DNA of 64,000 nucleotides from Starkeya sp. ORNL1. Lineage in GTDB: Bacteria; Pseudomonadota; Alphaproteobacteria; Rhizobiales; Xanthobacteraceae. The position numbers and the translations under genes were made by a program. This document shows positions 1 to 64,000 of the stretch, piece by piece. The DNA lies in contig NZ_CP048834.1 in assembly GCF_012971745.1 (NCBI RefSeq), forward strand, positions 4,712,001 through 4,776,000. Reading direction: 5' to 3'. The notes below the pieces were generated by a model. It saw nothing but the letters and a program-made list of their open reading frames with translations, made no database searches and was not told the DNA's origin. Every line of letters starts with the position of its first letter. The first letter of the stretch is position 1.

Positions 1-1
1 T

Positions 2-196
2 TTGCTCGGCTTCTACCGCCGCATCGGCCTGCCCACCAATCTGCGCGAATTGTCCGGCGCTGCCTTTGACGAGGCGCAGGCCGGCCTCATGGCCGAGCGC
101 ACCATGGAAGCCCCGCACACCCAGAAGATGCCTTACCCGGTGACGGCCGAGACCATCGTGGCGGCCATGCTGACGCTGGAAGACCCGACACCCTGA
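2..196 (+). CDS. Glycerol dehydrogenase, C-terminal fragment
   Basis: The window opens inside this gene; 64 codons and a TGA stop at 194-196 are present. The tail reads LLGFYRRIGLPTNLREL, followed near the end by HTQKMPYPVTAE. This matches the C-terminal helical domain of iron- or zinc-dependent glycerol dehydrogenases (GldA type), where a His and a MP(F/Y)PVT segment precede the last helix. Such enzymes oxidise glycerol to dihydroxyacetone with NAD in the cytoplasm. The nucleotide-binding half lies outside the window, so the substrate cannot be checked. An AraC regulator follows 118 nt downstream on the same strand. Confidence 0.6.
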   Translation: MLGFYRRIGLPTNLRELSGAAFDEAQAGLMAERTMEAPHTQKMPYPVTAETIVAAMLTLEDPTP

Positions 197-314
197 GATC
201 TTGCGTCGCCCCTTCGTGACCTGCCCGGCAATCGCGGCGGGCCGGTTGGCGGTGGTGTGGCCAAGTGTCGACTGCTAAAGTAGCATCCAGTTTGCAGCAG
301 TTTTGAGGGACTGG

Positions 315-1121
315 ATGCCCGTGCGCGCCACGCTGCCCATCCATTATGGCCGCCAAGCCGATGGCATGGGCCTTTACTACCACGCCAGCCGCGACCTCGA
401 GGAGCGCGAGCCGCACGGCCACGAAGAGATCCAGGTGACGATCCCGCTGCTGTCGCGCCGGCCGCCGGACCGCGTGGCGTGCGGGCCGATCGAGGTGATC
501 CCGTCCTATGGCGAGCATGCCACCACCTGGGGCGGCAGCCGCGAACTCGTCATCATCCATTTCGCCGCGGAATTTCTCGCCCATTCGGTGGAGCAGCGTG
601 TCGAATTCGCCGGCCGCGGCATCAAGGTGGCGAAGGACGATCCCTTCATCTCGCGCATTGGCGTGACCATACGCGACGAGATCCATTCCACCGGCGACGT
701 CGAGACCGTGCTGCTGACGACGCTCGGCACCATCCTCGCCGGCTATATCTACAAGGGCGTGTCGCACGGCGGCGGCAAGCCGTCTGCCGAGTATATGACC
801 TTCGAGCAGACACGGCGCGCGGTCGAGCTCATCAATGACGCGGTGGGCCGGCAGCTGTCGCTGTACGAGATCGCCTCGACGCTGGGCCTGAGCCAGTGGC
901 ATTTCGCCCGGCAGTTCCGCAAGACCACCGGCCTGTCGCCCTACCAGTTCTTCATGCGTGCCCGGGTCGAGCGTGCCCGCGGCCTGCTCGAGGACGGCTG
1001 CTCGATCTCGGAAGCCGCGGTCGCCACCGGCTTCGCCGACCAGAGCCACCTGCACCGCTATTTCATCCGCTACACCGGCAAGACGCCGGGCGATGTGAGT
1101 CGCGGTATCCGGCGCTCCTGA
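315..1121 (+). CDS. AraC family transcriptional regulator
   Basis: A 268-residue regulator. The N-terminal half has a cupin-like sensor: histidines around HGHEEIQVTIP, then a beta-rich stretch. The last 100 residues carry two helix-turn-helix units, seen as SLYEIASTLGLSQWHFARQF and SISEAAVATGFADQSHLHRY, and end in the usual F..Y.G.TPG segment. ATG 315 is preferred over an in-frame TTG at 303 because the protein then begins like its family. It lies 118 nt after the glycerol dehydrogenase gene and converges on the histidine kinase gene. The ligand is unknown; control of the upstream dehydrogenase is possible but only an inference. Confidence 0.85.
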   Translation: MPVRATLPIHYGRQADGMGLYYHASRDLEEREPHGHEEIQVTIPLLSRRPPDRVACGPIEVIPSYGEHATTWGGSRELVIIHFAAEFLAHSVEQRVEFAGRGIKVAKDDPFISRIGVTIRDEIHSTGDVETVLLTTLGTILAGYIYKGVSHGGGKPSAEYMTFEQTRRAVELINDAVGRQLSLYEIASTLGLSQWHFARQFRKTTGLSPYQFFMRARVERARGLLEDGCSISEAAVATGFADQSHLHRYFIRYTGKTPGDVSRGIRRS

Positions 1122-1139
1122 GGGATCGACCGAAAATTC

Positions 1140-1240
1140 CAACAGGCCCTCGTCCCCGGACCTGATCCGGGGATCCAGCCGATCCGCATGTACCCGGTTG
1201 AAGTCCGGATCCACGGGTCAATCCCGGGGATGATGGTGGA
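1140..1240. repeat. Palindromic intergenic element
   Basis: Between the convergent AraC and histidine kinase genes. TCCCCGGA at 1153-1160 and TCCGGGGA at 1166-1173 form a perfect 8-bp stem with a 5-nt loop. Further copies of GGATCCA and a CCCGGGGATGAT end follow to 1235. The make-up resembles small palindromic repeats common in rhizobial intergenic DNA and could also act as a bidirectional terminator. Confidence 0.5.
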
Positions 1241-1275
1241 ACGGCGGCTCCTTCAACGGATAGGCGAACTCGGAG

Positions 1276-3333
1276 TCATCCGACGTGGAGGTCGTTGACC
1301 GCCTTTTGCAGCTCGCGGAGGCTGAAGGGCTTGTTGATCAGGGCGACGCCCTTTTCCATGCCGGCGATATCCGCATAGCCCGTCGTCATCAGGATGCGGA
1401 TATCGTCCTTCTCGGCGCGGGCGGCGCGGGCGAGTTCGGTGCCGGTCATGCGCGGCATGGCCTGATCGGTCACGATCACGTCGATGGAGCGCTCGCGCCG
1501 CAATATGTCCAGCGCCTGCGGGCCGGACATTGCCGAGAACACGTTGTGGCCAAGCTCCTCCAGCATCGCCACCGTGTTCATCAGTACCAGCATGTCGTCG
1601 TCGACGGCGATGACATTCATCTTTGGCTGCGAATTCGGCACCCATGGCTGACCGTCCACCTGCGCGCCGTCAAGCTCGACCTCGTGCCTGGCGGTCCGCA
1701 GCCAGATCTCCGCGCTGGTCCCTTCGCCGAACTTGCTCTTCAGCATGAGCCGACCGCCGGACTGTTCGGCCAGCCCATGGACCATCGACAGGCCGAGGCC
1801 GGTTCCCTTGCCGGGACCCTTGGTCGAGAAGAAGGGTTCGACGGCGCGGGCCAGGGTTTTCTCGTCCATGCCGGTTCCGGTGTCGGTGACAGTGACGCAG
1901 ACATAGTCTCCGGCGGCGAGGTTCCGCCTGTCATCCTCCCGCACCCGTTGGGAGTGGCCCGAAATCCTGATGGTGCCGCCATCCGGCATGGCGTCGCGGG
2001 CATTCAAGGCGAGGTTGAGCAGAGCGGATTCCAGATGATTGGGATCGGTGTCCGCCTTCGGCAGCGCGAGAGGAAACTCCGTCCGCACCGTGATGCGTGG
2101 CCCGATCGAGCGCCTGAGCAGGTCGGTCATGCCATGGACCAGTTCCAGCAGGTCGGTCGGCTGACGCTCCATCTCCTGGCCGCGGGCGAACATCAGCATG
2201 CGCTGGGTGAGCGCGGCGCCGCGCTGGGCAGCATGCTCGGCATTCTCGATCAGCGGCAGGACACTGGAGTCCTGCGGCAGCCGCCGGCGCGTGAGCTCCA
2301 AGCTGCCGAGGATCGCCATGAGCAGGTTGTTGAAATCGTGGGCGATGCCGCCCGTCAGCTGGCCGATCGCCTCCAGCTTCTGCGACTGCACCAGTGCCTC
2401 GCGCGCGACCTCCAGCGAGCGCTGGGTCTCGACCTTCTCGGTGACGTCCCGGGTGACCTTGGCAAAGCCCAGCAACTCGCCGGCTTCGTCGCGAATGGCG
2501 TCGATGATGACATGCGCGATGAAGGTGGTTCCATCCTTGCGGACGCGAACCCCTTCCCGCTCGAAGCGTCCTTCGGTAGCGGCTATCGCCAGGCTGCGCT
2601 GCGGTTCGCCTTTGGCGCGATCCTCCTCGGTGTAGAATCTGGAGAAATGCTGCCCGACGATCTCCCGGGCCGCATATCCCTTGATGCGCTGGGCGCCGGC
2701 ATTCCAGTTGGCGACGATGCCGTCGGGGTTGAGCATGAAGATGGCGTAGTCGGTTACGCCCTGGACCAGCAGGCGGAACTGCTCCTCGCTGCGCCGCAAT
2801 TCCTCCTCGGCGCGCCGGCGCTCGGTCAGGTCGCGCGTGACTTTCGCGAAGCCGATGAGCTCGCCATGGGGGCCGATGATCGGATCGATGATGACGTTGG
2901 CCCAGAAGCGGGCGCCGTCCTTCCGCACCCGCCAGCCCTCGGCTTCGAACCGGCCCTCATTGGCGGCGGTGGCGAGCGCCCGCTGCGGCACGCCGGCGGC
3001 GCGGTCCTCATCGGTATAGAAGCGCGAGAAATGCTCCCCGAGAATCTCTGCCGCCTCATAGCCCTTGAAGCGTTCCGCCCCCTTGTTCCAGCTCGTCACG
3101 ATGCCGGCCGGGCTGAGCATGTAGACCGCATAATCGGTGATGGCATCGACCAGGAGGCGGTACCGGCTCTCCTCGTGCTGGAATGCCTCTTGCCCGAGTA
3201 CGTCGGCTTGCTGCGCAGCCATCATTCTTCTTGCCCCGGAAGAACCCATCGAACTCTGCGAAACGTTTGATGTAGCGGATAGTTCCGCGTCGCCAAAGCC
3301 GATGGCTGCTCGAGGTCGCCTGGGCCTGCGCAT
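1276..3333 (-). CDS. Hybrid sensor histidine kinase (PAS-PAS-HisKA-HATPase-REC)
   Basis: A 685-residue cytoplasmic sensor without membrane segments. Two near-identical PAS domains (about 53-175 and 183-300) share the phrases VDAITDYA/VQGVTDYA and HFSRFYT. A HisKA box GGIAHDFNN follows, with phospho-acceptor His about 332. The ATPase has an N box NLALNARDAM and G boxes DTGTGMDE and GKGTGLGLSM. A C-terminal receiver domain (about 573-685) carries the acceptor Asp in VIVTDQAMP. The ATG at 3331-3333 overlaps the stop of the upstream ABC gene by one base (TGATG), implying translational coupling; an internal ATG at 3249 is an alternative start. PAS ligand unknown. No separate response regulator is adjacent. 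Confidence 0.85.
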   Translation of the reverse strand: MRRPRRPRAAIGFGDAELSATSNVSQSSMGSSGARRMMAAQQADVLGQEAFQHEESRYRLLVDAITDYAVYMLSPAGIVTSWNKGAERFKGYEAAEILGEHFSRFYTDEDRAAGVPQRALATAANEGRFEAEGWRVRKDGARFWANVIIDPIIGPHGELIGFAKVTRDLTERRRAEEELRRSEEQFRLLVQGVTDYAIFMLNPDGIVANWNAGAQRIKGYAAREIVGQHFSRFYTEEDRAKGEPQRSLAIAATEGRFEREGVRVRKDGTTFIAHVIIDAIRDEAGELLGFAKVTRDVTEKVETQRSLEVAREALVQSQKLEAIGQLTGGIAHDFNNLLMAILGSLELTRRRLPQDSSVLPLIENAEHAAQRGAALTQRMLMFARGQEMERQPTDLLELVHGMTDLLRRSIGPRITVRTEFPLALPKADTDPNHLESALLNLALNARDAMPDGGTIRISGHSQRVREDDRRNLAAGDYVCVTVTDTGTGMDEKTLARAVEPFFSTKGPGKGTGLGLSMVHGLAEQSGGRLMLKSKFGEGTSAEIWLRTARHEVELDGAQVDGQPWVPNSQPKMNVIAVDDDMLVLMNTVAMLEELGHNVFSAMSGPQALDILRRERSIDVIVTDQAMPRMTGTELARAARAEKDDIRILMTTGYADIAGMEKGVALINKPFSLRELQKAVNDLHVG

Positions 3334-5336
3334 CAGGTCTGCGCCGCCTTCTTCGCCGGCGACCTTCGGCGACGGAGGAGCCGGCCAATCAGCCGGGACG
3401 AGCCCTTGCGCGGAATCAGGTTAATGTCGGTGACGAGCTTCGCGCCGCCCTTGCGCCGTTCCAGCACGATCTTGCGGCTGTGGAAGGCCTCCAACTCGAC
3501 ACGATGGGCGACGCTGACGATCGTGGCCTTGGGCAGTTCCGTGGTGAGCATGCCCATCATCTTGTCCTGGCTCTTCTCGTCCAGCGCGGACGTGGCTTCG
3601 TCCAGCACGATGATATCGGGATTGTGCAAGAGCAGCCGGGCGAAGGCGAGCCGCTGCTTTTCGCCGCCGGACAGGGTCTGGTCCCAGGGCGCGTCCTCCT
3701 CGATCTTTTCCTTCAGATGGCCGAGGCCGACCTTGTCGAGCGCCGCGCCGATCTGCTCCACGCTCCAGTCCTCGGCGGCGCCCGGATAGGTGGCCGCCCG
3801 CCGCAATGTGCCAGTGGGCACATAAGGCTTCTGCGGCAGCATGAAGAGCCGCCGGTCGGGATGGAGGTTCACGCTCCCGCCGCCCCAGGGCCACAGCCCT
3901 GCAATGGCGCGCACCAGCGTACTCTTGCCGCTGCCGGAGGCCCCGGCCACCAGAACCCGCTCGCCCGGCCCAATCACCACCTCGGTCTCGCCCACCACTG
4001 CCGTGCCGTCGTCGAGGGTGACGGACAGGTCGCTGAGGCTCAGAATCGCCTTGCCTTTGGTCTCCTCGCGCCTGATCCGGCCGATCCCCTCGCCGAGTTC
4101 CGCCCGCTCCAGCCCGTCCAGCGACATCATCAGCGAGGCGATGCGGCGCGCGCAGGCGTTCCAGTCGGCGAGGCGCGGATAATTGTCCACCAGCCAGCCG
4201 AACGCGGTCTGTACGATGGTGAAGGCCGAGGCCGCCTGCATCACCTGGCCGAGCGTCATTGAGCCATCGAGGTATTTCGGGGCGCAGAGCAGGATCGGCA
4301 CCACGGGGGCGATCAGGCTGGAGCCCTGCGAGACGAAGGTCGTGCGCATATGCTGCCCGGCAAGGCGCGCCCATTGCCTGAGCACGTTGGAGAAGGTCCG
4401 GTCGATCCCCTCGCGCTCTTCCTGCTCGCCGCCGAGCAGGGCAATGCTCTCGCCGTTCTCGCGCACCCGGGTCAGCACGTAGCGGTAATCCGCTTCCGCC
4501 TGGTTCTTGCCCTCGGACACCTCGACGAAGCTGCGGCCGATGATCAGGATGGAGCCGGAGGCGACGGCGGCGTAGAGCACCGCCGCGATCACCAGGAAGC
4601 CCGGTATGGTGAAGGTGGATCCGCCAAGCGTCAGCGTGAGCGCGCCGCCGATGGTCCACAGCACGACGATGAAGGTGGCGGCGGAGAGCAGGGCGGAGGT
4701 CACCCCGGCGATGAAATCCACCGGGGAATCCGTGGCGACCCGCAGGTCTTCCGCGATGCGGTATTCCGGATTGTCGTGATCGCCGCTGACGAGGTTGAGC
4801 TGGTAGTAGCGCCCGCTTGCGAGCCAGCGCGACACCACGGCGTTGGTCAGCCAGGCCCGCCAGCGGCGCTGCATCCCCATGCGCGCATACACCTGAGCGA
4901 CGCCGAGCAGCACGCTGGCGATGGCGAGCGGGAAGAACACTGCGGTCAGGAACAGGACGGTGGAGGAATCGCGCTTCTCGATGCCGTCGAAGATCGCCCG
5001 GTTCCAGACATTGATGCCGTATTGCAGGCCGACATAAGCGACGATTAGGAGCAGCAGCCCGATCGTGAACACCCAGGCGAGCCGATCACCCTTGCGTCCC
5101 CAATAGCCGCGGGCACTGATCCAGAAGCGCGTCAGCAGATAGGCCTTGCGCAGGCGCTCGACTTCCTCGGGCGGCAGTTCTTCGTCGGGCTCGATAGCTT
5201 CCGGCGGAGGAGGCTCTACGGGGCCGCCGTCCTCGGCTACCACGTCGGCAAGTTCCGACGTATTGGCAGGCTCGGAATTCTCCGGGGATTGGGATGTCTT
5301 CGAGGACGGCTTGGGCGTGGCGGTGACGGTGCTCAT
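3333..5336 (-). CDS. Fused ABC transporter permease/ATPase (YddA/SbmA-like)
   Basis: A 667-residue half transporter. Residues 1-60 are a Pro/Glu-rich cytoplasmic extension. About six membrane helices follow (from WVFTIGLLLLIVAYVGLQYG onward) in the pattern of the ABC_membrane_2 family that includes YddA, Rv1819c and BclA. The nucleotide-binding domain has Walker A GASGSGKST, signature LSGGEKQR and Walker B IIVLDEATSALDE, all intact. Relatives import or export peptides, cobalamin-like compounds or lipids; the substrate here is open. It is cotranscribed with and translationally coupled to the kinase downstream, so the pair may form a sensing/transport unit similar in logic to peptide-resistance modules. 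Confidence 0.85.
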   Translation of the reverse strand: MSTVTATPKPSSKTSQSPENSEPANTSELADVVAEDGGPVEPPPPEAIEPDEELPPEEVERLRKAYLLTRFWISARGYWGRKGDRLAWVFTIGLLLLIVAYVGLQYGINVWNRAIFDGIEKRDSSTVLFLTAVFFPLAIASVLLGVAQVYARMGMQRRWRAWLTNAVVSRWLASGRYYQLNLVSGDHDNPEYRIAEDLRVATDSPVDFIAGVTSALLSAATFIVVLWTIGGALTLTLGGSTFTIPGFLVIAAVLYAAVASGSILIIGRSFVEVSEGKNQAEADYRYVLTRVRENGESIALLGGEQEEREGIDRTFSNVLRQWARLAGQHMRTTFVSQGSSLIAPVVPILLCAPKYLDGSMTLGQVMQAASAFTIVQTAFGWLVDNYPRLADWNACARRIASLMMSLDGLERAELGEGIGRIRREETKGKAILSLSDLSVTLDDGTAVVGETEVVIGPGERVLVAGASGSGKSTLVRAIAGLWPWGGGSVNLHPDRRLFMLPQKPYVPTGTLRRAATYPGAAEDWSVEQIGAALDKVGLGHLKEKIEEDAPWDQTLSGGEKQRLAFARLLLHNPDIIVLDEATSALDEKSQDKMMGMLTTELPKATIVSVAHRVELEAFHSRKIVLERRKGGAKLVTDINLIPRKGSSRLIGRLLRRRRSPAKKAAQT

Positions 5337-5487
5337 GCCCGAACAACGGAGCAGGAAATCCGAAGGTTCCGTGGGTGGGAAGCGTCAGCGGTACGGCGTG
5401 CTCGTGCCGGCGCCGACAGTGTGCCGACGACCGCTGTTCTCCCACCGCGGGATCGATCACATATTGGAAGTCGGCGTTGGATGGGGC

Positions 5488-6201
5488 TTATGGTTTGAAT
5501 TCCCACGCTTGGAGTTTCTTCCGAGCCGTTCCGAAATTGCCGACCTGGTAAATCGACAAGGCTGCCGGCGAGAAGCTGAACGCATCGAATGGTTCGGCGA
5601 TCATCTTCTTGAGATAGCTCGGCTCTGCCACACCGACGGTAACGTGAGGTATGAGTTTCTTGCCGCTCGAGTCCGGCACATAATGGGTCACGTAGTTGAT
5701 CGTCGGCTTGTTGATGCCTGGATCTTCCGCGGTGGTGAAGAATGCAGCCGCGGTCCCCGTCTTGGAAGTAAAAGGGGCAACGGCATCAATGAGTTTCTTC
5801 TGAAACTTGATGAGCTCGTCGGTCGGCTTGATCAGGATCACCGTCAAGCCGGCTTTGTCCCAGACGACAAAATCATACTTGAACGCCGTCAGTGTCCATC
5901 CGGCCGGGTTCTCCTTGGCAAGGACGTCGCCAACCGCGGCATAGACCTTGTCGAGGTCTGCATTCTTGACGAAGCGCTGCAACATCGTGATGTGCGGGCG
6001 GTGCGTTGCATCCAAAGCGTAGCCCTTCGGGTAAGCTTCACGCAGGCGGGCATTGGCGGCCTCGGCGTGCCGGATCATCGTAGCGTCCGGCTCCAGCGCT
6101 ATGTCTATGGCCGTAACCGCGTTTTCTTGCGCTATTGCCGAGCCAAGCATCAAGCTGAAGCCCGTTGCCAGCGCTGCTAAATACTTTAGATAAATTTGCA
6201 T
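5488..6201 (-). CDS. Exported 2H phosphoesterase (LigT/2'-5' ligase-like)
   Basis: A 237-residue protein with a cleavable signal peptide (KYLAALATGFSLMLGSAIA, cleavage about 24/25). Two HxT motifs, HRPHITML near residue 69 and IPHVTVGV near 188, mark the 2H phosphoesterase fold, whose members hydrolyse 2',3'-cyclic phosphates or related bonds. An exported location is unusual for the family and suggests a periplasmic nucleotide or phosphodiester substrate. ATG 6201 is backed by an AAGGAG ribosome site eight bases upstream. It reads towards the ABC transporter gene 151 nt away. Confidence 0.7.
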   Translation of the reverse strand: MQIYLKYLAALATGFSLMLGSAIAQENAVTAIDIALEPDATMIRHAEAANARLREAYPKGYALDATHRPHITMLQRFVKNADLDKVYAAVGDVLAKENPAGWTLTAFKYDFVVWDKAGLTVILIKPTDELIKFQKKLIDAVAPFTSKTGTAAAFFTTAEDPGINKPTINYVTHYVPDSSGKKLIPHVTVGVAEPSYLKKMIAEPFDAFSFSPAALSIYQVGNFGTARKKLQAWEFKP

Positions 6202-6751
6202 GGTGAAGCTCCTTATTGGGAAGAGCTAGCTCGACAGCGCAAGAGCGGTGGATACTCTCGCAAGATGGTGTCTCTCTTTGCGGGCTCGTCTTGTTAAGGA
6301 AAATCAAGCGTCGCTGATGGCTTTCGCCCGTACTCAAGGTCTTTCCAGCGCAGGCACCATATAATCGCACGTAGTCACAAACAAGTCTTCCTTCGCGGAA
6401 GCTGGCGGCTTGAGCGCGTAAGCTGTTCTTACCAAATATCGGATCCGGCTATTGGCGACATCTTCTATCGACGCGCCGACGTCCGTTCTGGTTGAAGGCG
6501 GTTGGCTGATTTGTTTCCCGACGGGAGAACCGCGCCTCCATCGGCGACCGTGGTCGCCCCGGCGGCATGGAGGTAGCGTCGATACGTGCAGGACGCAAGG
6601 CAGTGCAGCCAAATTCAAAGTGATTTTATGGTCAATAATGCCACAAAATTCTTCGCATTATCCCAGGTCGGCACTCTGAACATTTACGAACACTGCATTC
6701 CGTGGCAAATATTGAGCGGGTTCGGCACGACACGTTCTGGAGGACGTTGCC
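6202..6751. other. Divergent intergenic region, no gene supported
   Basis: A 550-nt gap between the divergent phosphoesterase and fascin-like genes. The reading frames in it lack ribosome sites and recognisable composition. The region must hold both promoters; it is less G+C-rich near 6600-6720. I saw no clear operator or RNA structure. Confidence 0.5.
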
Positions 6752-7819
6752 ATGAGGCCGATTCCGTTCTTGAACGCTGCACTCGTCGCTGCTGCCCTGT
6801 TGCTGCCGGATGCCATCCCGGCCAACGCCCAGCAGCCCAATCTCACTTTCTTTCCCGGTGCGTTCGCGATGCGCACGCCCAAGGGCTTCTATGTCACCGC
6901 GCTCAGCGGCGGTGGCCGGCCGAGCGAGCCAAGTGTGATCACCAGCGCCACCAAGGCGGATGCCTGGGAGAAGTTCAGGCTGGCGGTGATGAGCAATCAG
7001 CCGACGCACGACAAGGTGTTCCAGACCATGAGCGGCAACTTCCTCACCGCGGTGAGCGGCGGCGGGCGTACCTCGGATGTGCTGCACACCGATGCCACGC
7101 TGGCGAGGGGCTGGGAGCAGTTCCGGGTGCTCGACCTTGGCGCGAATGGCGGCACTGCGCCGACCTATTTCGCGCTTCAGGCCCTGAATGGCGGCTATGT
7201 CACCGCCGTCGGGCAGGGCGGCAAATATGAGGACGCCATCCATACCGACGCCCGGCAGATCGGCTCCTGGGAATATCTCAGGCTGGTGAAATGCGGCGAT
7301 CTCGGTGATGGCTACCAGTACACCATCATCACCCCGAAGAACCAGGTTCTCACCGCAGTGGACGGCGGCGGCAAGGATAGCGGCGACACCATCGTCGAGG
7401 GCTACTGGCCTGGCGACACGCCGGACCGGGCATGGGCACGGTTCAAGTTCATCCGCCAGGCCGACGGCTCCTATGGCCTGCAGACGGCGAACGGGGTGAA
7501 CTACCTCACCGCACTCGGCGGCGGAGGGCAAGTCCAGAAATACCTGCCGCCGGATTGCGGCTTCCCCGGTGCGTGCATCTCCGGAACTTCCACCATCTTC
7601 CATACCGACGCGACGCAGGTGCGCGGCTGGGAGAAGTTCAAATTGGTCGATCGCGGCAACTGCACCTACACGATCCAGACCACCAGCGGATTCTTCGTGG
7701 GAATCTTCCAGGATTCCGACGGGCACTGGTTGATGACGACGCGCCGAACCCAGAACACCGAGAACGAGAGCTTCCAGCTCGTAATGTATGGCCTCGCCTC
7801 ACCCATCGTCCTGCATTAA
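6752..7819 (+). CDS. Secreted fascin-like beta-trefoil repeat protein
   Basis: A 355-residue protein with a signal peptide (cleavage after ANA, residue 26). The mature part is a chain of about five repeats of roughly 50 residues. Each has a (Y/F)(V/L)TA(V/L)(S/G)GGG core, then HTDAT and a W(E/A)(K/Q)F(R/K)(L/V) closing phrase; examples are GFYVTALSGGG, GNFLTAVSGGG and NYLTALGGGG. This is the signature of fascin/actin-crosslinking beta-trefoils (and related agglutinin-type modules), which bind proteins or carbohydrates. A TGGAGG ribosome site precedes the ATG. Its TAA and the stop of the convergent LysR gene share the sequence TTAA at 7816-7819. Ligand unknown. Confidence 0.7.
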   Translation: MRPIPFLNAALVAAALLLPDAIPANAQQPNLTFFPGAFAMRTPKGFYVTALSGGGRPSEPSVITSATKADAWEKFRLAVMSNQPTHDKVFQTMSGNFLTAVSGGGRTSDVLHTDATLARGWEQFRVLDLGANGGTAPTYFALQALNGGYVTAVGQGGKYEDAIHTDARQIGSWEYLRLVKCGDLGDGYQYTIITPKNQVLTAVDGGGKDSGDTIVEGYWPGDTPDRAWARFKFIRQADGSYGLQTANGVNYLTALGGGGQVQKYLPPDCGFPGACISGTSTIFHTDATQVRGWEKFKLVDRGNCTYTIQTTSGFFVGIFQDSDGHWLMTTRRTQNTENESFQLVMYGLASPIVLH

Positions 7820-8751
7820 CCCGCCGCCTCGTGCGCCGCCTGCGTGTCCAGCAGCAGGCGCATGAGCACTTGCGCGCTCGGCGGCAGCGGGCGGTCCTTG
7901 AGCGACACCAGCGAGAAGATGGTGTCGTAGGCCAGCGCCTCGGCGTCGCCGACCTCGACCAGCGCGTACATGTGGGAGAGCGCCTTCGCATAATGGCAGG
8001 GCAAATAGCCGACGAAATGGCCGGCGGCGAGCAGCGTCGCCACTGCCTCCAGGCCGAAGGCGACGGCGCTGCGCTGGAGCTTCAGGCGGCGTGCCAGCAT
8101 CTGGGTGCGCTGGTCATTGGTGCGCATCACCACCGCATAGCCGTCCCGGGCGAGCTCACCGAGGCGCACCGGCGGCGCGCCCGCACGCGCCGCGGCGTAG
8201 AGCCGGAACGCCTCGTGGAAGATCGAGCGGAATTCAAGCCGCTCGTGGCCGGGCGTGGCACCGGTGATGCCGAGATGGAAATGCCGCTCGGCAATGCCGT
8301 TCAGCAATTCGTTCGGCAGCTTGATCGAGAGGTGCACCCGCACGTCGGGCGCCAGTTCGCGGAACTTCGCCAGCGCCTTGGCGAGGGCGGATTGCGGGTT
8401 CGACAGGCAATTATCGGCGATCGCCACATGCAGGTCGCCGGTCATCACATTGCGGGCGAGGTTCAGCTCGTGACGGATGACGTCGAGCGTGTCGCTGGCG
8501 CTGACTGCGGCGTGGAGCGCGCGCTGGCCGAACTCGGTCAATTCGAAGCCGGCCGGGCCGCGGAAGCACAGGCGGGCGCCGAGCCTTATCTCCAGGCTTT
8601 GGAGATGCCGGCTGATGGTGGAGCGCTCCATGCCGAGCGCGGTCTCCGCAGCGGTTAAACCGCCGGCCTCGGCAACACTGCGAAAGATACGCAGCAGCCG
8701 GAGATCGCTTTCGGTAAGCGGTGGTACCGCTGTCGATGTCCTCTGGTCCAT
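7816..8751 (-). CDS. LysR family regulator
   Basis: A 311-residue LysR protein. The N-terminal winged helix (LRIFRSVAEAGGLTAAETAL and MERSTISRHLQSLEIRLG, residues 20-70) is typical, followed by a substrate-binding-protein-like effector domain. It is transcribed divergently from the ureohydrolase/ABC operon, the classic arrangement for a LysR activator of a catabolic operon, so a guanidino compound or an amino acid is the likely co-inducer (inference). A TGC-N11-GCA dyad lies just upstream of its start. Confidence 0.88.
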   Translation of the reverse strand: MDQRTSTAVPPLTESDLRLLRIFRSVAEAGGLTAAETALGMERSTISRHLQSLEIRLGARLCFRGPAGFELTEFGQRALHAAVSASDTLDVIRHELNLARNVMTGDLHVAIADNCLSNPQSALAKALAKFRELAPDVRVHLSIKLPNELLNGIAERHFHLGITGATPGHERLEFRSIFHEAFRLYAAARAGAPPVRLGELARDGYAVVMRTNDQRTQMLARRLKLQRSAVAFGLEAVATLLAAGHFVGYLPCHYAKALSHMYALVEVGDAEALAYDTIFSLVSLKDRPLPPSAQVLMRLLLDTQAAHEAAG

Positions 8752-8753
8752 GT

Positions 8754-8770
8754 TGCATATCCTACAAGCA
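8754..8770. promoter_or_regulatory. Candidate LysR binding dyad
   Basis: TGC at 8754-8756 and GCA at 8768-8770 are separated by 11 nt, the geometry of LysR-type boxes. It sits in the 5' leader of the LysR gene within the divergent promoter region, fitting autoregulation. Short motif, so chance occurrence is possible. Confidence 0.3.
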
Positions 8771-8928
8771 TGGTTTCACCCTGCGTTATTCTTAAGCAGG
8801 TTCTTCCTGAATATTCTAGTGAGGTGCAAGAGGGCTATCCGTGAGCTGTCCGGGAGCTGTCGATGCGCTCATTTTACAGGCAGTTGCCAAAACAAATGGC
8901 ATTTGCCGGGATGCATTTCGGAGGCCCC

Positions 8929-9894
8929 ATGGCTCTGCCCCTCACCGAACCGCCGGCGAAAGCCCATCAAAGCTTTCTGTACTCACCGATTTCGACGGAT
9001 CTCGACACGCTCGACGCGCACATCGCCTTCCTCGGCATTCCCTATGGCAGTGCCTATCACGCAGGCGCCATCACCAACGACCAGACCAAGGCGCCCGACG
9101 CGGTGCGTTCGGTGACGGACCGCGTGTCGCGCCATCTCGAGCGCTACGACTACGATGTCGGCGGCCCGATCTATGACGGCCGGGCGATCAAGGCGGTGGA
9201 TGTCGGCAATGTTCCTGCCGACATGACCGACCTGCGCAGCCATTACGTCCGTGCCGAAGAGGCGGTGCGCAAGATCCTGAAGGCAGGCGCGCTGCCGATC
9301 ACCATCGGCGGCGACCACGGCATTCCGATCCCGATCCTGCGCGCTTTCGAGGGCAGGGGGCCGATCACGCTGATCCAGGTCGACGCCCATATCGACTGGC
9401 GCGACGATGTGAACGGCGTGCGCGACGGCCTCTCCAGCCCGATCCGCCGCGCCTCCGAGATGGAGCACATCGGCGACATCTTCCAGATCGGCATTCGCGC
9501 CCAGGGCAGCGGCCGGCCGGAGGAGGTCGAGGCCGCGGCGGCCTATGGCTCCAACATCATCCCGGCCTTCGAGGTGCACGATGCCGGCATCGAGGCGGTG
9601 CTGGCGCGCATTCCGGACGGCGGCAATTACTACATCACCATCGATGCCGACGGGCTCGATCCCACGGTGATGCCGGCGGTGGAAGGCCCGGCGCCGGGCG
9701 GGCTCACCTTCCACCAGGTGCGCAAGCTGATCCACGGCCTGGTCGGCAAGGGCCGGGTGGTCGGCATGGACATCGTCGAGATCACCCCGTCCACCGACGT
9801 CAACATGATCACCTGCATCACCGCCGGCCGGCTGATCGTGAACCTGATCGGCGCGGCGGTGCGCGCCAATTATTTCGACGCGCCGAAAGCCTGA
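8929..9894 (+). CDS. Agmatinase/ureohydrolase family enzyme (first copy)
   Basis: A 321-residue arginase-fold enzyme that would hydrolyse a guanidino group to urea. The binuclear Mn (or Ni) site is complete: GGDHG, DAHIDW and DADGLDP. After the last motif the protein reads PAVEGPAPGG, as in agmatinase and guanidinobutyrase relatives. The usual GGDHS is GGDHG here, so substrate preference may differ from SpeB. ATG 8929 has GGAGG four bases upstream; in-frame ATGs at 8863, 8896 and 8911 are alternatives. It is the first gene of the operon and is divergent from the LysR gene. Confidence 0.85.
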   Translation: MALPLTEPPAKAHQSFLYSPISTDLDTLDAHIAFLGIPYGSAYHAGAITNDQTKAPDAVRSVTDRVSRHLERYDYDVGGPIYDGRAIKAVDVGNVPADMTDLRSHYVRAEEAVRKILKAGALPITIGGDHGIPIPILRAFEGRGPITLIQVDAHIDWRDDVNGVRDGLSSPIRRASEMEHIGDIFQIGIRAQGSGRPEEVEAAAAYGSNIIPAFEVHDAGIEAVLARIPDGGNYYITIDADGLDPTVMPAVEGPAPGGLTFHQVRKLIHGLVGKGRVVGMDIVEITPSTDVNMITCITAGRLIVNLIGAAVRANYFDAPKA

Positions 9895-9986
9895 GTGCGG
9901 AGCGTCCCGTCCCGGAGGGCCGACCCCCAAATCCCTCCGGGACATTTTCATCGTCCACCAACAACCAAAAACCAGAGGTTCCTGCC

Positions 9987-10841
9987 ATGTCGCTGATGTG
10001 CCGTAGAATATTCAGTCTCATCGCAGGCGCCGCCTGCATCGCCACGCTCGCTGCTCCCGCGAGCGCCGAGACCACGCTGGAGAAGATCAAGCGCACCGGC
10101 GAGCTCACCGTCGGGACGGAGGCGGCGTTCCCGCCCTTCGAGTTCGTCAAGGACGGCAAGATCGTCGGCTATGGTTCCGACATCCTGGCCGTCGTGGTGC
10201 AGGACCTCGGGGTGAAGAAGACCAACCAGCTGGATCTGCCCTGGCAGGGCATCCTGCCGGGCGTGCTGGCCGGCAAGTTCGACTTCGTCGCCACCACCGT
10301 CGGCATCAATGAGGAGCGCGCCAAGCGCTACGCCTACACGCTGCCCATCGCCGACGGCGTGCCTTACGCGATGAAGCGCAAGGGCGATCCGATGGCCAAG
10401 GTCGAGGATCTCAACGGCAAGGTGGTCGCCACCCAGCTCGCTTCCTCCACCGAGCCGGTGGCCCGCGCGCTCGATGCCAAGCTGAAGGCCGCCGGCGGCG
10501 CCGGCTTCAAGGAACTGAAGCTCTTCACCGCCTTCCCGGAAAGCTATGTCGCGCTGGCCAATGGCGAAGTCGACGCCGTCATCCAGTCGCTGCCGGCGCT
10601 CGCGGTAGTCGCGAAGGAGAAGTCCGACGTGTTCGAGCTCGCCATGCCGACCCCGATCGACGGCGGCTTCACCTATCTCGCCTGGGTGACGCGCCCGGAT
10701 GACAAGGACCTGCGCGACGCGATCTCCACCACCATCAAGAAGATGCGCGACGACGGCCGCCTCGCTGCCCTGCAGAAGAAGTGGTTCGGCTTCGAGATGA
10801 AGATCCCGGACAGCGGGTACCTGCCGCCCGGCGCGCAGTAG
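9987..10841 (+). CDS. Polar amino-acid ABC transporter, substrate-binding protein
   Basis: A 284-residue periplasmic binding protein of the SBP_bac_3 family. The signal peptide ends at ASA about residue 28. The mature start TTLEKIKRTGELTVGTEAAFPPFEF is the standard opening of amino-acid binding proteins, and WQGILPGVLAGKFDFV carries the usual lobe motif. Ligand cannot be read from sequence; arginine, agmatine or guanidinobutyrate would fit the neighbouring ureohydrolases. A strong hairpin separates it from the permease genes. Confidence 0.88.
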   Translation: MSLMCRRIFSLIAGAACIATLAAPASAETTLEKIKRTGELTVGTEAAFPPFEFVKDGKIVGYGSDILAVVVQDLGVKKTNQLDLPWQGILPGVLAGKFDFVATTVGINEERAKRYAYTLPIADGVPYAMKRKGDPMAKVEDLNGKVVATQLASSTEPVARALDAKLKAAGGAGFKELKLFTAFPESYVALANGEVDAVIQSLPALAVVAKEKSDVFELAMPTPIDGGFTYLAWVTRPDDKDLRDAISTTIKKMRDDGRLAALQKKWFGFEMKIPDSGYLPPGAQ

Positions 10842-10855
10842 GGGCGAGGCGAAAT

Positions 10856-10880
10856 TCCCTCTCCCCGACAGGGAGAGGGA
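10856..10880 (+). terminator. Intercistronic hairpin after the binding-protein gene
   Basis: TCCCTCTCCC (10856-10865) and GGGAGAGGGA (10871-10880) form a perfect 10-bp stem with loop CGACA and no following T run. Hairpins at this place in ABC operons often protect the upstream message from 3' decay, or partly terminate, giving more binding protein than permease. Confidence 0.65.
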
Positions 10881-10936
10881 GGCGCCAGCCATGCGCGTCC
10901 GTAAGGAATTGACTCGGGTCAGGGAGCTAATCGGGC

Positions 10937-11596
10937 ATGAAGTTCAATTTCGATTATCTCCTCTCCATTCTGCCGCGCCTGATCGAAGCTTCCAGCGTAA
11001 ATATCCGCCTGGCGTTCTTCATCATGGTGCTGTCGCTGCTGTTCGGCACCGGCTTCACTATATTGCGTGCGCTCAAGCTGCCGGTGGTGAACGAGATCAT
11101 CGCGGTCATCATCAGCTTTGTGCGCGGCACGCCGCTGCTGATCCAGATCTTCATCGCCTATTATGTGCTGCCCGCCGTCGGTCTCGACCTCTCGCCCGAG
11201 GTCGCCGGCGTTGCCGCCATCACCTTCAATTCCATGGTGTTCGTCTCCGAGACCATGCGCGGCGGGCTCTCGACCATCGATCCCGGCCAGATCGAGGCTT
11301 CCACCGCGCTCGGCCTGAAGCCCCGCGCTATCTGGCAGAAGGTGGTGCTGCCGCAGCTGTTCCGCCGCATCGTGCCGGTGCTGGTCAATGAGGCGACCAT
11401 CGTGGTGAAGGGCACCGCGCTGCTCTCGGTCATCACCGTGGTCGAGGTGCTGCGCACCGCCCAGCAAATGGCCAGCGCGAGCTACCGCCCATTCGAGACG
11501 CTGGTCGGCGCCGCGCTCATCTTCCTGGTGCTGAACCTCGTCATCAGCCTGGCCGGCAAGGTCGCCGAGGCCCGCTTCGCGCTGGCAAGGGCCTGA
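10937..11596 (+). CDS. Amino-acid ABC transporter permease (first)
   Basis: A 219-residue inner-membrane permease of the HisMQ type with about five helices. The cytoplasmic EAA loop, read as IEASTALGLKPRAIWQKVVLPQ, contacts the ATPase. AGGGAG lies upstream of ATG 10937. It forms a heterodimer with the next gene product, which starts 3 nt after its stop. Confidence 0.9.
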   Translation: MKFNFDYLLSILPRLIEASSVNIRLAFFIMVLSLLFGTGFTILRALKLPVVNEIIAVIISFVRGTPLLIQIFIAYYVLPAVGLDLSPEVAGVAAITFNSMVFVSETMRGGLSTIDPGQIEASTALGLKPRAIWQKVVLPQLFRRIVPVLVNEATIVVKGTALLSVITVVEVLRTAQQMASASYRPFETLVGAALIFLVLNLVISLAGKVAEARFALARA

Positions 11597-11599
11597 GCC

Positions 11600-12322
11600 A
11601 TGCACTTCGACCCGCTGATGCTGCTCGATTATTGGGACATATTGCTGCAAGGCGCCTGGCTGACGGTGAAGATCACCTTCTTCGCCTTCCTCATCGGCTA
11701 CACGCTTGGCATTGCCATAGCATTGCTTGGCCTCGCGCCGGCGCGGCCGCTGCGTGTCATCGCCGGGATCTATGTCGAGACGCTGCGCAACATCCCGTTC
11801 ATCATCATCCTGTTCCTGGTCTATTACGGCCTGCCGTTCTCCGGCATCCGCATTCCCGCGATGTTCGCCGGGACGGTGGCGCTCTCGATGTTCGTCAGCG
11901 CCTATTATTCGGAGATCGTGCGCGCCGCGATCCTCGCGCTGCCACGCGGCCAGTTCGAATCCGCCCGGGCCATCGGCATGTCGCCGGCGCAGGCGATGTG
12001 GAACGTGGTGGCGCCGCAGATCTTGCGCACGCTGATCCCGCCCTCGACCAACATGACGCTGACCATGATGAAGGAGTCGGCGGTGCTGAGCTCCATCACC
12101 GTGCCGGAGCTGACCTATCAGAGCCTCGTGGTGCAGGGGAACACCTTCGCCCCGTTCGAGGTGTTCGCCGCAGTGACGCTGATCTACTGGCTGATCTCGG
12201 CGGTGATCGCGGAAGTCTCGCGTCGGCTGGAGAAGCGGGTCGGGCTCGCCCACACCGAGAGCGTCGCCCGCAACCCGATCGCCGACCGCTATCTCTCGCT
12301 CGAGCGGAGGCCGGCGCGATGA
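11600..12322 (+). CDS. Amino-acid ABC transporter permease (second)
   Basis: A 240-residue HisMQ-type permease homologous to the preceding one, with EAA loop FESARAIGMSPAQAMWNVVAPQ and about five helices. The C-terminus extends about 30 residues past the last helix into a charged tail. Its TGA overlaps the ATG of the ATPase gene (ATGA at 12319-12322), indicating coupled translation within the importer operon. Confidence 0.9.
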   Translation: MHFDPLMLLDYWDILLQGAWLTVKITFFAFLIGYTLGIAIALLGLAPARPLRVIAGIYVETLRNIPFIIILFLVYYGLPFSGIRIPAMFAGTVALSMFVSAYYSEIVRAAILALPRGQFESARAIGMSPAQAMWNVVAPQILRTLIPPSTNMTLTMMKESAVLSSITVPELTYQSLVVQGNTFAPFEVFAAVTLIYWLISAVIAEVSRRLEKRVGLAHTESVARNPIADRYLSLERRPAR

Positions 12323-13119
12323 ATGACGTGCCTGCACTGCGCGTCGAGGGGCTGACCAAGAATTTCCGCACCACGACGGCGCTCGATTCCGTCTATCTCG
12401 ACATCCAGCAGGGCGAGATCGTCGCGCTGATCGGGCCAAGCGGCTGTGGCAAGAGCACGTTCCTGCGCTGCCTGACCTGGCTGGAGCAGCCCGATGACGG
12501 CTTCATCGAGGTCGCCGGCCAGCCCTTCGGCCGCGAGCGGCACGGCGCTGTCGTGCGCCGGCAGAATCCGCGCCAGATCGACCGTATCCGGCCGAAGATC
12601 GGGCTCGTCTTCCAGCAGCTCAATCTCTGGCCGCATCTCACCGCGCTGGAGAACATCGTGCGCCCGCAGACGGTGGTGCTGCGCCGGCCGCGCGAGGAGG
12701 CGACGCGCCGGGCGCGCGACCTTCTCGTCCGCCTCGGCCTCGGCGATCGCGCAGACCGCTACCCCCACGCGCTCTCCGGCGGGCAGAAGCAGCGCGTCGC
12801 GATCGCCCGCGCGCTCGCCATGGACCCGGCCCTGATGCTGTTCGACGAGCCGACCTCGGCGCTCGATCCGGAACTGGTCGGCGAGGTGCTGGCGGTGCTG
12901 CGCCAACTCGCCGAGGCGGGCACCACCATGCTGGTGGTCACCCACGAGATCGGCTTCGCGGCCAATGTCGCCGACCGCATCGCCTTCATGGACAAGGGCC
13001 GCATTGTCGAGGAGGGGCCGGCGCGCCAGTTGCTCGACCATCCGCGCGACCCGCGCCTGCGCACTTTCCTCGACCTCGTGCTGTCGCATCGCGACGCACC
13101 AACCCCATCCCAGAACTGA
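12319..13119 (+). CDS. Amino-acid ABC transporter ATP-binding protein
   Basis: A 266-residue ATPase of the GlnQ/HisP family. Walker A is GPSGCGKST, the Q loop is LVFQQLNLWPH, the signature is LSGGQKQR and Walker B is LMLFDEPTSALDPE, followed by the switch His in VVTHE. It energises the importer formed with the two permeases and binding protein upstream. Between Walker A and the Q loop it has an extra basic segment (RHGAVVRRQNPRQIDRIRPK), common in this family. Confidence 0.92.
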   Translation: MNDVPALRVEGLTKNFRTTTALDSVYLDIQQGEIVALIGPSGCGKSTFLRCLTWLEQPDDGFIEVAGQPFGRERHGAVVRRQNPRQIDRIRPKIGLVFQQLNLWPHLTALENIVRPQTVVLRRPREEATRRARDLLVRLGLGDRADRYPHALSGGQKQRVAIARALAMDPALMLFDEPTSALDPELVGEVLAVLRQLAEAGTTMLVVTHEIGFAANVADRIAFMDKGRIVEEGPARQLLDHPRDPRLRTFLDLVLSHRDAPTPSQN

Positions 13120-13131
13120 GTGGAGCCTGCC

Positions 13132-14091
13132 ATGCCACGCGTCGACCGGCCCTATGTGGGCATTGCCTCCTTCCTGCGCTCGCGCATCGTCGAGGACCTC
13201 ACCAAGATCGACGCCGACATCGCGGTGCTGGGCGTGCCGTTCGACGAGGGCTCGCCTTTCCTGCCCGGCTCGCGCATGGCGCCCCGGGCGCTGCGCGAAC
13301 ATTCGTTGCGCTTCGGCAAGCGTGGCTATTACGACCCCGAGACCAAGCGGGAATATCTGGTGGACGAGATGACCAATGGGCGCATTGTCGACTGCGGCGA
13401 TGTCGACATCCATCCTGCCAACGCGCCGCGCACCTTCCAGAACATCACCGCCGCGGTGAAGGCGATCCTCGCCTCCGGCGCCATGCCGGTGGTGCTCGGC
13501 GGCGATCATTCCATCACCTATCCGATCTTCCGCGCATTGGAGGAGCCGGTGCATGTGCTGCATTTCGATGCGCACACCGATTATTCGCCGTTCGAGAATG
13601 ATCTCGAACTCACCAATGGCCATGCCTTCCGCCATGTCGCCGGCATGAAGACGGCGCTGAGCCTCACACAGATCGGCATTCGCAGCCTGCGCCACACCCC
13701 GGAAATGGTGCGGGGCGTGGAGGAGGACGGCAACCGCGTCATCCCGATGGGCGAGTTCCGCGCGCTCGGCGCCGCCGGCATCGCGGCGCTGCTGCCGGAG
13801 AATTCCAAGGTCTATGTCAGCATCGATGTCGACGCGCTCGACATGTCGCTGGTGCCGGGCTGCGTATCCGCCGAGCCGAACGGCATGAGCTACAACGAGC
13901 TGCGCGACAGCCTGAAGGCGATCGCCGAGCGGCACGAGGTGGTGGCGTTCGACTTCGTCGAGGTCAATCCGCCGCTCGATGTCGGCACCGGCGTCACCGC
14001 CTATATCGGCGCGCTGACCGTCATCGAATTCATCGCCCACATTTGCGATCAGCCGCGCTGGGCCGCGCGGCGCCGCACCCGCGCCGCCTGA
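13132..14091 (+). CDS. Agmatinase/ureohydrolase family enzyme (second copy)
   Basis: A 319-residue arginase-fold hydrolase distinct from the first copy in the operon. Metal motifs GGDHS, DAHTDY and SIDVDALD are complete, followed by PGCVSAEPNGMSY in place of the first enzyme's segment. ATG 13132 is preceded by GTGGAG; an in-frame GTG at 13120 abuts the ATPase stop and is less likely. Two ureohydrolases with different active-site loops in one operon suggest either two guanidino substrates or a heteromeric enzyme, as known for nickel guanidine hydrolase relatives (inference). Confidence 0.85.
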   Translation: MPRVDRPYVGIASFLRSRIVEDLTKIDADIAVLGVPFDEGSPFLPGSRMAPRALREHSLRFGKRGYYDPETKREYLVDEMTNGRIVDCGDVDIHPANAPRTFQNITAAVKAILASGAMPVVLGGDHSITYPIFRALEEPVHVLHFDAHTDYSPFENDLELTNGHAFRHVAGMKTALSLTQIGIRSLRHTPEMVRGVEEDGNRVIPMGEFRALGAAGIAALLPENSKVYVSIDVDALDMSLVPGCVSAEPNGMSYNELRDSLKAIAERHEVVAFDFVEVNPPLDVGTGVTAYIGALTVIEFIAHICDQPRWAARRRTRAA

Positions 14092-14099
14092 GGTTCGCC

Positions 14100-14696
14100 A
14101 TGTCGATCGAGACCATTCCCGCCACCCGCGGCAAGGCGGTGCGGCTCGTTGCCGGCCAGGCTGTCGAGGTGATCAACACCCATGGCGCTCAGGTGGTCGA
14201 CACCTGGGCGTTCTGCCCTGACGACCTCGGGCATTTCATGTCGATGGAACACACGCGGGTGGAGAATGGCCGGCTGATGCCAGCCATCGGCCAGACGCTG
14301 TTCACCAATCGGCGCGAACCGATGCTGGTGCTGGAGGCCGACACCTCGCCCGGCATCCACGACACCATCATGGCGGCGTGCGACCGCTGGCGTTATGAGC
14401 ATCTCGGCTGCACCGAATATCACCGCAACTGCGCGGACAACATGGTGGAGGCGCTGGCCGAGCTCGGCATCGACGCCCATCATGCGCCGCAGCCGCTAAA
14501 CCTGTTCATGAACATTCCGATCGGGGCCGACTTCAGCCTGACACAGGGCGTGCCGACCACGAAAGCCGGCGACAAGGTGGTGCTGCGCGCGGCCCGCGAC
14601 TGCATCGTGGTGTTCTCCGCCTGCCCGCAGGACATCACCCCGATCAACGGCGTCGGCCGCAAGCCGACCGAGGCGCATTACCGGGTGATCGGCTGA
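14100..14696 (+). CDS. DUF1989 (urea-carboxylase-associated) protein
   Basis: A 198-residue protein of the DUF1989 family. Family marks are the opening AGQAVEVINTHGAQVVDTWAF, the HDTIMAACD segment with GCTEYHRNC about 40 residues before the second half, and NLFMNIP. Some members (CgdA/CgdB) form the carboxyguanidine deiminase that acts after guanidine carboxylase; others accompany amino-acid importers without known function. Here there is one copy only and no carboxylase, so the role is probably different. It is the last gene of the operon, 8 nt after the second ureohydrolase, and converges 4 nt from the next gene. Confidence 0.8.
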   Translation: MSIETIPATRGKAVRLVAGQAVEVINTHGAQVVDTWAFCPDDLGHFMSMEHTRVENGRLMPAIGQTLFTNRREPMLVLEADTSPGIHDTIMAACDRWRYEHLGCTEYHRNCADNMVEALAELGIDAHHAPQPLNLFMNIPIGADFSLTQGVPTTKAGDKVVLRAARDCIVVFSACPQDITPINGVGRKPTEAHYRVIG

Positions 14697-14700
14697 GCCC

Positions 14701-16335
14701 TCACGGTGCGCAGCTGGTCTCGATCGCCTTCACATCCCTTGACGCGAACACCGTCTTGCCGGTGCAGCCGGCCTGTTCCAGCGAGCGCATGAGCATCGCT
14801 TCTTCCTCCGGCAGCATCTGCGCGGTGGCGATGAAGGCGGCCTCGCCGCGTGGTGCCTGGCGGGCCAGCCAGTCGGTGTAATGGCGTATATCCTCGTTCG
14901 GGATCAGCGCCCAGATCTGCTGCGGCACCGGCTTGTCATTGCTGGCGAGCAAAGCGATGGCTTGTTCCCGAGTCGGCAAAAGCTCGGACTGCCGCGTCAG
15001 CGCGCCGGCGATGCGGTAGTCCGCCTTGCCTTCCTGTTGCTCGTAATAGGCAAGGCTCGGCTGGAGCTGGATCCAGGGCAGCACGGTGCGCGTGCCGCTC
15101 TGCTGCAGGAAGGCGTAGAGCCCGGCGGTGTCCTGCCGCTCGAAGCCGGTGACCGCGGCATAGCCGAGGTGGAACAGCATGGCCGGCAGCAGGATCAGCG
15201 CTGCGATCCAGCCCCGGCGCTTCTGGCTCGGCACGCGCTCCAGCGCCAACCCGATCGCCCAGGCCAGCAGCAAGGCGGTGACCGGCATGGTGAAGGTGAG
15301 CTGGCGCGGGCTGGAGAGCGGATAGAGCCCGGCGAGATTGAGCAGCAGCATCTCGCCATAGACCAGCACGAACAGCCGCAGCGGCACCTGGCCGGGCTCC
15401 AGCAATGCTGAAGCCATGCTGGAGGACCGCTTGAGCACAGGCCGGGCGGAGGTCAAGCCGATCCAGAGCAGAGCCAGCACCGCGACGCCCACCGTGACAT
15501 AGGGCAGCGCGCCGGCGATTGCCCGCACCGTCATCATCAGACCATGCACGTCGCCCGCCTTCAGCGCCTGCAGGATCAGGCTGCCGCCATAGAGCGAGCT
15601 GTAATTGGCGAGCTGCAGCGCGGTCTGCGGCTTGAAGATGGTCAAATACGCTGCGATCCACACCACGCCGTAGCCGACCGCCCCCAGCACCCAATAAAGC
15701 CGCTGCCGGCCGCCGGTGCGGGTCAGCACGATATCGGCGAGGATCGGGAAGACGATGAGGAACGCCGGATAGGCGAAGAAGGACAGCACCAGCGCAAGCG
15801 CAAGGAAGGTGACGCCGTGGCGCAGCGAGCCGGCATTGCGCGCCGTGAGATAGGCGGCCAGCAGGATCAGCGTCGCCAGCAGCTCGAACATATAGTGCTT
15901 GATCTCGGTGGCGTTACGCACCGTCAGATAGCCCGACATCACGATCAGCACCGCATAGGCGAACACCGGCGCGCGGCGCTTCACGGCGAGCCAGAGCAGA
16001 ACCGCGAAGCTCGCCAGCATCACCGCCAGCACCAGCGCCCGCATGGCGAGGAGATTGCCGCCGGTCACGTCCGCCATGGCGGCGAGGGTCGCGGTCACGA
16101 AGGGCGGCGCCGCCTGGTCGTAGAAGGGCAGCGGCGCGAAATAGCCGGCCCAGCCGACGCCGAGATTGGCCATCAGCATGGATTCGTCCTGCCAGATGGC
16201 GTGGTGCAGGCTCAAAAGGCCGGTCGCGGCGAAGATGGCGAAGAAGGTGATGAGGAAGAGCGGGCGCAGTGCACAGGCGAGGGCCTGAGGCGCAGCCCTT
16301 GCCCCCATCGCTTCCACATGCTCGATCTTCACCAC
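14701..16335 (-). CDS. GT39-like polytopic membrane protein
   Basis: A 544-residue inner-membrane protein with about ten to twelve hydrophobic helices. The first periplasmic loop reads WQDESMLMANL and then FAPLPFYDQAAPP; an acidic pair in this loop is the catalytic mark of GT39/ArnT-like glycosyltransferases that use polyprenyl-phosphate sugars. The C-terminal 120 residues are soluble and end in a Cys pair (AGCTG...ETSC). The gene at 27312-28916 shares these features, so the two are paralogues. This copy stands alone between convergent and divergent neighbours. Acceptor and sugar unknown. Confidence 0.65.
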   Translation of the reverse strand: MVKIEHVEAMGARAAPQALACALRPLFLITFFAIFAATGLLSLHHAIWQDESMLMANLGVGWAGYFAPLPFYDQAAPPFVTATLAAMADVTGGNLLAMRALVLAVMLASFAVLLWLAVKRRAPVFAYAVLIVMSGYLTVRNATEIKHYMFELLATLILLAAYLTARNAGSLRHGVTFLALALVLSFFAYPAFLIVFPILADIVLTRTGGRQRLYWVLGAVGYGVVWIAAYLTIFKPQTALQLANYSSLYGGSLILQALKAGDVHGLMMTVRAIAGALPYVTVGVAVLALLWIGLTSARPVLKRSSSMASALLEPGQVPLRLFVLVYGEMLLLNLAGLYPLSSPRQLTFTMPVTALLLAWAIGLALERVPSQKRRGWIAALILLPAMLFHLGYAAVTGFERQDTAGLYAFLQQSGTRTVLPWIQLQPSLAYYEQQEGKADYRIAGALTRQSELLPTREQAIALLASNDKPVPQQIWALIPNEDIRHYTDWLARQAPRGEAAFIATAQMLPEEEAMLMRSLEQAGCTGKTVFASRDVKAIETSCAP

Positions 16336-16470
16336 ATATCTCCGTTTGGCCGCGCACGAAGGATGGCGCGACCATACTTGGAGCAGGTTTCATGCCTGCG
16401 ACCATGTATTTCGAATTTCAAAGCAATAGACGGCTTCTTATGTCGATTGGATGACAGGCGGGAGGAGAAC

Positions 16471-16875
16471 ATGGCCGAAATCCGGGCAATGTGCGCGATT
16501 GGCCTGCGCGGGCAGCTTGGCCTCGACGGCGGCATGCCGTGGGAAGGAAGACACGAGCCGGTGTTCGCCGCGGACGTCGCGCGCTTCTTCGAGGCCACGT
16601 TCGGCCATGTGCTCCTCGTCGGCCCGCGCACCAGGCATTCGATTCCGCAATGGGCCTATGCCGACCGCGTCATCGTCGAGATCCGCTCGGCCGATCCGCC
16701 CGAGGATGTGCTGGCGGCCTTCCCCTCGCGGGTGGTCTATATCGGTGGCGGGCCGGCTGTTTGGACCGCCTATGCGCCCTATATTCAGCATTGGGACATC
16801 ACCCGGCTGCCCTATGACGGCGAGGCCGACCGCTGGTTCGATCCGGCCTGGCTCACGGCCGGCCGCGCGGCGTGA
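16471..16875 (+). CDS. Dihydrofolate reductase-like protein, short
   Basis: A 134-residue protein aligned by eye with DHFR: an opening AMCAIGLRGQLGLDGGMPW (compare the MPW of FolA), an Asp in AADVARFF at the place of the catalytic acidic residue, LLVGPRTRHSIP for the GR(K/R)T cofactor loop, and IGGGPAVWTAYAP for the second cofactor-binding glycine motif. It is about 25 residues shorter than FolA and lacks the usual segment between the last two motifs, so it may be a divergent paralogue rather than the cell's main enzyme. GGAGG at 16461-16465 precedes the ATG. Confidence 0.6.
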   Translation: MAEIRAMCAIGLRGQLGLDGGMPWEGRHEPVFAADVARFFEATFGHVLLVGPRTRHSIPQWAYADRVIVEIRSADPPEDVLAAFPSRVVYIGGGPAVWTAYAPYIQHWDITRLPYDGEADRWFDPAWLTAGRAA

Positions 16876-16972
16876 CGGGAACCTTCGCGTCATCAGCGCA
16901 TTGGCTTTATCCACCCGGCGGGGCGCCGGATGGACGCCCGCATAAAAGCCAACGCAGACGAGGAGGAGTTCG

Positions 16973-17206
16973 ATGACGACGCCTCAACAGCCGGTCCGGC
17001 TGCAATACTGGCCGGCTTCGCACAGCGTCGATGCCCCCGACACCTGGCCCGACAGCTATGAGTTCGACAGCGTCGACGACGCGGTCGCCTTTGCCATGAC
17101 CCAGGCACCGGCGAACCGCGAGATCGCCTGGCTTCGCACCGGGGAGGGCGAGGTGCTGAAATATCCGCAGATCCAGATGCTCTGGGAGCTGCGCCAGACC
17201 CATTAA
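16973..17206 (+). CDS. Small conserved-looking protein of unknown function
   Basis: A 77-residue acidic soluble protein with no signal peptide or membrane segment. An AGGAGGAG ribosome site lies just upstream, and codon use matches the neighbours, so it is probably real. The sequence has a WPDSYEFDSVDDAVAFAM central part that suggests an alpha/beta fold, but I recognise no family. It ends 32 nt before the typA promoter. Confidence 0.6.
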   Translation: MTTPQQPVRLQYWPASHSVDAPDTWPDSYEFDSVDDAVAFAMTQAPANREIAWLRTGEGEVLKYPQIQMLWELRQTH

Positions 17207-17238
17207 GGGCACGCGAACACCACACTGACGCAGCGGCG

Positions 17239-17266
17239 TTGATATTGGAGCGGTTCTGAGTATATT
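17239..17266 (+). promoter_or_regulatory. Sigma-70 promoter of typA
   Basis: TTGATA at 17239-17244 and TATATT at 17261-17266 are 16 nt apart, a close match to the vegetative consensus. Transcription would start near 17273, giving a leader of about 50 nt. Confidence 0.6.
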
Positions 17267-17282
17267 GCGCCGCAAAATTCAC

Positions 17283-17314
17283 GCGGGTCCGGGTCCCTCT
17301 CGGGCCCGCTTTTT
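17283..17314 (+). terminator. Terminator-like hairpin in the typA leader
   Basis: GCGGGTCC (17283-17290) pairs with GGGCCCGC (17302-17309) through one G-U pair, followed at once by five T (17310-17314). This is an intrinsic-terminator shape placed between the promoter and the typA ATG at 17326. It could attenuate typA, or end upstream transcripts. No Shine-Dalgarno sequence is visible between the hairpin and the ATG. Confidence 0.55.
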
Positions 17315-17325
17315 GGTGTTTCCTC

Positions 17326-19155
<1,830 letters not shown>

Positions 19156-19184
19156 ATTCCGGCGGATCTGCGACCAATCGACTG

Positions 19185-19211
19185 GGAAACGTCCCGCAAC
19201 GGGACGTTTCC
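19185..19211 (+). terminator. Hairpin after typA
   Basis: GGAAACGTCCC (19185-19195) and GGGACGTTTCC (19201-19211) form a perfect 11-bp stem with loop GCAAC, 30 nt after the typA stop. No T run follows, so termination would be weak or factor-assisted. Confidence 0.6.
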
Positions 19212-19312
19212 TAGCGTCCGCCGTGGCCGATCGATCACGCCTGCGCGGGTCGGGCAAATTTCCATTAACTAAGGTCTTGATCCCGGGGTGCGGTTTTGCT
19301 CCCATTCAGGAG

Positions 19313-19822
19313 ATGAGCACGCTCCTGATCGAGACTCGCCGGGCTCGCCCGGAAGATGCTGCAGACGTCGCCGCCATCCATGATGCGGCCTGGCGTGGCG
19401 CCTATCGCGGCCTTATTCCCGGTGCCGACCTCGAGAAGATGATCAGCCGGCGCGGGCCGCGCTGGTGGCAATCGGCGCTTGGCCGCGGTTCGCGCGTGCT
19501 GGTGCTGACCTTTGGCGACGACGTCGCCGGCTACGCCAATTTCGGTCGCAACCGCGCCCGCAGCCTGCCGTTCGAGGGCGAGATCTACGAGCTCTATCTC
19601 AAGCCGGAGTATCAGGGCCTCGGCTTTGGCCGCCGGCTGTTCAAGGATGCGCGCAAGGAACTGGCGAGCGCCGGCTTCGAGGGCCTCGCCATCTGGGCGC
19701 TGGCGGATAACGACCCGGCCGTCGGCTTCTACCGCGCGCTCGGTGGCCAGGCGGTGGCGCGCTCGTCCGAGACCTTTGGCGGGCGCACCCTGGAGAAGGT
19801 CGCCTTCGGCTGGGGCAGCTGA
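19313..19822 (+). CDS. GNAT family N-acetyltransferase
   Basis: A 169-residue GNAT protein. IETRRARPEDAADVAAIHDAAWRGAY is the typical first strand and helix, and LKPEYQGLGFGRRL carries the acetyl-CoA binding Q-x-x-G-x-G/R motif. The closing part, VGFYRALGGQ, is the usual beta-bulge region. The start ATG 19313 is chosen by similarity to the family; its AGGAG site is only one base away, so translation may be weak or may begin upstream. The substrate is unknown. Confidence 0.8.
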   Translation: MSTLLIETRRARPEDAADVAAIHDAAWRGAYRGLIPGADLEKMISRRGPRWWQSALGRGSRVLVLTFGDDVAGYANFGRNRARSLPFEGEIYELYLKPEYQGLGFGRRLFKDARKELASAGFEGLAIWALADNDPAVGFYRALGGQAVARSSETFGGRTLEKVAFGWGS

Positions 19823-20018
19823 GCGTCCGCCCCGGAAGCGATCGCCAATCGAATGGCCGTCTTCCCCGGGCTTGATCTGGGAGCCCACGACCGTGGGGCG
19901 GGCAACCGTGGATAGCGGGGAAAGCCAAGGCTATTGCCTCGGCGGCTCTCAATGGACGGCGACCGAAGGTCGCCTTTGCCTGGCCATGACAGCGGAATTG
20001 AAGTCTCCCGGCAGGAGA

Positions 20019-20330
20019 TCACTGCGCCCCTGTTAGGGCTTCCAGCCGCGCGATGATCGCCGCCGGATCGCCTTTCAGCCGAAACGTCTTCAGTCGGCCC
20101 GCGGCGCCCTGGGTCAGGGTGACGCTGGAGCCCGGCACGCCGGCAGCCCCGGCCAGCAGCCGGGCAAGTGCGGCATTGGCCTTGCCATCCTCGGCAGCGA
20201 CGGCGATGCGTGCCTTGAGCACCGCGCGCCCATCAGACAACCGCACGACGCCGTCTATGGCGTCGCGCCCGCCGCGTGGCGTGGCCCGAACACTCACCGC
20301 CACCCCGTCGGGCAGCACCGACCAGGGCAA
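20019..20330 (-). CDS. DUF167 (YggU-like) protein
   Basis: A small alpha/beta protein of about 103 residues from the universally spread DUF167 family. VSVRATPRGGRDAIDG and EDGKANAALARLLA (compare the GKAN motif) are diagnostic. Function is unknown in all members. It follows the yggT gene by 26 nt on the same strand, a conserved bacterial pairing. The only standard start is TTG at 20330; a CTG at 20360, just overlapping the yggT stop, would give a more natural N-terminus. Confidence 0.8.
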   Translation of the reverse strand: MPWSVLPDGVAVSVRATPRGGRDAIDGVVRLSDGRAVLKARIAVAAEDGKANAALARLLAGAAGVPGSSVTLTQGAAGRLKTFRLKGDPAAIIARLEALTGAQ

Positions 20331-20356
20331 GCCATCAAAGGCCGAGGCGTTGCCAC

Positions 20357-20635
20357 TCAGGTGAACATCTCGAAGACGAGGTTGCGGATGAAATAAAGGC
20401 CGATGATGAGGAGTACCGGCGAGATGTCGATGCCGCCAAGATTGGGCAGCAGCCGGCGGATTGGCGCCAGCACCGGCTCGGTGACCCGCCAGAGGAACTC
20501 GCCGACGTTGCGCACGAACGGATTCTGTGGATTGACCACGTTGAACGCCACCAGCCAGGACAGCACCGCCGAGGCGATCAAAATCCAGACGTAGAGGGTG
20601 ATGAGCGTGTCGAACAGCCAGAGAAGCGAGTACAT
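20357..20635 (-). CDS. YggT family membrane protein
   Basis: A 92-residue inner-membrane protein with two hydrophobic helices (LITLYVWILIASAVLSWLVAF and ISPVLLIIGLYFIRNLVF) around the conserved loop WRVTEPVLAPIRRLLP. YggT proteins are linked to osmotic tolerance and the divisome, but the role is not settled. GAGG precedes ATG 20635. It forms an operon with the DUF167 gene. Confidence 0.85.
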   Translation of the reverse strand: MYSLLWLFDTLITLYVWILIASAVLSWLVAFNVVNPQNPFVRNVGEFLWRVTEPVLAPIRRLLPNLGGIDISPVLLIIGLYFIRNLVFEMFT

Positions 20636-20772
20636 CGGTAGCCTCGACGGGGAGCGGCGGGTGGCCGGATAACGAGGATGCTTAAAGGCCGCGCCGCATC
20701 GCGGCAACCCCGATTTGCGCCGCAGCTTACCGGTTGTGATGCTGTTTTGGCGAGGCGTCGCGCGCCAGCTTC

Positions 20773-20802
20773 TTGACACGGCGCACGGGCCAACCGTACA
20801 AG
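20773..20802 (+). promoter_or_regulatory. Promoter of the tRNA-Ala gene
   Basis: A perfect TTGACA at 20773-20778 is followed at 18 nt by TACAAG (20797-20802), about 17 nt before the tRNA 5' end. Strong -35 and weaker -10, as usual for stable RNA genes. Confidence 0.5.
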
Positions 20803-20818
20803 GCGCCACCCGACGCGC

Positions 20819-20894
20819 GGGGCCGTAGCTCAGTTGGGAGAGCGCTGCAATCGCACTGCAGAGGTCAGGGGTTCAAATCCCCTCGGCTCCACCA
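20819..20894 (+). tRNA. tRNA-Ala (anticodon CGC)
   Basis: A complete 76-nt cloverleaf: acceptor GGGGCCG/CGGCTCC, D stem GCTC/GAGC, anticodon stem CTGCA/TGCAG around loop ATCGCAC with anticodon CGC at 20852-20854, T arm AGGGG-TTCAAAT-CCCCT, and an encoded CCA end. It reads the GCG alanine codon. It lies at the left edge of the lower-G+C region. Confidence 0.95.
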
Positions 20895-21052
20895 GCGTTA
20901 TTAATGATTCCCACGATCTTGCGAACGATTGACGGCGCGCGGGTAAGCAATGGATGAGCGCGCCGATTGATTTCGTGCTTGGGCATCGAGCGTTGCTGCG
21001 CGCAGCATCAGGCCCGGTCGCGACGCTCGATGCGCTGACTACGCCTGCGTAA

Positions 21053-21379
21053 TCACCAGATCGACATGTCGGCCTCCGCTTCGGCCTCCTCTTTCGTCAT
21101 CTCGCGCTTCGAGTACTCCCATTTGCCGTCGGGTCGCATCCGCCGCCAGACATATTGGGAGCGCCCACCCTCGATGGTCTTGACGCTCCATCGTTCCTGA
21201 CGCCTGTGCCAAATGGTGGGGTCGTGCGGGGTCGGGTTGATCTCTTGCTCGGCATTCAGGAAGACGTGCCAAAAAGCATCCACGGTGTCGCGAGCCGCCT
21301 CATAGGCGCGCACGAGCGGCAGGGCCAAAAGCGACAGAAGCGACAGCGCAGTGTGCATCCCGCAACGGAACACACGCAT
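21053..21379 (-). CDS. Hypothetical protein with N-terminal hydrophobic segment
   Basis: A 108-residue protein. Residues 8-25 (MHTALSLLSLLALPLVRA) form a signal peptide or membrane anchor; the rest is polar with many Trp and ends in an acidic helix and DMSIW. No family is recognised. ATG 21379 and ATG 21358 are both possible starts. Its convergent position next to the tRNA gene and at the border of the lower-G+C region makes it uncertain whether it belongs to core or acquired DNA. Confidence 0.45.
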   Translation of the reverse strand: MRVFRCGMHTALSLLSLLALPLVRAYEAARDTVDAFWHVFLNAEQEINPTPHDPTIWHRRQERWSVKTIEGGRSQYVWRRMRPDGKWEYSKREMTKEEAEAEADMSIW

Positions 21380-21959
21380 AACGATCAGTCAATCTAGAAT
21401 CGCTTTCGAAATATAATCGAAGCATCGATGTTGTGGTTCAGCAGTCGGTCGCTGCGGTTGGGGGGTGGAGAGAGAGTGACTGCCCCGCTCTAGGTTGAGC
21501 GCCCGACTGCCTTAGTCATCGATTTCGACGGGGTTGACGGTCGTTGAGGGCAGAACTACTGCCGCCAATGGCTAGATGAGCACCATCTGCACCTGAGGCT
21601 GTGGCGCAAAAATAACACACCCGAACTAGTTTGCGCGCGCTTTCGAAACGTTCTCTCGACTCCATGCACGCAATGCGAGAAAAATGCTGCACTGCAAGGG
21701 GGCAGATGAATAATGTTGCGATCATTGCGGCTCCGCGGGTGCGTTCCGGACGCGCCACCACAGCGTTCTGTACCCTGTCACTCAAGAGTCGCGGCGAGAC
21801 CGAGGTTCAACACCCTAGCAGAAATGCCGTCGGTCATCCCGGCGGCAGGCTGGCCGTATCTCAATAGTGTTTAGCGCTTCGTGAAATATCTCTCCCGGGT
21901 ATAAGCACAACTTCACTCGCGCAGCATTACTCATACTTTTTTCTTTAGGGATATGCGCA
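21380..21959. other. Intergenic region before the sugar cluster
   Basis: 580 nt without a supported gene. Reading frames here are short, lack ribosome sites and have no family resemblance. It marks the change from G+C-rich core DNA to the less G+C-rich cluster and must hold the cluster promoter; an AGGG site lies 10 nt before ATG 21960. I found no integrase remnant. Confidence 0.5.
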
Positions 21960-22910
21960 ATGGCCGACGCTCTTATCGGATTTACCGGGTTTGTCGGACA
22001 GAATATCTGCCGCTTGCATGAATTTGAGGCGCAGTTCAATTCCAGAAATATCTCCGAGGTCCGTGGCGGTTCCTACGAAGTCATCGTGTGCGCTGCAGCG
22101 CCGGCGACAATGTGGGCTGCCAATAAGGATCCGGATGGAGACCTGAGGAATATCCGCGAACTCGTTGGTCATCTGGAGCATGTGACTGCGGAACGCTTCG
22201 TTCTGATCTCGACCGTTGCGGTGCTTGATGGCGCCGATGCTGGCCTAGACGAGACCACGAGTCGGTTCGAAACTGCAAAAGCGTACGGTCGCAATCGCCG
22301 CTTCCTGGAAGAAGCATGTGCAAGCCGCTTTTCCAAATCCCACATCCTGCGGCTTCCGGCTCTCTTTGGTCGCGGTCTGAAGAAGAATTTTCTGTTCGAT
22401 ATTCTCAATCCGATTCCGTCGTTTCTCGCGAGTGACAAATACGCTGAACTTCTTCAAAAAATGTCGCCTCGAGCAACCAGTATTATGCAGGGCATATATC
22501 GCTTCGCAGACGATTTTGGAATGTATCGGTGTGAACGTCACCTGCTAAATCGCAATCAACGTTCGATCCTAACGGAGGCTATGTTCGAGATCGACTTTAC
22601 AGCTCTAAACTTCACTAATGCCGACAGTACGTTTCAGTATTATGGACTTTCCAGTCTCTGGTCGGATATCGTTCGAGCGATCGAGCACGATCTACCCGTC
22701 ATGCATTTGGCTCCGGCGCCCCTTTGCGCAAATGAAATCTACGCTGCCTTGACTGGTCGAGTATTGGAATCGCGAGCCGCGCCGCTTTATCGCGAAGATA
22801 TGCACACGCAATTTGCAGGACTCTGGGACAATCAGCACCCATATACTCAAGGAAAAGCCGACGTTCTCGCGGGCCTTAAGATCTTTTTCAATGAGGCGTC
22901 ACAGCAATGA
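21960..22910 (+). CDS. NAD-dependent epimerase/dehydratase-like protein
   Basis: A 316-residue extended-SDR-type protein. The Rossmann glycine motif is GFTGFVG at residues 7-13, shifted close to the N-terminus. A strand ending ERFVLISTVAV precedes the catalytic region, where the usual YxxxK is AYGRNRR with Arg in place of Lys. The core is degenerate compared with sugar epimerases, so it may bind nucleotide without standard catalysis. First gene of a run of seven; its TGA overlaps the next ATG by 4 nt. Confidence 0.65.
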   Translation: MADALIGFTGFVGQNICRLHEFEAQFNSRNISEVRGGSYEVIVCAAAPATMWAANKDPDGDLRNIRELVGHLEHVTAERFVLISTVAVLDGADAGLDETTSRFETAKAYGRNRRFLEEACASRFSKSHILRLPALFGRGLKKNFLFDILNPIPSFLASDKYAELLQKMSPRATSIMQGIYRFADDFGMYRCERHLLNRNQRSILTEAMFEIDFTALNFTNADSTFQYYGLSSLWSDIVRAIEHDLPVMHLAPAPLCANEIYAALTGRVLESRAAPLYREDMHTQFAGLWDNQHPYTQGKADVLAGLKIFFNEASQQ

Positions 22911-23755
22911 TATTCGCAGCCTCCAACATTGCCTGGTCCTACGCGGATCGTCTCTCGGCCTACGATATATTGCGCGATAGCGGGATCACGGGACTGGAGA
23001 TCGCCCCTGGTCTCCTGTTCGAGGGGGAAGCCGACCCATTCGAGCCCTCAGTCGGTGCAGTGCGTGCGCGCATCGCTGAGCTCGATCGTGCGGGACTTAA
23101 GCTGGTCTCCATGCAGTCGTTGCTCTTCGGTGTCGAAGGCGCCGAACTTTTTGGCTCGCCTGATGCAGTCGAGCGAATGGCACATGCGCTCAGACGCGCC
23201 ATTGCGCTGGCAGCCCGTATCGGTATCGCGAACCTGGTGTTTGGATCTCCCCGCCAGCGGATCGTACCGCTGGGGATGACGCAAGCCGATGCCCTATCCC
23301 GAGTTCGAGCTGTTTTTGCGCCTCTTGGTGACCTCGCCGCAGCAAATGGGACCGTCATCGCCATGGAGCCCAATCCGGCGGAATACGGCACCAATTTCAT
23401 GACAAATTTCCTGGAGGCACTTGAGATAGTGGAGGCTGTTGCACATCCGGCGGTCACGCTAAACTTTGACACCGGCGCGTTGCACATGACCAACGAATTC
23501 GCGCACGTATCGCAATATCTGGTTGAAGCGCGCGATCATATTTCTCACGTCCATGTCAGCAGTGCTTTTCTCGGCCCGGCTCCAGCGGTCGCCAGTGAGG
23601 CTGCCACGCTCATCAGCGCTCTCGTTCGCATCGGGTACGAACGTGCTGTCTCCATTGAAATGAAGGCGAACACAGAAGGCGGTCTCGAAGCCCTTGCCGC
23701 CTGCGTTGGTCGACTTCGTGATGGTGCCGATCAGGCTGGGATAGTCCTACAATGA
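22907..23755 (+). CDS. Sugar phosphate isomerase/epimerase (TIM barrel)
   Basis: A 282-residue member of the xylose-isomerase-like/AP-endonuclease-2 TIM-barrel family. Likely metal ligands are Glu in AMEPNP, Asp in LNFDTGALH, His in ISHVHVS and Glu in SIEMKAN. Relatives isomerise or epimerise sugars and inositols (IolE/IolI, tagatose epimerase). In this context it would remodel a nucleotide- or phospho-sugar before transfer. It starts inside the stop of the preceding gene and ends inside the start of the next. Confidence 0.75.
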   Translation: MIFAASNIAWSYADRLSAYDILRDSGITGLEIAPGLLFEGEADPFEPSVGAVRARIAELDRAGLKLVSMQSLLFGVEGAELFGSPDAVERMAHALRRAIALAARIGIANLVFGSPRQRIVPLGMTQADALSRVRAVFAPLGDLAAANGTVIAMEPNPAEYGTNFMTNFLEALEIVEAVAHPAVTLNFDTGALHMTNEFAHVSQYLVEARDHISHVHVSSAFLGPAPAVASEAATLISALVRIGYERAVSIEMKANTEGGLEALAACVGRLRDGADQAGIVLQ

Positions 23756-24804
23756 CAAACTCAGCGATTTTGCCGGTACGGCGGGAAGATGTTTTCGTTT
23801 CGCTTTGCTTTCCCGAGGCTCCCTCAACGCCAGAAGACGTTGACATCATCGCCGCTGCGACGCGGATGATCGCAGAGACATTTCGATATTTCGAAGTGTT
23901 GATTATTGCTCGAATTGATCAGGATGCCGACGGCCTGCTCCGGCGATGCTTGCAGAAGTGTCCGAATTCACGTGTCATCAAGGTGCGTGGCTCCTCGCTG
24001 CACTATTCGCGCCGTGTCGTGGCGGCGAGCGAAGCCATCGGCGACGTCGTGGTCATCACCTCGCTCAGCGAAGTTGCCAGCCTTGACATGACTGTTCTCA
24101 TTGCGACGGCGATCGAACGTAACGCTGTGACTGTCTTTACCCAGCAGAGTCGGAGCTGGACCACCCCGATACTGGCGCTGCTGGGAGCAGCAAGCCGCTT
24201 CCGCATCTCGGCCAACGATATGCGCACCATCGCCCTGCCGCGAGCCTGGCTCAATCGGCTCCTGGCGCACCCGCAGCACAACCTGGCGCTTCGCTTTCCA
24301 CCGCTCGGGGAAGGCTTTCCGATTCATCACATGCCGGCTGGCAGTCTGCCTCCACTCAAGACAATCGATTCCGCGCGAGGGCGGCGTATAGGGTTGCTTT
24401 ATCAACTATCAGTCAACGCCGCGCCGGTCGTTCTCATCGGCGTCGGAGTGCTGTCGGCGACAGTGGTCATGGGTGCTCTGCTCTATATGGCCTATGCTGT
24501 GGGAGCGTTGTTTCTTGTTGCCAATTTGCAGGCTGGCTGGTTCACCACGTCTATCGTTCAGGCATGCACCGTCTGCTACCTTGGTCTCGCAATACTGGGG
24601 CTTTCCATGGGGCTGCAGAAGCTCCTGGAGTATTTGGCGCCCCGGACACACGAGACGATCATGGAGGAGATGAGCAACGCAGATCTCTTCGCCGACGTCC
24701 AGGACTTGAACATTTCGGTCGATGTCGAGCGCTCGCATCGGTTACCGGGTGGCACTCTCGACGATCCGGATCGAGCGTCGCTCAAGGCGTATCCTGTTCA
24801 ATGA
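23752..24804 (+). CDS. GT2-like protein with two C-terminal membrane helices
   Basis: A 350-residue protein. The first 210 residues look like a GT-A glycosyltransferase fold (VFVSLCFPEAPSTPEDVDII, then EAIGDVVVITSLSEV where family members have the metal-binding DXD), but the acidic motif is missing. Two strong membrane helices follow (about 230-255 and 262-300), then an 50-residue cytoplasmic tail. The layout is that of polyprenyl-phosphate sugar transferases of the DPM1/GtrB type. Loss of DXD suggests an altered or regulatory role. Overlaps both neighbours by 4 nt. Confidence 0.5.
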   Translation: MTNSAILPVRREDVFVSLCFPEAPSTPEDVDIIAAATRMIAETFRYFEVLIIARIDQDADGLLRRCLQKCPNSRVIKVRGSSLHYSRRVVAASEAIGDVVVITSLSEVASLDMTVLIATAIERNAVTVFTQQSRSWTTPILALLGAASRFRISANDMRTIALPRAWLNRLLAHPQHNLALRFPPLGEGFPIHHMPAGSLPPLKTIDSARGRRIGLLYQLSVNAAPVVLIGVGVLSATVVMGALLYMAYAVGALFLVANLQAGWFTTSIVQACTVCYLGLAILGLSMGLQKLLEYLAPRTHETIMEEMSNADLFADVQDLNISVDVERSHRLPGGTLDDPDRASLKAYPVQ

Positions 24805-25973
24805 CGCCCCGCCACACCCCGCCAGCCTATGATTTTACTGTGATTGGCGGCGGCTTTTATGGTTGCTGCCTGGCGCTATTTTTACGTTCCATCAGCGCGC
24901 GCGTTTTGCTGGTCGAAAGTGGCGATGCGTTCCTTACGCGGGCATCTCGCGTAAATCAGGCACGTGTTCACACCGGCTTCCACTATCCGCGTAGCTTCAT
25001 CACGGCAGCCCGCTCTGCCGCACTGAGCGACCATTTCGCCCATGATTTTCCTGAAGCAATCGTTGACGACTTCAAGATGCTCTACGCAATCGCCCGGCGG
25101 CGTTCGAAGATCTCAGTCGGGCGCTTCCACAAAATGTTTGCGGAGATGCGAGCGCCCATACGGAATGCCAGAGATGCTGAGACCGCTTTATTCAGTCGCG
25201 AGATGATTGAGGGCGTGTTTGAGTGCCGAGAATACGCCTTCGATTATTCGGTGCTGCGAAAACTTTTGACAGAGCGCATCCATCGCAACGGAATTGCGAT
25301 ACGGTTGGAGACGGAGGTCGAGGATGTGGAGGATCTCCCGGACGAAGTCGTCTTGACGCTGTCGAATGGTGAGACGGTGCGCTCATCCCACGTATTCAAC
25401 GTTACCTATTCCCAGATCAACCAAGTGTTGCGTTCGGCGGGACTGCCGGAAGCCCCGATGAAGCACGAACTGGCCGAAATCGCATTGGTAGAACCTCCTG
25501 CGGAGTTGGATGGGTATGGCATCACTGTAATGGACGGGCCGTTCTTCTCGACGATGCCTTATCCTGCGGAGAAGCTCTATTCGCTGACCCACGTACGTTA
25601 CACGCCACATCATAGCTGGCTTGATGAAAGTGTTCGCCAGTCAGCCTATGCCATAGGCAAGACGCTGACGCCTGAAAGTCACGCGCGTCATATGATTCTG
25701 GACGCCCAACGCTATCTGCCCTGCCTGCAAGAGGCGCGACATGTGAGATCGCTTTATGAAGTGAAATCGGTGTTGCTTAGGAACGAACGGGACGACGGAA
25801 GGCCAATCCTGTTCCAGCGCAAACCCAGTACGTCGCGTATTACGTCGGTAATGGGCGGTAAGATTGACAATATATATGATCTATTCATTTTGCTGAAGCG
25901 CGAAGGACCGGAGTGGGCCGGCGCGCATGACCACTATGTGCGAGGAATTACTACGGCAACGGAGGCAATATGA
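24801..25973 (+). CDS. FAD-dependent oxidoreductase (DAO-like)
   Basis: A 390-residue flavoprotein. The dinucleotide motif FTVIGGGFYGCCLALFLR (residues 12-29) with the partner LLVESGD about 20 residues later binds FAD. RVNQARVHTGFHYPRS follows, as in glycine-oxidase and amino-acid-oxidase relatives. The substrate is not evident. Placed among sugar-transfer genes, it may oxidise a sugar or an amino substituent. The 4-nt overlaps at both ends place it firmly in the operon. Confidence 0.75.
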   Translation: MTPRHTPPAYDFTVIGGGFYGCCLALFLRSISARVLLVESGDAFLTRASRVNQARVHTGFHYPRSFITAARSAALSDHFAHDFPEAIVDDFKMLYAIARRRSKISVGRFHKMFAEMRAPIRNARDAETALFSREMIEGVFECREYAFDYSVLRKLLTERIHRNGIAIRLETEVEDVEDLPDEVVLTLSNGETVRSSHVFNVTYSQINQVLRSAGLPEAPMKHELAEIALVEPPAELDGYGITVMDGPFFSTMPYPAEKLYSLTHVRYTPHHSWLDESVRQSAYAIGKTLTPESHARHMILDAQRYLPCLQEARHVRSLYEVKSVLLRNERDDGRPILFQRKPSTSRITSVMGGKIDNIYDLFILLKREGPEWAGAHDHYVRGITTATEAI

Positions 25974-26410
25974 AAGTCCGCGCGTTGCTATCTACAAATA
26001 TGTTCCGCTTTCTGGTCGTTGTCGTCTTCGGGCTTTGCATGGACCTCTCCGTGGCGTGGAGTCTTGCCAATTTCGCGGGAATTCCACTCGTTTATGCGGC
26101 CACGGGAGGATTTTTGCTGGCAGCTCTTTTCAATTATGTTCTGAATGAGTTGTGGACATTTGCGGACGAGAATTGCCATCTCTCGTTCAAGCGTGCGCTT
26201 CTCTACGTTCTACCAATGCTCGTCACGTTGAGCTCCCGCCTCCTTCTCGTTTTTCTGCTGTCTCCGTACGGGACCGGGCGTGTCTCGAGTCTCGCTATCC
26301 TGATTGCAGCCGCCAGCCTGTCTTTTGTTGTCAACTATTGCCTTAGCCGCTTCGTCGTTTATCGCCGCACGATCGGGCCCACAGGCTCGTATGCCACCTC
26401 TCAGCAGTGA
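25970..26410 (+). CDS. GtrA family membrane protein
   Basis: A 146-residue protein with four hydrophobic helices. FRFLVVVVFGLCMDLSVAW, LLAALFNYVLNELWTF (NxxxxxxWTF motif) and LSFVVNYCLSRFVVYRR are hallmark GtrA features. GtrA proteins flip polyprenyl-phosphate-linked sugars across the inner membrane in three-part glucosylation systems. The next genes encode a GT2 enzyme and a membrane glycosyltransferase, so a complete GtrA-B-C-like set is present. Confidence 0.85.
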   Translation: MKVRALLSTNMFRFLVVVVFGLCMDLSVAWSLANFAGIPLVYAATGGFLLAALFNYVLNELWTFADENCHLSFKRALLYVLPMLVTLSSRLLLVFLLSPYGTGRVSSLAILIAAASLSFVVNYCLSRFVVYRRTIGPTGSYATSQQ

Positions 26411-26517
26411 CATGAGGCGCGTCACCCGATCATGCCCCAGGCCAATCGAGTGGGCGTCAGTGCATCAGACCACGTGGGATCAGACGGGTTCAAGCCGTTC
26501 ACCAAAGGACCAGCACA

Positions 26518-27315
26518 ATGGGCACGACAACCTGGGACGTCCCGGCCTTCCAAGCCAGCGTCTATGCCCCTCGCAACCATGACTGCGTGCTGGTCATACC
26601 CGTTATAAATGAAGGCGAGCGGATACGCGCTCAGCTGTTGCGCGTGCAGGCGGCACAATTGCCCGTTGACGTGATCGTGGCCGATGGAGGCTCAACGGAC
26701 GGCTCGCTCGCGGCGGATTTTGTTGCAGCCGCCGGGGTGCGCGCCGTACTGACAAAAACCGGCTCAGGACGCCTTTCTGCACAGCTCCGCTGCGGTTACT
26801 CGTGGGCGTTGGACGAAGGCTATGAGGGCATCGTCACTATTGACGGCAACGGCAAAGACAATGTGGAAGCGGTTGCGCATTTCGTAGAAAAGCTACGCGA
26901 GGGCTATGACTATGTGCAGGGCTCGCGATACCGCAAAGGCGGCAAAGCCGAGAACACGCCGCTCGAACGGACCATCGGCAATCGCCTGATCCATGCGCCG
27001 CTGATGAGTCTCTCGGGGCGACGCTGGTTCACAGACACAACCAACGGCTACCGAGGCTACTCGCGTCGGTACTTGGTAGACCTTCGTGTGCAGCCATTCC
27101 GATCGATCTTCGTGAACTACGAACTGCTTTTCTACCTGACCGTTCGGGCGGGCCAGCTGGGATATCGCGTCGAGGAAATTCCGGTTCGGCGCACTTATCC
27201 AATCGGTGAGCCAACGCCAACCAAAATCACGGGAACTGGCGCAAAATTCGCAGTTCTCGCTCAGGCAATAAATGCTGCCTTAGGCCGCTATGCTCCAGAC
27301 GGTGGCCGCTCATGA
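26518..27315 (+). CDS. Family 2 glycosyltransferase (polyprenyl-P sugar synthase type)
   Basis: A 265-residue cytoplasmic GT2 enzyme. VIPVINEGERI, VIVADGGSTDGS and VTIDGNGKDN (a DxN form of the metal motif) are clear, and GSRYRKGG and NGYRGYSR follow as in dolichol-phosphate mannosyltransferases. It lacks C-terminal membrane helices. Expected reaction: transfer of a sugar from a nucleotide to polyprenyl phosphate, giving the substrate of GtrA. AAAGGA precedes the ATG; a 107-nt gap separates it from gtrA, the only sizeable gap in the run. Confidence 0.85.
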   Translation: MGTTTWDVPAFQASVYAPRNHDCVLVIPVINEGERIRAQLLRVQAAQLPVDVIVADGGSTDGSLAADFVAAAGVRAVLTKTGSGRLSAQLRCGYSWALDEGYEGIVTIDGNGKDNVEAVAHFVEKLREGYDYVQGSRYRKGGKAENTPLERTIGNRLIHAPLMSLSGRRWFTDTTNGYRGYSRRYLVDLRVQPFRSIFVNYELLFYLTVRAGQLGYRVEEIPVRRTYPIGEPTPTKITGTGAKFAVLAQAINAALGRYAPDGGRS

Positions 27316-28916
27316 ACCCACCCATAATCTCTCGTGTAGATCGTCGCCACCTGGCCACCCTGGCCTCGATTTTGGCATTAGGAGGTCTTGCCGTCCTGAT
27401 CTGGATGTTCAGCCGGCGATCGTTGTGGATCGATGAGGCGATGGGGATGCTCAATTATCCGCTGAGTAATCCCCTGGATGCATTCGCTCCGCTGCCGCTA
27501 TATACCCAAGCGGCGCCTCCAGGCTTCAGTCTGCTGATATCGATGCTGGCCTTCCTGCCTCCCGAGGGGGTCAGAAGTGCTTTGGCGGTTACGATTATAG
27601 CTATAACGCTTCTCGCACTCCGGGGATATTTCAACAGTCGATGGTTTCTACCCGTTGCCGCGCTCGCTATTTCCGCTCCGCTCAAATTCTTGTTTTATGC
27701 GACCGAATTGAAATACTACGGCCTTGAAGCAGCCGGTGCGGCCATTTCGTTTGGCTGGATTGCCGCGCGAGGCCTCTCTAACCCCTTTAGAGTCCGCGAT
27801 GTTGCTGTATTACTCGCCTCCGCGTTCTGCGGAATTATTACCTTGGTAATTGCGCCATGCGCCGCCGCTGTATTCTTAGGCATGCGCATTATCGACGGAC
27901 ACCGGCCGCGCGCCGTTGAATACGTATGCGCGTTGGCACTCGCCTGTGCGCTGGGGTTGTATTACCTCCTCATTAAACACGTCACGCTGCTGCAAATGCA
28001 GACATACTCCAATGTGTATGATCTCAGCGGCTGGAGTGCCATCCGCGGAGTGCTTGAGTATGGACGAAATTATTTGGGCTATCCTGGGCTGATCGCCTGC
28101 CTAGTGGCAGCGGCATCCTGCTTGGCCGATATACGCGCGGAACGGTCGCGTAAGCTGGCGGGCTTGGCTTTCGTCGTCATGGGAGCGATCATGACGATCG
28201 CATTTCTTGGCAAATTCCCCGTCACTGCTTCCAGGCACGTGGCCTTCCTTGGAGGAATTGCGATTGTGCTATCGGTCAATGCCGTATTTATAAAAAGAGA
28301 CCCCTATGGGACCAGGTTTTTAGTTCGAGGAGGCGCTTGTCTTGTGCTGGTTACGCTCTTCGCGTGGAACCTGACGCGGGGCTTTCCGTACGTGGCTAAA
28401 GGCGTGGCAGATAACGATCTTATTATTGCATGGATTGACGAGCAGGCATCGACCGCGATTGGGTTATGGAATGGAGCGCAGCCCGTAATAGACTACTACA
28501 AGCCCCGGGATGCTGCGCTCAATCGCCATCATTACTTTGGAAAAGTCAACGCTACAACGGCCGTCCCAGATCCACGGTACTTTGATCACACGCTCCCTGC
28601 GAAAGACTACCAGGCAGTTGCCGACTGGATCGAAGGGGCGCGCAGCGAGCCTGGTGCCTGGGCTCGCGTATCGCTCTATCGCCGCGTGTCAAACATGATA
28701 GCGCCGGCGCGATCCCTCGTCGCGGCCGCACCCAAGGGCAGCGACTTCCTGGTCGTGGCGACCCATATGGAAATGCCGGGGGAGCGCCCGGACTATCGAA
28801 CAAACTCACTTATGAACGCTCTCAGCGAGGCAAATTGCACCTCAACCATGGTGCTGTCGGTTCGCTCGGCTTTCGTGCTTCGGGCCCGATGCCCAACCGG
28901 CGGCGCGGACGGGTAG
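27312..28916 (+). CDS. GT39-like polytopic glycosyltransferase
   Basis: A 534-residue membrane protein with about eleven helices. The first periplasmic loop has LWIDEAMGML and then FAPLPLYTQAAPP, with the acidic residues expected for a polyprenyl-phosphate-sugar-dependent enzyme. ATELKYYGLEA follows. The soluble C-terminus ends with a Cys pair 17 residues apart (NCTS...RARC). It is a paralogue of the protein encoded at 14701-16335. As GtrC-like partner it would move the flipped sugar onto a periplasmic acceptor. It begins within the stop of the GT2 gene. Confidence 0.7.
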   Translation: MNPPIISRVDRRHLATLASILALGGLAVLIWMFSRRSLWIDEAMGMLNYPLSNPLDAFAPLPLYTQAAPPGFSLLISMLAFLPPEGVRSALAVTIIAITLLALRGYFNSRWFLPVAALAISAPLKFLFYATELKYYGLEAAGAAISFGWIAARGLSNPFRVRDVAVLLASAFCGIITLVIAPCAAAVFLGMRIIDGHRPRAVEYVCALALACALGLYYLLIKHVTLLQMQTYSNVYDLSGWSAIRGVLEYGRNYLGYPGLIACLVAAASCLADIRAERSRKLAGLAFVVMGAIMTIAFLGKFPVTASRHVAFLGGIAIVLSVNAVFIKRDPYGTRFLVRGGACLVLVTLFAWNLTRGFPYVAKGVADNDLIIAWIDEQASTAIGLWNGAQPVIDYYKPRDAALNRHHYFGKVNATTAVPDPRYFDHTLPAKDYQAVADWIEGARSEPGAWARVSLYRRVSNMIAPARSLVAAAPKGSDFLVVATHMEMPGERPDYRTNSLMNALSEANCTSTMVLSVRSAFVLRARCPTGGADG

Positions 28917-29727
28917 AGGCTACCGCGTACGGCACTCGTCACTTGCCACAGGTGCCGCATTTTCGACTTCCCAGTTGAGCACCGAGGCGCGAGCGCAGGC
29001 GGTGCGTGTCGCCGTCATAGAACGCTGACGCGACACAGTGTGCTGGACCGGCCGTAGCGGCAGGGCCGGCGAGCCTGGCATAGCGGCGTTCCACTGAGGC
29101 AAATTGCCGCCCGCATGCGTCTGCGGACGTATTGCGTCGCCAGCCTGCGAATACTGACGGAGCGTATAGCGCCGGCATCGTTGAGACAGCCTCGGTACGA
29201 CTATTCCATCTCCCTGCGGCCCGCACTCCCAGACCTCAGTTGAGGCGCTCCATGCCGCATTGCGGAACCTTCCAATGTGGCCAGCCGAATGGTGAAGAGC
29301 GGTTCATGCCTCCGAATATCTCTTTCACGTTCCACGTGTATACACGCATAGTACATGCGCTGCATGCCCCACCGGCATTGCGCTGAGCGTAGTGATAATA
29401 ATGTAATTCCATTCCTACACCGCGGTGGGCTTCCTCGGGATTTCTTCGTGATATATGCTCGGGACTCTGGAATCCTCAATATCGTTTCGAATTTATCGGC
29501 ATGATCTTGGAAGTGGTGTCGCGAGGTGAGGCTGTACTCCGCCCTTCGACGGTGGCAGGGCGGCTGGTTGGGCACGCGCCTTTGGCGGGAAAACGGTCCC
29601 GCTCGCAAGGGCCGGCCTGGGCTTTCGCCTTGCGATACGTCGCCGAGGATCAGAGTTTGACCGTTCGTTCTGACCTCACACCTGTATCGCCAACGGAAGA
29701 CAATTGATGTGAATCTGCGGAGGCTGG
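28917..29727. other. Intergenic region, no gene supported
   Basis: 811 nt between the last glycosyltransferase gene and the acyltransferase gene. Short frames on the minus strand around 28920-29226 are rich in Cys and Arg, but no single frame is convincing. 29300-29500 is A+T-rich and probably holds the promoter of the acyltransferase gene. A decayed gene is possible in the left half. Confidence 0.4.
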
Positions 29728-30870
29728 ATGTCTAGTCAGATAATACGCGAGACACGTTTCGATTTTATCGACTGTTTGCGTGGTATTGCAATACTGGGCG
29801 TCGTAGCCGTCCATGTCGGGCTTTCTATAGACGGTCTATCGCCTCCGCTGGATTCGTTCTCGGCATTTGCCTCGCGAGGGGTGCAGCTGTTCTTCATACT
29901 GAGCGCGGTGACGTTGACGATGATCTCCGTCAACCGTCCGTTCTTGACGGGCCCATTCTATGTACGCCGCTTCTTTCGCATCGCGCCGATGTTCTATCTG
30001 GCCCTCGTCGCCTATGTCGTCATCGACGGTACGGCGCCGAGGCTGTTTGCCCCGGATGGGGTCGGGCTCAAGCAGGTGCTGCTGACCCTGACGTTCATGC
30101 ATGGCTGGTCGATCGACAGCTTCAACAGCGTTGTTCCCGGTGGGTGGAGCATAGCGTGCGAAGCGATGTTCTATTTCTGCTTTCCGTTGCTCCTGCGCTA
30201 TATCCGCTCCATACGGGCGGCTGCCATTGCCTGTGCCGCGAGTATTCTGCTGGCGCTGGCCTGGTCCACGCTGGTCAAGACGACGAGCGTTTATGATGCG
30301 GATCCGTTCCTCGTGGGTTCGTTCATCCGGTTCAGCTTCATATTCAACTTGCTGTCGTTTTTGTCGGGTATCCTGCTTTACTACGTTATGGCTGGCGAAC
30401 AGCACCCGTTGATGCGCAAGGGATCGAAGGGGGCGTGGATACTGCTGCTCGTATCAAGCGCGGTGCTGGTGTTCGGTGGAGCGTCGGGCTTTTCGAGCTT
30501 TCGTAATCCCTTGATCTCGACGCTCGCGCTCGTGCCGTTTGTATATGCGGTCTATCTGACCAGTCCGGTCGCGATCATCAATCCCGTCATTCGCCATATC
30601 GGACTGGTATCTTACAGCATCTACCTTGTGCACTTCGCAATTCTCGATTTCATCGGTCGGTCGTTGCTCGCGGCGACCGCAGCACTCACGCCGGATTTGA
30701 AATTTGTCGTCTTCTTCGCGGCAGCAATGGTGCTTTCCACCGGCACCGCGACCGTGACCTATTTCTGCGTCGAGGTGCCCTTCATCGAACTTGGCCGCAG
30801 GCTCTCCTCTGCCATTTCGGACCGCCTTGTGATCGGCAGCCGCGTTGGGAAAGAGCCGCGCAGGCTGTAG
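29728..30870 (+). CDS. OafA-type membrane O-acyltransferase (acyltransferase 3)
   Basis: A 380-residue inner-membrane protein with about ten helices. RFDFIDCLRGIAILGVVAVH holds the R..D.LRGIA...V...H signature with its conserved His, and RRFFRIAPMFYLAL the second family motif. Such enzymes O-acetylate or O-succinylate surface polysaccharides, lipid A or glycolipids. GGAGG precedes the ATG. It is convergent with the FkbH/ACP pathway downstream, whose product could serve as acyl donor (inference). Confidence 0.88.
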   Translation: MSSQIIRETRFDFIDCLRGIAILGVVAVHVGLSIDGLSPPLDSFSAFASRGVQLFFILSAVTLTMISVNRPFLTGPFYVRRFFRIAPMFYLALVAYVVIDGTAPRLFAPDGVGLKQVLLTLTFMHGWSIDSFNSVVPGGWSIACEAMFYFCFPLLLRYIRSIRAAAIACAASILLALAWSTLVKTTSVYDADPFLVGSFIRFSFIFNLLSFLSGILLYYVMAGEQHPLMRKGSKGAWILLLVSSAVLVFGGASGFSSFRNPLISTLALVPFVYAVYLTSPVAIINPVIRHIGLVSYSIYLVHFAILDFIGRSLLAATAALTPDLKFVVFFAAAMVLSTGTATVTYFCVEVPFIELGRRLSSAISDRLVIGSRVGKEPRRL

Positions 30871-30994
30871 CCCCGCCTCGCGAGCTCCCGGACGATGCCT
30901 GTCCGGCCAACAAATCCGGGCTTCTCGACGCGTGCACGTCGACGGCAAAAGCGGGTGCAAGGGCGGATGCCGCCCCCCACCCGCTTGCCGGATC

Positions 30995-32737
30995 CTAAAG
31001 CCCTGGGCGGGCGATTTCCTCAGGCCAGGTGAGGCTATCGAGATCGTCCAGCACGAACTGCTCCGGCGAAGTCGGCCTGAAGCCGTAATCGGTGTAGAGG
31101 TTCTCGACCAACTGGTTCTTGTTGGTTCGAAGATAGGTGCCGACCAGGCGCTTGCTGCCGCGCCTGCGGAGGAGATCACACATCCCCGCGAAGACGGAAC
31201 GCTCGACGCCGCGGCCGAGCACACGGCAGCTCATCAGCAGGGTGTCGATGTCGGTTGTGTCGCCTTCGTGCTGCAGAATGGTGACGCCGACGAGACCGTA
31301 TTCGCCGAAGCGGTCGGTGACCCGCCAGGCAAGAACGCTTGCCGAGGAATCCTCGATCAGATTCCCGATGTCGTTTTCGGTCTTGCGCCGCGTGGTCAGA
31401 TTGAACTGATTGCTCTTGTTGATGAGTTGGGTAACGCGAGCAATGTGCTCCGGCTTCACCTCGAACAGATCGATGCTCAGCTGAAGTTCCCGGCGAAAAT
31501 CCTCCGGGCTCACGGCGGTCGCGAGATCGCGCCGCTTGCGTTCCTGCAACATCATGTCCGATCGGGCGCGATCTTCGTTGCTGATCTTGTCGCGGTCGAA
31601 ACCACGATACGAGCCGAACTCCCTCGGGAAATGCGGCAGCTCGGACGGAACCAGGATGCTGGTCACCATCGGAAGCGCAGCCCTGACATGCTCGATTTCC
31701 ATCGCGTTGTCGTCGACGAAAACGAAGCTGTCGAGGCCGATATTCAGTTCCCCGGCGAGGCTCGCAATGTTGCTGGGCTTGTCGTTCCAATTGATCCGGG
31801 CGGCGACGACATCGTCGCGCTTCAGCACCATGCCGTCGTGCTTGTCGAAGACTTCCCAGACATCGGCTGCGTTGTTCTTGCTGCAGAGCGCGATCATCAC
31901 GCCCTGGCTGCGCAGCGTCAGCAACTGATGCTGGAAATCCCGGAAAACCGAGCCGGGATGATCTTCGCCAAGTGCGATGCCGGCGAGGCCGTCTTCGCCG
32001 ATGATGCCGCCCCACAATGTGTTGTCGCAATCGACGACGACGCATTTCTTCGATGCGGTCGACTGGGAGCGGATAAGCGCGGCGGCGCTTTCACCGATCG
32101 CATCCCAGAAGGCTTCGCTGTAGGGCTGGCGGTAAAGATACCACTTGCGCCAGTCCATCGAGGCTTCGACGCCGAAATATCGCTGCAACCCGTCGAGGTC
32201 GAGCAGGCCGATATTGTCGATCGCGCGGATGCGCGCGGTCCAGGTCTCGGCCACCTGCTGATGCAGGACGCCGACCGTGGAAACGCTGCTGAGAGAGCGG
32301 ATATCGTGGTCCGGCGAATGGGGGAAGGGCGGGACGGAGCAGATGATGTTTCCGGGGAAGCTCTCGCGCAGGGCCGCGACGGCGTCCGCCAGTTCGTTGA
32401 TCTTTTCCAGCAGCGGCGCCGTGCCTGCGCCACGCAGCGCAGCCTGGAAATCGGGACGGACAAAGTCCTCGATACGCCAGAGCAGCACCATCGCGGCCGG
32501 CGTCTGGTCGGCGTAGTAGATCTGCCAGTTGTGGCACAATTGGAAGATCTGGTTATAGGGGGCGATCGTCACAACCGGAGGTCGCGCCGGGTCATTCACC
32601 AGCCGCGATCCCAGATACGGGGCGATTGGCTCGGCGGTGAAGGTTGCGGCGACGATGATCCGATCCCGGTCGAGGTCCGACGTTTCCACGCCGCGGCACA
32701 ATCTAAGCCAATCAGTTCTGCGTTGCATCAACGACAT
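30995..32737 (-). CDS. FkbH-like HAD-IIIC/GNAT protein
   Basis: A 580-residue FkbH family protein. An N-terminal alpha/beta domain precedes the HAD core VVVDCDNTLWGG (DxDxT nucleophile), with VFVDDN later. The C-terminal domain is GNAT-like (RFGEYGLVGV; SCRVLGRGVE). FkbH proteins load 1,3-bisphosphoglycerate-derived glyceryl units onto an ACP; related ones act in sugar N- or O-acylation. ATG 32737, with CGGAG upstream, is chosen because longer starts would run into the ACP gene, whose stop is at 32781. Operon order is hexapeptide transferase, MaoC-SDR, ACP, FkbH. Confidence 0.85.
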   Translation of the reverse strand: MSLMQRRTDWLRLCRGVETSDLDRDRIIVAATFTAEPIAPYLGSRLVNDPARPPVVTIAPYNQIFQLCHNWQIYYADQTPAAMVLLWRIEDFVRPDFQAALRGAGTAPLLEKINELADAVAALRESFPGNIICSVPPFPHSPDHDIRSLSSVSTVGVLHQQVAETWTARIRAIDNIGLLDLDGLQRYFGVEASMDWRKWYLYRQPYSEAFWDAIGESAAALIRSQSTASKKCVVVDCDNTLWGGIIGEDGLAGIALGEDHPGSVFRDFQHQLLTLRSQGVMIALCSKNNAADVWEVFDKHDGMVLKRDDVVAARINWNDKPSNIASLAGELNIGLDSFVFVDDNAMEIEHVRAALPMVTSILVPSELPHFPREFGSYRGFDRDKISNEDRARSDMMLQERKRRDLATAVSPEDFRRELQLSIDLFEVKPEHIARVTQLINKSNQFNLTTRRKTENDIGNLIEDSSASVLAWRVTDRFGEYGLVGVTILQHEGDTTDIDTLLMSCRVLGRGVERSVFAGMCDLLRRRGSKRLVGTYLRTNKNQLVENLYTDYGFRPTSPEQFVLDDLDSLTWPEEIARPGL

Positions 32738-32780
32738 GAAAGCATCTCCGTCCGACTTAAATGAAACGTCGTCTTCGAAC

Positions 32781-33017
32781 TCAGACGAGCGCGACCTGAC
32801 GTTTCTCGAGCACCGCCCGGACCTTGCCGACATTCTTCATCGTCTCGATCTCGCTGGTGTGCAGCTCGATCTCGAACGTCTCCTCGATCGCTGCGATGAG
32901 GAGCATGTTCGCCAGGCTGTCCCAGGCTTCGGTATTGTCCGGCGACGTCGCATCGCTGATGCTGTCTTCCGGGAGATTAAGCGTCATGGCAAAGATTTCA
33001 GTCAGTTTATCGGTCAT
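32781..33017 (-). CDS. Acyl carrier protein
   Basis: A 78-residue discrete ACP. The phosphopantetheine attachment serine is Ser34 in WDSLANM, and the rest has the expected four-helix acidic pattern (IEETFEIELHTSEIETM). It is not the fatty-acid ACP gene, which normally lies beside fabD/fabG/fabF. It sits 11 nt after the MaoC-SDR gene and 43 nt before fkbH, and should carry the intermediate of this pathway. Confidence 0.9.
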   Translation of the reverse strand: MTDKLTEIFAMTLNLPEDSISDATSPDNTEAWDSLANMLLIAAIEETFEIELHTSEIETMKNVGKVRAVLEKRQVALV

Positions 33018-33028
33018 TTTTTACTCGT

Positions 33029-34504
33029 TCATGGTGTGTTGGGAAGGTTGGGGCGGCGGCTTTTCATGGTGCGGCAGATATCGAGCAGCACCGCGACGGG
33101 ATCGTCTGTCGCGACGTTCATCAAGGTCGCGGTCTGGTCGGTGGGCAGTCGGGGCAGGCGCGACACCGTGACATTCACCTCGTCGTCGTAGCGGTTGAGC
33201 ATCTCGCACACCGCCTCTCCGGCCATCTTGGCCACATAGTATTCGGCGAGATCCTTGAGCGGATTATTCAGGGCATCGCTGGACGGGTAGAAAACGGCAA
33301 GCCCGCCCTTCGCGAGCTGCTTGGCTTCCTCGACGACGCTCAAAAAATTTGTAGTATAATTACTGATAAAACCATCGAGTAGATGATCTTCGAAAAGCCT
33401 CTTCTTGCGCACGAAGATATGGGGCGTCGCAAAGTAGAACATATCTGTGACAGAAATGCCATCGCTGCCCAGTCCGGCAAATGCTTCCGCGGGGCTTGCG
33501 ACATCGAGCCTGATGGCGCTGGCGGCGACACCGTTTTCCCGCATCACCGCAATCGCGGCTTTGGCCTCCTCCTCGCCGCTCCGATAGGTGATCACGACCT
33601 CCGCGCCACCAGCGCCAAGCAGGTTCGCGGTCAAGAGGCCCAACCCGCGCGAGCCGCCCACGATCAGCGCACAGCGGCCGCGAAATTCTCCGTCGGTGAC
33701 CGCCTTGCGGCACGTCGCGAAATCGATCGCGCCGACCCTCGGCCGGACGAAGGTTTCCGAAGAGCCGGACAATGCTTCGCTTTGAAACTGCAATTGGACG
33801 TGGGAAAGCTTGGGCGTCACCCGTTTTGCCAGGAATTGCAGGTCCGAGCCGACGCCATCCAGAAGATTGACGGTCAGCGTCGCGAACATCGAGTGAAGAC
33901 CCGGCACCTCCATGCCGATCGCGTAGGTTATGCCGAGGAGATTGGCGATGCGGTTCGTGCCGTAGGTCTGTGACGCCGCGGGAAAGAAAGCGCGGATTTC
34001 CGCCGGCTTCTGCGGCAAGCCGACCACGCCCTGATAGCCCTGCATCTCCTCGATCGAAAATTCTCTCGGCGAGGTCCGGCAGTGGTCAACCGCCATGGAC
34101 CAGTCGGGATCACCGAATTCCGGGCGCCGCGCCACGAGGCTTATGGTGGTCAGCTGGGTGCCATCGCTGACATAAGTGAGATCCAGCCCGTTCTCCGTCG
34201 GGCGGACTTGCAGGAATAGTCTCTCCCCCAGGAAGACCGGCCGGTGAAACCTTGCGATGATCCGCGCATAAGCCACGGAAGGGAGCAATCCGGATACGGT
34301 CTCGAGAGCCCGAAGGACGAGGTGCATGCCGTGAACAATGGGTTGCCCAAACAAGGTCCGGCGCGCGACCACAGCGTCAAGATGTACCGGGTTGAAATCG
34401 CGCGACAGGCGAGCAAAGGCTTCTTGCCCAGCCTGCTCAAAGGCGCCGAGCTCTAACCCCTCAGTCGGCAACTCGCTGGTCCGCAGCTCATTCGAAACCA
34501 CCAC
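33029..34504 (-). CDS. MaoC-like dehydratase fused to short-chain reductase
   Basis: A 491-residue fusion. The N-terminal hot-dog domain has the hydratase motif RLSRDFNPVHLD with catalytic Asp and His; a second hot-dog-like segment follows (GTNRIANLLGITYAIG). From about residue 280 an SDR domain has LIVGGSRGLG and the catalytic YYVAK. It would reduce a 3-oxoacyl and dehydrate a 3-hydroxyacyl group on the neighbouring ACP. GTG 34504 is chosen because GAGGGG lies five bases upstream; TTG 34519 is an alternative, and a stop lies just before that. Confidence 0.8.
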   Translation of the reverse strand: MVVSNELRTSELPTEGLELGAFEQAGQEAFARLSRDFNPVHLDAVVARRTLFGQPIVHGMHLVLRALETVSGLLPSVAYARIIARFHRPVFLGERLFLQVRPTENGLDLTYVSDGTQLTTISLVARRPEFGDPDWSMAVDHCRTSPREFSIEEMQGYQGVVGLPQKPAEIRAFFPAASQTYGTNRIANLLGITYAIGMEVPGLHSMFATLTVNLLDGVGSDLQFLAKRVTPKLSHVQLQFQSEALSGSSETFVRPRVGAIDFATCRKAVTDGEFRGRCALIVGGSRGLGLLTANLLGAGGAEVVITYRSGEEEAKAAIAVMRENGVAASAIRLDVASPAEAFAGLGSDGISVTDMFYFATPHIFVRKKRLFEDHLLDGFISNYTTNFLSVVEEAKQLAKGGLAVFYPSSDALNNPLKDLAEYYVAKMAGEAVCEMLNRYDDEVNVTVSRLPRLPTDQTATLMNVATDDPVAVLLDICRTMKSRRPNLPNTP

Positions 34505-34537
34505 TACTGCCCCTCGCAATGCTTATTCGTGGAAAGG

Positions 34538-34981
34538 TTACGCACTCGGCAAGCGGTGGCCCAATTTTCCTGTGCGGATATTCGTCTCCACGATGCGCGC
34601 CGGATTTCCGGAAACTACGCTATTGGGAGGCACGTCTTTCATCACGACGGATGCCGCCGCAACGATGCAGTGGTCGCCAATCGTCACGCCGGGATATATT
34701 ATCGATCTCGCACCGATCAGGCAGTTCGAGCCGATCCTGACGTCTTTGTGCTTTCTGTTGACAAAGTCGTGCGTAAGTATGACGGACTCAAACGTCACTG
34801 CCGTATATGATCCTATATGTATTCCCTTCGGATTGGTCTTGTCCAAGCGCGCACTGAAAGAAATCTCGGCACCCTCGCCGATATTCATCCCCCAGACCTT
34901 TCGCAACCAGTTCCTACGAAATCCCCGCACATACGGAGTCAGACCCGTTCTAACGCGTGTAATAAATGGCTTGTTTTGCAT
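34538..34981 (-). CDS. Hexapeptide-repeat acyltransferase (WcaF-like)
   Basis: A 147-residue left-handed beta-helix transferase. The repeats run from [10 protein letters not shown] through [11 protein letters not shown] to [27 protein letters not shown], with the catalytic His in ILTHDF and the closing [10 protein letters not shown]. Family members acetylate sugars using acetyl-CoA; with an ACP pathway next door it may accept an ACP-bound acyl group. It is the first gene of the four-gene minus-strand operon. Confidence 0.85.
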
Positions 34982-35571
34982 TGAGTTCCTCTTTATGCGG
35001 GAATTTCCCTAAAGGACCAAGTTTAACGCGCTCGACTGTGACCTGATTTGAACCTTGTTGTAAGTTCTTCGAGAGTTCGACAATACTTTTTTACTACCGA
35101 AGCGAGACCTTCGCCCGATGTCCGATGAAACCCGCGCATGCGAGCCGTCGAGGTACAACGTCGATCGACATGCCCACGGCTTCGAGTTTCCCGGCAAGGT
35201 CTGACGACGCGCCGCCCCACCCTTTAGTAAGACAGGCTCAACGACGTCCATACGACGCTCCGACAGTTTGCCGGACAAAGTCTATCTTACGGAAGCGGTG
35301 ACGGGGTTGCGGCACATCGCCTTGGGGCAACAGCGCGCGGCTGTTCTAATCGAAGCAGGCCGCCGGATGCTGACGGGCCGACTTGGGTCGCAGTCAGTTA
35401 CTGTGAAGAATTTGCGGAGGCGTTGTCGGCACGCGGCCGCTTTGCGGTCGCGCCGACGAGAAAGGTTCCCGCAAGAATAGAATGATTCTTGCAATCAGAA
35501 AATACTCAAACTATTGAATATAAATAATTTTCCTATCCTTCAAATAGTTCTAAGGGGAAAGGGTTCCAGCC
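34982..35571. other. Intergenic region at the right edge of the lower-G+C block
   Basis: 590 nt without a supported gene. 35480-35560 is strongly A+T-rich. GCAAGAAT (35471-35478) and ATTCTTGC (35485-35492) form a small hairpin. The left part contains the promoter of the hexapeptide transferase operon. No transposase or att-like repeat of the tRNA-Ala 3' end was seen. Confidence 0.45.
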
Positions 35572-37413
35572 TCAGATCTTCGTCAGGATGCGGCCGAGCA
35601 CCCACAAATAGACGACCAGGACAATCGCCCACACGTAATCCGGCACGGCCAGTCCCATGAAGCTCGATGGCTGGCCGTCGATCAGCGCAAGCAAATAGGC
35701 GGCGATGCCGGCCAGCAGGATCGCGATCCCGGGAATGGCCAGGGGCGCCGCCGCTGCGATCGCACGCATCCAGTGGGGATGCCGCGCTACCAGCCGCGGG
35801 GTTGGGATTGCCGCGCCGCGCTCGGGCGCCTCGGCGGTGTCGGCCAACAGGAAGCTCGACATGCCGTCCCACGTATCGGGCCGGATCGCGGCGCTGTGCT
35901 TGCCCCTTATGTAGCGGATCTGCTCGAGTCCCGCGGCAGCCTCGCTGAACCCGCTGTGCCCGGCGGCGCCGAGGCCGCAATGCCGCCCCTGGCCGAAATA
36001 GGAGATCCACTCCAGCGCTTTGGGAACGGTCGCCACCACCCAATCCTGGCTTGCCACATAATTGAGGATCTTGCGGACCTGTGGCGGCTCGCCATTCCTG
36101 CCGGTTGTGAAGTCCGCCCATTTGAAGCGGCTGCTGACCACGCTGCCGGCGAACACCACGCGCTCGAAACGAACGGCGGCGCAGCGGTCGATTGCGGCCG
36201 CGAGCAGATAGGTGCCGTGGCTGTGTCCGACGAAATGGAACCGCGTCCCCTCGGGATAGGTGGCGCGGGCGGTCACATATTGATCGAGGAACCAGCCCAC
36301 GCGCTTGCTGCGCTCGGCGCGCAGCAGGAAGGCGCCCATCGGGAAATAGCCGTATGAGGAGGTGATGGTGTGGCAGGTCTTCCGCTGTTCAATCGCGAAT
36401 GTCTTCAGCCGATTGGCGAGCCGCTTGGTCCAAAAGCCGTAGTCCCTGATGCCGTGGACGATGAAGACGACATCCGCCGGAGCGTGTGGCGTGGGGGCGT
36501 CCGGGTTGTCGGCCGCCGCCAGGGGCTCGGTCGTGACGTGGAGTTCGGCTGCTCTTTCGCCGACCATTTCCGCGATGAAATCCGGCGACATGGCGTGGGC
36601 GGCCAGTTCGTCGGCGCTGCCGGTGAGAGCGAGCTTGAATGCGCGATACCTGCCGTCGCCTGCCGTCCGGTCCCAGAACTGCAGGATCGAGGCGTGGCCC
36701 GATCGCTCGACTTCGAGATGGAAGACCGGCTGATTGGTGGCGATATCGATGTTGTCTCCAGGCGCCACGACATTGTCGAGCGTGCCGATCAGGTTCACCA
36801 CGATCGGCGTGTCCCGTCTGTCGATCTGGCGCTGTATCTTGAGAATCTGCAGGCGCAAGGTCGTCAGGAACGGCGCACCGCGGCGGACATCGAGCACCAG
36901 GAAGTTGCGGCCGCATATATTCTCGATGACATTGCCGAACCATTGCTGGATGCGGATATCCGGACCGACCGGCAGATGCGGATCCCAGCCGCGATTGACC
37001 CCGGCGATAAGTATCAGGCGCTTGATGGAGACGGCCCATGGCCTGGCCTCGGTCAGCGCGAGATCGCCGTTCAATTTCGCACCCCGGGCCTGCACCCACA
37101 CCGCCCGCGCCAGCGCCGCACCGAAACTGTGGCCGACCAGAATGACCTCGCGGTATCTGCCGTTGCCGTAGCCGGTGATCTTCTCGTCGAGATCGGCAAA
37201 AAGCCGTTCGGCAAGATCGACCGCCCTGGCTCTACTTAGAAAATAACGTATCGGCAGGCTTGGAACATAGCAGTCGAAATCCGGATGAATCACGCGTGCT
37301 GCACCCAGGAGGTCAGCCATGCTCCGCGTATCGTCGTGCCAGCCGTGCAGAATGACCAGAAGCCCGGTCGCATTTGCACACGCGTGGAAGCCTGCGTCGC
37401 TGAAGGAGCTCAC
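35572..37413 (-). CDS. Tandem alpha/beta hydrolase with C-terminal membrane helices
   Basis: A 613-residue protein with two complete-looking alpha/beta-hydrolase domains. Domain 1 (about 1-290) has LLVILHGWHDD and the nucleophile elbow LVGHSFGAAL; domain 2 (about 310-530) has VVFIVHGIRDYGF and the elbow FVGHSHGTYL. Two membrane helices (about 552-578 and 594-610) end the protein. The domains differ clearly from each other, so this is a fusion or old duplication. Lipase or esterase activity at the membrane is likely; the substrate is unknown. The start is GTG with AGGAAA nine bases upstream. Confidence 0.7.
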   Translation of the reverse strand: MSSFSDAGFHACANATGLLVILHGWHDDTRSMADLLGAARVIHPDFDCYVPSLPIRYFLSRARAVDLAERLFADLDEKITGYGNGRYREVILVGHSFGAALARAVWVQARGAKLNGDLALTEARPWAVSIKRLILIAGVNRGWDPHLPVGPDIRIQQWFGNVIENICGRNFLVLDVRRGAPFLTTLRLQILKIQRQIDRRDTPIVVNLIGTLDNVVAPGDNIDIATNQPVFHLEVERSGHASILQFWDRTAGDGRYRAFKLALTGSADELAAHAMSPDFIAEMVGERAAELHVTTEPLAAADNPDAPTPHAPADVVFIVHGIRDYGFWTKRLANRLKTFAIEQRKTCHTITSSYGYFPMGAFLLRAERSKRVGWFLDQYVTARATYPEGTRFHFVGHSHGTYLLAAAIDRCAAVRFERVVFAGSVVSSRFKWADFTTGRNGEPPQVRKILNYVASQDWVVATVPKALEWISYFGQGRHCGLGAAGHSGFSEAAAGLEQIRYIRGKHSAAIRPDTWDGMSSFLLADTAEAPERGAAIPTPRLVARHPHWMRAIAAAAPLAIPGIAILLAGIAAYLLALIDGQPSSFMGLAVPDYVWAIVLVVYLWVLGRILTKI

Positions 37414-37575
37414 GGCTTGCTTTCCTGTATTGCAGAAGGTTTTACGCGTCGGTCGATGCCGACCTGATCGAGGACTTAAGCACCCGATCGGCAGGGCAGC
37501 AATCCGGATTCTCGTCCATGAACGAACCGCCGGATCGGATCGCGCGACGGATGGCGCGAGGTTGCGGATCGCCGA

Positions 37576-38016
37576 TCACCCGCAATATCTCGCCGAGAGT
37601 ATGTCGCGGATCATCAGCGCCGCCGGGCGCCGCAAGGGGTATTCGTCGCCGTTGCGGCTCGTTCTCACCGCGAAGTCGACGATGACCTTCTTGATGTCGC
37701 CGAGTGAAGGCCGGTCATTGAAGCAGCGTGCAGGAAATGTGCGGGTGCCGAACATGCCTTCCACGACGCCCGTTATATAGGCGTCGCACCACTCCCCGTC
37801 GCTGGCCGAGCCCTGGCAAAGCTGCAGCAGCTTCAGGCCGGTGGTCGATTTCTCGCCCGCATCCATCTTCGGGCTGGGGGAATCTGCCTTCAGGCCAGGG
37901 GAGTCCGCCTTCGGGCTCGGGATCGGCGGGCCGATCAAGGTGAGGATCAGCACGGCGCGTCCGATCCACCGTGCCATTTGCGCGTTCTCGTGCCGTCGAG
38001 CAGGATTTCCAAGCAT
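37576..38016 (-). CDS. Rap1a/Tai-like exported protein
   Basis: A 146-residue exported protein. ATG 38016 is chosen because GGGAGG lies about eight bases upstream; the signal peptide is basic (ARRHENAQMARWIGR) and then AVLILTLIGPP. A short linker with KADSP repeats leads to a C-terminal domain LLQLCQG...WCDAYITGVVEG...ARCF...DIL..RYCG. Its Cys spacing and wording match the Rap1a/Tai family, whose founders are immunity proteins against type VI amidase effectors, though most members are orphans. No effector gene is visible nearby. Confidence 0.6.
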   Translation of the reverse strand: MLGNPARRHENAQMARWIGRAVLILTLIGPPIPSPKADSPGLKADSPSPKMDAGEKSTTGLKLLQLCQGSASDGEWCDAYITGVVEGMFGTRTFPARCFNDRPSLGDIKKVIVDFAVRTSRNGDEYPLRRPAALMIRDILSARYCG

Positions 38017-38073
38017 AGCGTCGCCTCCCGTCACCACTGTCTGGTGTGAGTGGCGGGGAAAGAACGCCTCCAC

Positions 38074-38146
38074 CGTGAGAGCAGCGTGAATCCGCTTTGA
38101 CCGGCTTGGCGGCGGGGTGCCCGGCGCGATTCACGCTGCTCTCACG
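38074..38146. promoter_or_regulatory. Long inverted repeat between divergent genes
   Basis: CGTGAGAGCAGCGTGAATC (38074-38092) and its exact complement GATTCACGCTGCTCTCACG (38128-38146) form a perfect 19-bp inverted repeat with a 35-nt spacer. TCACGCTGCTC is also directly repeated at 38131-38152. It lies between the starts of the divergent Rap1a-like and exported-protein genes, so an operator or a leader hairpin is more likely than a terminator. Confidence 0.6.
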
Positions 38147-38208
38147 CTGCTCGCGATTTTCTCCCTTCCGCGGTCACCCGGCCGCCGTTCAAATGATGGG
38201 AGATCACC

Positions 38209-38694
38209 ATGAGACGAACGTTGATAATGATCTCGTTGCTGGCCGCGATCGGTGCAGCGCCGTCTTCGGCATTCGCCGATGAGGTGCGCGTCGCCACTTT
38301 CCGCGGCAATGTCGAGAAGGCCTGCGCGCGCTTTGCCGGCCGCCCGCCTGGCCGCGCGGAGTGCCGTGCCGCCATCAGCTCGGGCGGCGCGCTGCTTCCC
38401 GGCCAGGCCTACCGTGTCGCCATCGCCGATTTCCGCGGCGTGCTTTACTACACTACCGAGCAGCAGGGCCTTCGCGTGGTCGCGACCTTCGAACAAGAGG
38501 CGGGGCAGGCGCCGATCCGGATGATCTCCATGCTGGCGCCGACGCAAAGCATGCGCATCACCGTGCCGGACCGGCCCGGCGTGCCGCTTGCCGATGTCGA
38601 GGTGCAGCGTGTGGGAGATCTCGTCGTGGTCCGGGAGACGAAGCAGACTGCCTCGAACGACCCTCCCGTCACGTCGCAGCAGGATGCGCAATGA
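38209..38694 (+). CDS. Exported protein of unknown function
   Basis: A 161-residue protein with a clear signal peptide (MISLLAAIGAAPSSAFA, cleavage about residue 23). The mature part has two Cys (ACARF and AECRA) and then a beta-rich region without known motifs (YRVAIADFRGVLYYTTEQQG). GGGAG precedes the ATG. It is divergent from the Rap1a-like gene and followed by a 17-bp hairpin. No family recognised. Confidence 0.6.
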   Translation: MRRTLIMISLLAAIGAAPSSAFADEVRVATFRGNVEKACARFAGRPPGRAECRAAISSGGALLPGQAYRVAIADFRGVLYYTTEQQGLRVVATFEQEAGQAPIRMISMLAPTQSMRITVPDRPGVPLADVEVQRVGDLVVVRETKQTASNDPPVTSQQDAQ

Positions 38695-38714
38695 GCATCC
38701 GCGCTGGTTCCGAA

Positions 38715-38762
38715 CGGCAGGACTATGGCGGCCCGCGAAAATGGTCCGCCATAGTCCTGCCG
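38715..38762 (+). terminator. Perfect 17-bp hairpin
   Basis: CGGCAGGACTATGGCGG (38715-38731) pairs without mismatch with CCGCCATAGTCCTGCCG (38746-38762) around a 14-nt loop, 20 nt after the stop of the exported-protein gene. It has no T run. Terminator or mRNA-stabilising structure. Confidence 0.6.
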
Positions 38763-38888
38763 AGCCGGGCAGGCTACCGTCGCCAGGCACCACCGTGCGT
38801 CCCAAGGTACCGGTTGTGATTGCGGCAATTCCGTCCCATCGTGCTGCCATCGGCAGCATGCGATCCCAAGAAACAATGGCGGCCCCGT

Positions 38889-38909
38889 CCGATCCCTTCG
38901 GGGGATCGG
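38889..38909 (+). promoter_or_regulatory. Hairpin in the leader of the peroxidase gene
   Basis: CCGATCCC (38889-38896) and GGGATCGG (38902-38909) form a perfect 8-bp stem with a TTCGG loop, ending 24 nt before the peroxidase ATG and just upstream of its AGGTGA site. Could affect translation or message stability. Confidence 0.4.
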
Positions 38910-38933
38910 CGGACAGGTGAGGTGAACCGACCC

Positions 38934-40616
38934 ATGCGTCATGGAAATTCGTTCGACTGCCCCTGGTCCCGGTCCCCGACCGGCATCCAATCCCGCGAAG
39001 GCTCCGCCGGCGATGTCCGGACGGAAATCTCCCGGACCTGCCTGTTCCCCGATCTGATGGATCAGCCGATCCCCTGGCTCGGCACCGGTCCGGACGACAC
39101 GCGCGCGGCGCTGGAGGCGATCACCGACAGCATGGTCGGCGGCAGCGACCAGCCGTTTGGGCTGCCGCCCAATCCGATTCCGGCGGGATACACCTATCTC
39201 GGCCAGTTCATCTTCCATGACATGGTCTTCAGCCGGGCGCTGCGCAAACAGATCGGCAGCGAGGCGACGCTGGCGCTCGACCTCAACTCGGTCTATGGCG
39301 TGGCGCCGGCCTTCGAGCCGCATCTCTACGAGACGCCGGACGATTCCGCCGGACCCGCGGCGCGCTGCCGTTTCCTGATCGGCCTGACCGACCGCTCGAC
39401 CTCGCCGCCGGACCTCACCGACGCGATGGCGGGCACGGCACGCGACCTGCCGCGCATCGACAGTTCCAAGGGCTTCGCCGACATGCGCGGCGTTGCCGGC
39501 CGCTCCGAGCCGATCGTGGCTGATCCGCGCAATGACGACCATCTGGTGCTGTCGCAACTGCATTGCCTGTTCCTGCAATTGCACAACCGGATGGCGGATG
39601 TGCTGCTGGCACGTGGCCTCGCCTCCGACAGCGTGTTCACCACGGTGCGGCGCTTCATCACCCGCTGCTTCCGCCACGCGGTGCTGCACGACTATCTGCG
39701 CCACATGATGGATCCCGCGATCTATGCGCTGCTGCTGGACAATGGGGATCGCGCGGCACTGTTCGGCGCGGCCGGCAGCCTGCAGACGGCGCCGGTGGAG
39801 TTCACCTTCGGCACCGCGCGCTTCGGCCATGCGATGATCCGGAGCGAATATCTGATCAACCAGCTGCCCGGCGGCGGCAAGGCGGATGTCGGCCTCGTGC
39901 TGCAGATGTCGAGCAGCCGGGCGCCGCGCCGGGTGCCGATCCCGACGCACTGGAGCGTCAACTGGTCGAACTTCCTCACCCTCGATGGCTCCAGCCCGCA
40001 GGCGGCGCGGCGCATCAGCCCGTTCCTCAACGAGACGCTCGCCCGCCGTCCGCTCGCGATCGACGATGACGGCACGCCGATGTCGATCGTGTTCCAGGAC
40101 ATGTGGCGCTGCTACATTCTCGGCCTGCCGAGCGGGCAGGATGTCGCGACCGAGATCGGCGCCCGCCTGGCGCCGGCACACCAGGACATCAAGGTGCCGG
40201 TGCTGAGCGGCGACGCCATGCTGCCTCCGGCCAAATTCGCCGCGGTCTATGGCTATTCGGCGCGCGCGCTCGCAAGCGCGATCCGCGCCAATCCGGGCTT
40301 CATGACGGCGACGCCGCTCTCCTACTATCTCCTTCAGGAGGCCGCCATACTCGGCGACGACGGCGCCCATCTCGGCCCGGTCGGCTCCTACATATTGGCG
40401 CACACCATGGTGCATGCGCTCGGCCTCGCCGGGCAGCATTTCGCTTCGGAAGATGCCGCCGTCGCGCAGGCCGCGGGCATCTCGACCTTTGCGGATCTGT
40501 TCGGCCTGCTCGATCGCAGCCGGATCACGGATTCGCAGCTTTTCTCCATAGTGAGCACGCGACCGGCTGCTGGTGGATCCGGACACCACAGACGAACCGG
40601 AACCACCGGAAACTGA
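38934..40616 (+). CDS. Animal-type haem peroxidase
   Basis: A 560-residue protein of the peroxidase/cyclooxygenase superfamily. YLGQFIFHDM holds the distal His (about 95) in the GQF-x-x-HD motif; VADPRNDDH with LHCLFLQLHNRMA (about 196-220) matches the ADxRxxE and LHNR signatures, with Asp where mammalian enzymes have Glu; TARFGHAMIRSEY holds the proximal His (about 299). There is no signal peptide, so it is probably cytosolic. Bacterial members oxidise halides, fatty acids or aromatic side chains. It is 60 nt upstream of the leader-like small protein gene and may be its operon partner. Confidence 0.85.
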   Translation: MRHGNSFDCPWSRSPTGIQSREGSAGDVRTEISRTCLFPDLMDQPIPWLGTGPDDTRAALEAITDSMVGGSDQPFGLPPNPIPAGYTYLGQFIFHDMVFSRALRKQIGSEATLALDLNSVYGVAPAFEPHLYETPDDSAGPAARCRFLIGLTDRSTSPPDLTDAMAGTARDLPRIDSSKGFADMRGVAGRSEPIVADPRNDDHLVLSQLHCLFLQLHNRMADVLLARGLASDSVFTTVRRFITRCFRHAVLHDYLRHMMDPAIYALLLDNGDRAALFGAAGSLQTAPVEFTFGTARFGHAMIRSEYLINQLPGGGKADVGLVLQMSSSRAPRRVPIPTHWSVNWSNFLTLDGSSPQAARRISPFLNETLARRPLAIDDDGTPMSIVFQDMWRCYILGLPSGQDVATEIGARLAPAHQDIKVPVLSGDAMLPPAKFAAVYGYSARALASAIRANPGFMTATPLSYYLLQEAAILGDDGAHLGPVGSYILAHTMVHALGLAGQHFASEDAAVAQAAGISTFADLFGLLDRSRITDSQLFSIVSTRPAAGGSGHHRRTGTTGN

Positions 40617-40676
40617 CTTGCGCAAACTGACTTGCGGAAACTGACCTGATTTCGAAACCCTAGGGGAGAGCGGACC

Positions 40677-41093
40677 ATGGCGAAACTGAAGATCACGGAC
40701 GGCGAAGGGCTCGGCAAATATCTCTACGAGATGCTGAGCGACAAGGATTTGCGCAAGAAGTTCAAGGCCGACCCGAAGGCGGAGCTCGCGCAATTCGTCG
40801 AGCTGCTCGATCCGACCAAGAAATGGGACGACGTCACCATCATCCCGCACTTCGACAAGGAGAATGATATCAATCTGATCATTCCCTGGCTGGGTGACAT
40901 CCAGCAGACGCTGGACGAGATCGAGCACTCCACGCTGACGAAGCCGGCCTATGGCTATCCGGATTACTGCACGCCGGGCAATCCGAACTATGTCGATCCC
41001 GAGGCCGGAAAGACCTTGGCGGCGCGCAAGAAGAGCCGCCTCCGGGCCTATTATTTCCGGCTGAGCGACTACATCATGACGCGTTGTAAATAG
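40677..41093 (+). CDS. Small protein with NHLP-type leader-like N-terminus (possible RiPP precursor)
   Basis: A 138-residue protein. Residues 16-71 resemble the nitrile-hydratase-alpha-like leader (NHLP) of some ribosomal peptide precursors: DKDLRKKFKADPKAELAQF corresponds to the FR..LLADP.AAL block, and DVTIIPHFDKENDINLIIPW to the closing V.VVEDT.D..HLVLP strand pair. The remaining 67 residues are unlike nitrile hydratase: AYGYPDYCTPGNPNYVDP, a basic helix (ARKKSRLRAYYFRLSDY) and a C-terminal MTRCK. Two Cys and several Thr/Ser could be substrates for the YcaO enzyme at 43424. A GGGGAGAG site precedes the ATG. The alternative is a peroxidase partner protein. Confidence 0.5.
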   Translation: MAKLKITDGEGLGKYLYEMLSDKDLRKKFKADPKAELAQFVELLDPTKKWDDVTIIPHFDKENDINLIIPWLGDIQQTLDEIEHSTLTKPAYGYPDYCTPGNPNYVDPEAGKTLAARKKSRLRAYYFRLSDYIMTRCK

Positions 41094-41156
41094 AGGCTGG
41101 CAAATAGAGGCCGGCAAACCGGCGTCGGTAAACCGGCGCCGCGTCGCCCCCGACGA

Positions 41157-43235
41157 TCACATCTCGATGGAGAGGCCGCGCCGCCGGCCACGCGGCGGCG
41201 CCGGCGGCTCGGTGCTCAGCCAAGAGGCGACGGCGCGGTCCATGCCATCGGCGAGTAGCTTGCGGTCGCGCTCGCGGCGCAGCGGGAAGATGGTCTTGAA
41301 CCAGTTCACCAGCGTGCTGTCCGAAACCGGCTTCTGGCCGGCCCAGCGCTCGCGCATGCTGGTGACGAACTGCCCGGCATATTGGGCGGCTTCCACCTTC
41401 TGCCCGAGCAGAGCGTGGCTGGCTGCCGCCCATCCCGCGATATCGGGGAAGATGTCGGGCACCTGCTCGATGGAGCGCAGGCAGTCCTTATAGTCGCCGG
41501 CGAGGAACGCGATGGTGGAGCGATAGCCGAAGAAATACGGCTCGCGGATCGCGCAGATATCGAAGGCGCGGTCGCTCAGCTGCCGGGCCTGGCGGTGATT
41601 GCCCATGAAGCTGGAGGCGAGCGCATAGGCGATCAAGGTGCTGGGGTTCGCCGGATTGAGATCGTGGGCGAGCCGGAAATGCAGCTCCGCGCAATCCCAG
41701 CGCCGCTCCAGCAAATGGCTCCAGGCGAGATTGGCCTGGGAGCGATGGTCGAGATTGTCGAGCCGCAGCGCGTGCTGGGCGAGCTGCAAGGCGCGCTCGC
41801 GGTCGGCCGCGTCGTTCTCCCATCCCGGCAGCACGATCCAGCGCGAATTCAGCACGGCGGCGAGGCTCGAATAGGCGTGCGGCAGCTGCGGCGCCAGTTC
41901 GATGGCTCGCTCATAGCAGCGGATCGCGGCTTCCTCGGTCTCCGGCTGCCAGAGCACCGCGAGCTTCTGGCCGTCGAGCCAGAAATCATAGGCAGCTGCC
42001 TGGATCGGAGAGACCTTCTTGTTGCGGTGCAGGCGGGCCGTGGCGATGGCGACATTGAGATGCGAGGCCAGGCGCGCGCTCATATTGTTGAACACCGCCG
42101 TCCATTCGTTCGGCTTTGCCCGGAAGCGTTCGGCTACCAGCAGTTCCTTGTCGAAACTGTCATGGCAGCTGATGTGGAAGTCGCTGGACTTGGCGTCGGT
42201 CGGCGGCTCGACAAAGAAGGCGAACTCGATGCCCTGCGAGGCCAGCCGCTCCAGCAATGCGTCGGGCTGGTCGATCTCTCCGGCCGACTCCACCTCGACC
42301 CGGAACACCGACCATTCGCGGAAGCGGCCGAGGGTCGCGGCCAGCTCGGTGGCGAAGGCGCCGGCTATGTGGTCCGAATAGCTGCCGCCCTGCGCGCTCG
42401 GCGCCTGGATGACGGCGATGGTCGGGGTCTCCGGCCGCGAGTGGCCGGCGCGGGGCTTTTCGCGCATGTGCGCGGCGGGCTCGGCCTTGTGCGCGTCCTT
42501 GGCAGGACGCGAGGCGCGCTCGCGCAGCATGTCGACGAGGCCGAGCAGGTTGCGCGACGGTTCGATCTCGTATTCATCGGCCAGATGCCCGCGATAGGTC
42601 TCGAAATAGGCGATCGCCGGCTGCAGGCCGCCGGTCTCGAACAGCGCGATCATCTGGATTTCCGCCGCGCGTTCGGAGAACGGATCAAGCTTCAGGATCG
42701 ACTTGGCGATGATGGCTTCGTCGGCGGAGGTGATGTCCTCCTCGTCGACCAGGCCGAGCAATTCGTTGACGGTTGCCTCCGACCAATTGCTGCGCCGGAT
42801 CTGCAGCCATTTGTAGAAGAGCGGGTCGCATTCATCGAGGCCCTGGAGCAGGGCCGGTTCCGGCGCCTCGAGCCAGCGCGCAGCGTTTGCCGGATTGCGC
42901 GCGCGTATATCGGCGGCGAGCAGGTCGATGTCCCGATCGATCCGGCTGAGATCGATCGCGATGTCCATCTTGTCGGCCTGGAACACGGCGCCGGCATCAC
43001 CGACCGGCAGGTTGCGTATTTCCTTTATGCATTGGCGCAGCGAGGCGCGCGCATGCTCCTCGTCGCTCTCGCTCCACAATACGGTGGCGAGGCGGGCGCG
43101 GCTCTCGCGCGCATGCTCGTTCAGCAGCAGATAGGAGATCAGACCGCAGGTCTTGCGCCCCTTGGGAGTAATGTCCCGTCCCGACGGATCGAACAGCCTG
43201 AACGGCCCGATCAACCTTGCCAGACATCTTCCCAA
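41157..43235 (-). CDS. SARP-like regulator (wHTH-BTAD-TPR)
   Basis: A 692-residue regulator. Residues 1-90 are an OmpR-like winged helix (ARLIGPFRLFDPSGRDITPKG; ASLRQCIKEIR), about 95-235 a bacterial transcriptional activator domain with its helical repeats (SERAAEIQMIALFETGG), and about 420-620 TPR helices (YSSLAAVLNSRWIVLPG onward). No AAA ATPase is present. SARP-type proteins commonly activate natural-product genes. It is divergent from the ycaO-like gene (188 nt) and convergent with the small-protein gene. The start is uncertain: no ATG is available, TTG 43235 or TTG 43214 are used. Confidence 0.75.
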   Translation of the reverse strand: MGRCLARLIGPFRLFDPSGRDITPKGRKTCGLISYLLLNEHARESRARLATVLWSESDEEHARASLRQCIKEIRNLPVGDAGAVFQADKMDIAIDLSRIDRDIDLLAADIRARNPANAARWLEAPEPALLQGLDECDPLFYKWLQIRRSNWSEATVNELLGLVDEEDITSADEAIIAKSILKLDPFSERAAEIQMIALFETGGLQPAIAYFETYRGHLADEYEIEPSRNLLGLVDMLRERASRPAKDAHKAEPAAHMREKPRAGHSRPETPTIAVIQAPSAQGGSYSDHIAGAFATELAATLGRFREWSVFRVEVESAGEIDQPDALLERLASQGIEFAFFVEPPTDAKSSDFHISCHDSFDKELLVAERFRAKPNEWTAVFNNMSARLASHLNVAIATARLHRNKKVSPIQAAAYDFWLDGQKLAVLWQPETEEAAIRCYERAIELAPQLPHAYSSLAAVLNSRWIVLPGWENDAADRERALQLAQHALRLDNLDHRSQANLAWSHLLERRWDCAELHFRLAHDLNPANPSTLIAYALASSFMGNHRQARQLSDRAFDICAIREPYFFGYRSTIAFLAGDYKDCLRSIEQVPDIFPDIAGWAAASHALLGQKVEAAQYAGQFVTSMRERWAGQKPVSDSTLVNWFKTIFPLRRERDRKLLADGMDRAVASWLSTEPPAPPRGRRRGLSIEM

Positions 43236-43423
43236 CTTCCAGCCTCGCGTGTGGGCGACATGGCGTCTTACCCATTGAAGGGATTCGTCTCAAGGGTTTG
43301 CTGCTTCGATGATGCGCTTCGTTGCTTTCTGTCGAGACGTCGCCATGGCTCATACCATATGTCCCGGCAAACATTTACGATGTAATCAAGCCACCGCACC
43401 CTTGCCGGGATACTGGAGCGTGC

Positions 43424-44812
43424 ATGACCGAAGCTGATGGACAGCGCCCGCTCATCTTGTCCCAACGCCATGGCCGTATTGCCGAATCAGATGCGCCTGC
43501 GGCGCCGGACGCAGATCCGGGGCGCCGCGACTGTGATGTTGGAGAGGTCGCGGATCTCCTTGCTGCGGGTTTCCTGCGCCCGGCGCGGGGGGATGGCGCT
43601 GTGGCCTGGGCCGGCGCCGATGGTGGGGAATCCGACCGCCGCCTGCTGCGGTTGCTCGACCGTTTCGACCTGACGGTTCACGTCCTGCCTGCCTCCGGCG
43701 TCACCATCGCGCTCACCTCGGCGCACCTGCCGGTCGGGGAGGGCGGGGAACAGGTGAGTTTTGTCGGCAAGGGCTTCGATCCAGGCGATGCGGTGCGCCG
43801 TTGCCTCGGCGAGATGGCGGAGTTCCACAGCTGGCTATACGACCCCGCGCAGGATCGCGCGCGGGTCGCGCTCGAACCGCCTCAGCCGAGGCTGCCCGGT
43901 GTCGCGGAACTGCTGGATTGCCGGGTCGGCTGGTCGCGCCAGGATGAGGCGGCGCTGCAGGCGCGCGGCTGGAGCCGCGTCGTGCGCCTGACGGGCGCCG
44001 AGCCGTTCTCGACCTGGTGCCCCGCCCCATTGTGCTTCGGCCGTTATATTGCCCCTGATCGGGCCGCCCCCGAGGCGGGCCTCGACAATAGCGGCTGTGC
44101 GGCCGGGCGGAGCCGGGACGAGGCGCTGGAAGGCGCCTTGCTGGAGGCCATAGAGCGCGATGCGACCGGCCTGTGGTGGCAGCGCGGCATCGCCCGCCCT
44201 GGCATCGATCCGCATGGCATTGCGTCAGCTCGTCTGCGGCACGGCCTCGAGGCGCATGACGACGAGACCGGGCGGCGATGCTGGTTCCTTGATCTGACGA
44301 CCGATATCGCAATTCCCGTCGTCGCCGCCATTTCGATCGAGGATGACGGTACGCTCCCGGCGCTGGGTGTCGCCTGCCGCCCGCACCTTGCTGATGCGAT
44401 GGAGGGTGCCTTCCTCGAAATGGTGCAGTCGGAGCTGGCGCTGGCAGCGCTGCTGCAGCGGCTCGACGAAGGCGAGCCCTCGCCTGGGGATGCCGAACTT
44501 GCACGATGGTATGAGCTGGTCGATCCCGAACACGCGCCGTGGCTGGCGCCGCAGGGCGTCGCCGGACATCTCCCGACACGCGGCATGGGAACGCCGCTCG
44601 AGCGGCTCGCCGCCTGCGGCTTTGACGCCTATGCAATGGAGCTCACGCGCGCCGCGCTAGGCATTCCGGTGGTGAAGGTTATCGTGCCCGGCCTCGCGCA
44701 TTTCCGCCGACGGCAGGGGGCGGGCCGGCTCGCGGGCGTGCCGGAGCAGTTCGGGTGGCGATCCTGGCTGCCGGGAGATGGCACGTTCAACCCGACGCCG
44801 CTGCTGATCTGA
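43424..44812 (+). CDS. YcaO-domain cyclodehydratase-like protein
   Basis: A 462-residue YcaO protein covering the full domain. FVGKGFDPGDAVRRCLGEMAEF (about 113-134) is the first family block; NSGCAAGRSRDEALEGALLEAIERDA (222-247) is the ATP-binding block with its Glu and Arg residues; FLEMVQSEL and IPVVKVIVPGL follow, and it ends in NPTPLLI, close to the Pro-rich tails of azoline-forming YcaOs. YcaO enzymes use ATP to make azolines, thioamides or amidines in peptides. ATG 43424 has GGAG upstream. No E1-like partner, TfuA or dehydrogenase is adjacent. Confidence 0.85.
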   Translation: MTEADGQRPLILSQRHGRIAESDAPAAPDADPGRRDCDVGEVADLLAAGFLRPARGDGAVAWAGADGGESDRRLLRLLDRFDLTVHVLPASGVTIALTSAHLPVGEGGEQVSFVGKGFDPGDAVRRCLGEMAEFHSWLYDPAQDRARVALEPPQPRLPGVAELLDCRVGWSRQDEAALQARGWSRVVRLTGAEPFSTWCPAPLCFGRYIAPDRAAPEAGLDNSGCAAGRSRDEALEGALLEAIERDATGLWWQRGIARPGIDPHGIASARLRHGLEAHDDETGRRCWFLDLTTDIAIPVVAAISIEDDGTLPALGVACRPHLADAMEGAFLEMVQSELALAALLQRLDEGEPSPGDAELARWYELVDPEHAPWLAPQGVAGHLPTRGMGTPLERLAACGFDAYAMELTRAALGIPVVKVIVPGLAHFRRRQGAGRLAGVPEQFGWRSWLPGDGTFNPTPLLI

Positions 44813-45181
44813 CACCCACGCCCGCTTTCACGCTGGTTTCACGCCGGATTGGCGATGGTCCTCCTCGCAAGACAACGAGGTGTGCCCGACGCTATGCGCC
44901 CCATGCCCGCGTGGATTCAGCGGGCAGCGAGCACTCCTCATTGTTGCCGGCCCCGTCACCGAGAGGACCGCGGTCAGACGGCATTCGGCCGGCAAGACGG
45001 CACCCTGCCCCCCGGGGGGCAGGGCAGGGTGCCGTCACTCCTCCGTCCAAAATTTCCAGATGACGCTGGCCGCGTTGCCCGCTAGCAACGCTGCCGTGCC
45101 CGCGGGGGCGTCCGGTGTCAATCGCGGGAACCAATGTTCGATTTCACGGTTGTTTGCGCCTGAAAGCTGTAAATCGCCCCA
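44813..45181. other. Intergenic region after the YcaO gene
   Basis: 369 nt with no supported gene. It contains the strong hairpin at 44996-45036 and must hold the promoter of the phytochrome gene. Nothing else recognised. Confidence 0.5.
44996..45036 (+). terminator. Strong 15-bp hairpin
   Basis: GACGGCACCCTGCCC (44996-45010) pairs perfectly with GGGCAGGGTGCCGTC (45022-45036) around an 11-nt G/C-rich loop. Being about 185 nt after the YcaO stop and about 145 nt before the phytochrome start, it probably separates the two transcription units. No T run. Confidence 0.6.
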
Positions 45182-47761
45182 ATGGCGCAAGGATCGATGG
45201 CGGACCAACCTTTGCGCGTAGACCTTACGAATTGTGACCGTGAGCCTATTCACATCGTAGGTTCAATCCAGCCTATCGGTTTCCTGATCGCCGTCAGTGC
45301 CGACTGGATCATTGCCCGCGTGTCGGAGAATGTCGGGAAGTTCCTGGGGAGAAGCTCGGCCGAACTGATCGGCCAACCACTGGCCGCGTTCATACCGTCG
45401 CGCGCGGTGCACGATCTGCGTAATCGCGTGATCATATTGCGCGGCCCCGACGCCGTGGAACGGCTGTTCGGTTGCCACCTTGTGGAGGGTGCGCCGCCCT
45501 TCGACATCGCAATCCATTTGTCGGGCGGCCAGATCGTAATCGAGGCCGAGCCCGGCTCGGCCGAGAATGGGGACGCCACGGGCATTGTGCGCTCGATGGT
45601 CGGGAGGCTCGACCAGACCACCGAGCTTGGTGGCTTCTATCGCGAGGGGGCCCGGCAGGTCAGGGCGCTGCTCGGCTATGACCGCGTCATGGTCTATAAA
45701 TTCGCGGCAGACGGCTCGGGCGAGGTGGTGGCCGAGGCTTGCAAGGCCGGCATAGGCAGCTTTTTCGGACTGCATTATCCGGCGAGCGACATTCCCCAGC
45801 AGGCACGCCAGCTCTACCGGCGCAATATACTGCGCATCATCGGCGACGTGAATGCCGATGCCGTGCGCATTGTTCCGGAACTCGACGAAGAGGGCAGGCC
45901 ACTCGACCTATCGCTGTCTGTGCTTCGCTCGGTCTCGCCGATCCACATCGAATATCTGAAGAACATGGGCGTGCGCGCCTCGCTGTCCATCTCGATCATC
46001 GTCGAGGATCAATTGTGGGGGCTATTTGCCTGCCACAATTACGCGCCTCGGTGCCCGACGTTCGAACGTCGCTCCGTGAGCGAACTCTTCGCGCAGATGT
46101 TTTCCATGCGCCTGGAGAGCCGCGAGCGGCGGGCCATAGTCGAGTATGAGCGGCGAGCCCGCGACATATCCGATCAGTTGCTCGGGGCCGTTGCCTCCGA
46201 CGAGACTTTGCTCAATGACCCGGACTGGCTGGGCGATATCCTGACCAACGCGATTCCGGCCGATGGTGTCGGCGTCTGGATCAACGGGAATTATGCGTTC
46301 TCGGGCACGACTCCACCGACCGATGGCTTTCGCCGGGTGATCCGCGCCCTAAACGGGACGGCGGCCGGCAAGGTGTATGCGACAGATCACATCGCCGCCC
46401 TGGTTCCCGGCGGGGAAGAGTTTGCCTCGCTCGCCGCCGGCATGCTCGCCATTCCGATTTCGCGCTCGCCTCGCGACTACATCGTGCTGTTCCGCTCGGA
46501 GCTGACCCGATCCGTGCGTTGGGCAGGCGATCCCCACAAGCCGATCGAGTATGGCCCGAACGGACCTCGCCTGACGCCGCGCGAGAGCTTTCAGGAGTGG
46601 AAGGAACTGGTCGAGGGACGATCGGCGCCCTTCACGTCGTCCGAATTGCGCGTTGCGGAGACGCTGCGCGCGACGCTTATCGAGGTGGTGTTGCGCCTTG
46701 CGGACGAGGCTGCCGCCGAACGTCATCAGGCCAATGCGCGACAGGAGTTGCTGATCGCCGAACTCAACCATCGAGTCCGCAACATACTGGGCGTCATTCG
46801 CGGCCTGATCCGCCAGTCGCAGCCGGAGGAGGAGGCGGTGAAGGAGTTCGTGAAGCTGGTGGACGGGCGTATCCATGCGCTGGCGCGCGCCCATAACCAG
46901 ATCACCGACGATCACTGGGGGCCGGCTCCGCTGCAAGCGCTCATCGACGCGGAGGCCGCGGCCTTCGCCGCGGAGCGTCAGAACTCCATCGTTTCGAGCG
47001 GAGACCCCGTCCTTCTCAATCCGCAGGCCTATTCGACGATGGCGCTCGTGCTGCACGAGCTCGTCACCAATTCCGCGAAATATGGCAGTCTGTCCGACGG
47101 GGGGCGGGTGCTTATCGAATGGCACCGCAACAATGTTGGCGACCTGATGCTCGATTGGCAGGAGGCCGGCGGGCCTCCCGTTACGCCACCAAGCCGGCGC
47201 GGCTTCGGCACCACCATCATCGACCGCTCGGTGCCATACGATCTGGGTGGGACCGCATCCATTGAGTATGCCGAGGGCGGCGTGCGTGCGAATTTCCGCA
47301 TCCCCGCGAGGCATGTCTCCGAGCCACGCTCGTTCGCGGGGCCGGCAATCAAGCTCCCCGGCCCGACCCAGTTGCACAAGCCCGCGCCGCCACCGGACCT
47401 CCTCAGAGGCAGGACGGTACTGATCGTCGAGGACAGCCTGATCATCGCGCTCGATGCCGAGGATATCGTCTCGCGGCTCGGTGCGGCCAATGTCACGACC
47501 GTCTCGACGATCGAGGCCGCGCTGGACAGTCTCGATGGCGGTACGCCGTCGGTCGCGATCCTGGACATCAATCTCGGCGACCAGACCAGTTTCCCGATTG
47601 CCGACCGGCTGCTCGACCGCAATGTGCCGTTCCTGTTCGCGACCGGCTATGGCGAGCAGGCGAAACTGCCGATGGAGCATCGCGCCCGCCCGGTGGTGCA
47701 GAAGCCCTATACGCTGGAAAATCTTGCTCGGTCGCTTGGCGATCTGCTCGGCCTGCGCTGA
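45182..47761 (+). CDS. bphP: Bacteriophytochrome-type HWE/HisKA2 kinase with receiver domain
   Basis: An 859-residue photoreceptor kinase. Cys18 (LTNCDREPIHI) is the biliverdin attachment site; the PAS, GAF (with the PASDIP motif and LSVLRSVSPIHIEYL) and PHY domains follow to about 500. The kinase box is LIAELNHRVRNILGVIRGL, an HWE/HisKA2 type, and a receiver domain (VLIVEDSLIIALDAEDIV; AILDINLGD) closes the protein. Phosphotransfer would be light-controlled in the red/far-red. The ATG at 45197, with AAGGA upstream, is an alternative start. No haem oxygenase gene (bphO) lies next to it in this window. Confidence 0.9.
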   Translation: MAQGSMADQPLRVDLTNCDREPIHIVGSIQPIGFLIAVSADWIIARVSENVGKFLGRSSAELIGQPLAAFIPSRAVHDLRNRVIILRGPDAVERLFGCHLVEGAPPFDIAIHLSGGQIVIEAEPGSAENGDATGIVRSMVGRLDQTTELGGFYREGARQVRALLGYDRVMVYKFAADGSGEVVAEACKAGIGSFFGLHYPASDIPQQARQLYRRNILRIIGDVNADAVRIVPELDEEGRPLDLSLSVLRSVSPIHIEYLKNMGVRASLSISIIVEDQLWGLFACHNYAPRCPTFERRSVSELFAQMFSMRLESRERRAIVEYERRARDISDQLLGAVASDETLLNDPDWLGDILTNAIPADGVGVWINGNYAFSGTTPPTDGFRRVIRALNGTAAGKVYATDHIAALVPGGEEFASLAAGMLAIPISRSPRDYIVLFRSELTRSVRWAGDPHKPIEYGPNGPRLTPRESFQEWKELVEGRSAPFTSSELRVAETLRATLIEVVLRLADEAAAERHQANARQELLIAELNHRVRNILGVIRGLIRQSQPEEEAVKEFVKLVDGRIHALARAHNQITDDHWGPAPLQALIDAEAAAFAAERQNSIVSSGDPVLLNPQAYSTMALVLHELVTNSAKYGSLSDGGRVLIEWHRNNVGDLMLDWQEAGGPPVTPPSRRGFGTTIIDRSVPYDLGGTASIEYAEGGVRANFRIPARHVSEPRSFAGPAIKLPGPTQLHKPAPPPDLLRGRTVLIVEDSLIIALDAEDIVSRLGAANVTTVSTIEAALDSLDGGTPSVAILDINLGDQTSFPIADRLLDRNVPFLFATGYGEQAKLPMEHRARPVVQKPYTLENLARSLGDLLGLR

Positions 47762-47779
47762 ACGAGCGATGGCCTCGCC

Positions 47780-48814
47780 TCAGTCGACATGCCGCGAGAC
47801 GATGCGCGCCAGAATCTTCGCCCGCCCTTCCGGGCTTCGCGTGCTCCGCAATTCGTCGGCGTAGCGCGCCAGGCTGCCGTCCTCGAAGGCGGTGACGACG
47901 GCGGCGTGGACATAGCTTTTGCGGCAGACCGCCGGCGTGTTGGCCAGGGTCTCGGCGACCGAGGACAGCGCGCTTACCACTTGCGCCTTGCGCGCCCGGG
48001 CCGAGGCCGCGGGGATGGCGAGCGCCAGCGTCTCCAGCGCGCTGGAAGAGGCCACCAGGGTGCGGAAATCCTTCAGCGAAATCGGCCGGCCCGCGAGCTC
48101 GCGCAGGAAGGCATTGACGCCGCCGGCGCGTATCGCGTGCACCGCACCATCGCCATTGCGGTACTGGAACAATCGGCGGCCGGGCAACGCCATCAGCCGC
48201 GTGAGCGCGGCGGCGAAGGTGGGGCGGCAGATGTGCTTGACGATGCGCTTGCCGCCCTTGCCCTTGAAGGTCAGCGTGACCTGCTCGCCATCGATCCGGA
48301 CGTTCGATTTGAGCAAGGTGGTGGCGCCGCGTGTGCCGTTCTCCTTTGCGTAGGCTTCGCCGCCGGCGCGCAGCGCGGTGAGCGCCACCAGTTCCACCAC
48401 GGTGGCCATGGCGAGGCTGCGGGTCGGCTCCTTCTCCGCGAGCCGGCGGCGCACGGCACGGCGTATGGTCGGCAGCGCGTGGGTGAGCGTGTCGAGCCGG
48501 CGGGCCTTCAGCTCCTCGCGCACCCGTGCCCAATCCGGATGGTAGCGATATTGCAGCCGGCCGGCGGCATCGATACCGACCGCCTGCAAATGCGCGGACG
48601 GGTCCCCCGCGTAGCGCACATCCTCATAGGCCGGCGGCACCGCCAGCGATTTCAGCCGCGCGATCTCGTCCGCATTGCGGATGAGGCGGCCGCGCGCATC
48701 GCGAAACGCGAAGCCGTCGTCCGCGGGCTCGCGGCGTATGGTGAGGGCGTCGGGTGTGACGATGGTGAGATCGAACTTGCCTGCCAGCCTGCGGACCAGC
48801 GTTTCCTTGCGCAT
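47780..48814 (-). CDS. DNA topoisomerase IB
   Basis: A 344-residue eukaryote-type (poxvirus-like) topoisomerase. The N-terminal part opens PPAYEDVRYAGDPSAHLQAVGID, the active-site pentad includes Arg in ALRAGGEAY, Lys in TFKGKGGK, Arg in SLKDFRTL and the catalytic Tyr in CRKSYVH. It relaxes supercoils by nicking and 3'-phosphotyrosyl intermediates. It converges with the phytochrome gene (18 nt between stops). Confidence 0.9.
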   Translation of the reverse strand: MRKETLVRRLAGKFDLTIVTPDALTIRREPADDGFAFRDARGRLIRNADEIARLKSLAVPPAYEDVRYAGDPSAHLQAVGIDAAGRLQYRYHPDWARVREELKARRLDTLTHALPTIRRAVRRRLAEKEPTRSLAMATVVELVALTALRAGGEAYAKENGTRGATTLLKSNVRIDGEQVTLTFKGKGGKRIVKHICRPTFAAALTRLMALPGRRLFQYRNGDGAVHAIRAGGVNAFLRELAGRPISLKDFRTLVASSSALETLALAIPAASARARKAQVVSALSSVAETLANTPAVCRKSYVHAAVVTAFEDGSLARYADELRSTRSPEGRAKILARIVSRHVD

Positions 48815-48930
48815 TGCAATCCCGTCCCGACGTGTCTGTCGCCGACAAGTCGGAGCAGGGTGTTTGCGTTCCGCATCAGTGCGCCGGCCGCTCGATCACG
48901 AGATCGAGCAATGCCACTCGATGCCCGTGT

Positions 48931-50538
48931 TCAGGCCAGTCTGAAGATGATCCCCTCGTCCGGCCGCAAATGGAGCGGCCCGGCAGGCACCTCTCCCACG
49001 CGGTCAAGATGGGTCGAGAGCAGTATGGCGCGTGCGCCGGTCGATGCGTCGAGCGTTGCTGGTTGGTGGCCGAGATTGAGCGCCACCACGACGTCTCCAT
49101 CCGGATGGCGACGGTGGAAGGCGAGGATGTCGCCGCTTGTCGGAATGCCTTCATAGCTGCCAAGCGAAAGTGCCGGCGTCGCGCGCCGCAGTGCCAGCAG
49201 CCGGCGATAAAGCGTAAGCAAGGACTTGGGATCGGCGCTCTCATCCGCGACATTCATCGCCAACTCGCCGCCGATCGGCAGCCATGGCGTGCCGGTGGTG
49301 AAGCCGGCGTCCGGCGCGCCGGTCCAGCGCATCGGCGTGCGCACCGGATCGCGGCCGACACCGATGCCCGGCTCGTTCTTCTCCCAAGGATCCTGCGCCG
49401 CCTCGGGCGGAACCGGCACATCCACCATGCCGAGCTCGTCGCCATAATAGAGCGTCGGCGTACCGCGCAGCGTAAGCAGCAGCATGCTCGCGACCCGTGC
49501 CTGCGCCGCGCCGACCCGGCTCGCCACCCGGCTGCGGTCATGATTGCCGAGCACCCAGTTCGGCCAGGCGCCGGGCGGTAGCGCCCGCTCATAAGCCTCG
49601 ATCAGACTGGCAAGGTGACGGGCATCCCAGGGCGCGGCGATCAGCTGGAAATTGAACGGCAGATGCGCGCCGGAAAGCCTCTCGCCATAATAGGTGACGA
49701 CGCGCTCCATCGGCAGATAGATCTCGCCGATCAAGAGCTTGTCGCCATAGGCGCTGAGTGTCCCGCGCATCTCGCGGACAACCTGATGCACCTCGGGCCG
49801 ATCGGTGGAATGGATCGGCAGATGGCGCTCGATGGCGGGCTGGCCGGGCTGAAACGCGGGGTTCGGCGGATCGTCGCGGAATTCGGCGTCCTTCATCAGG
49901 TGCCACATGACGTCGACGCGGAAGCCGTCGACGCCGCGCTGCAGCCAGAAGCGCAGTGCGTCCATCATGGCGGCGCGCACCGCCGGGTTGCGCCAGTTGA
50001 GGTCGGGCTGCGCCTTCAGATAGGCGTGGTAATAATATTGTCCGGATGCAGCGTCCCGTTCCCAGCCGCTGCCGCCGAAATGGCTGAGCCAATTGTTCGG
50101 CGGGCCACCATCCGGCGCCGGCTCGCGCCAGATGTACCAATCGCGCTTCGCGCTTGCTCGGCCGGTCCGGCTTTCCGCGAACCAGGGGTGCCGTGCGGAC
50201 GTGTGGTTGGGCACGAAGTCGAGGATGATCCTGAGGCCGAGCCGATGGGCGTCGCCGACCAGAGCGTCGAAATCCTCAAGCGTGCCGAAGATCGGATCGA
50301 CGCCGCAATAATCCGCGACGTCATAGCCGAAGTCGGCCATGGGCGAGGGGTAGAAGGGCGAGATCCACACCGCGTCGATGCCGAGCCCGGCGAGATAGGG
50401 CAGGCGTCGGCGCACCCCTTCGAGATCGCCGATGCCGTCGCCATTGGTGTCCTGGAATGAGCGGGGATAGATCTGATAGATCGTCGCGCCGTGCCACCAC
50501 GACAGCGGGATATCCGTTTGGTCTCCGGTTCCTGGCAC
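48931..50538 (-). CDS. GH13 alpha-glucosidase (oligo-1,6-glucosidase type)
   Basis: A 535-residue amylase-superfamily hydrolase. The barrel begins ATIYQIYPRSFQDTNGDGIGD; conserved region I is DFVPNHTS, II is GFRVDVMWH with the nucleophile Asp, III is LIGEIYLP with the acid/base Glu, and IV is LGNHDRSR. The GDGIGD calcium loop and length fit cytoplasmic oligo-1,6- or trehalulose-type glucosidases. The start is GTG with AAGGGG upstream. It stands alone, divergent from the nuclease-like gene. Confidence 0.88.
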   Translation of the reverse strand: MPGTGDQTDIPLSWWHGATIYQIYPRSFQDTNGDGIGDLEGVRRRLPYLAGLGIDAVWISPFYPSPMADFGYDVADYCGVDPIFGTLEDFDALVGDAHRLGLRIILDFVPNHTSARHPWFAESRTGRASAKRDWYIWREPAPDGGPPNNWLSHFGGSGWERDAASGQYYYHAYLKAQPDLNWRNPAVRAAMMDALRFWLQRGVDGFRVDVMWHLMKDAEFRDDPPNPAFQPGQPAIERHLPIHSTDRPEVHQVVREMRGTLSAYGDKLLIGEIYLPMERVVTYYGERLSGAHLPFNFQLIAAPWDARHLASLIEAYERALPPGAWPNWVLGNHDRSRVASRVGAAQARVASMLLLTLRGTPTLYYGDELGMVDVPVPPEAAQDPWEKNEPGIGVGRDPVRTPMRWTGAPDAGFTTGTPWLPIGGELAMNVADESADPKSLLTLYRRLLALRRATPALSLGSYEGIPTSGDILAFHRRHPDGDVVVALNLGHQPATLDASTGARAILLSTHLDRVGEVPAGPLHLRPDEGIIFRLA

Positions 50539-50699
50539 GGATGCATGTCCCCTTCCGGCTTCCCGCAGACCCTTAAGCCATAAGAGGTACCGCGGAATGA
50601 CGGTCCCATGAACAGGTCCCGCCGGGCATTTGCGGTGGGCGGACGCCGCGGCATCGGCTAGAATGCGCGAGGTGAAAGACGGAGCCGGCAGCGAGCAGC

Positions 50700-51479
50700 A
50701 TGAGTTTCGTGTCTACCACGATCGGGGCGCCGTCATTGTTCGCGCTCGCGCTGTTGGTTGTGCTGTCTTCGCCGGTTCGAGCGCAGGATTGCACGCTGCC
50801 GCATATGGAGCGTGGACAGGTCGCCGGCCTTGCAGGCGGCGGGGATTTGCGGCTCGCGGACGGGCGGGTGGTGCGCCTCGCCAGCGTCGCGACCGATTTC
50901 GGCGATTCCGGTCATGCCGAGGCGTTGCGCACCGCGCTCGGTGAGCTCGTTCTTGGCCGGAATGTGGCGATCGCCTCCGCCGCAGCGCGGCCGGACCGCC
51001 ATGCACGGCTTGCCGGCATGGTCCGGGTCGAAGACGGGGACTCCCTGCAGGGCGCGCTGGTCGAACTCGGCCTTGCCGTGGTCCGGCCGGAAGAGGGCTA
51101 TCTGCCTTGCGTTGCGGGCCTGATGGAGGCCGAGGATGCCGCCCGCGCAGCGGATCTCGGGCTGTGGACGACATTGCCGGACGACGCGCGGGATGCTGCT
51201 GCGGTTCGCCGCAGGAATGGCCGTTTTGGAGTGATCGAAGGCCGCATTTTCGCCGCCGGAAGCGGGCGAAATAGCGATTATCTGAATTTCGGCCGGGTCT
51301 GGCGCGAAGACGTCACGGTCCGGATACAGCGCCGTGACCGTGCGCGCTTTGTCGAGGCGGGCCTTGAGCCGGGGAGCCTCAACGGGCGGCGCATCCTGGT
51401 GCGCGGCGTGATATTCGAGGCCGGCGGGCCGATCATTGAGGCACGCTGGCCGGAGCAGGTTCGACTGGAGGGAAAGTAG
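50700..51479 (+). CDS. Exported thermonuclease-like protein
   Basis: A 259-residue protein with a signal peptide (cleavage after VRA, residue 28). The first 150 mature residues have the staphylococcal-nuclease fold pattern (VVRLASVATDFGDS; LVELGLAVVRPEEGY; LMEAEDAARAADLGLW), but the catalytic Arg/Glu set is only partly recognisable. A C-terminal OB-like domain (FGVIEGRIFAAGSGRNSDYLNFG) follows, as in many alphaproteobacterial homologues. Periplasmic nucleic-acid binding or cleavage is likely. It is followed at 36 nt by the M48 protease gene. Confidence 0.7.
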   Translation: MSFVSTTIGAPSLFALALLVVLSSPVRAQDCTLPHMERGQVAGLAGGGDLRLADGRVVRLASVATDFGDSGHAEALRTALGELVLGRNVAIASAAARPDRHARLAGMVRVEDGDSLQGALVELGLAVVRPEEGYLPCVAGLMEAEDAARAADLGLWTTLPDDARDAAAVRRRNGRFGVIEGRIFAAGSGRNSDYLNFGRVWREDVTVRIQRRDRARFVEAGLEPGSLNGRRILVRGVIFEAGGPIIEARWPEQVRLEGK

Positions 51480-51515
51480 CGGGTGGCATCCGGGGTCGCA
51501 GGGGTGGGGGAGATG

Positions 51516-52991
51516 CACGGCGGAACCTGGTTCCGGCGCGCGCGGCTCTGTGCGCTCATTGCCGGCGCGGCGCTGCTGCTGGCCGGCTGTGCCGGGCTCG
51601 ACATCTCGACGCCGGCCCCCGATGCACAGGCGAGCGCCTCCTCCTTCGAGGACACGCTCACCCCGACGCAGCGCAAGGAGCATGAGCGACTCGTCGCCTC
51701 CTATGGCGGCGCCTATGACGATCCCAAGCTCCAGACGCTGATCCAGGAAACGGTGACCCGACTGGTGGCGGCTTCCGAGCGGCCGGACCTGAAATATCGC
51801 GTCACCATCCTCAACTCGCCGGCGATCAATGCCTTCGCGCTGCCCAACGGCTCGCTCTATGTGACGCGCGGGCTGCTCGCGCTCGCCAATGACACCTCGG
51901 AACTCGCCTCCGTGCTGTCGCACGAGATGGCGCACGTCATCGCCAATCATGCGGCGATCCGCGAGGACCAGATGAAGCAGGCGGTGCTGGTCAGCCGCGT
52001 CATCTCCGATGTCGTCAATGATTCCGATCTCGGCGCGCTGGCACTGGCCAAGAGCCGCATGTCGCTCGCCAGCTTCTCGCGGGCGCAGGAACTGGAGGCG
52101 GACGCCATCGGCGTCGGCATCAGCGCGCGTGCCGGCTTCGACCCCTATGGCGCCTCGCGCTTCCTCACCGCCATGGGCAAGCAGGCGGCGCTGCGCTCCT
52201 CCTCGATCGGCCAGAGCACGACGACGGGTGATGCCACCGACTTCCTCGCCACCCACCCGGCGACGCCGGAGCGCATCTCCATCGCCATCGCCAATGCCCG
52301 CGAATATGCCTCGCCGGACAAGCCGGGCGAGCGCGACCGCAAGCTCTATCTCGCCGCGCTCGACGGCATGATCTATGGCGACGACCCGAAGGAAGGCTTC
52401 GTGCGCGGCCGGCGCTTCTTCCATCCCAAGCTCGGCTTCACCTTCACCGCGCCCGAGACCTTCACGCTGGAGAACACCTCGCAGGCCGTACTCGGCGCGA
52501 CGTCGACCGGGCGCGAGGCCTTGAGGCTCGATGCGGTGCGGGTCGGCGGCGACCAGAGCCTGTCGCAATATCTCTCCTCCGGCTGGATCGAAGGCGTGGA
52601 GATCGCCTCGGTCGAAAGCCTGGTGCTGAACGGCTTCCCGGCGGCCACCGCGGTGGCGCGCGGCGACCAGTGGTCGTTCCGCATGTTCGCCATCCGCTTC
52701 GGCAGCGACGTCTACCGGCTGATCTTCGCCGCGCGCGATCTGACCCCCGATCTCGACAAGCAGTTCCGCGCCGCCGCCGAGACCTTCCGGCGCGTCTCCA
52801 TCGAGGAGGCGGACAAGGTGAAGCCGCTGCGCATCCGCATCGTCGATGTCGGCCTGACCGACAATATCGACAAGCTGGCAGGCAAGATGGAGGTGCCGGA
52901 CCGCGACATGGAGCGCTTCCTGATCCTCAACGGCATCGAGCGCACCGCCAAGCTTTCTTATGGCGAGGAATTGAAGATCGTCGCGGATTGA
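51516..52991 (+). CDS. M48 family metalloprotease lipoprotein
   Basis: A 491-residue predicted lipoprotein. The lipobox LLLAGC places Cys near residue 24; the zinc motif HEMAH is in LASVLSHEMAHVIANHA, with the third ligand Glu in ELEADAIG. A C-terminal LysM-like segment (DIDKLAGKMEVPDR region) may bind peptidoglycan. It resembles BepA/LoiP-type periplasmic quality-control proteases. ATG 51516 is preferred; a GTG at 51483 is the longer alternative. It probably forms an operon with the nuclease-like gene. Confidence 0.88.
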   Translation, partial: HGGTWFRRARLCALIAGAALLLAGCAGLDISTPAPDAQASASSFEDTLTPTQRKEHERLVASYGGAYDDPKLQTLIQETVTRLVAASERPDLKYRVTILNSPAINAFALPNGSLYVTRGLLALANDTSELASVLSHEMAHVIANHAAIREDQMKQAVLVSRVISDVVNDSDLGALALAKSRMSLASFSRAQELEADAIGVGISARAGFDPYGASRFLTAMGKQAALRSSSIGQSTTTGDATDFLATHPATPERISIAIANAREYASPDKPGERDRKLYLAALDGMIYGDDPKEGFVRGRRFFHPKLGFTFTAPETFTLENTSQAVLGATSTGREALRLDAVRVGGDQSLSQYLSSGWIEGVEIASVESLVLNGFPAATAVARGDQWSFRMFAIRFGSDVYRLIFAARDLTPDLDKQFRAAAETFRRVSIEEADKVKPLRIRIVDVGLTDNIDKLAGKMEVPDRDMERFLILNGIERTAKLSYGEELKIVAD

Positions 52992-53000
52992 GGGTGTTCG

Positions 53001-53118
53001 GCTTCAGCATCCTTCGAGGCCCAGCTTTTCCGGGCACCTCAGGATGAGGTCGCGTTTAAGAGAACCACCTCATCCTGAGGTGCTCGGGCATCGTCCGAGC
53101 CTCGAAGGATGCTGAAGC
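53001..53118. repeat. Palindromic repeat element (REP-like)
   Basis: A 118-nt nested palindrome between convergent genes. Outer arms 53001-53020 and 53099-53118 are exact complements (GCTTCAGCATCC.../...GGATGCTGAAGC). Inner arms CACCTCAGGATGAGGT (53035-53050) and ACCTCATCCTGAGGTG (53067-53082) are complementary as well. This composition (CTTCGAGGC plus CCTCAGGATGAGG) is typical of dispersed intergenic repeats in rhizobial genomes. It may also terminate both genes. Confidence 0.8.
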
Positions 53119-53129
53119 AGCACGACGCT

Positions 53130-54002
53130 TCAGATAAACGCGTTGCTTGGCGCCGCGCCGCCCTGGGTCAGCGCGGTGCGCAACTTCTCGATGGCGCGGT
53201 TCTCGATCTGCCGCACGCGTTCCTTGGAGATGCCGAGCCGGGCGCCGAGCGCTTCCAGCGTCGCGCCGTCATCGGTCAGGCGCCGTGCCGCGATGATGCG
53301 CATCTCGCGCTCGCTCAATTGCTTCAAGGCCGAGCGCAGCCAGCGCCGGCGACGCTCGGTATCGATCTCCAGAGCCGCCTGCTCGTCGGGCAGCGGATCG
53401 GGCGCGACGAGCTGGTCGATGCGCTCCGCGGTGCCGGGATCCTCGCTGGCCAGCGGCGCGTTCAGCGAGATGTCGGCGCCGCCGAGCCGGGCATCCATGC
53501 GCGCCACTTCCTCCACCGTGACACCGAGCGAGGCGGCAACCGATTGGTGGACCTCCTCGATGCTGCGCGGCGTGCCGCCGATGCGCTCAAGCCGGGCACG
53601 GATGCGGCGCAGATTGAAGAACAGCGCCTTCTGCCCGGAAGACGTGCCGCCGCGCACGATCGACCAGTTGCGCAGCACATAGTCCTGGATGGCGGCGCGG
53701 ATCCACCAGGTCGCGTAGGTGGAGAAGCGCACCTCGCGATCCGGCTCGAAGCGGGTGGAGGCTTCCAAGAGGCCGACATGGCCTTCCTGCACCAGGTCGG
53801 CCATCGGCAGACCGTAATTGCGGAAGCGGCGGGCGAGCGCCAGCACGAGGCGCATATGAGAGCGAATCAGCTCGTGGAGGGCGGCTTCGTCGTGCTCGCG
53901 GCTCCAGCGCACGGCGAGCTCATATTCCACGGCGCGGTCGAGGAGGGGAGCGCTCATCGCTGCCTTGGCAAGCAAGGAGCGGTTTCCGGCCGGATCATAC
54001 AT
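53130..54002 (-). CDS. rpoH: RNA polymerase sigma factor RpoH-type
   Basis: A 290-residue group 3 sigma factor. Region 2 has MADLVQEGHVGLLEASTRFEP and RFSTYATWWIRAAIQDYVLRN; the RpoH box appears as QKALFFNLRR; region 4 closes with ALGARLGISKERVRQIENRAIEKLR. It directs heat or photo-oxidative stress promoters; divergence in the box suggests the RpoH2 group. ATG 54002 has GGGGAG upstream; longer in-frame ATGs lack such a site. It lies downstream of carD on the same strand, behind a terminator. Confidence 0.9.
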   Translation of the reverse strand: MYDPAGNRSLLAKAAMSAPLLDRAVEYELAVRWSREHDEAALHELIRSHMRLVLALARRFRNYGLPMADLVQEGHVGLLEASTRFEPDREVRFSTYATWWIRAAIQDYVLRNWSIVRGGTSSGQKALFFNLRRIRARLERIGGTPRSIEEVHQSVAASLGVTVEEVARMDARLGGADISLNAPLASEDPGTAERIDQLVAPDPLPDEQAALEIDTERRRRWLRSALKQLSEREMRIIAARRLTDDGATLEALGARLGISKERVRQIENRAIEKLRTALTQGGAAPSNAFI

Positions 54003-54132
54003 CTGAGCATCTCCCCAATGCATGGGGGCCCGGGACACGCTCACCCGGGCGCCGCTGGGGCTCAACGCTGCAGCGTCGCACTGGTTCCCGCGGAACCGCG
54101 CGATCGAAATAAGACGGAAGGCCTATCAAGCA

Positions 54133-54159
54133 AAAGGCCCGGCGCATGGCCGGGCCTTT
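54133..54159 (-). terminator. Intrinsic terminator of carD
   Basis: On the minus strand AAAGGCCCGGC pairs with GCCGGGCCTTT as an 11-bp stem and is followed by TTTT. It begins about 30 nt after the carD stop. Confidence 0.8.
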
Positions 54160-54187
54160 GGAATTCGGGAGGGCGTAAAGCCGGCGA

Positions 54188-54775
54188 TCAGGCCGCCTCT
54201 TCCTCGGTCTCGGTGTCTTCGGCTTCCGCTTCCTCGGCATCGGCCTTGCCGCCGCGCTTCGGGCCCTTGAGCAGGTTCTGCTCGATGAGCTTGATCGCCT
54301 CGGTCTCGGTCAGATTATCGACGGCGGCGAGCTCGCGCGCCATGCGGTCGAGCGCGGCCTCATAGAGCTGACGCTCGCTGTAGGACTGCTCGGGCTGCGC
54401 TTCGGAGCGATACAGATCACGCACCACCTCGGAGATGGCGACGAGGTCGCCGGAATTGATCTTGGCCTCGTATTCCTGCGCGCGGCGGCTCCACATGGTG
54501 CGCTTCACGCGGGCGCGGCCCTTCAGCGTCTCCAGAGCCTTCTTGACGATCGTGGGCTCGGACAGCTTGCGCATGCCGACGGAGACGATCTTCGGCACCG
54601 GAACGCGCAGCGTCATCTTGTCTTTTTCAAAATGGATGACGAACAGTTCAAGCTTGAAGCCGGCGACTTCCTGCTCTTCGATGGAAGTGATACGCCCGAC
54701 GCCGTGCGACGGATAAACGATATGCTCGCCCGTCTTGAAACCCTGGCGGAGGTTTGAGGGCTTCTTCGTCGACAT
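54188..54775 (-). CDS. carD: CarD family transcriptional regulator
   Basis: A 195-residue RNA-polymerase-binding regulator. The N-terminal Tudor-like domain (GEHIVYPSHGVGRITSIEEQEV) contacts the beta subunit, and the helical C-terminal domain (KRTMWSRRAQEYEAKINSGD) contacts promoter DNA. A Glu/Ala-rich acidic tail ends the protein. ATG 54775 with CAGGA upstream fits the family start MSTKKP. CarD stabilises open complexes and is essential in many alphaproteobacteria. Confidence 0.93.
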   Translation of the reverse strand: MSTKKPSNLRQGFKTGEHIVYPSHGVGRITSIEEQEVAGFKLELFVIHFEKDKMTLRVPVPKIVSVGMRKLSEPTIVKKALETLKGRARVKRTMWSRRAQEYEAKINSGDLVAISEVVRDLYRSEAQPEQSYSERQLYEAALDRMARELAAVDNLTETEAIKLIEQNLLKGPKRGGKADAEEAEAEDTETEEEAA

Positions 54776-55160
54776 GCTGAGTCCTGTTTCCTGGGTCCCG
54801 ACCGATCGCTGCCGCGCGACCTCGGTTAAGATGCGGCAGCGGCCTGCGGACAAGAGGTCCGCGGGCAAAAAGACGTCGTCTCCGCAACCTGCGGAGCTTC
54901 ACTTTCAGCCGATGACGGAAATCTCGGATGTCTCTGCCACGAGCGTAAAAACGCATGGCAAAGGGGAACCCGCTTCATGTTCCGGGAGGGTCGCTCCGCA
55001 CCTGGAGCGCCGCGTCATTGCAAACCCAATCGACTGCACAATTGTTCATATAGCACAATTGTGCTGAAAATCAAAGCGCTGCCGCGCCGCAGCGCGCCGG
55101 CGCGGGGTGACGCAGGGTCAAAGGCGCGGCTGCAAACAACGCCGCGCAAATCACATAATG
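54776..55160. promoter_or_regulatory. carD upstream region with repeated palindrome
   Basis: 385 nt between fdxA and carD. GCACAATTGT at 55036-55045 and GCACAATTGTGC at 55053-55064 are two copies of the palindrome CACAATTGTG, 17 nt apart, in an A+T-rich stretch. They could be an operator or part of the carD promoter. No other gene or RNA seen. Confidence 0.4.
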
Positions 55161-55496
55161 TCAGGCGTCCTTACCCGGTTCGGTGGAGAGATACTGTAGC
55201 TTGTCGGCCACACCATCCCATTCCTTGGCGTCGGCCGGGGGTTCTTTCTTCTCAGTGATGTTGGGCCAGACCTTTGCATAGTCGGCATTCAGCGCCAGCC
55301 ACTTTTCAAGACCCGGTTCGGTGTCGGGCTTGATCGCCTCGGCCGGGCATTCCGGCTCGCAGACACCGCAATCGATGCATTCGTCGGGGTGGATGACGAG
55401 GAAGTTTTCGCCCTCATAGAAACAGTCGACCGGACACACGGAAACGCAGTCCGTGTATTTGCACTTGATGCAATTTTCCGTGACGACGTAGGGCAT
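55161..55496 (-). CDS. fdxA: Ferredoxin FdxA (7Fe-8S type)
   Basis: A 111-residue ferredoxin. [19 protein letters not shown] supplies the [3Fe-4S] and part of the [4Fe-4S] ligands, and [13 protein letters not shown] the second cluster. A 45-residue C-terminal extension ([20 protein letters not shown]) is typical of alphaproteobacterial FdxA. Electron carrier in the cytoplasm. It follows the S4-protein gene by 103 nt on the same strand. Confidence 0.95.
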
Positions 55497-55599
55497 TCGT
55501 CAAGTCTCCGACATGGGCATGTAATTTGGCCCGTGCTTCCCCTATCGCACGCGCTGTCACCGTGCAAGGTGCTGTTCCGCGGAGCAGGATTGCACCGCC

Positions 55600-55872
55600 T
55601 CAGCCGGGCTCCGTGACCTCGATATAGAGGGCGCTTGCCGCTTGCGCATCGCCCCGGCGCTCGGAAAATCCGGAGATCCGCAGGATTCGGACCCGGGAGT
55701 CGAGGGCGATGGTCACGACGTCGCCGAGTTTGGCGGCGTGGGCCGGCGTGGTGACCCTGGCGCCATTGACCCGCACCCGGCCGGCCTTCACCAGCGCACT
55801 TGCGGCGCTGCGGGTGCGCACCACCCGCGCATGCCAAAGCCAGGCGTCTAGCCGGGGGCGCTCCAGCGACAT
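55600..55872 (-). CDS. S4-domain RNA-binding protein (HslR-like)
   Basis: A 90-residue S4 protein. RLDAWLWHARVVRTRSAASALVKAGRVRVNGARV is the S4 RNA-binding helix-loop-helix and hairpin, followed by a short basic-to-acidic tail. HslR-type proteins bind stalled 50S subunits carrying nascent chains. It starts 6 nt after the helicase stop, so the two are cotranscribed. Confidence 0.88.
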   Translation of the reverse strand: MSLERPRLDAWLWHARVVRTRSAASALVKAGRVRVNGARVTTPAHAAKLGDVVTIALDSRVRILRISGFSERRGDAQAASALYIEVTEPG

Positions 55873-55878
55873 GCGGCG

Positions 55879-58800
55879 TCAGCTGCCTCCCTTGTCGGCC
55901 TCCATGCGGGCCTTCAAGGCAAGCAGCGCGGCGAAGGGCGAGTTGGGATCGACCGTCGTCGGCCGTTCGCGGCGCTGATCCTGGCGATGATCCTGGCGCG
56001 GCTGTTGCGGGCGATCATTGGATGGGCGGTCGGAACGCTCGCGACGATCCGGCCGGTCGCCACGCGGCGGGCGGTCGCCGCGGGCTTCGCCATCGCGGCC
56101 GTCGCGCCGGAAATGATCCTTGCCCTGGCCCTGGTTCTGGCCACGGTTCTGTCCCTGATGCTCGCGGCCTTGCCGGTCGCCCTCGCGTCGATCCGGGCGG
56201 CCACCGGTGCGTTCGGGACGCTCGCCGCGCTCCGGCCGTTCACCCTGTGCGGCGGGCGCGGCGTCTGCCTGGACCTGCGCTTCGCCATTCGCCGGACGCT
56301 GGTTCGGGCGGCCATGCGCGTTCTGGCCGTGCGTGTTCTGACCATGGGCAGGCTTGCCGCGGCCATGATGCTGCGGACGCTGCTGGCCCGCCGGACGGCC
56401 GGGACGCCAGATCTCGATCATCGCCGGCTCGGTGGGCGGCGCTGCCTCGACGGCCGCGGCCTCCTCGACGGGTGCCGTCTCAAGCACGGCCTCGGATCCG
56501 GGCGCTGCTTCCGACACGGCCGTCTCGGCCGACGCCGGCTCCGGAGCGATCTCGACTGGCGCGGCCTCGACCGCGGCCGGCTCGTCGCTCGGCTGCACCT
56601 CGGCAACGGCTTCCGCGACATGCGTTTCCGCCGCCACGGTCTCGACCGTCGCGGTCTCAATGGCCGGCGCCTCGACCGCGGCCGGCTCGTCGCTCGGCTG
56701 CACCTCGGCAACGGCTTCCGTGACATGCGTTTCCGCCGCCACGCTCTCGACCGTCGCGGCTTCGGCGGCCGTCGCCTCGTCCGCGACGGGTTCCGCCGTG
56801 ACATCAGAGGCTGGCGCTTCGGTCACGGCCTGCTCAGCGGGGGCGTCGGCGATTTCGGCCGGCGCCTCGGTCGCCGGCTCCGGCGACGGGGCCGGGCGGC
56901 GTTCCATGCGATAGCCGAGCGAGCGCAGGATCGAGGCGAAATCCTCGCCCGCGCAGCCGGCGAGGGAGGTCATCGCCACCGTGGCGACGAAGCCTGAACC
57001 ATCGAAGGCGCCGGCCGGCTTCTCGCCCGGAGCGTTCGGACGCCAGGCCAGTGCCGGGCGGATCAAGTCGGCAAGCCGCTCAAGAATATCGATGCGCACC
57101 GCGCGCGAGCCGGCGACGCGGAAGCCGACGGCGCGGTAGAGTCCCTTCTGGATCTCGTTGTCGACCGGGATCGAAGTGCGCCCCGAAGCCGCCAGATGCG
57201 GCAGCTCGTCGAGGCCCTTCTGCTGCAGGCCGCCATGCTTCAGCGCCCAGAGCTGGGCGGCCAGCGTGCGCGGCGCCGGCTTCAGGAGCGCCGGGATATA
57301 GATGTGGTGGGCGCCGAAGCGTACGCCGTGGCCACGCAGCAGCGCCCGCGCATCTTGCGGCAGCGCCTTCATCTCCTCGGCCACCTTGTGGCGCTCCAGC
57401 ACGCCGAGCGCCTCGACCAGCTGGAAGGCGATGCCGCGTGCAATGCCGGTGATGTCCTCGGCACGGCCGAGTGCCAGCAGCGCGCCGAGCAGCTTCTCGA
57501 TATGCGCCTTCAGCCAGAGATCGAGCCGCGCCTGCACGCCGTCGCGCGCCGGGCCGGTCAGATGCTCGTCGGCAATGATCTTGAGGCGGGGGCTGAGCAC
57601 TTCCTCGCCGGGGATCAGCTTCGCCACGGGGTCGCCGACCCAGCGCAGCGTGCCGTCGGCGCTGAGCACGAAGGCGTCGTCCCCGCTCTCGGAGAGCTTG
57701 GCGGCGCGGCTCTCGATCTCGCCGGCCAGCGCCTTCTGCGCGGTTGCCCTGAGTGCCTTGGCCTCGGGGCCGCCCGCGGAAGGGTCGGCGGCAAATTGGA
57801 ACCCAAGAAGGTGGCCAATCACATGGCCCTCGACGACAACGTCGCCGCCCTTGGTGATTTCAGTGTCGAGCATCGTGTTCTCTCGCAGGCGCCGCATCAG
57901 GACGCTGGTTCGTCGGTCCACGAAACGGTGCGCCAGTCTCTCGTGCAGCGCGTCGGAGAGCTTATCCTCCACGCCGCGCGTGACACCTCGCCAGTGCTCC
58001 GGGTCTTCGAGCCAGTCCGGCCGGTTCGCGGCGAAGGTCCAGGTACGGATCTGCGCTATACGCCCCGACAGAGTGTCTATGTCACCTTCCGCTCGGTCCG
58101 CCAAGGCCACCTGGCGTGCAAACCAGTCAGTATCGATGCGGCCTCGGCGCATCAGGTCGCCATAGACGGTGATGACGAGATCGGTGTGCGAGGCGGGGGA
58201 AACCTTGCGATAGTCGGGAAGCTGGCACGCCTCCCACAAACGCTCGATTTCAGAAGCGCCTGTGGCGAAACGGCGAACCTCTTCCTGTCGCGCCGCAACC
58301 TCCAGCACCCGCACGTCGTCGGCGGTCGGCGCCCGCGTCAGCCCCTCCTCGCGGGGCACCTCGGCGAGGCTCATATGCAGCGCTTCGATGGAGCGGAAAT
58401 CGAGCGACGTGTTGCGCCATTGCAGCACGCGGTGCGGCTCGAAGCTGTGGCTCTCCAGCCGTTCCACCAGTTCGGCGTCGAACGGCGCGCAGCGGCCCGT
58501 CGTGCCGAACGTGCCGTCGCGCTGCGCGCGGCCGGCGCGGCCGGCGATCTGCGAGAGCTCTCCTGGATTGAGCCTGCGGAACTGCCAGCCGTCGAACTTC
58601 ACGTCGCCGGCGAAGGCGACATGGTCGACGTCGAGATTGAGCCCCATGCCGATGGCGTCGGTGGCGACCAGATAATCGACATCGCCGGATTGGTAGAGCG
58701 CGACCTGGGCGTTACGGGTGCGCGGCGACAGCGCGCCGAGCACCACTGCCGCGCCGCCGCGCTGGCGGCGGATCAGTTCGGCGATGGCATAGACCTCCTC

Positions 58801-59364
58801 CGCCGAGAAGGCGACGATGGCCGAGCGGCGCGGCAGGCGCGAAAGTTTCTTCTCGCCGGCGAAGGTCAGGTTCGACAGGCGTGGACGGACCAGGATGCTG
58901 ACGCCCGGCAGCAGCCGCTCCACCAGCGGGCGCATGGTGGCGGCGCCCAGCAGCAGCGTCTCCTCGCGGCCGCGACGGTTCAGCATACGGTCGGTGAAGA
59001 CGTGGCCGCGATCGAGATCGGCGGCGATCTGGATCTCGTCGAGCGCCACGAACGCCACATCGAGGTCGCGCGGCATCGCCTCCACCGTGGAGACCCAATA
59101 GCGCGGGTTGTGCGGCTTGATGCGCTCCTCGCCGGTGATCAGCGCGACCTGGTCGGCGCCGGCGCGCTCGACGAGGCGCTGATAGACCTCGCGGGCGAGC
59201 AGGCGCAGCGGCAGGCCGATCAATCCCGAGGAATGGCCCAGCATGCGCTCGATGGCGAGATGGGTCTTGCCGGTATTGGTGGGGCCGAGGACGGCGGTGA
59301 CGCCGCGAGCTCGCAGCGAAGGCGGCAGCGGCTTGGTGCCGTAGAGCGGCGTTGCAATGTTCAT
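55879..59364 (-). CDS. SUV3-like helicase with long disordered C-terminal tail
   Basis: A 1161-residue protein. The helicase core (about 1-480) has Walker A GPTNTGKTH, the DEIQ form of motif II (VALDEIQIAAD), motif V ATDAIGMGLNLD and motif VI QIAGRAGR, as in mitochondrial SUV3 RNA helicases. A large alpha-rich domain follows to about 840. The remaining 320 residues are low-complexity: first Glu/Ala/Val-rich with a duplicated 35-residue unit, then Arg/Gln/Asp-rich (RPDRREGDRQGREHQ) ending in a short ordered helix FAALLALKARM. Such a tail could scaffold an RNA-degrading complex. ATG 59364 starts the conserved core. Confidence 0.85.
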   Translation of the reverse strand: MNIATPLYGTKPLPPSLRARGVTAVLGPTNTGKTHLAIERMLGHSSGLIGLPLRLLAREVYQRLVERAGADQVALITGEERIKPHNPRYWVSTVEAMPRDLDVAFVALDEIQIAADLDRGHVFTDRMLNRRGREETLLLGAATMRPLVERLLPGVSILVRPRLSNLTFAGEKKLSRLPRRSAIVAFSAEEVYAIAELIRRQRGGAAVVLGALSPRTRNAQVALYQSGDVDYLVATDAIGMGLNLDVDHVAFAGDVKFDGWQFRRLNPGELSQIAGRAGRAQRDGTFGTTGRCAPFDAELVERLESHSFEPHRVLQWRNTSLDFRSIEALHMSLAEVPREEGLTRAPTADDVRVLEVAARQEEVRRFATGASEIERLWEACQLPDYRKVSPASHTDLVITVYGDLMRRGRIDTDWFARQVALADRAEGDIDTLSGRIAQIRTWTFAANRPDWLEDPEHWRGVTRGVEDKLSDALHERLAHRFVDRRTSVLMRRLRENTMLDTEITKGGDVVVEGHVIGHLLGFQFAADPSAGGPEAKALRATAQKALAGEIESRAAKLSESGDDAFVLSADGTLRWVGDPVAKLIPGEEVLSPRLKIIADEHLTGPARDGVQARLDLWLKAHIEKLLGALLALGRAEDITGIARGIAFQLVEALGVLERHKVAEEMKALPQDARALLRGHGVRFGAHHIYIPALLKPAPRTLAAQLWALKHGGLQQKGLDELPHLAASGRTSIPVDNEIQKGLYRAVGFRVAGSRAVRIDILERLADLIRPALAWRPNAPGEKPAGAFDGSGFVATVAMTSLAGCAGEDFASILRSLGYRMERRPAPSPEPATEAPAEIADAPAEQAVTEAPASDVTAEPVADEATAAEAATVESVAAETHVTEAVAEVQPSDEPAAVEAPAIETATVETVAAETHVAEAVAEVQPSDEPAAVEAAPVEIAPEPASAETAVSEAAPGSEAVLETAPVEEAAAVEAAPPTEPAMIEIWRPGRPAGQQRPQHHGRGKPAHGQNTHGQNAHGRPNQRPANGEAQVQADAAPAAQGERPERGERPERTGGRPDRREGDRQGREHQGQNRGQNQGQGKDHFRRDGRDGEARGDRPPRGDRPDRRERSDRPSNDRPQQPRQDHRQDQRRERPTTVDPNSPFAALLALKARMEADKGGS
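56566..56760. repeat. Internal tandem duplication in the helicase gene
   Basis: Roughly 90 nt from 56566 recur with about two mismatches from 56671, a period of 105 nt (35 codons), coding twice for the AAETHV(T/A)EAVAEVQPSDEP segment. Recent duplication by slippage or recombination in the disordered tail. Confidence 0.8.
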
Positions 59365-59527
59365 GGGCCGGTTATGTCGTCCATCGGGCCGGCAGGCGGG
59401 CGGCCCTTGTAGCACATAGCCCGCGGCAGAGTCGCCACCGGGTGTGGGGAAGGAAGCGGCAGTATAGCGCGGCCTCCGGGGCGGCATATGGGAAGCGGGA
59501 CGGCGGGGTGCCAGTTCATTCAATCAC

Positions 59528-59627
59528 GTCGTCATCCCGGACGGCCGGAACGGCGGATCCGGGATCGCGAAAACACTGAGGAGCGATCCCGGCTCTGCGC
59601 CCTGCGGGCTCCGGCCGGGATGACGAC
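59528..59627. repeat. Palindromic repeat element
   Basis: GTCGTCATCCCGG (59528-59540) and CCGGGATGACGAC (59615-59627) are exact complements; GGGATCGC and GCGATCCC form an inner pair around 59571-59590. A dispersed rhizobial intergenic palindrome of the CCGGGATGACG type, lying between the DUF3108 stop and the helicase start. Confidence 0.75.
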
Positions 59628-59642
59628 CTGTGGAATGGATCT

Positions 59643-60488
59643 CTAAGGCTGCGGCTTCTTCCCCGACGCCGAGGCCGGCTGCGCGCCGGTCGGCTCGGAG
59701 ACGAAGCTCAGCGCTTCCATCTCCGCCGTGCCGATCATGGTGGCGACCGAGACCTTGAACGGCACCAGCACGCGGGTGCCCGCCACCGGCGCCAGCCAGA
59801 CATAGACGTCCTTGTTCTCCATCATGTACTTCACGCCGGCGCGGCTCGGCCGGTGGCCGGAAACCGGCCGGTAGGCGACGCGGCACACCACGGCCGGTCC
59901 GTCATAGCCCTTCTCGGCCTTCACCTTGTCGGTGCGCACGTAGGACAAAGTGAGGTCATAGCGCTGGCGACCATCGAAGATAGAGAGGGTGCGATCGCAC
60001 GCGGCAGGGGAGAGCGGATCCGCGGTGCCGGGCACCAGGATCAGCGCCGCGGTCATCGGATCGAGCACGCCCTTCTTGTCGTCGTCGGAGACCGGCACCC
60101 GGTCCTTGGCGGGCGTGGTCGGCGGCTGCACCACCACGTTCTTGACGGCATTGGCGGTGAGCACGAGGCGGATCGCTTCCGCCTTCTTGTCGCTCTCCGC
60201 ATCCATGGCGAAGCTCTGCGGCGACAGTGCGCCGCGCTCGACGGTGCCGCGCGAGCCGGCCGACCCCTTGCCGGAGGACACTGCCTGCATCACCCCGGTG
60301 ACGCGGGCGCTGCCGGAGGCGGTGTAGCCCTTGCCGCCGATCTCGAGCAGGAAGGAGGCGCGGCCGAGCTCCAGCCCGGCGATCGACATCCGGTAGCGTG
60401 CTTCAAGCCGGCCGTCGGCATAGGTCGGACTGGAAGCGAGAATCGCCCCGGCAACCAGCCCACCCGCCGTCAAACCAAGCCGAAGCAT
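59643..60488 (-). CDS. DUF3108 exported protein
   Basis: A 281-residue exported protein. ATG 60488 begins a signal peptide (LGLTAGGLVAGAILASSPTYA); the mature protein opens GRLEARYRMSIAGLELGRASFLLEI and contains CRVAYRPVSGHRP, both DUF3108 marks. The beta-rich fold is thought to sit in the periplasm or outer envelope; function unknown. A TTG 30 nt upstream gives a longer but less typical N-terminus. Confidence 0.8.
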   Translation of the reverse strand: MLRLGLTAGGLVAGAILASSPTYADGRLEARYRMSIAGLELGRASFLLEIGGKGYTASGSARVTGVMQAVSSGKGSAGSRGTVERGALSPQSFAMDAESDKKAEAIRLVLTANAVKNVVVQPPTTPAKDRVPVSDDDKKGVLDPMTAALILVPGTADPLSPAACDRTLSIFDGRQRYDLTLSYVRTDKVKAEKGYDGPAVVCRVAYRPVSGHRPSRAGVKYMMENKDVYVWLAPVAGTRVLVPFKVSVATMIGTAEMEALSFVSEPTGAQPASASGKKPQP

Positions 60489-60612
60489 CGTGAAGAACCG
60501 AATCCATGCGATCGGCAAAAGGCCGATAGAATACTGTAACGGGATTTGCTGGCGGCGGAAGGCGGCGGAACTGTGACCCCCCGTTTCTGCACCGTATCGG
60601 TCAGCGCCGGTC

Positions 60613-60641
60613 TTGACGCGGCAAAGGGGCTTCCTTATACG
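60613..60641 (+). promoter_or_regulatory. Sigma-70 promoter of rpmB
   Basis: TTGACG at 60613-60618 and TATACG at 60636-60641 with a 17-nt spacer, followed by a leader of about 85 nt that ends in the AAGGAAG ribosome site of rpmB. Confidence 0.55.
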
Positions 60642-60735
60642 AGCGCACTCTCTGGATCAGTGCCGCCGGTGCTGGGAAGGGGCCGCCATGCGTGGCCTCC
60701 GGTGCCTCGGCTGTTAAAGTATAAGGAAGTCCACG

Positions 60736-61023
60736 ATGTCCCGTCGGTGTGAACTTACCGGGAAGGCAGTTCTGACCGGCAATCGCGTGAGCCATTCGAA
60801 CCGCAAGACCCGCCGCCGCTTTCTGCCGAACCTGGTGAACGTCACGCTCGCCAGCGATGTGCTGAAGCGCTCGGTGAAGCTGCGCGTCAGCGCCAATGCG
60901 CTGAAGACCGTCGATCATCGCGGCGGCCTCGACGCCTTCCTCGTCAAGGCCCACATCGACGAGCTGTCGCCGAAGGCTGCCGAGCTGAAGCGCGCGGTCG
61001 AGAAGGCCCAGGCCGCAGCGTGA
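60736..61023 (+). CDS. rpmB: 50S ribosomal protein L28
   Basis: A 95-residue L28. [31 protein letters not shown] is the family signature. Alphaproteobacterial length. AAGGAAG lies eight to fourteen bases before the ATG. Structural protein of the large subunit. Confidence 0.97.
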
Positions 61024-61033
61024 TCGCTGCTGC

Positions 61034-61054
61034 CTGAGCCTCAAGCAGGCTCAG
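61034..61054 (+). terminator. Hairpin between rpmB and the transporter gene
   Basis: CTGAGCCT (61034-61041) and AGGCTCAG (61047-61054) form a perfect 8-bp stem with loop CAAGC. GGCTC at 61061-61065 could pair with the same left arm as an alternative, so a simple switch is conceivable. No T run beyond CTTT. Confidence 0.45.
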
Positions 61055-61070
61055 CCCAAAGGCTCTTTCC

Positions 61071-61688
61071 ATGAAGATCGCCGGCACCGAGGTCTCGCCC
61101 TCGCAGCTTGCGCTGCCCATCGCCGCCATGATCGGCGTGGTCGCGGCCTCGAACGTGCTGGTGCAATATCCGGTCGGCTTCCTCGGCCTCGAGGAAGTGC
61201 TGACCTATGGCGCCTTCAGCTATCCGCTCGCCTTCCTGGTCAATGACCTGACCAATCGCCGCTTCGGCCCGGCGGTGACGCGGCGCGTGGTCTATGTCGG
61301 CTTCGCGCTGGCGGTGCTGCTGTCGATCTGGCTGGCGACGCCGCGCATCGCGCTGGCCTCTGGCACCGCCTTCCTGGTCGGCCAGTTGCTCGACATCACC
61401 GTGTTCAACCGGTTGCGGCGCATGGACTGGTGGCAGGCGCCGCTGGCCGGCAGCGTGCTCGGCTCGGCGCTCGACACCGCCATCTTCTTCTCGCTGGCCT
61501 TTGCCGGCGACGCCTTCATGTCGGGGCCGGCGACCTATTTCGGCACCGTTACCGTACCGCTCTGGGTCGGCCTCGCCTTCTTCGATTTCCTGGTGAAGCT
61601 CGGCTGCGCGCTGGTCGCGCTGGTGCCCTATGGCGCGCTGATGGGCTGGCTCAAGCCCTGGAACGCACCGGCTTCCGCCGCTCGCTGA
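61071..61688 (+). CDS. yhhQ: Queuosine precursor transporter (YhhQ/VUT family)
   Basis: A 205-residue inner-membrane protein with about six helices. NVLVQYPVGFLG, LTYGAFSYPLAFLVNDLTNR and DITVFNRLRR are VUT family marks. Members import preQ0/preQ1 or queuine for tRNA modification. It lies 47 nt after rpmB and converges on the phytase-like gene. Confidence 0.85.
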   Translation: MKIAGTEVSPSQLALPIAAMIGVVAASNVLVQYPVGFLGLEEVLTYGAFSYPLAFLVNDLTNRRFGPAVTRRVVYVGFALAVLLSIWLATPRIALASGTAFLVGQLLDITVFNRLRRMDWWQAPLAGSVLGSALDTAIFFSLAFAGDAFMSGPATYFGTVTVPLWVGLAFFDFLVKLGCALVALVPYGALMGWLKPWNAPASAAR

Positions 61689-61694
61689 CCCTTC

Positions 61695-62699
61695 TCAGTT
61701 CTCCGCTCCAACCACGGCGAAGCGCAGCAGCAGCGTGCGCTGGATGCTGGAGAAATTGTCGTCCGAGATCACGGTGAGGATGGTCTCGCCGGCCGCGTTC
61801 ACGTGGATGGCGAGCGCTTCCATATTGTCGATCTGCGCGGTGCGGTCGGCGGTGAAGATGATCTCGCCGTCGATCTTCGCGCCCGGCTTGATGTCGCTCG
61901 CCGGGAAACGGCGCACCCGCATGCCGACGCCGGTCGCCCAGGTGAAGCGACGCTCCAGCAGATAGACGGATCCGTCCGGCGCCAGCGCGATATCGGTGGC
62001 GTCGAAATCCGGATGGCGGACGATGGTGAAGGGCGCCAGCTTGCCGCCGGTGACGATATAGCCGGGCAGCGCATTCTCGTTGCTCGGGCTTTTCTCGGCG
62101 ACCGCGACAAGTACGCCGCCCTTCGCGGCGCCGACCTTGCCCGGCAGCCAGGCCAGCGCCTCGATGCCTTCATTGTAGCCGAGCTTGGCCAGCGGTCCGC
62201 CCGAGGCGATGCGCTGGCCTTTGACATCAAGCGGGTCGTCACCCTTGAAGCTCCAGATCTCCTGCTTGCGCTCGATGCCAATCGCGTAGCCGTCGGGCGT
62301 CCTCGCCAGCGACTCGGTGTCGCCGCGGCTCTGGTCGGCGAGAGGGCGCCCGTCCGAGCCCAGAATCGGCGCGATGACGACGTCCGCGAGCCCGGTCGGC
62401 GCATCGCCGTTGCTGACGATGCGGCCGCGCAACCAGTGGCCGCGATCGGTCAGCGCGAGGAAATTCTCGCCTCTGGCATCGATGGTGAGTCCCGAAATGC
62501 CGCCGAAATCCTTGTTGTCGGCAGCGAGGACAAGGCCGCCACGATATTCGAGGTGACCGACACGCACGCGGCCGTCCGACATCAATGCGCGGATCGGAGT
62601 GGCGACGACGGTCACCCTGGACGGTTCGGCGCCGGCCGGAGCGGCGAGCGCGAGGAGCACGCCGAGGCCGATACCAAGCGCGGGCCTTTTTGGTGTCAT
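61695..62699 (-). CDS. Exported phytase-like (esterase-like) beta-propeller protein
   Basis: A 334-residue exported protein. The signal peptide ends at AGA (about residue 24). The body has GGISGLTIDARGENFLALTDRGHW, ESLARTPDGYAIGIE and DNMEALAIHVN, the marks of the phytase-like family (esterase-like activity of phytase), expected to form a beta-propeller. Function poorly known. ATG 62699 has GAGGGG a few bases upstream. Confidence 0.85.
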   Translation of the reverse strand: MTPKRPALGIGLGVLLALAAPAGAEPSRVTVVATPIRALMSDGRVRVGHLEYRGGLVLAADNKDFGGISGLTIDARGENFLALTDRGHWLRGRIVSNGDAPTGLADVVIAPILGSDGRPLADQSRGDTESLARTPDGYAIGIERKQEIWSFKGDDPLDVKGQRIASGGPLAKLGYNEGIEALAWLPGKVGAAKGGVLVAVAEKSPSNENALPGYIVTGGKLAPFTIVRHPDFDATDIALAPDGSVYLLERRFTWATGVGMRVRRFPASDIKPGAKIDGEIIFTADRTAQIDNMEALAIHVNAAGETILTVISDDNFSSIQRTLLLRFAVVGAEN

Positions 62700-62794
62700 C
62701 CCCTCACTCCCCTCGTCTTCGTGAATATCGTGGCCGTGGATTTCGCCGCAAAACCGGTCTAGCAGCCTGCGTGCCGCATCGGAGTGCAAGAGTG

Positions 62795-63328
62795 ATGACG
62801 ACTGTCGCCAAACCACAATTTACCGCCGGGCTCATCGTCGCGCTTGTCGGCGCCGCGACGCTGGCGGGGGCATGGTACTTCCAGCTCGTGGTCGGCCTCG
62901 CGCCGTGCCCGCTGTGCCTGGAACAGCGCATTCCCTATTATGTCGGCGTGCCGGTGGCGCTGATCGCGGTGCTGCTGGCGGCGCGCGGCAGCGTCGGCGG
63001 CTCGCGCGTCGTGCTGGGGCTCGCCGGGCTGCTGATGGCTGCCGGCGCGGTGCTCGCCGCCTATCATGCCGGCGTCGAGTGGCACTGGTGGGCAGGGCCT
63101 ACGACGTGCTCCGGCGCCGGGCCGGTGCAGGGCGGCAATCTCCTGACCGATCTCAGTACTGCGCGGGTGGTGCGGTGCGACGAGGCGCCATGGCGGCTCG
63201 CCGGTATCTCGCTCGCCGGCTACAACGCGCTGATTGCAGCCGCGCTGGCGCTCATTGCTCTCACCGCTGCGTTCAAATCGGACAATCGTCCGGCGACGGC
63301 TCACGGATCGAGCTCAGTATCCCAGTAA
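62795..63328 (+). CDS. dsbB: Disulfide bond formation protein DsbB
   Basis: A 177-residue membrane protein with four helices. The first redox pair is CPLC (LAPCPLCLEQR) near residue 38 and the second periplasmic pair lies in TTCSG...VRCDEAPW. The Arg after the first pair, needed for quinone binding, is present. It reoxidises DsbA by passing electrons to ubiquinone. Its 3' end overlaps the convergent HNH gene by 28 nt. Confidence 0.88.
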   Translation: MTTVAKPQFTAGLIVALVGAATLAGAWYFQLVVGLAPCPLCLEQRIPYYVGVPVALIAVLLAARGSVGGSRVVLGLAGLLMAAGAVLAAYHAGVEWHWWAGPTTCSGAGPVQGGNLLTDLSTARVVRCDEAPWRLAGISLAGYNALIAAALALIALTAAFKSDNRPATAHGSSSVSQ

Positions 63329-63876
63329 AGATAGTCCATCCAGCTATCGTGCAGATAGTTGGGCGGGAAATGCCGGCCATTCTGGTGCAGGTCATGCACC
63401 GTCGGCTGGAACGGCGGCTGGCGCGGCAGCATGCGCGCCTCGGCCGGCATCATGCCGCCCTTGCGCAGATTGCAGGGCGAGCAGGCCGCGACCACGTTCT
63501 CCCACGTCGTCTGGCCGCCGCGCGAGCGGGGGATGACGTGGTCGAAGGTGAGGTCGTCGCGCGACTCGCAATATTGACAGGAGAAGCGATCGCGCAGGAA
63601 CACGTTGAACCGGGTGAAGGCGGGCTGGCGGGCCGGGCGGATGAAGGTCTTGAGCGAGACGACGCTCGGCAGCCGCATCTGGAAATTGGCGCTGGAGACC
63701 TGCCGCTCGTAATATTCAACGATATTCACGCGATCGAGGAACACCGCCTTGATCGCATCCTGCCAGGCCCAGACCGAGAGAGGGTAGTAGCTCAAGGGAC
63801 GATAATCCGCATTGAGCACCAAGGCAGGCCAGGAACCCGGAGACAACGCCGCCGTCAACCAACCGCTCCTCAACAA
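63301..63876 (-). CDS. HNH endonuclease
   Basis: A 191-residue protein of the conserved alphaproteobacterial HNH family. LVLNADYRPLSYYPLSVWAW opens the protein, and CQYCESRDDLTFDHVIPRSRGG...NVVAACSPCNLRKG supplies two Cys pairs for zinc and the catalytic DH...N...N/K set. Stop lies inside the dsbB coding region. The only available upstream start is TTG 63876, so the true start may lie a few codons downstream. Confidence 0.85.
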   Translation of the reverse strand: MLRSGWLTAALSPGSWPALVLNADYRPLSYYPLSVWAWQDAIKAVFLDRVNIVEYYERQVSSANFQMRLPSVVSLKTFIRPARQPAFTRFNVFLRDRFSCQYCESRDDLTFDHVIPRSRGGQTTWENVVAACSPCNLRKGGMMPAEARMLPRQPPFQPTVHDLHQNGRHFPPNYLHDSWMDYLYWDTELDP

Positions 63877-63968
63877 GGGGCGCCGGATCCGGCGGGCGCC
63901 GGGCGACGCACGCGGATACTCTACATGTTGCGTGTCAGCTTTGTGAAGCGCCTAAAATCGTAGGGTTT

Positions 63969-64000
63969 TCAAGCCAGAATCTTCGCCAGGAAGGCGCCGC
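63969..64000 (-). CDS. C-terminal end of a gene running out of the window
   Basis: On the minus strand the last bases read GAFLAKILA and then TGA at 63971-63969. Codon use fits the core genes. Too short to name. Confidence 0.35.
   Translation of the reverse strand, partial: GAFLAKILA

Follow-up and report, generated by a model that had tools for sequence, protein, structure and literature searches.

Precursors with NHLP leaders have hypervariable cores, according to the part of one account available (PMC4603692), and azoline-forming YcaO enzymes are known to take NHLP leaders as substrates, according to the available part of another (PMC12455567), which also deals with the MprE/MprC/MprD system. 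The locus described here unites two enzyme families, YcaO and animal-type haem peroxidase, and in the literature searched we found no description of their pairing. It lies in a 64,000-nucleotide stretch of DNA from Starkeya sp. ORNL1, the whole of which we refer to as the window.

A recurrent four-gene cassette

A first-pass annotation of the window had claimed four genes: a YcaO, a small protein, a haem peroxidase 60 nt upstream of the latter, and a divergent regulator. An ORF check found all four frames where that annotation had placed them, and the peroxidase and BTAD domains score over their Pfam cut-offs. The peroxidase gene (38934..40616, plus strand, with a TTG at 38820 as an alternative start) is followed after the 60 nt gap by the gene for the small protein, our proposed substrate, of 138 residues (40677..41093, plus strand). 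The regulator gene (41157..43235, minus strand) lies 63 nt beyond, and 188 nt separate it from the divergent ycaO (43424..44812, plus strand). Purine-rich stretches stand just 5' of the start codons of the small-protein gene and ycaO.

This cassette of four recurs across many alphaproteobacteria. Seeding with the small protein, the YcaO or the peroxidase yielded 15 more loci that have the full set of four, 16 including the window. The first YcaO survey gave 28 places, one being the window; 20 were fetched with flanks, five of them cassettes, and seven were left. A second survey gave 31, two in the window's own genome and the other 29 in 26 regions, again with five cassettes. A survey with the small-protein profile alone gave 28 places, four of them seed loci; the remaining 24, fetched as 23 regions, are 23 unseen loci, which are partly non-independent in that their 22 genomes come from 16 genera. 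Within the fetched stretches of these loci, YcaO is present in 23/23 (one a short frame only), the regulator in 21 and the peroxidase in 19, with all four genes in 17 of the 23. Between YcaO, peroxidase and regulator, the correlation of the distance matrices is 0.84-0.86, a value reached by none of 5000 permutations, and it is 0.59-0.67 once near pairs are removed. The four genes are a real, recurrent cassette, beyond chance, found in distant genomes; their co-conservation, which had been put forward as a check, holds in the 16 loci and again in the unseen ones.

Clustering of the 15 loci, some of whose stretches are short or end with the contig, found every other gene family in at most two of them, and no FMN azoline dehydrogenase recurs on that measure. 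Nor does any protease, exporter or E1-like gene recur among the 15, in keeping with the earlier remark that no E1-like partner or exporter is present at this locus.

The window's small-protein subtype is rare, since the protein alone matches one of 149 genomes of the family, the window's own, and a single-protein scan of genome contigs returned one relative (L006). Three weak small-protein matches (G209, G266 and G484) were set aside, since tblastn of the four proteins gave no match in the corresponding regions (L016-L018). Peroxidases on two viral contigs (L095, L096) have no YcaO or regulator within the stretch. Three loci (L069, L075, L054) have a YcaO of the cassette clade and no peroxidase in the fetched stretch, which for L054 stops at a contig edge; the small proteins of L075 and L054 end in GCR and CGCAD, while in the L069 genome a small protein, a regulator and a peroxidase lie at another place (L169), next to a 285-nt ycaO frame.

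The regulator is of the BTAD-TPR (SARP/AfsR-like) kind, matching Pfam BTAD at 4.4e-6 and TPR as well, with a DNA-binding domain weakly seen at its N-terminus (Trans_reg_C, 0.067, below cut-off). All 16 cassettes have a homologue, that of L011 with an extra class III cyclase domain. We expect that it would control the cassette.

The small protein and its cysteine tail

The small protein had been described as having an NHLP-like N-terminus. Profile-profile comparison upholds this: residues 1-84 score 41.3 against NHLP in hhalign, the best of 100 shuffles reaching 18.3, and a second subfamily scores 43.0, again with 0/100 shuffles as high. The curated models do not. Neither NHLP (TIGR03793) nor Nif11 matches the window protein (Pfam to E 0.1, NCBIfam to 10), PHROGs gives no leader, and the same two models find nothing in eight cassette relatives up to E 10. 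The resemblance is also uneven, being weak in the second large subfamily, A13 (probability 6; score 22.2, best shuffle 16.3), marginal in A16, and hardly present in the L011/L071 pair (18.4, best shuffle 17.7), whose likeness to the window group is not separable from chance (4/100 shuffles as high). A profile of the small proteins finds only chance-level matches in the PDB (E 0.59), and a structure prediction from two sequences (mean pLDDT 51, pTM 0.35) is too poor to back a leader fold. Sub-threshold matches to IniB_NTERM (5e-5, L015) and EF-hand (0.0056, L011) were not accepted as identities.

At the other end of the protein, the pattern is usually Arg-hydrophobic-[Gly/Ser/Ala]-Asp-Tyr with a Cys-X terminus. 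All 40 small proteins carry a Cys within the last four residues, and no other residue of the small proteins is as widely kept as this near-terminal Cys. It lies within the last four in 16/16 of the first cassettes and is penultimate in 13/16, usually after the DY motif. In the unseen set it is penultimate in 24/24, a figure owed partly to selection because the Cys motif belongs to the A13 profile. As a control, the other called genes of the 15 loci have a penultimate Cys in 7/215 and one within the last four in 11/215. The Cys helped in recognising four of the first 16 small proteins (L011, L049, L050, L061); the other 12, picked by homology, annotation or position after the peroxidase, have it penultimate in 12/12.

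In the window protein this residue is C137, in the ending SDYIMTRCK of the conserved C-terminal stretch RLRAYYFRLSDYIMTRCK (41037..41093, plus strand, stop codon included), the proposed site of modification. The first-pass annotation had also pointed to the Cys of DYCTPGNPNY, C98, a position kept as Cys only in L006 and L015 among 13 aligned. The modification target is most likely C137 rather than C98. The small protein itself remains the likely substrate that it had been taken for, given its leader and the Cys in every relative.

Could it instead be a partner of the enzymes, such as a chaperone or a recognition subunit that brings the YcaO to the peroxidase? Within subfamilies the small proteins are conserved along their whole length and lack a Gly-Gly cleavage site, and the genes recurring beside them include no protease or exporter, all of which would suit such a partner. 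Four genomes of one genus, however, have no peroxidase-profile match genome-wide at E 1e-5 and keep the small protein with its Cys, the YcaO and the regulator; together with the near-terminal Cys and the NHLP-like leader, this makes a partner role very unlikely in our view.

The same conservation bears on the fate of the product. Instead of a hypervariable core after Gly-Gly, the cassettes have a conserved one without it. From the conserved core, and from the want of any recurrent protease, exporter or E1-like gene, we think it probable that the cell retains the product as a modified protein. Other RiPPs are known to have exporters encoded away from the locus, and with a LynD-like YcaO and an NHLP-like leader the locus might make an ordinary secreted NHLP-type azole natural product, its protease and exporter encoded elsewhere in the genome. 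The conserved core with no preceding Gly-Gly and the lack of export genes recurring at the loci speak against this, NHLP precursor cores being hypervariable in the available part of the source (PMC4603692), and we consider it quite improbable.

The two enzymes

The window YcaO matches Pfam YcaO at 2.9e-46, and the nearest matches of the cassette YcaO family profile are LynD (5e-67), TruD (7e-66) and MusD (3e-60). Against TIGR03604 the window protein reaches 9.3e-36, yet its 123.5 bits fall below the 219-bit cut-off. The active-site residues are kept: E130 and E133 in 15/15 YcaOs (that of L052 is cut by the contig end), and E241, E244 and R245 in 16/16. In the tree, the cassette YcaOs and 15/16 long YcaOs (>650 aa) lie opposite the TfuA-type across a 100/99 branch. 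By profiles and tree the cassette YcaO would therefore be a stand-alone D-protein of the azoline-forming kind, which agrees with its earlier designation as the likely maturase. Complete cassette YcaOs have ~360-524 residues, of which only a YcaO half is recognised: RRE and E1-like models match none of ten YcaOs in NCBIfam, nor the window YcaO in Pfam, and a degenerate RRE may lie in the first 100 residues. L140 has a highly divergent YcaO, with a best NCBIfam value of 0.013, in which several residues kept elsewhere, D246 included, have changed.

YcaO enzymes make azolines, thioamides and amidines, and a thioamide or amidine at the tail would be the alternative to an azoline. These genomes also hold YcaO sets with a like regulator which we take to be TfuA-type (L019, in the window genome, L083, L086 and L093), and a proline-rich end like that of LynD is kept in few cassette YcaOs. 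Tree and profiles, however, group the cassette YcaO with the LynD-like azoline formers and not with the TfuA-type, none of the recurrent genes is a candidate for TfuA or for supplying sulphur, and the invariant Cys fits azoline formation, so that a thioamide or amidine seems decidedly unlikely.

The window peroxidase matches PF03098 (An_peroxidase) at 2e-9, with 37 bits against a cut-off of 25, and 10/10 further peroxidases scanned also exceed the cut-off. Gln91, His95, Arg199 and His299 are kept in 16/16; from myeloperoxidase numbering we take them to be the distal Gln and His, the catalytic Arg and the proximal His. Around the Arg and around His299, the sequence aligns with those of lactoperoxidase and eosinophil peroxidase. 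Among 31 sequences, 12 of the 16 cassette peroxidases form their own clade (98/98).

Animal-type peroxidases oxidise Tyr, and a peroxidase step at Tyr had been suggested for this locus. On such a reading the YcaO acts on the Cys and the peroxidase on the DY and Y-x-x-P tyrosines, to form dityrosine, a thioether between Tyr and Cys, or halogenated Tyr; these tyrosines do not vary among the seven A13 and the four A14 proteins. The peroxidase is nevertheless kept in L049 and L050, whose tails have no Tyr, and in L011 and L071, where Phe or Ile stands roughly at the DY position. We thus regard modification at Tyr as unlikely. What survives of the suggestion is a possible role for the peroxidase, by its kept residues; a Tyr target is not universal, and since the four genomes above keep the other three genes without such a peroxidase, its oxidation step is not needed everywhere.

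Proposed modification and comparison with known systems

We propose to read the locus as a minimal modification cassette of the RiPP type, in which the small protein would combine an NHLP-like recognition domain with a tail ending in Cys-X. The YcaO, as a LynD-like ATP-dependent cyclodehydratase lacking a recognisable E1-like half, would bind it and activate the backbone amide preceding the near-terminal Cys, so that a thiazoline would form (-18 Da). In loci that have it, the peroxidase would then oxidise the YcaO product, most simply by converting the thiazoline into a thiazole (-20 Da overall), filling the place of the FMN dehydrogenase of other pathways. The modified protein may be kept intact in the cell, with a redox-active, metal-active or signalling function. 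As a whole, from cyclodehydration of the Cys through peroxidase oxidation to retention, we judge this explanation somewhat more probable than otherwise. That the cassettes form a new class, in which an NHLP-like domain bears a Cys-X heterocycle made by a stand-alone YcaO, usually finished by a peroxidase and retained as a protein with a redox, metal or signalling group, is a tentative suggestion which we would sooner doubt than assert.

With one substrate, one conserved Cys and one YcaO without its usual partner, the cassette is an unusually simple system for studying how YcaO enzymes find their targets. It points to a possible role for haem peroxidases as bacterial protein-modifying enzymes, no RiPP-type role for which we found described in the literature searched, and it allows one to ask if such modified proteins serve as cellular parts rather than secreted products.

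Among known systems, the YcaO-TfuA loci likewise have a YcaO, a small protein and a BTAD-TPR regulator, but their YcaO belongs to another clade and their small proteins, which share no C-terminal Cys, to a different family. The 80-residue protein of L019 has a Cys end, from which we had considered such a Cys common to these loci; the idea was rejected, as L083, L086 and L093 have no terminal Cys. Among the loci of this type, a peroxidase-like frame occurs within the stretch in L084 alone (weak, 1e-8, ~4.6 kb away). The cassette peroxidases share PF03098 and the active-site His, Gln and Arg with lactoperoxidase, eosinophil peroxidase, myeloperoxidase and peroxinectin, from which they differ as a bacterial subgroup. 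LynD and TruD have the closest solved YcaO domains; the LynD match ends in NPTPM and the window YcaO in NPTPLLI, while their chains, at 775 and 781 residues, are longer than complete cassette YcaOs. With MprE/MprC/MprD, as far as the available part of its description goes (PMC12455567), the cassette has in common an NHLP-type leader, a YcaO of the LynD/MusD kind and Cys as the expected site. It differs in having no detected E1-like or RRE part and no recurring FMN oxidase, in a leader that the TIGR03793 model misses, and in having a conserved Cys-X tail and, instead of the oxidase, an animal-type peroxidase.

The window cassette and its surroundings

All four open frames that the first-pass annotation had placed in the window are borne out, coordinates included: an animal-type haem peroxidase at 38934-40616 (Pfam An_peroxidase, 2e-9), a small protein of 138 residues at 40677-41093, a regulator on the reverse strand at 41157-43235 (Pfam BTAD, 4.4e-6, plus TPR) and a YcaO protein at 43424-44812 (Pfam YcaO, 2.9e-46), with intergenic gaps of 60, 63 and 188 nt. 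The small protein has no Pfam match up to 0.1 and no significant NCBIfam or PHROGs match; the nearest relative found, in a Xanthobacteraceae MAG (L006), is 94% identical. A full-text search, which covered few subscription journals and so gives limited evidence, returned no description of the four-gene set.

Ahead of the cassette, G+C is reduced over 22001-36000 (mostly 0.55-0.60 vs about 0.65), and close to the end of that stretch lie genes that read as SDR-like and hexapeptide-transferase-like. Two genes from the peroxidase is a Rap1a-immunity-like protein (37576-38073, reverse strand; Pfam 1.2e-7), a relative of which also adjoins the L006 cassette, and just 3' of ycaO lies a bacteriophytochrome with HWE histidine kinase and response-regulator domains (45182-47761). 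The genome, a single contig of 6.29 Mb, has three YcaO genes. Its second YcaO locus (L019, G000:C1:5727001-5746000, at 3199-11385) holds what we take to be a multicopper-oxidase-like gene, a BTAD-TPR-like regulator, an 80-aa protein ending in AAAHMSC, a YcaO and a presumably TfuA-like gene.

Co-inheritance of the four genes

A tblastn search of plasmids with the small protein as query led to the cassette on Mesorhizobium huakuii pMhuNZP2235a, which has all four genes in the order and orientation of the window, at 33-40% identity. Further cassettes were reached from the small-protein profile (L015, genome G476), from YcaO and peroxidase matches (L011, on one Rhodobacteraceae plasmid), with YcaO profiles at class and phylum level (L049, L050, L052, L053, L061 and L070-L074) and from peroxidase matches (L140, a Paroceanicella plasmid). 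The total is 16 loci, window included, counting L052, in which a contig end truncates the YcaO, and L140, whose YcaO is very divergent (NCBIfam, 0.013).

When the called genes of 15 loci (L140 left out) were clustered by blastp at 1e-8, regulator and YcaO were each present in 15/15 and the peroxidase in 14/15; in L011 a longer frame on the opposite strand hides the peroxidase from gene calling, but it is plain when looked at directly. Small-protein families cover 5, 4 and 2 of these loci, and every further gene family is confined to at most two, some of the stretches being short. Across the 16 loci, inter-locus distances of YcaO, peroxidase and regulator are correlated (r 0.84-0.86; 0/5000 permutations as high), and remain so without near pairs (0.59-0.67).

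A profile of the second large small-protein subfamily (A13, seven sequences), run against 397 genomes of the order, matched at 28 places in 26 genomes. With the four seed genomes left out, 24 places remained; they come from 22 genomes, representing 16 genera, and were fetched as 23 stretches found by the small protein alone. Every one of these contains a YcaO (23/23), at 3.4-5.5 kb from the small protein in L188-L190 and only as a 285-nt frame in L169, the longer YcaO of that genome being L069. The regulator is present in 21/23, missing from L189, where a contig end is close by, and L190; the peroxidase is present in 19/23 and the complete set in 17/23. The four loci lacking the peroxidase (L173-L176, in G316, G290, G337 and G453) belong to one genus, and in the two that were read, L173 and L174, what we take to be an antiporter-like gene occupies its position. 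The genomes of L173-L176 have no peroxidase-profile match at E 1e-5. The core thus seems to consist of the small protein, YcaO and the regulator, to which a peroxidase is often added but can be dispensed with.

Two arrangements among these stretches stand apart. The locus of G138 is split: L169 carries peroxidase, small protein, regulator and the short ycaO frame, and the longer ycaO lies 1.3 Mb away. In L177 (6923-7842), one cassette holds two small proteins in tandem, which have their C-terminal motif in common.

The small protein

Outside its own group, the window protein is 16-22% identical to the others (13 aligned small proteins). The window group and A13 can nevertheless be aligned along most of the protein (hhalign 92.9%, score 45.7 vs 21.1 for the best of 100 column shuffles), a sign that the subfamilies, although very divergent, are related. 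The L011/L071 pair is indistinguishable from chance against the window group, with 4/100 shuffles as high. Compared with seven NHLP sequences from two genomes, residues 1-84 of the window group scored 41.3 (89.7%; shuffles at most 18.3) and L049/L050 43.0 (at most 18.7), while the match is weak for A13 (22.2 vs 16.3 in shuffles) and marginal for L011/L071 (18.4 vs 17.7). On the Rhodobacteraceae QY30 plasmid, part of the L011 small protein (12536-13087) resembles an EF-hand, below cut-off (Pfam 0.0056), and the neighbouring regulator has a class III nucleotide cyclase domain. A predicted structure of the small protein was of too poor quality and was set aside.

The subfamilies agree at the C-terminal end. 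All 16 small proteins have Cys among the last four residues, penultimate in 13; the remaining tails are C-G-P (L061) and C-A-x-C (L049, L050), and the commonest is R-[VILF]-[GSA]-DY-x-x-x-x-C-X. Twelve of the 16 were picked by homology, annotation or position; one of these twelve is the L071 protein, chosen from several frames as the one that immediately follows the peroxidase. Cys is penultimate in 12/12 of those so picked vs 7/215 other called genes of 15 loci, and in 24/24 of the small proteins found by profile, the motif itself being part of the A13 search profile.

The enzymes and known systems

Gln91, His95, Arg199 and His299 are kept in all 16 cassette peroxidases, 12 of which form one clade among 31 sequences (98/98). 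On a Spirosoma plasmid (L131, 2833-6671), the genes that come after a free-standing haem peroxidase encode YegP-family and ThiF-family products as well as a small hypothetical protein.

The YcaO profile is nearest to LynD (5e-67), TruD (7e-66) and MusD (3e-60). In a tree of 57 domains, a 100/99 branch places the 15 cassette proteins included, with 15 of 16 long YcaO proteins (over 650 aa; assumed to be E1-YcaO fusions), opposite a set that we take to be TfuA-type. Thirteen of the 15 cluster with L054, L069 and L075 (91/79, not firm), and those of L049/L050 with the long ones (91/81). The cassette YcaOs keep Glu and Arg residues of what is presumably the ATP/Mg site; no E1-like or RRE model matched in the YcaOs scanned. 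By reading, L075 and L054 pair YcaO with a cyclase-type regulator, the stretch lacking a peroxidase, and carry other small proteins (12113-12700, ending GCR, and 1121-1411, ending CGCAD, respectively); they are possibly sister systems. On a Thalassospira marina plasmid (L012, 2882-13665), lanM, a thiocillin-family precursor, a TOMM leader-binding YcaO protein, a P450 and an S53 peptidase stand in a row.

Leader and YcaO fit a YcaO-modified NHLP-type RiPP; several defining features of that class were looked for and not found. PMC4603692 describes hypervariable cores in NHLP precursors, whereas the cassette cores are conserved and lack Gly-Gly. No protease or exporter recurs near the cassettes of the 15 clustered loci. 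Given this conserved core, the lack of Gly-Gly and the lack of a recurring protease or exporter, the product is in our view probably a modified protein that is retained.

According to PMC12455567, NHLP leaders steer a LynD-like YcaO to core Cys (-18 Da), and an FMN oxidase then converts the product to thiazole (-20 Da). As to the chemistry, order of steps and cellular role of the cassette, we infer that the one widely kept Cys would be the obvious site of YcaO modification, and that the haem peroxidase would act after YcaO. The cassette shares its kind of leader and YcaO with NHLP/LynD-like systems and differs from the system of PMC12455567 in having a haem peroxidase in place of the FMN oxidase.
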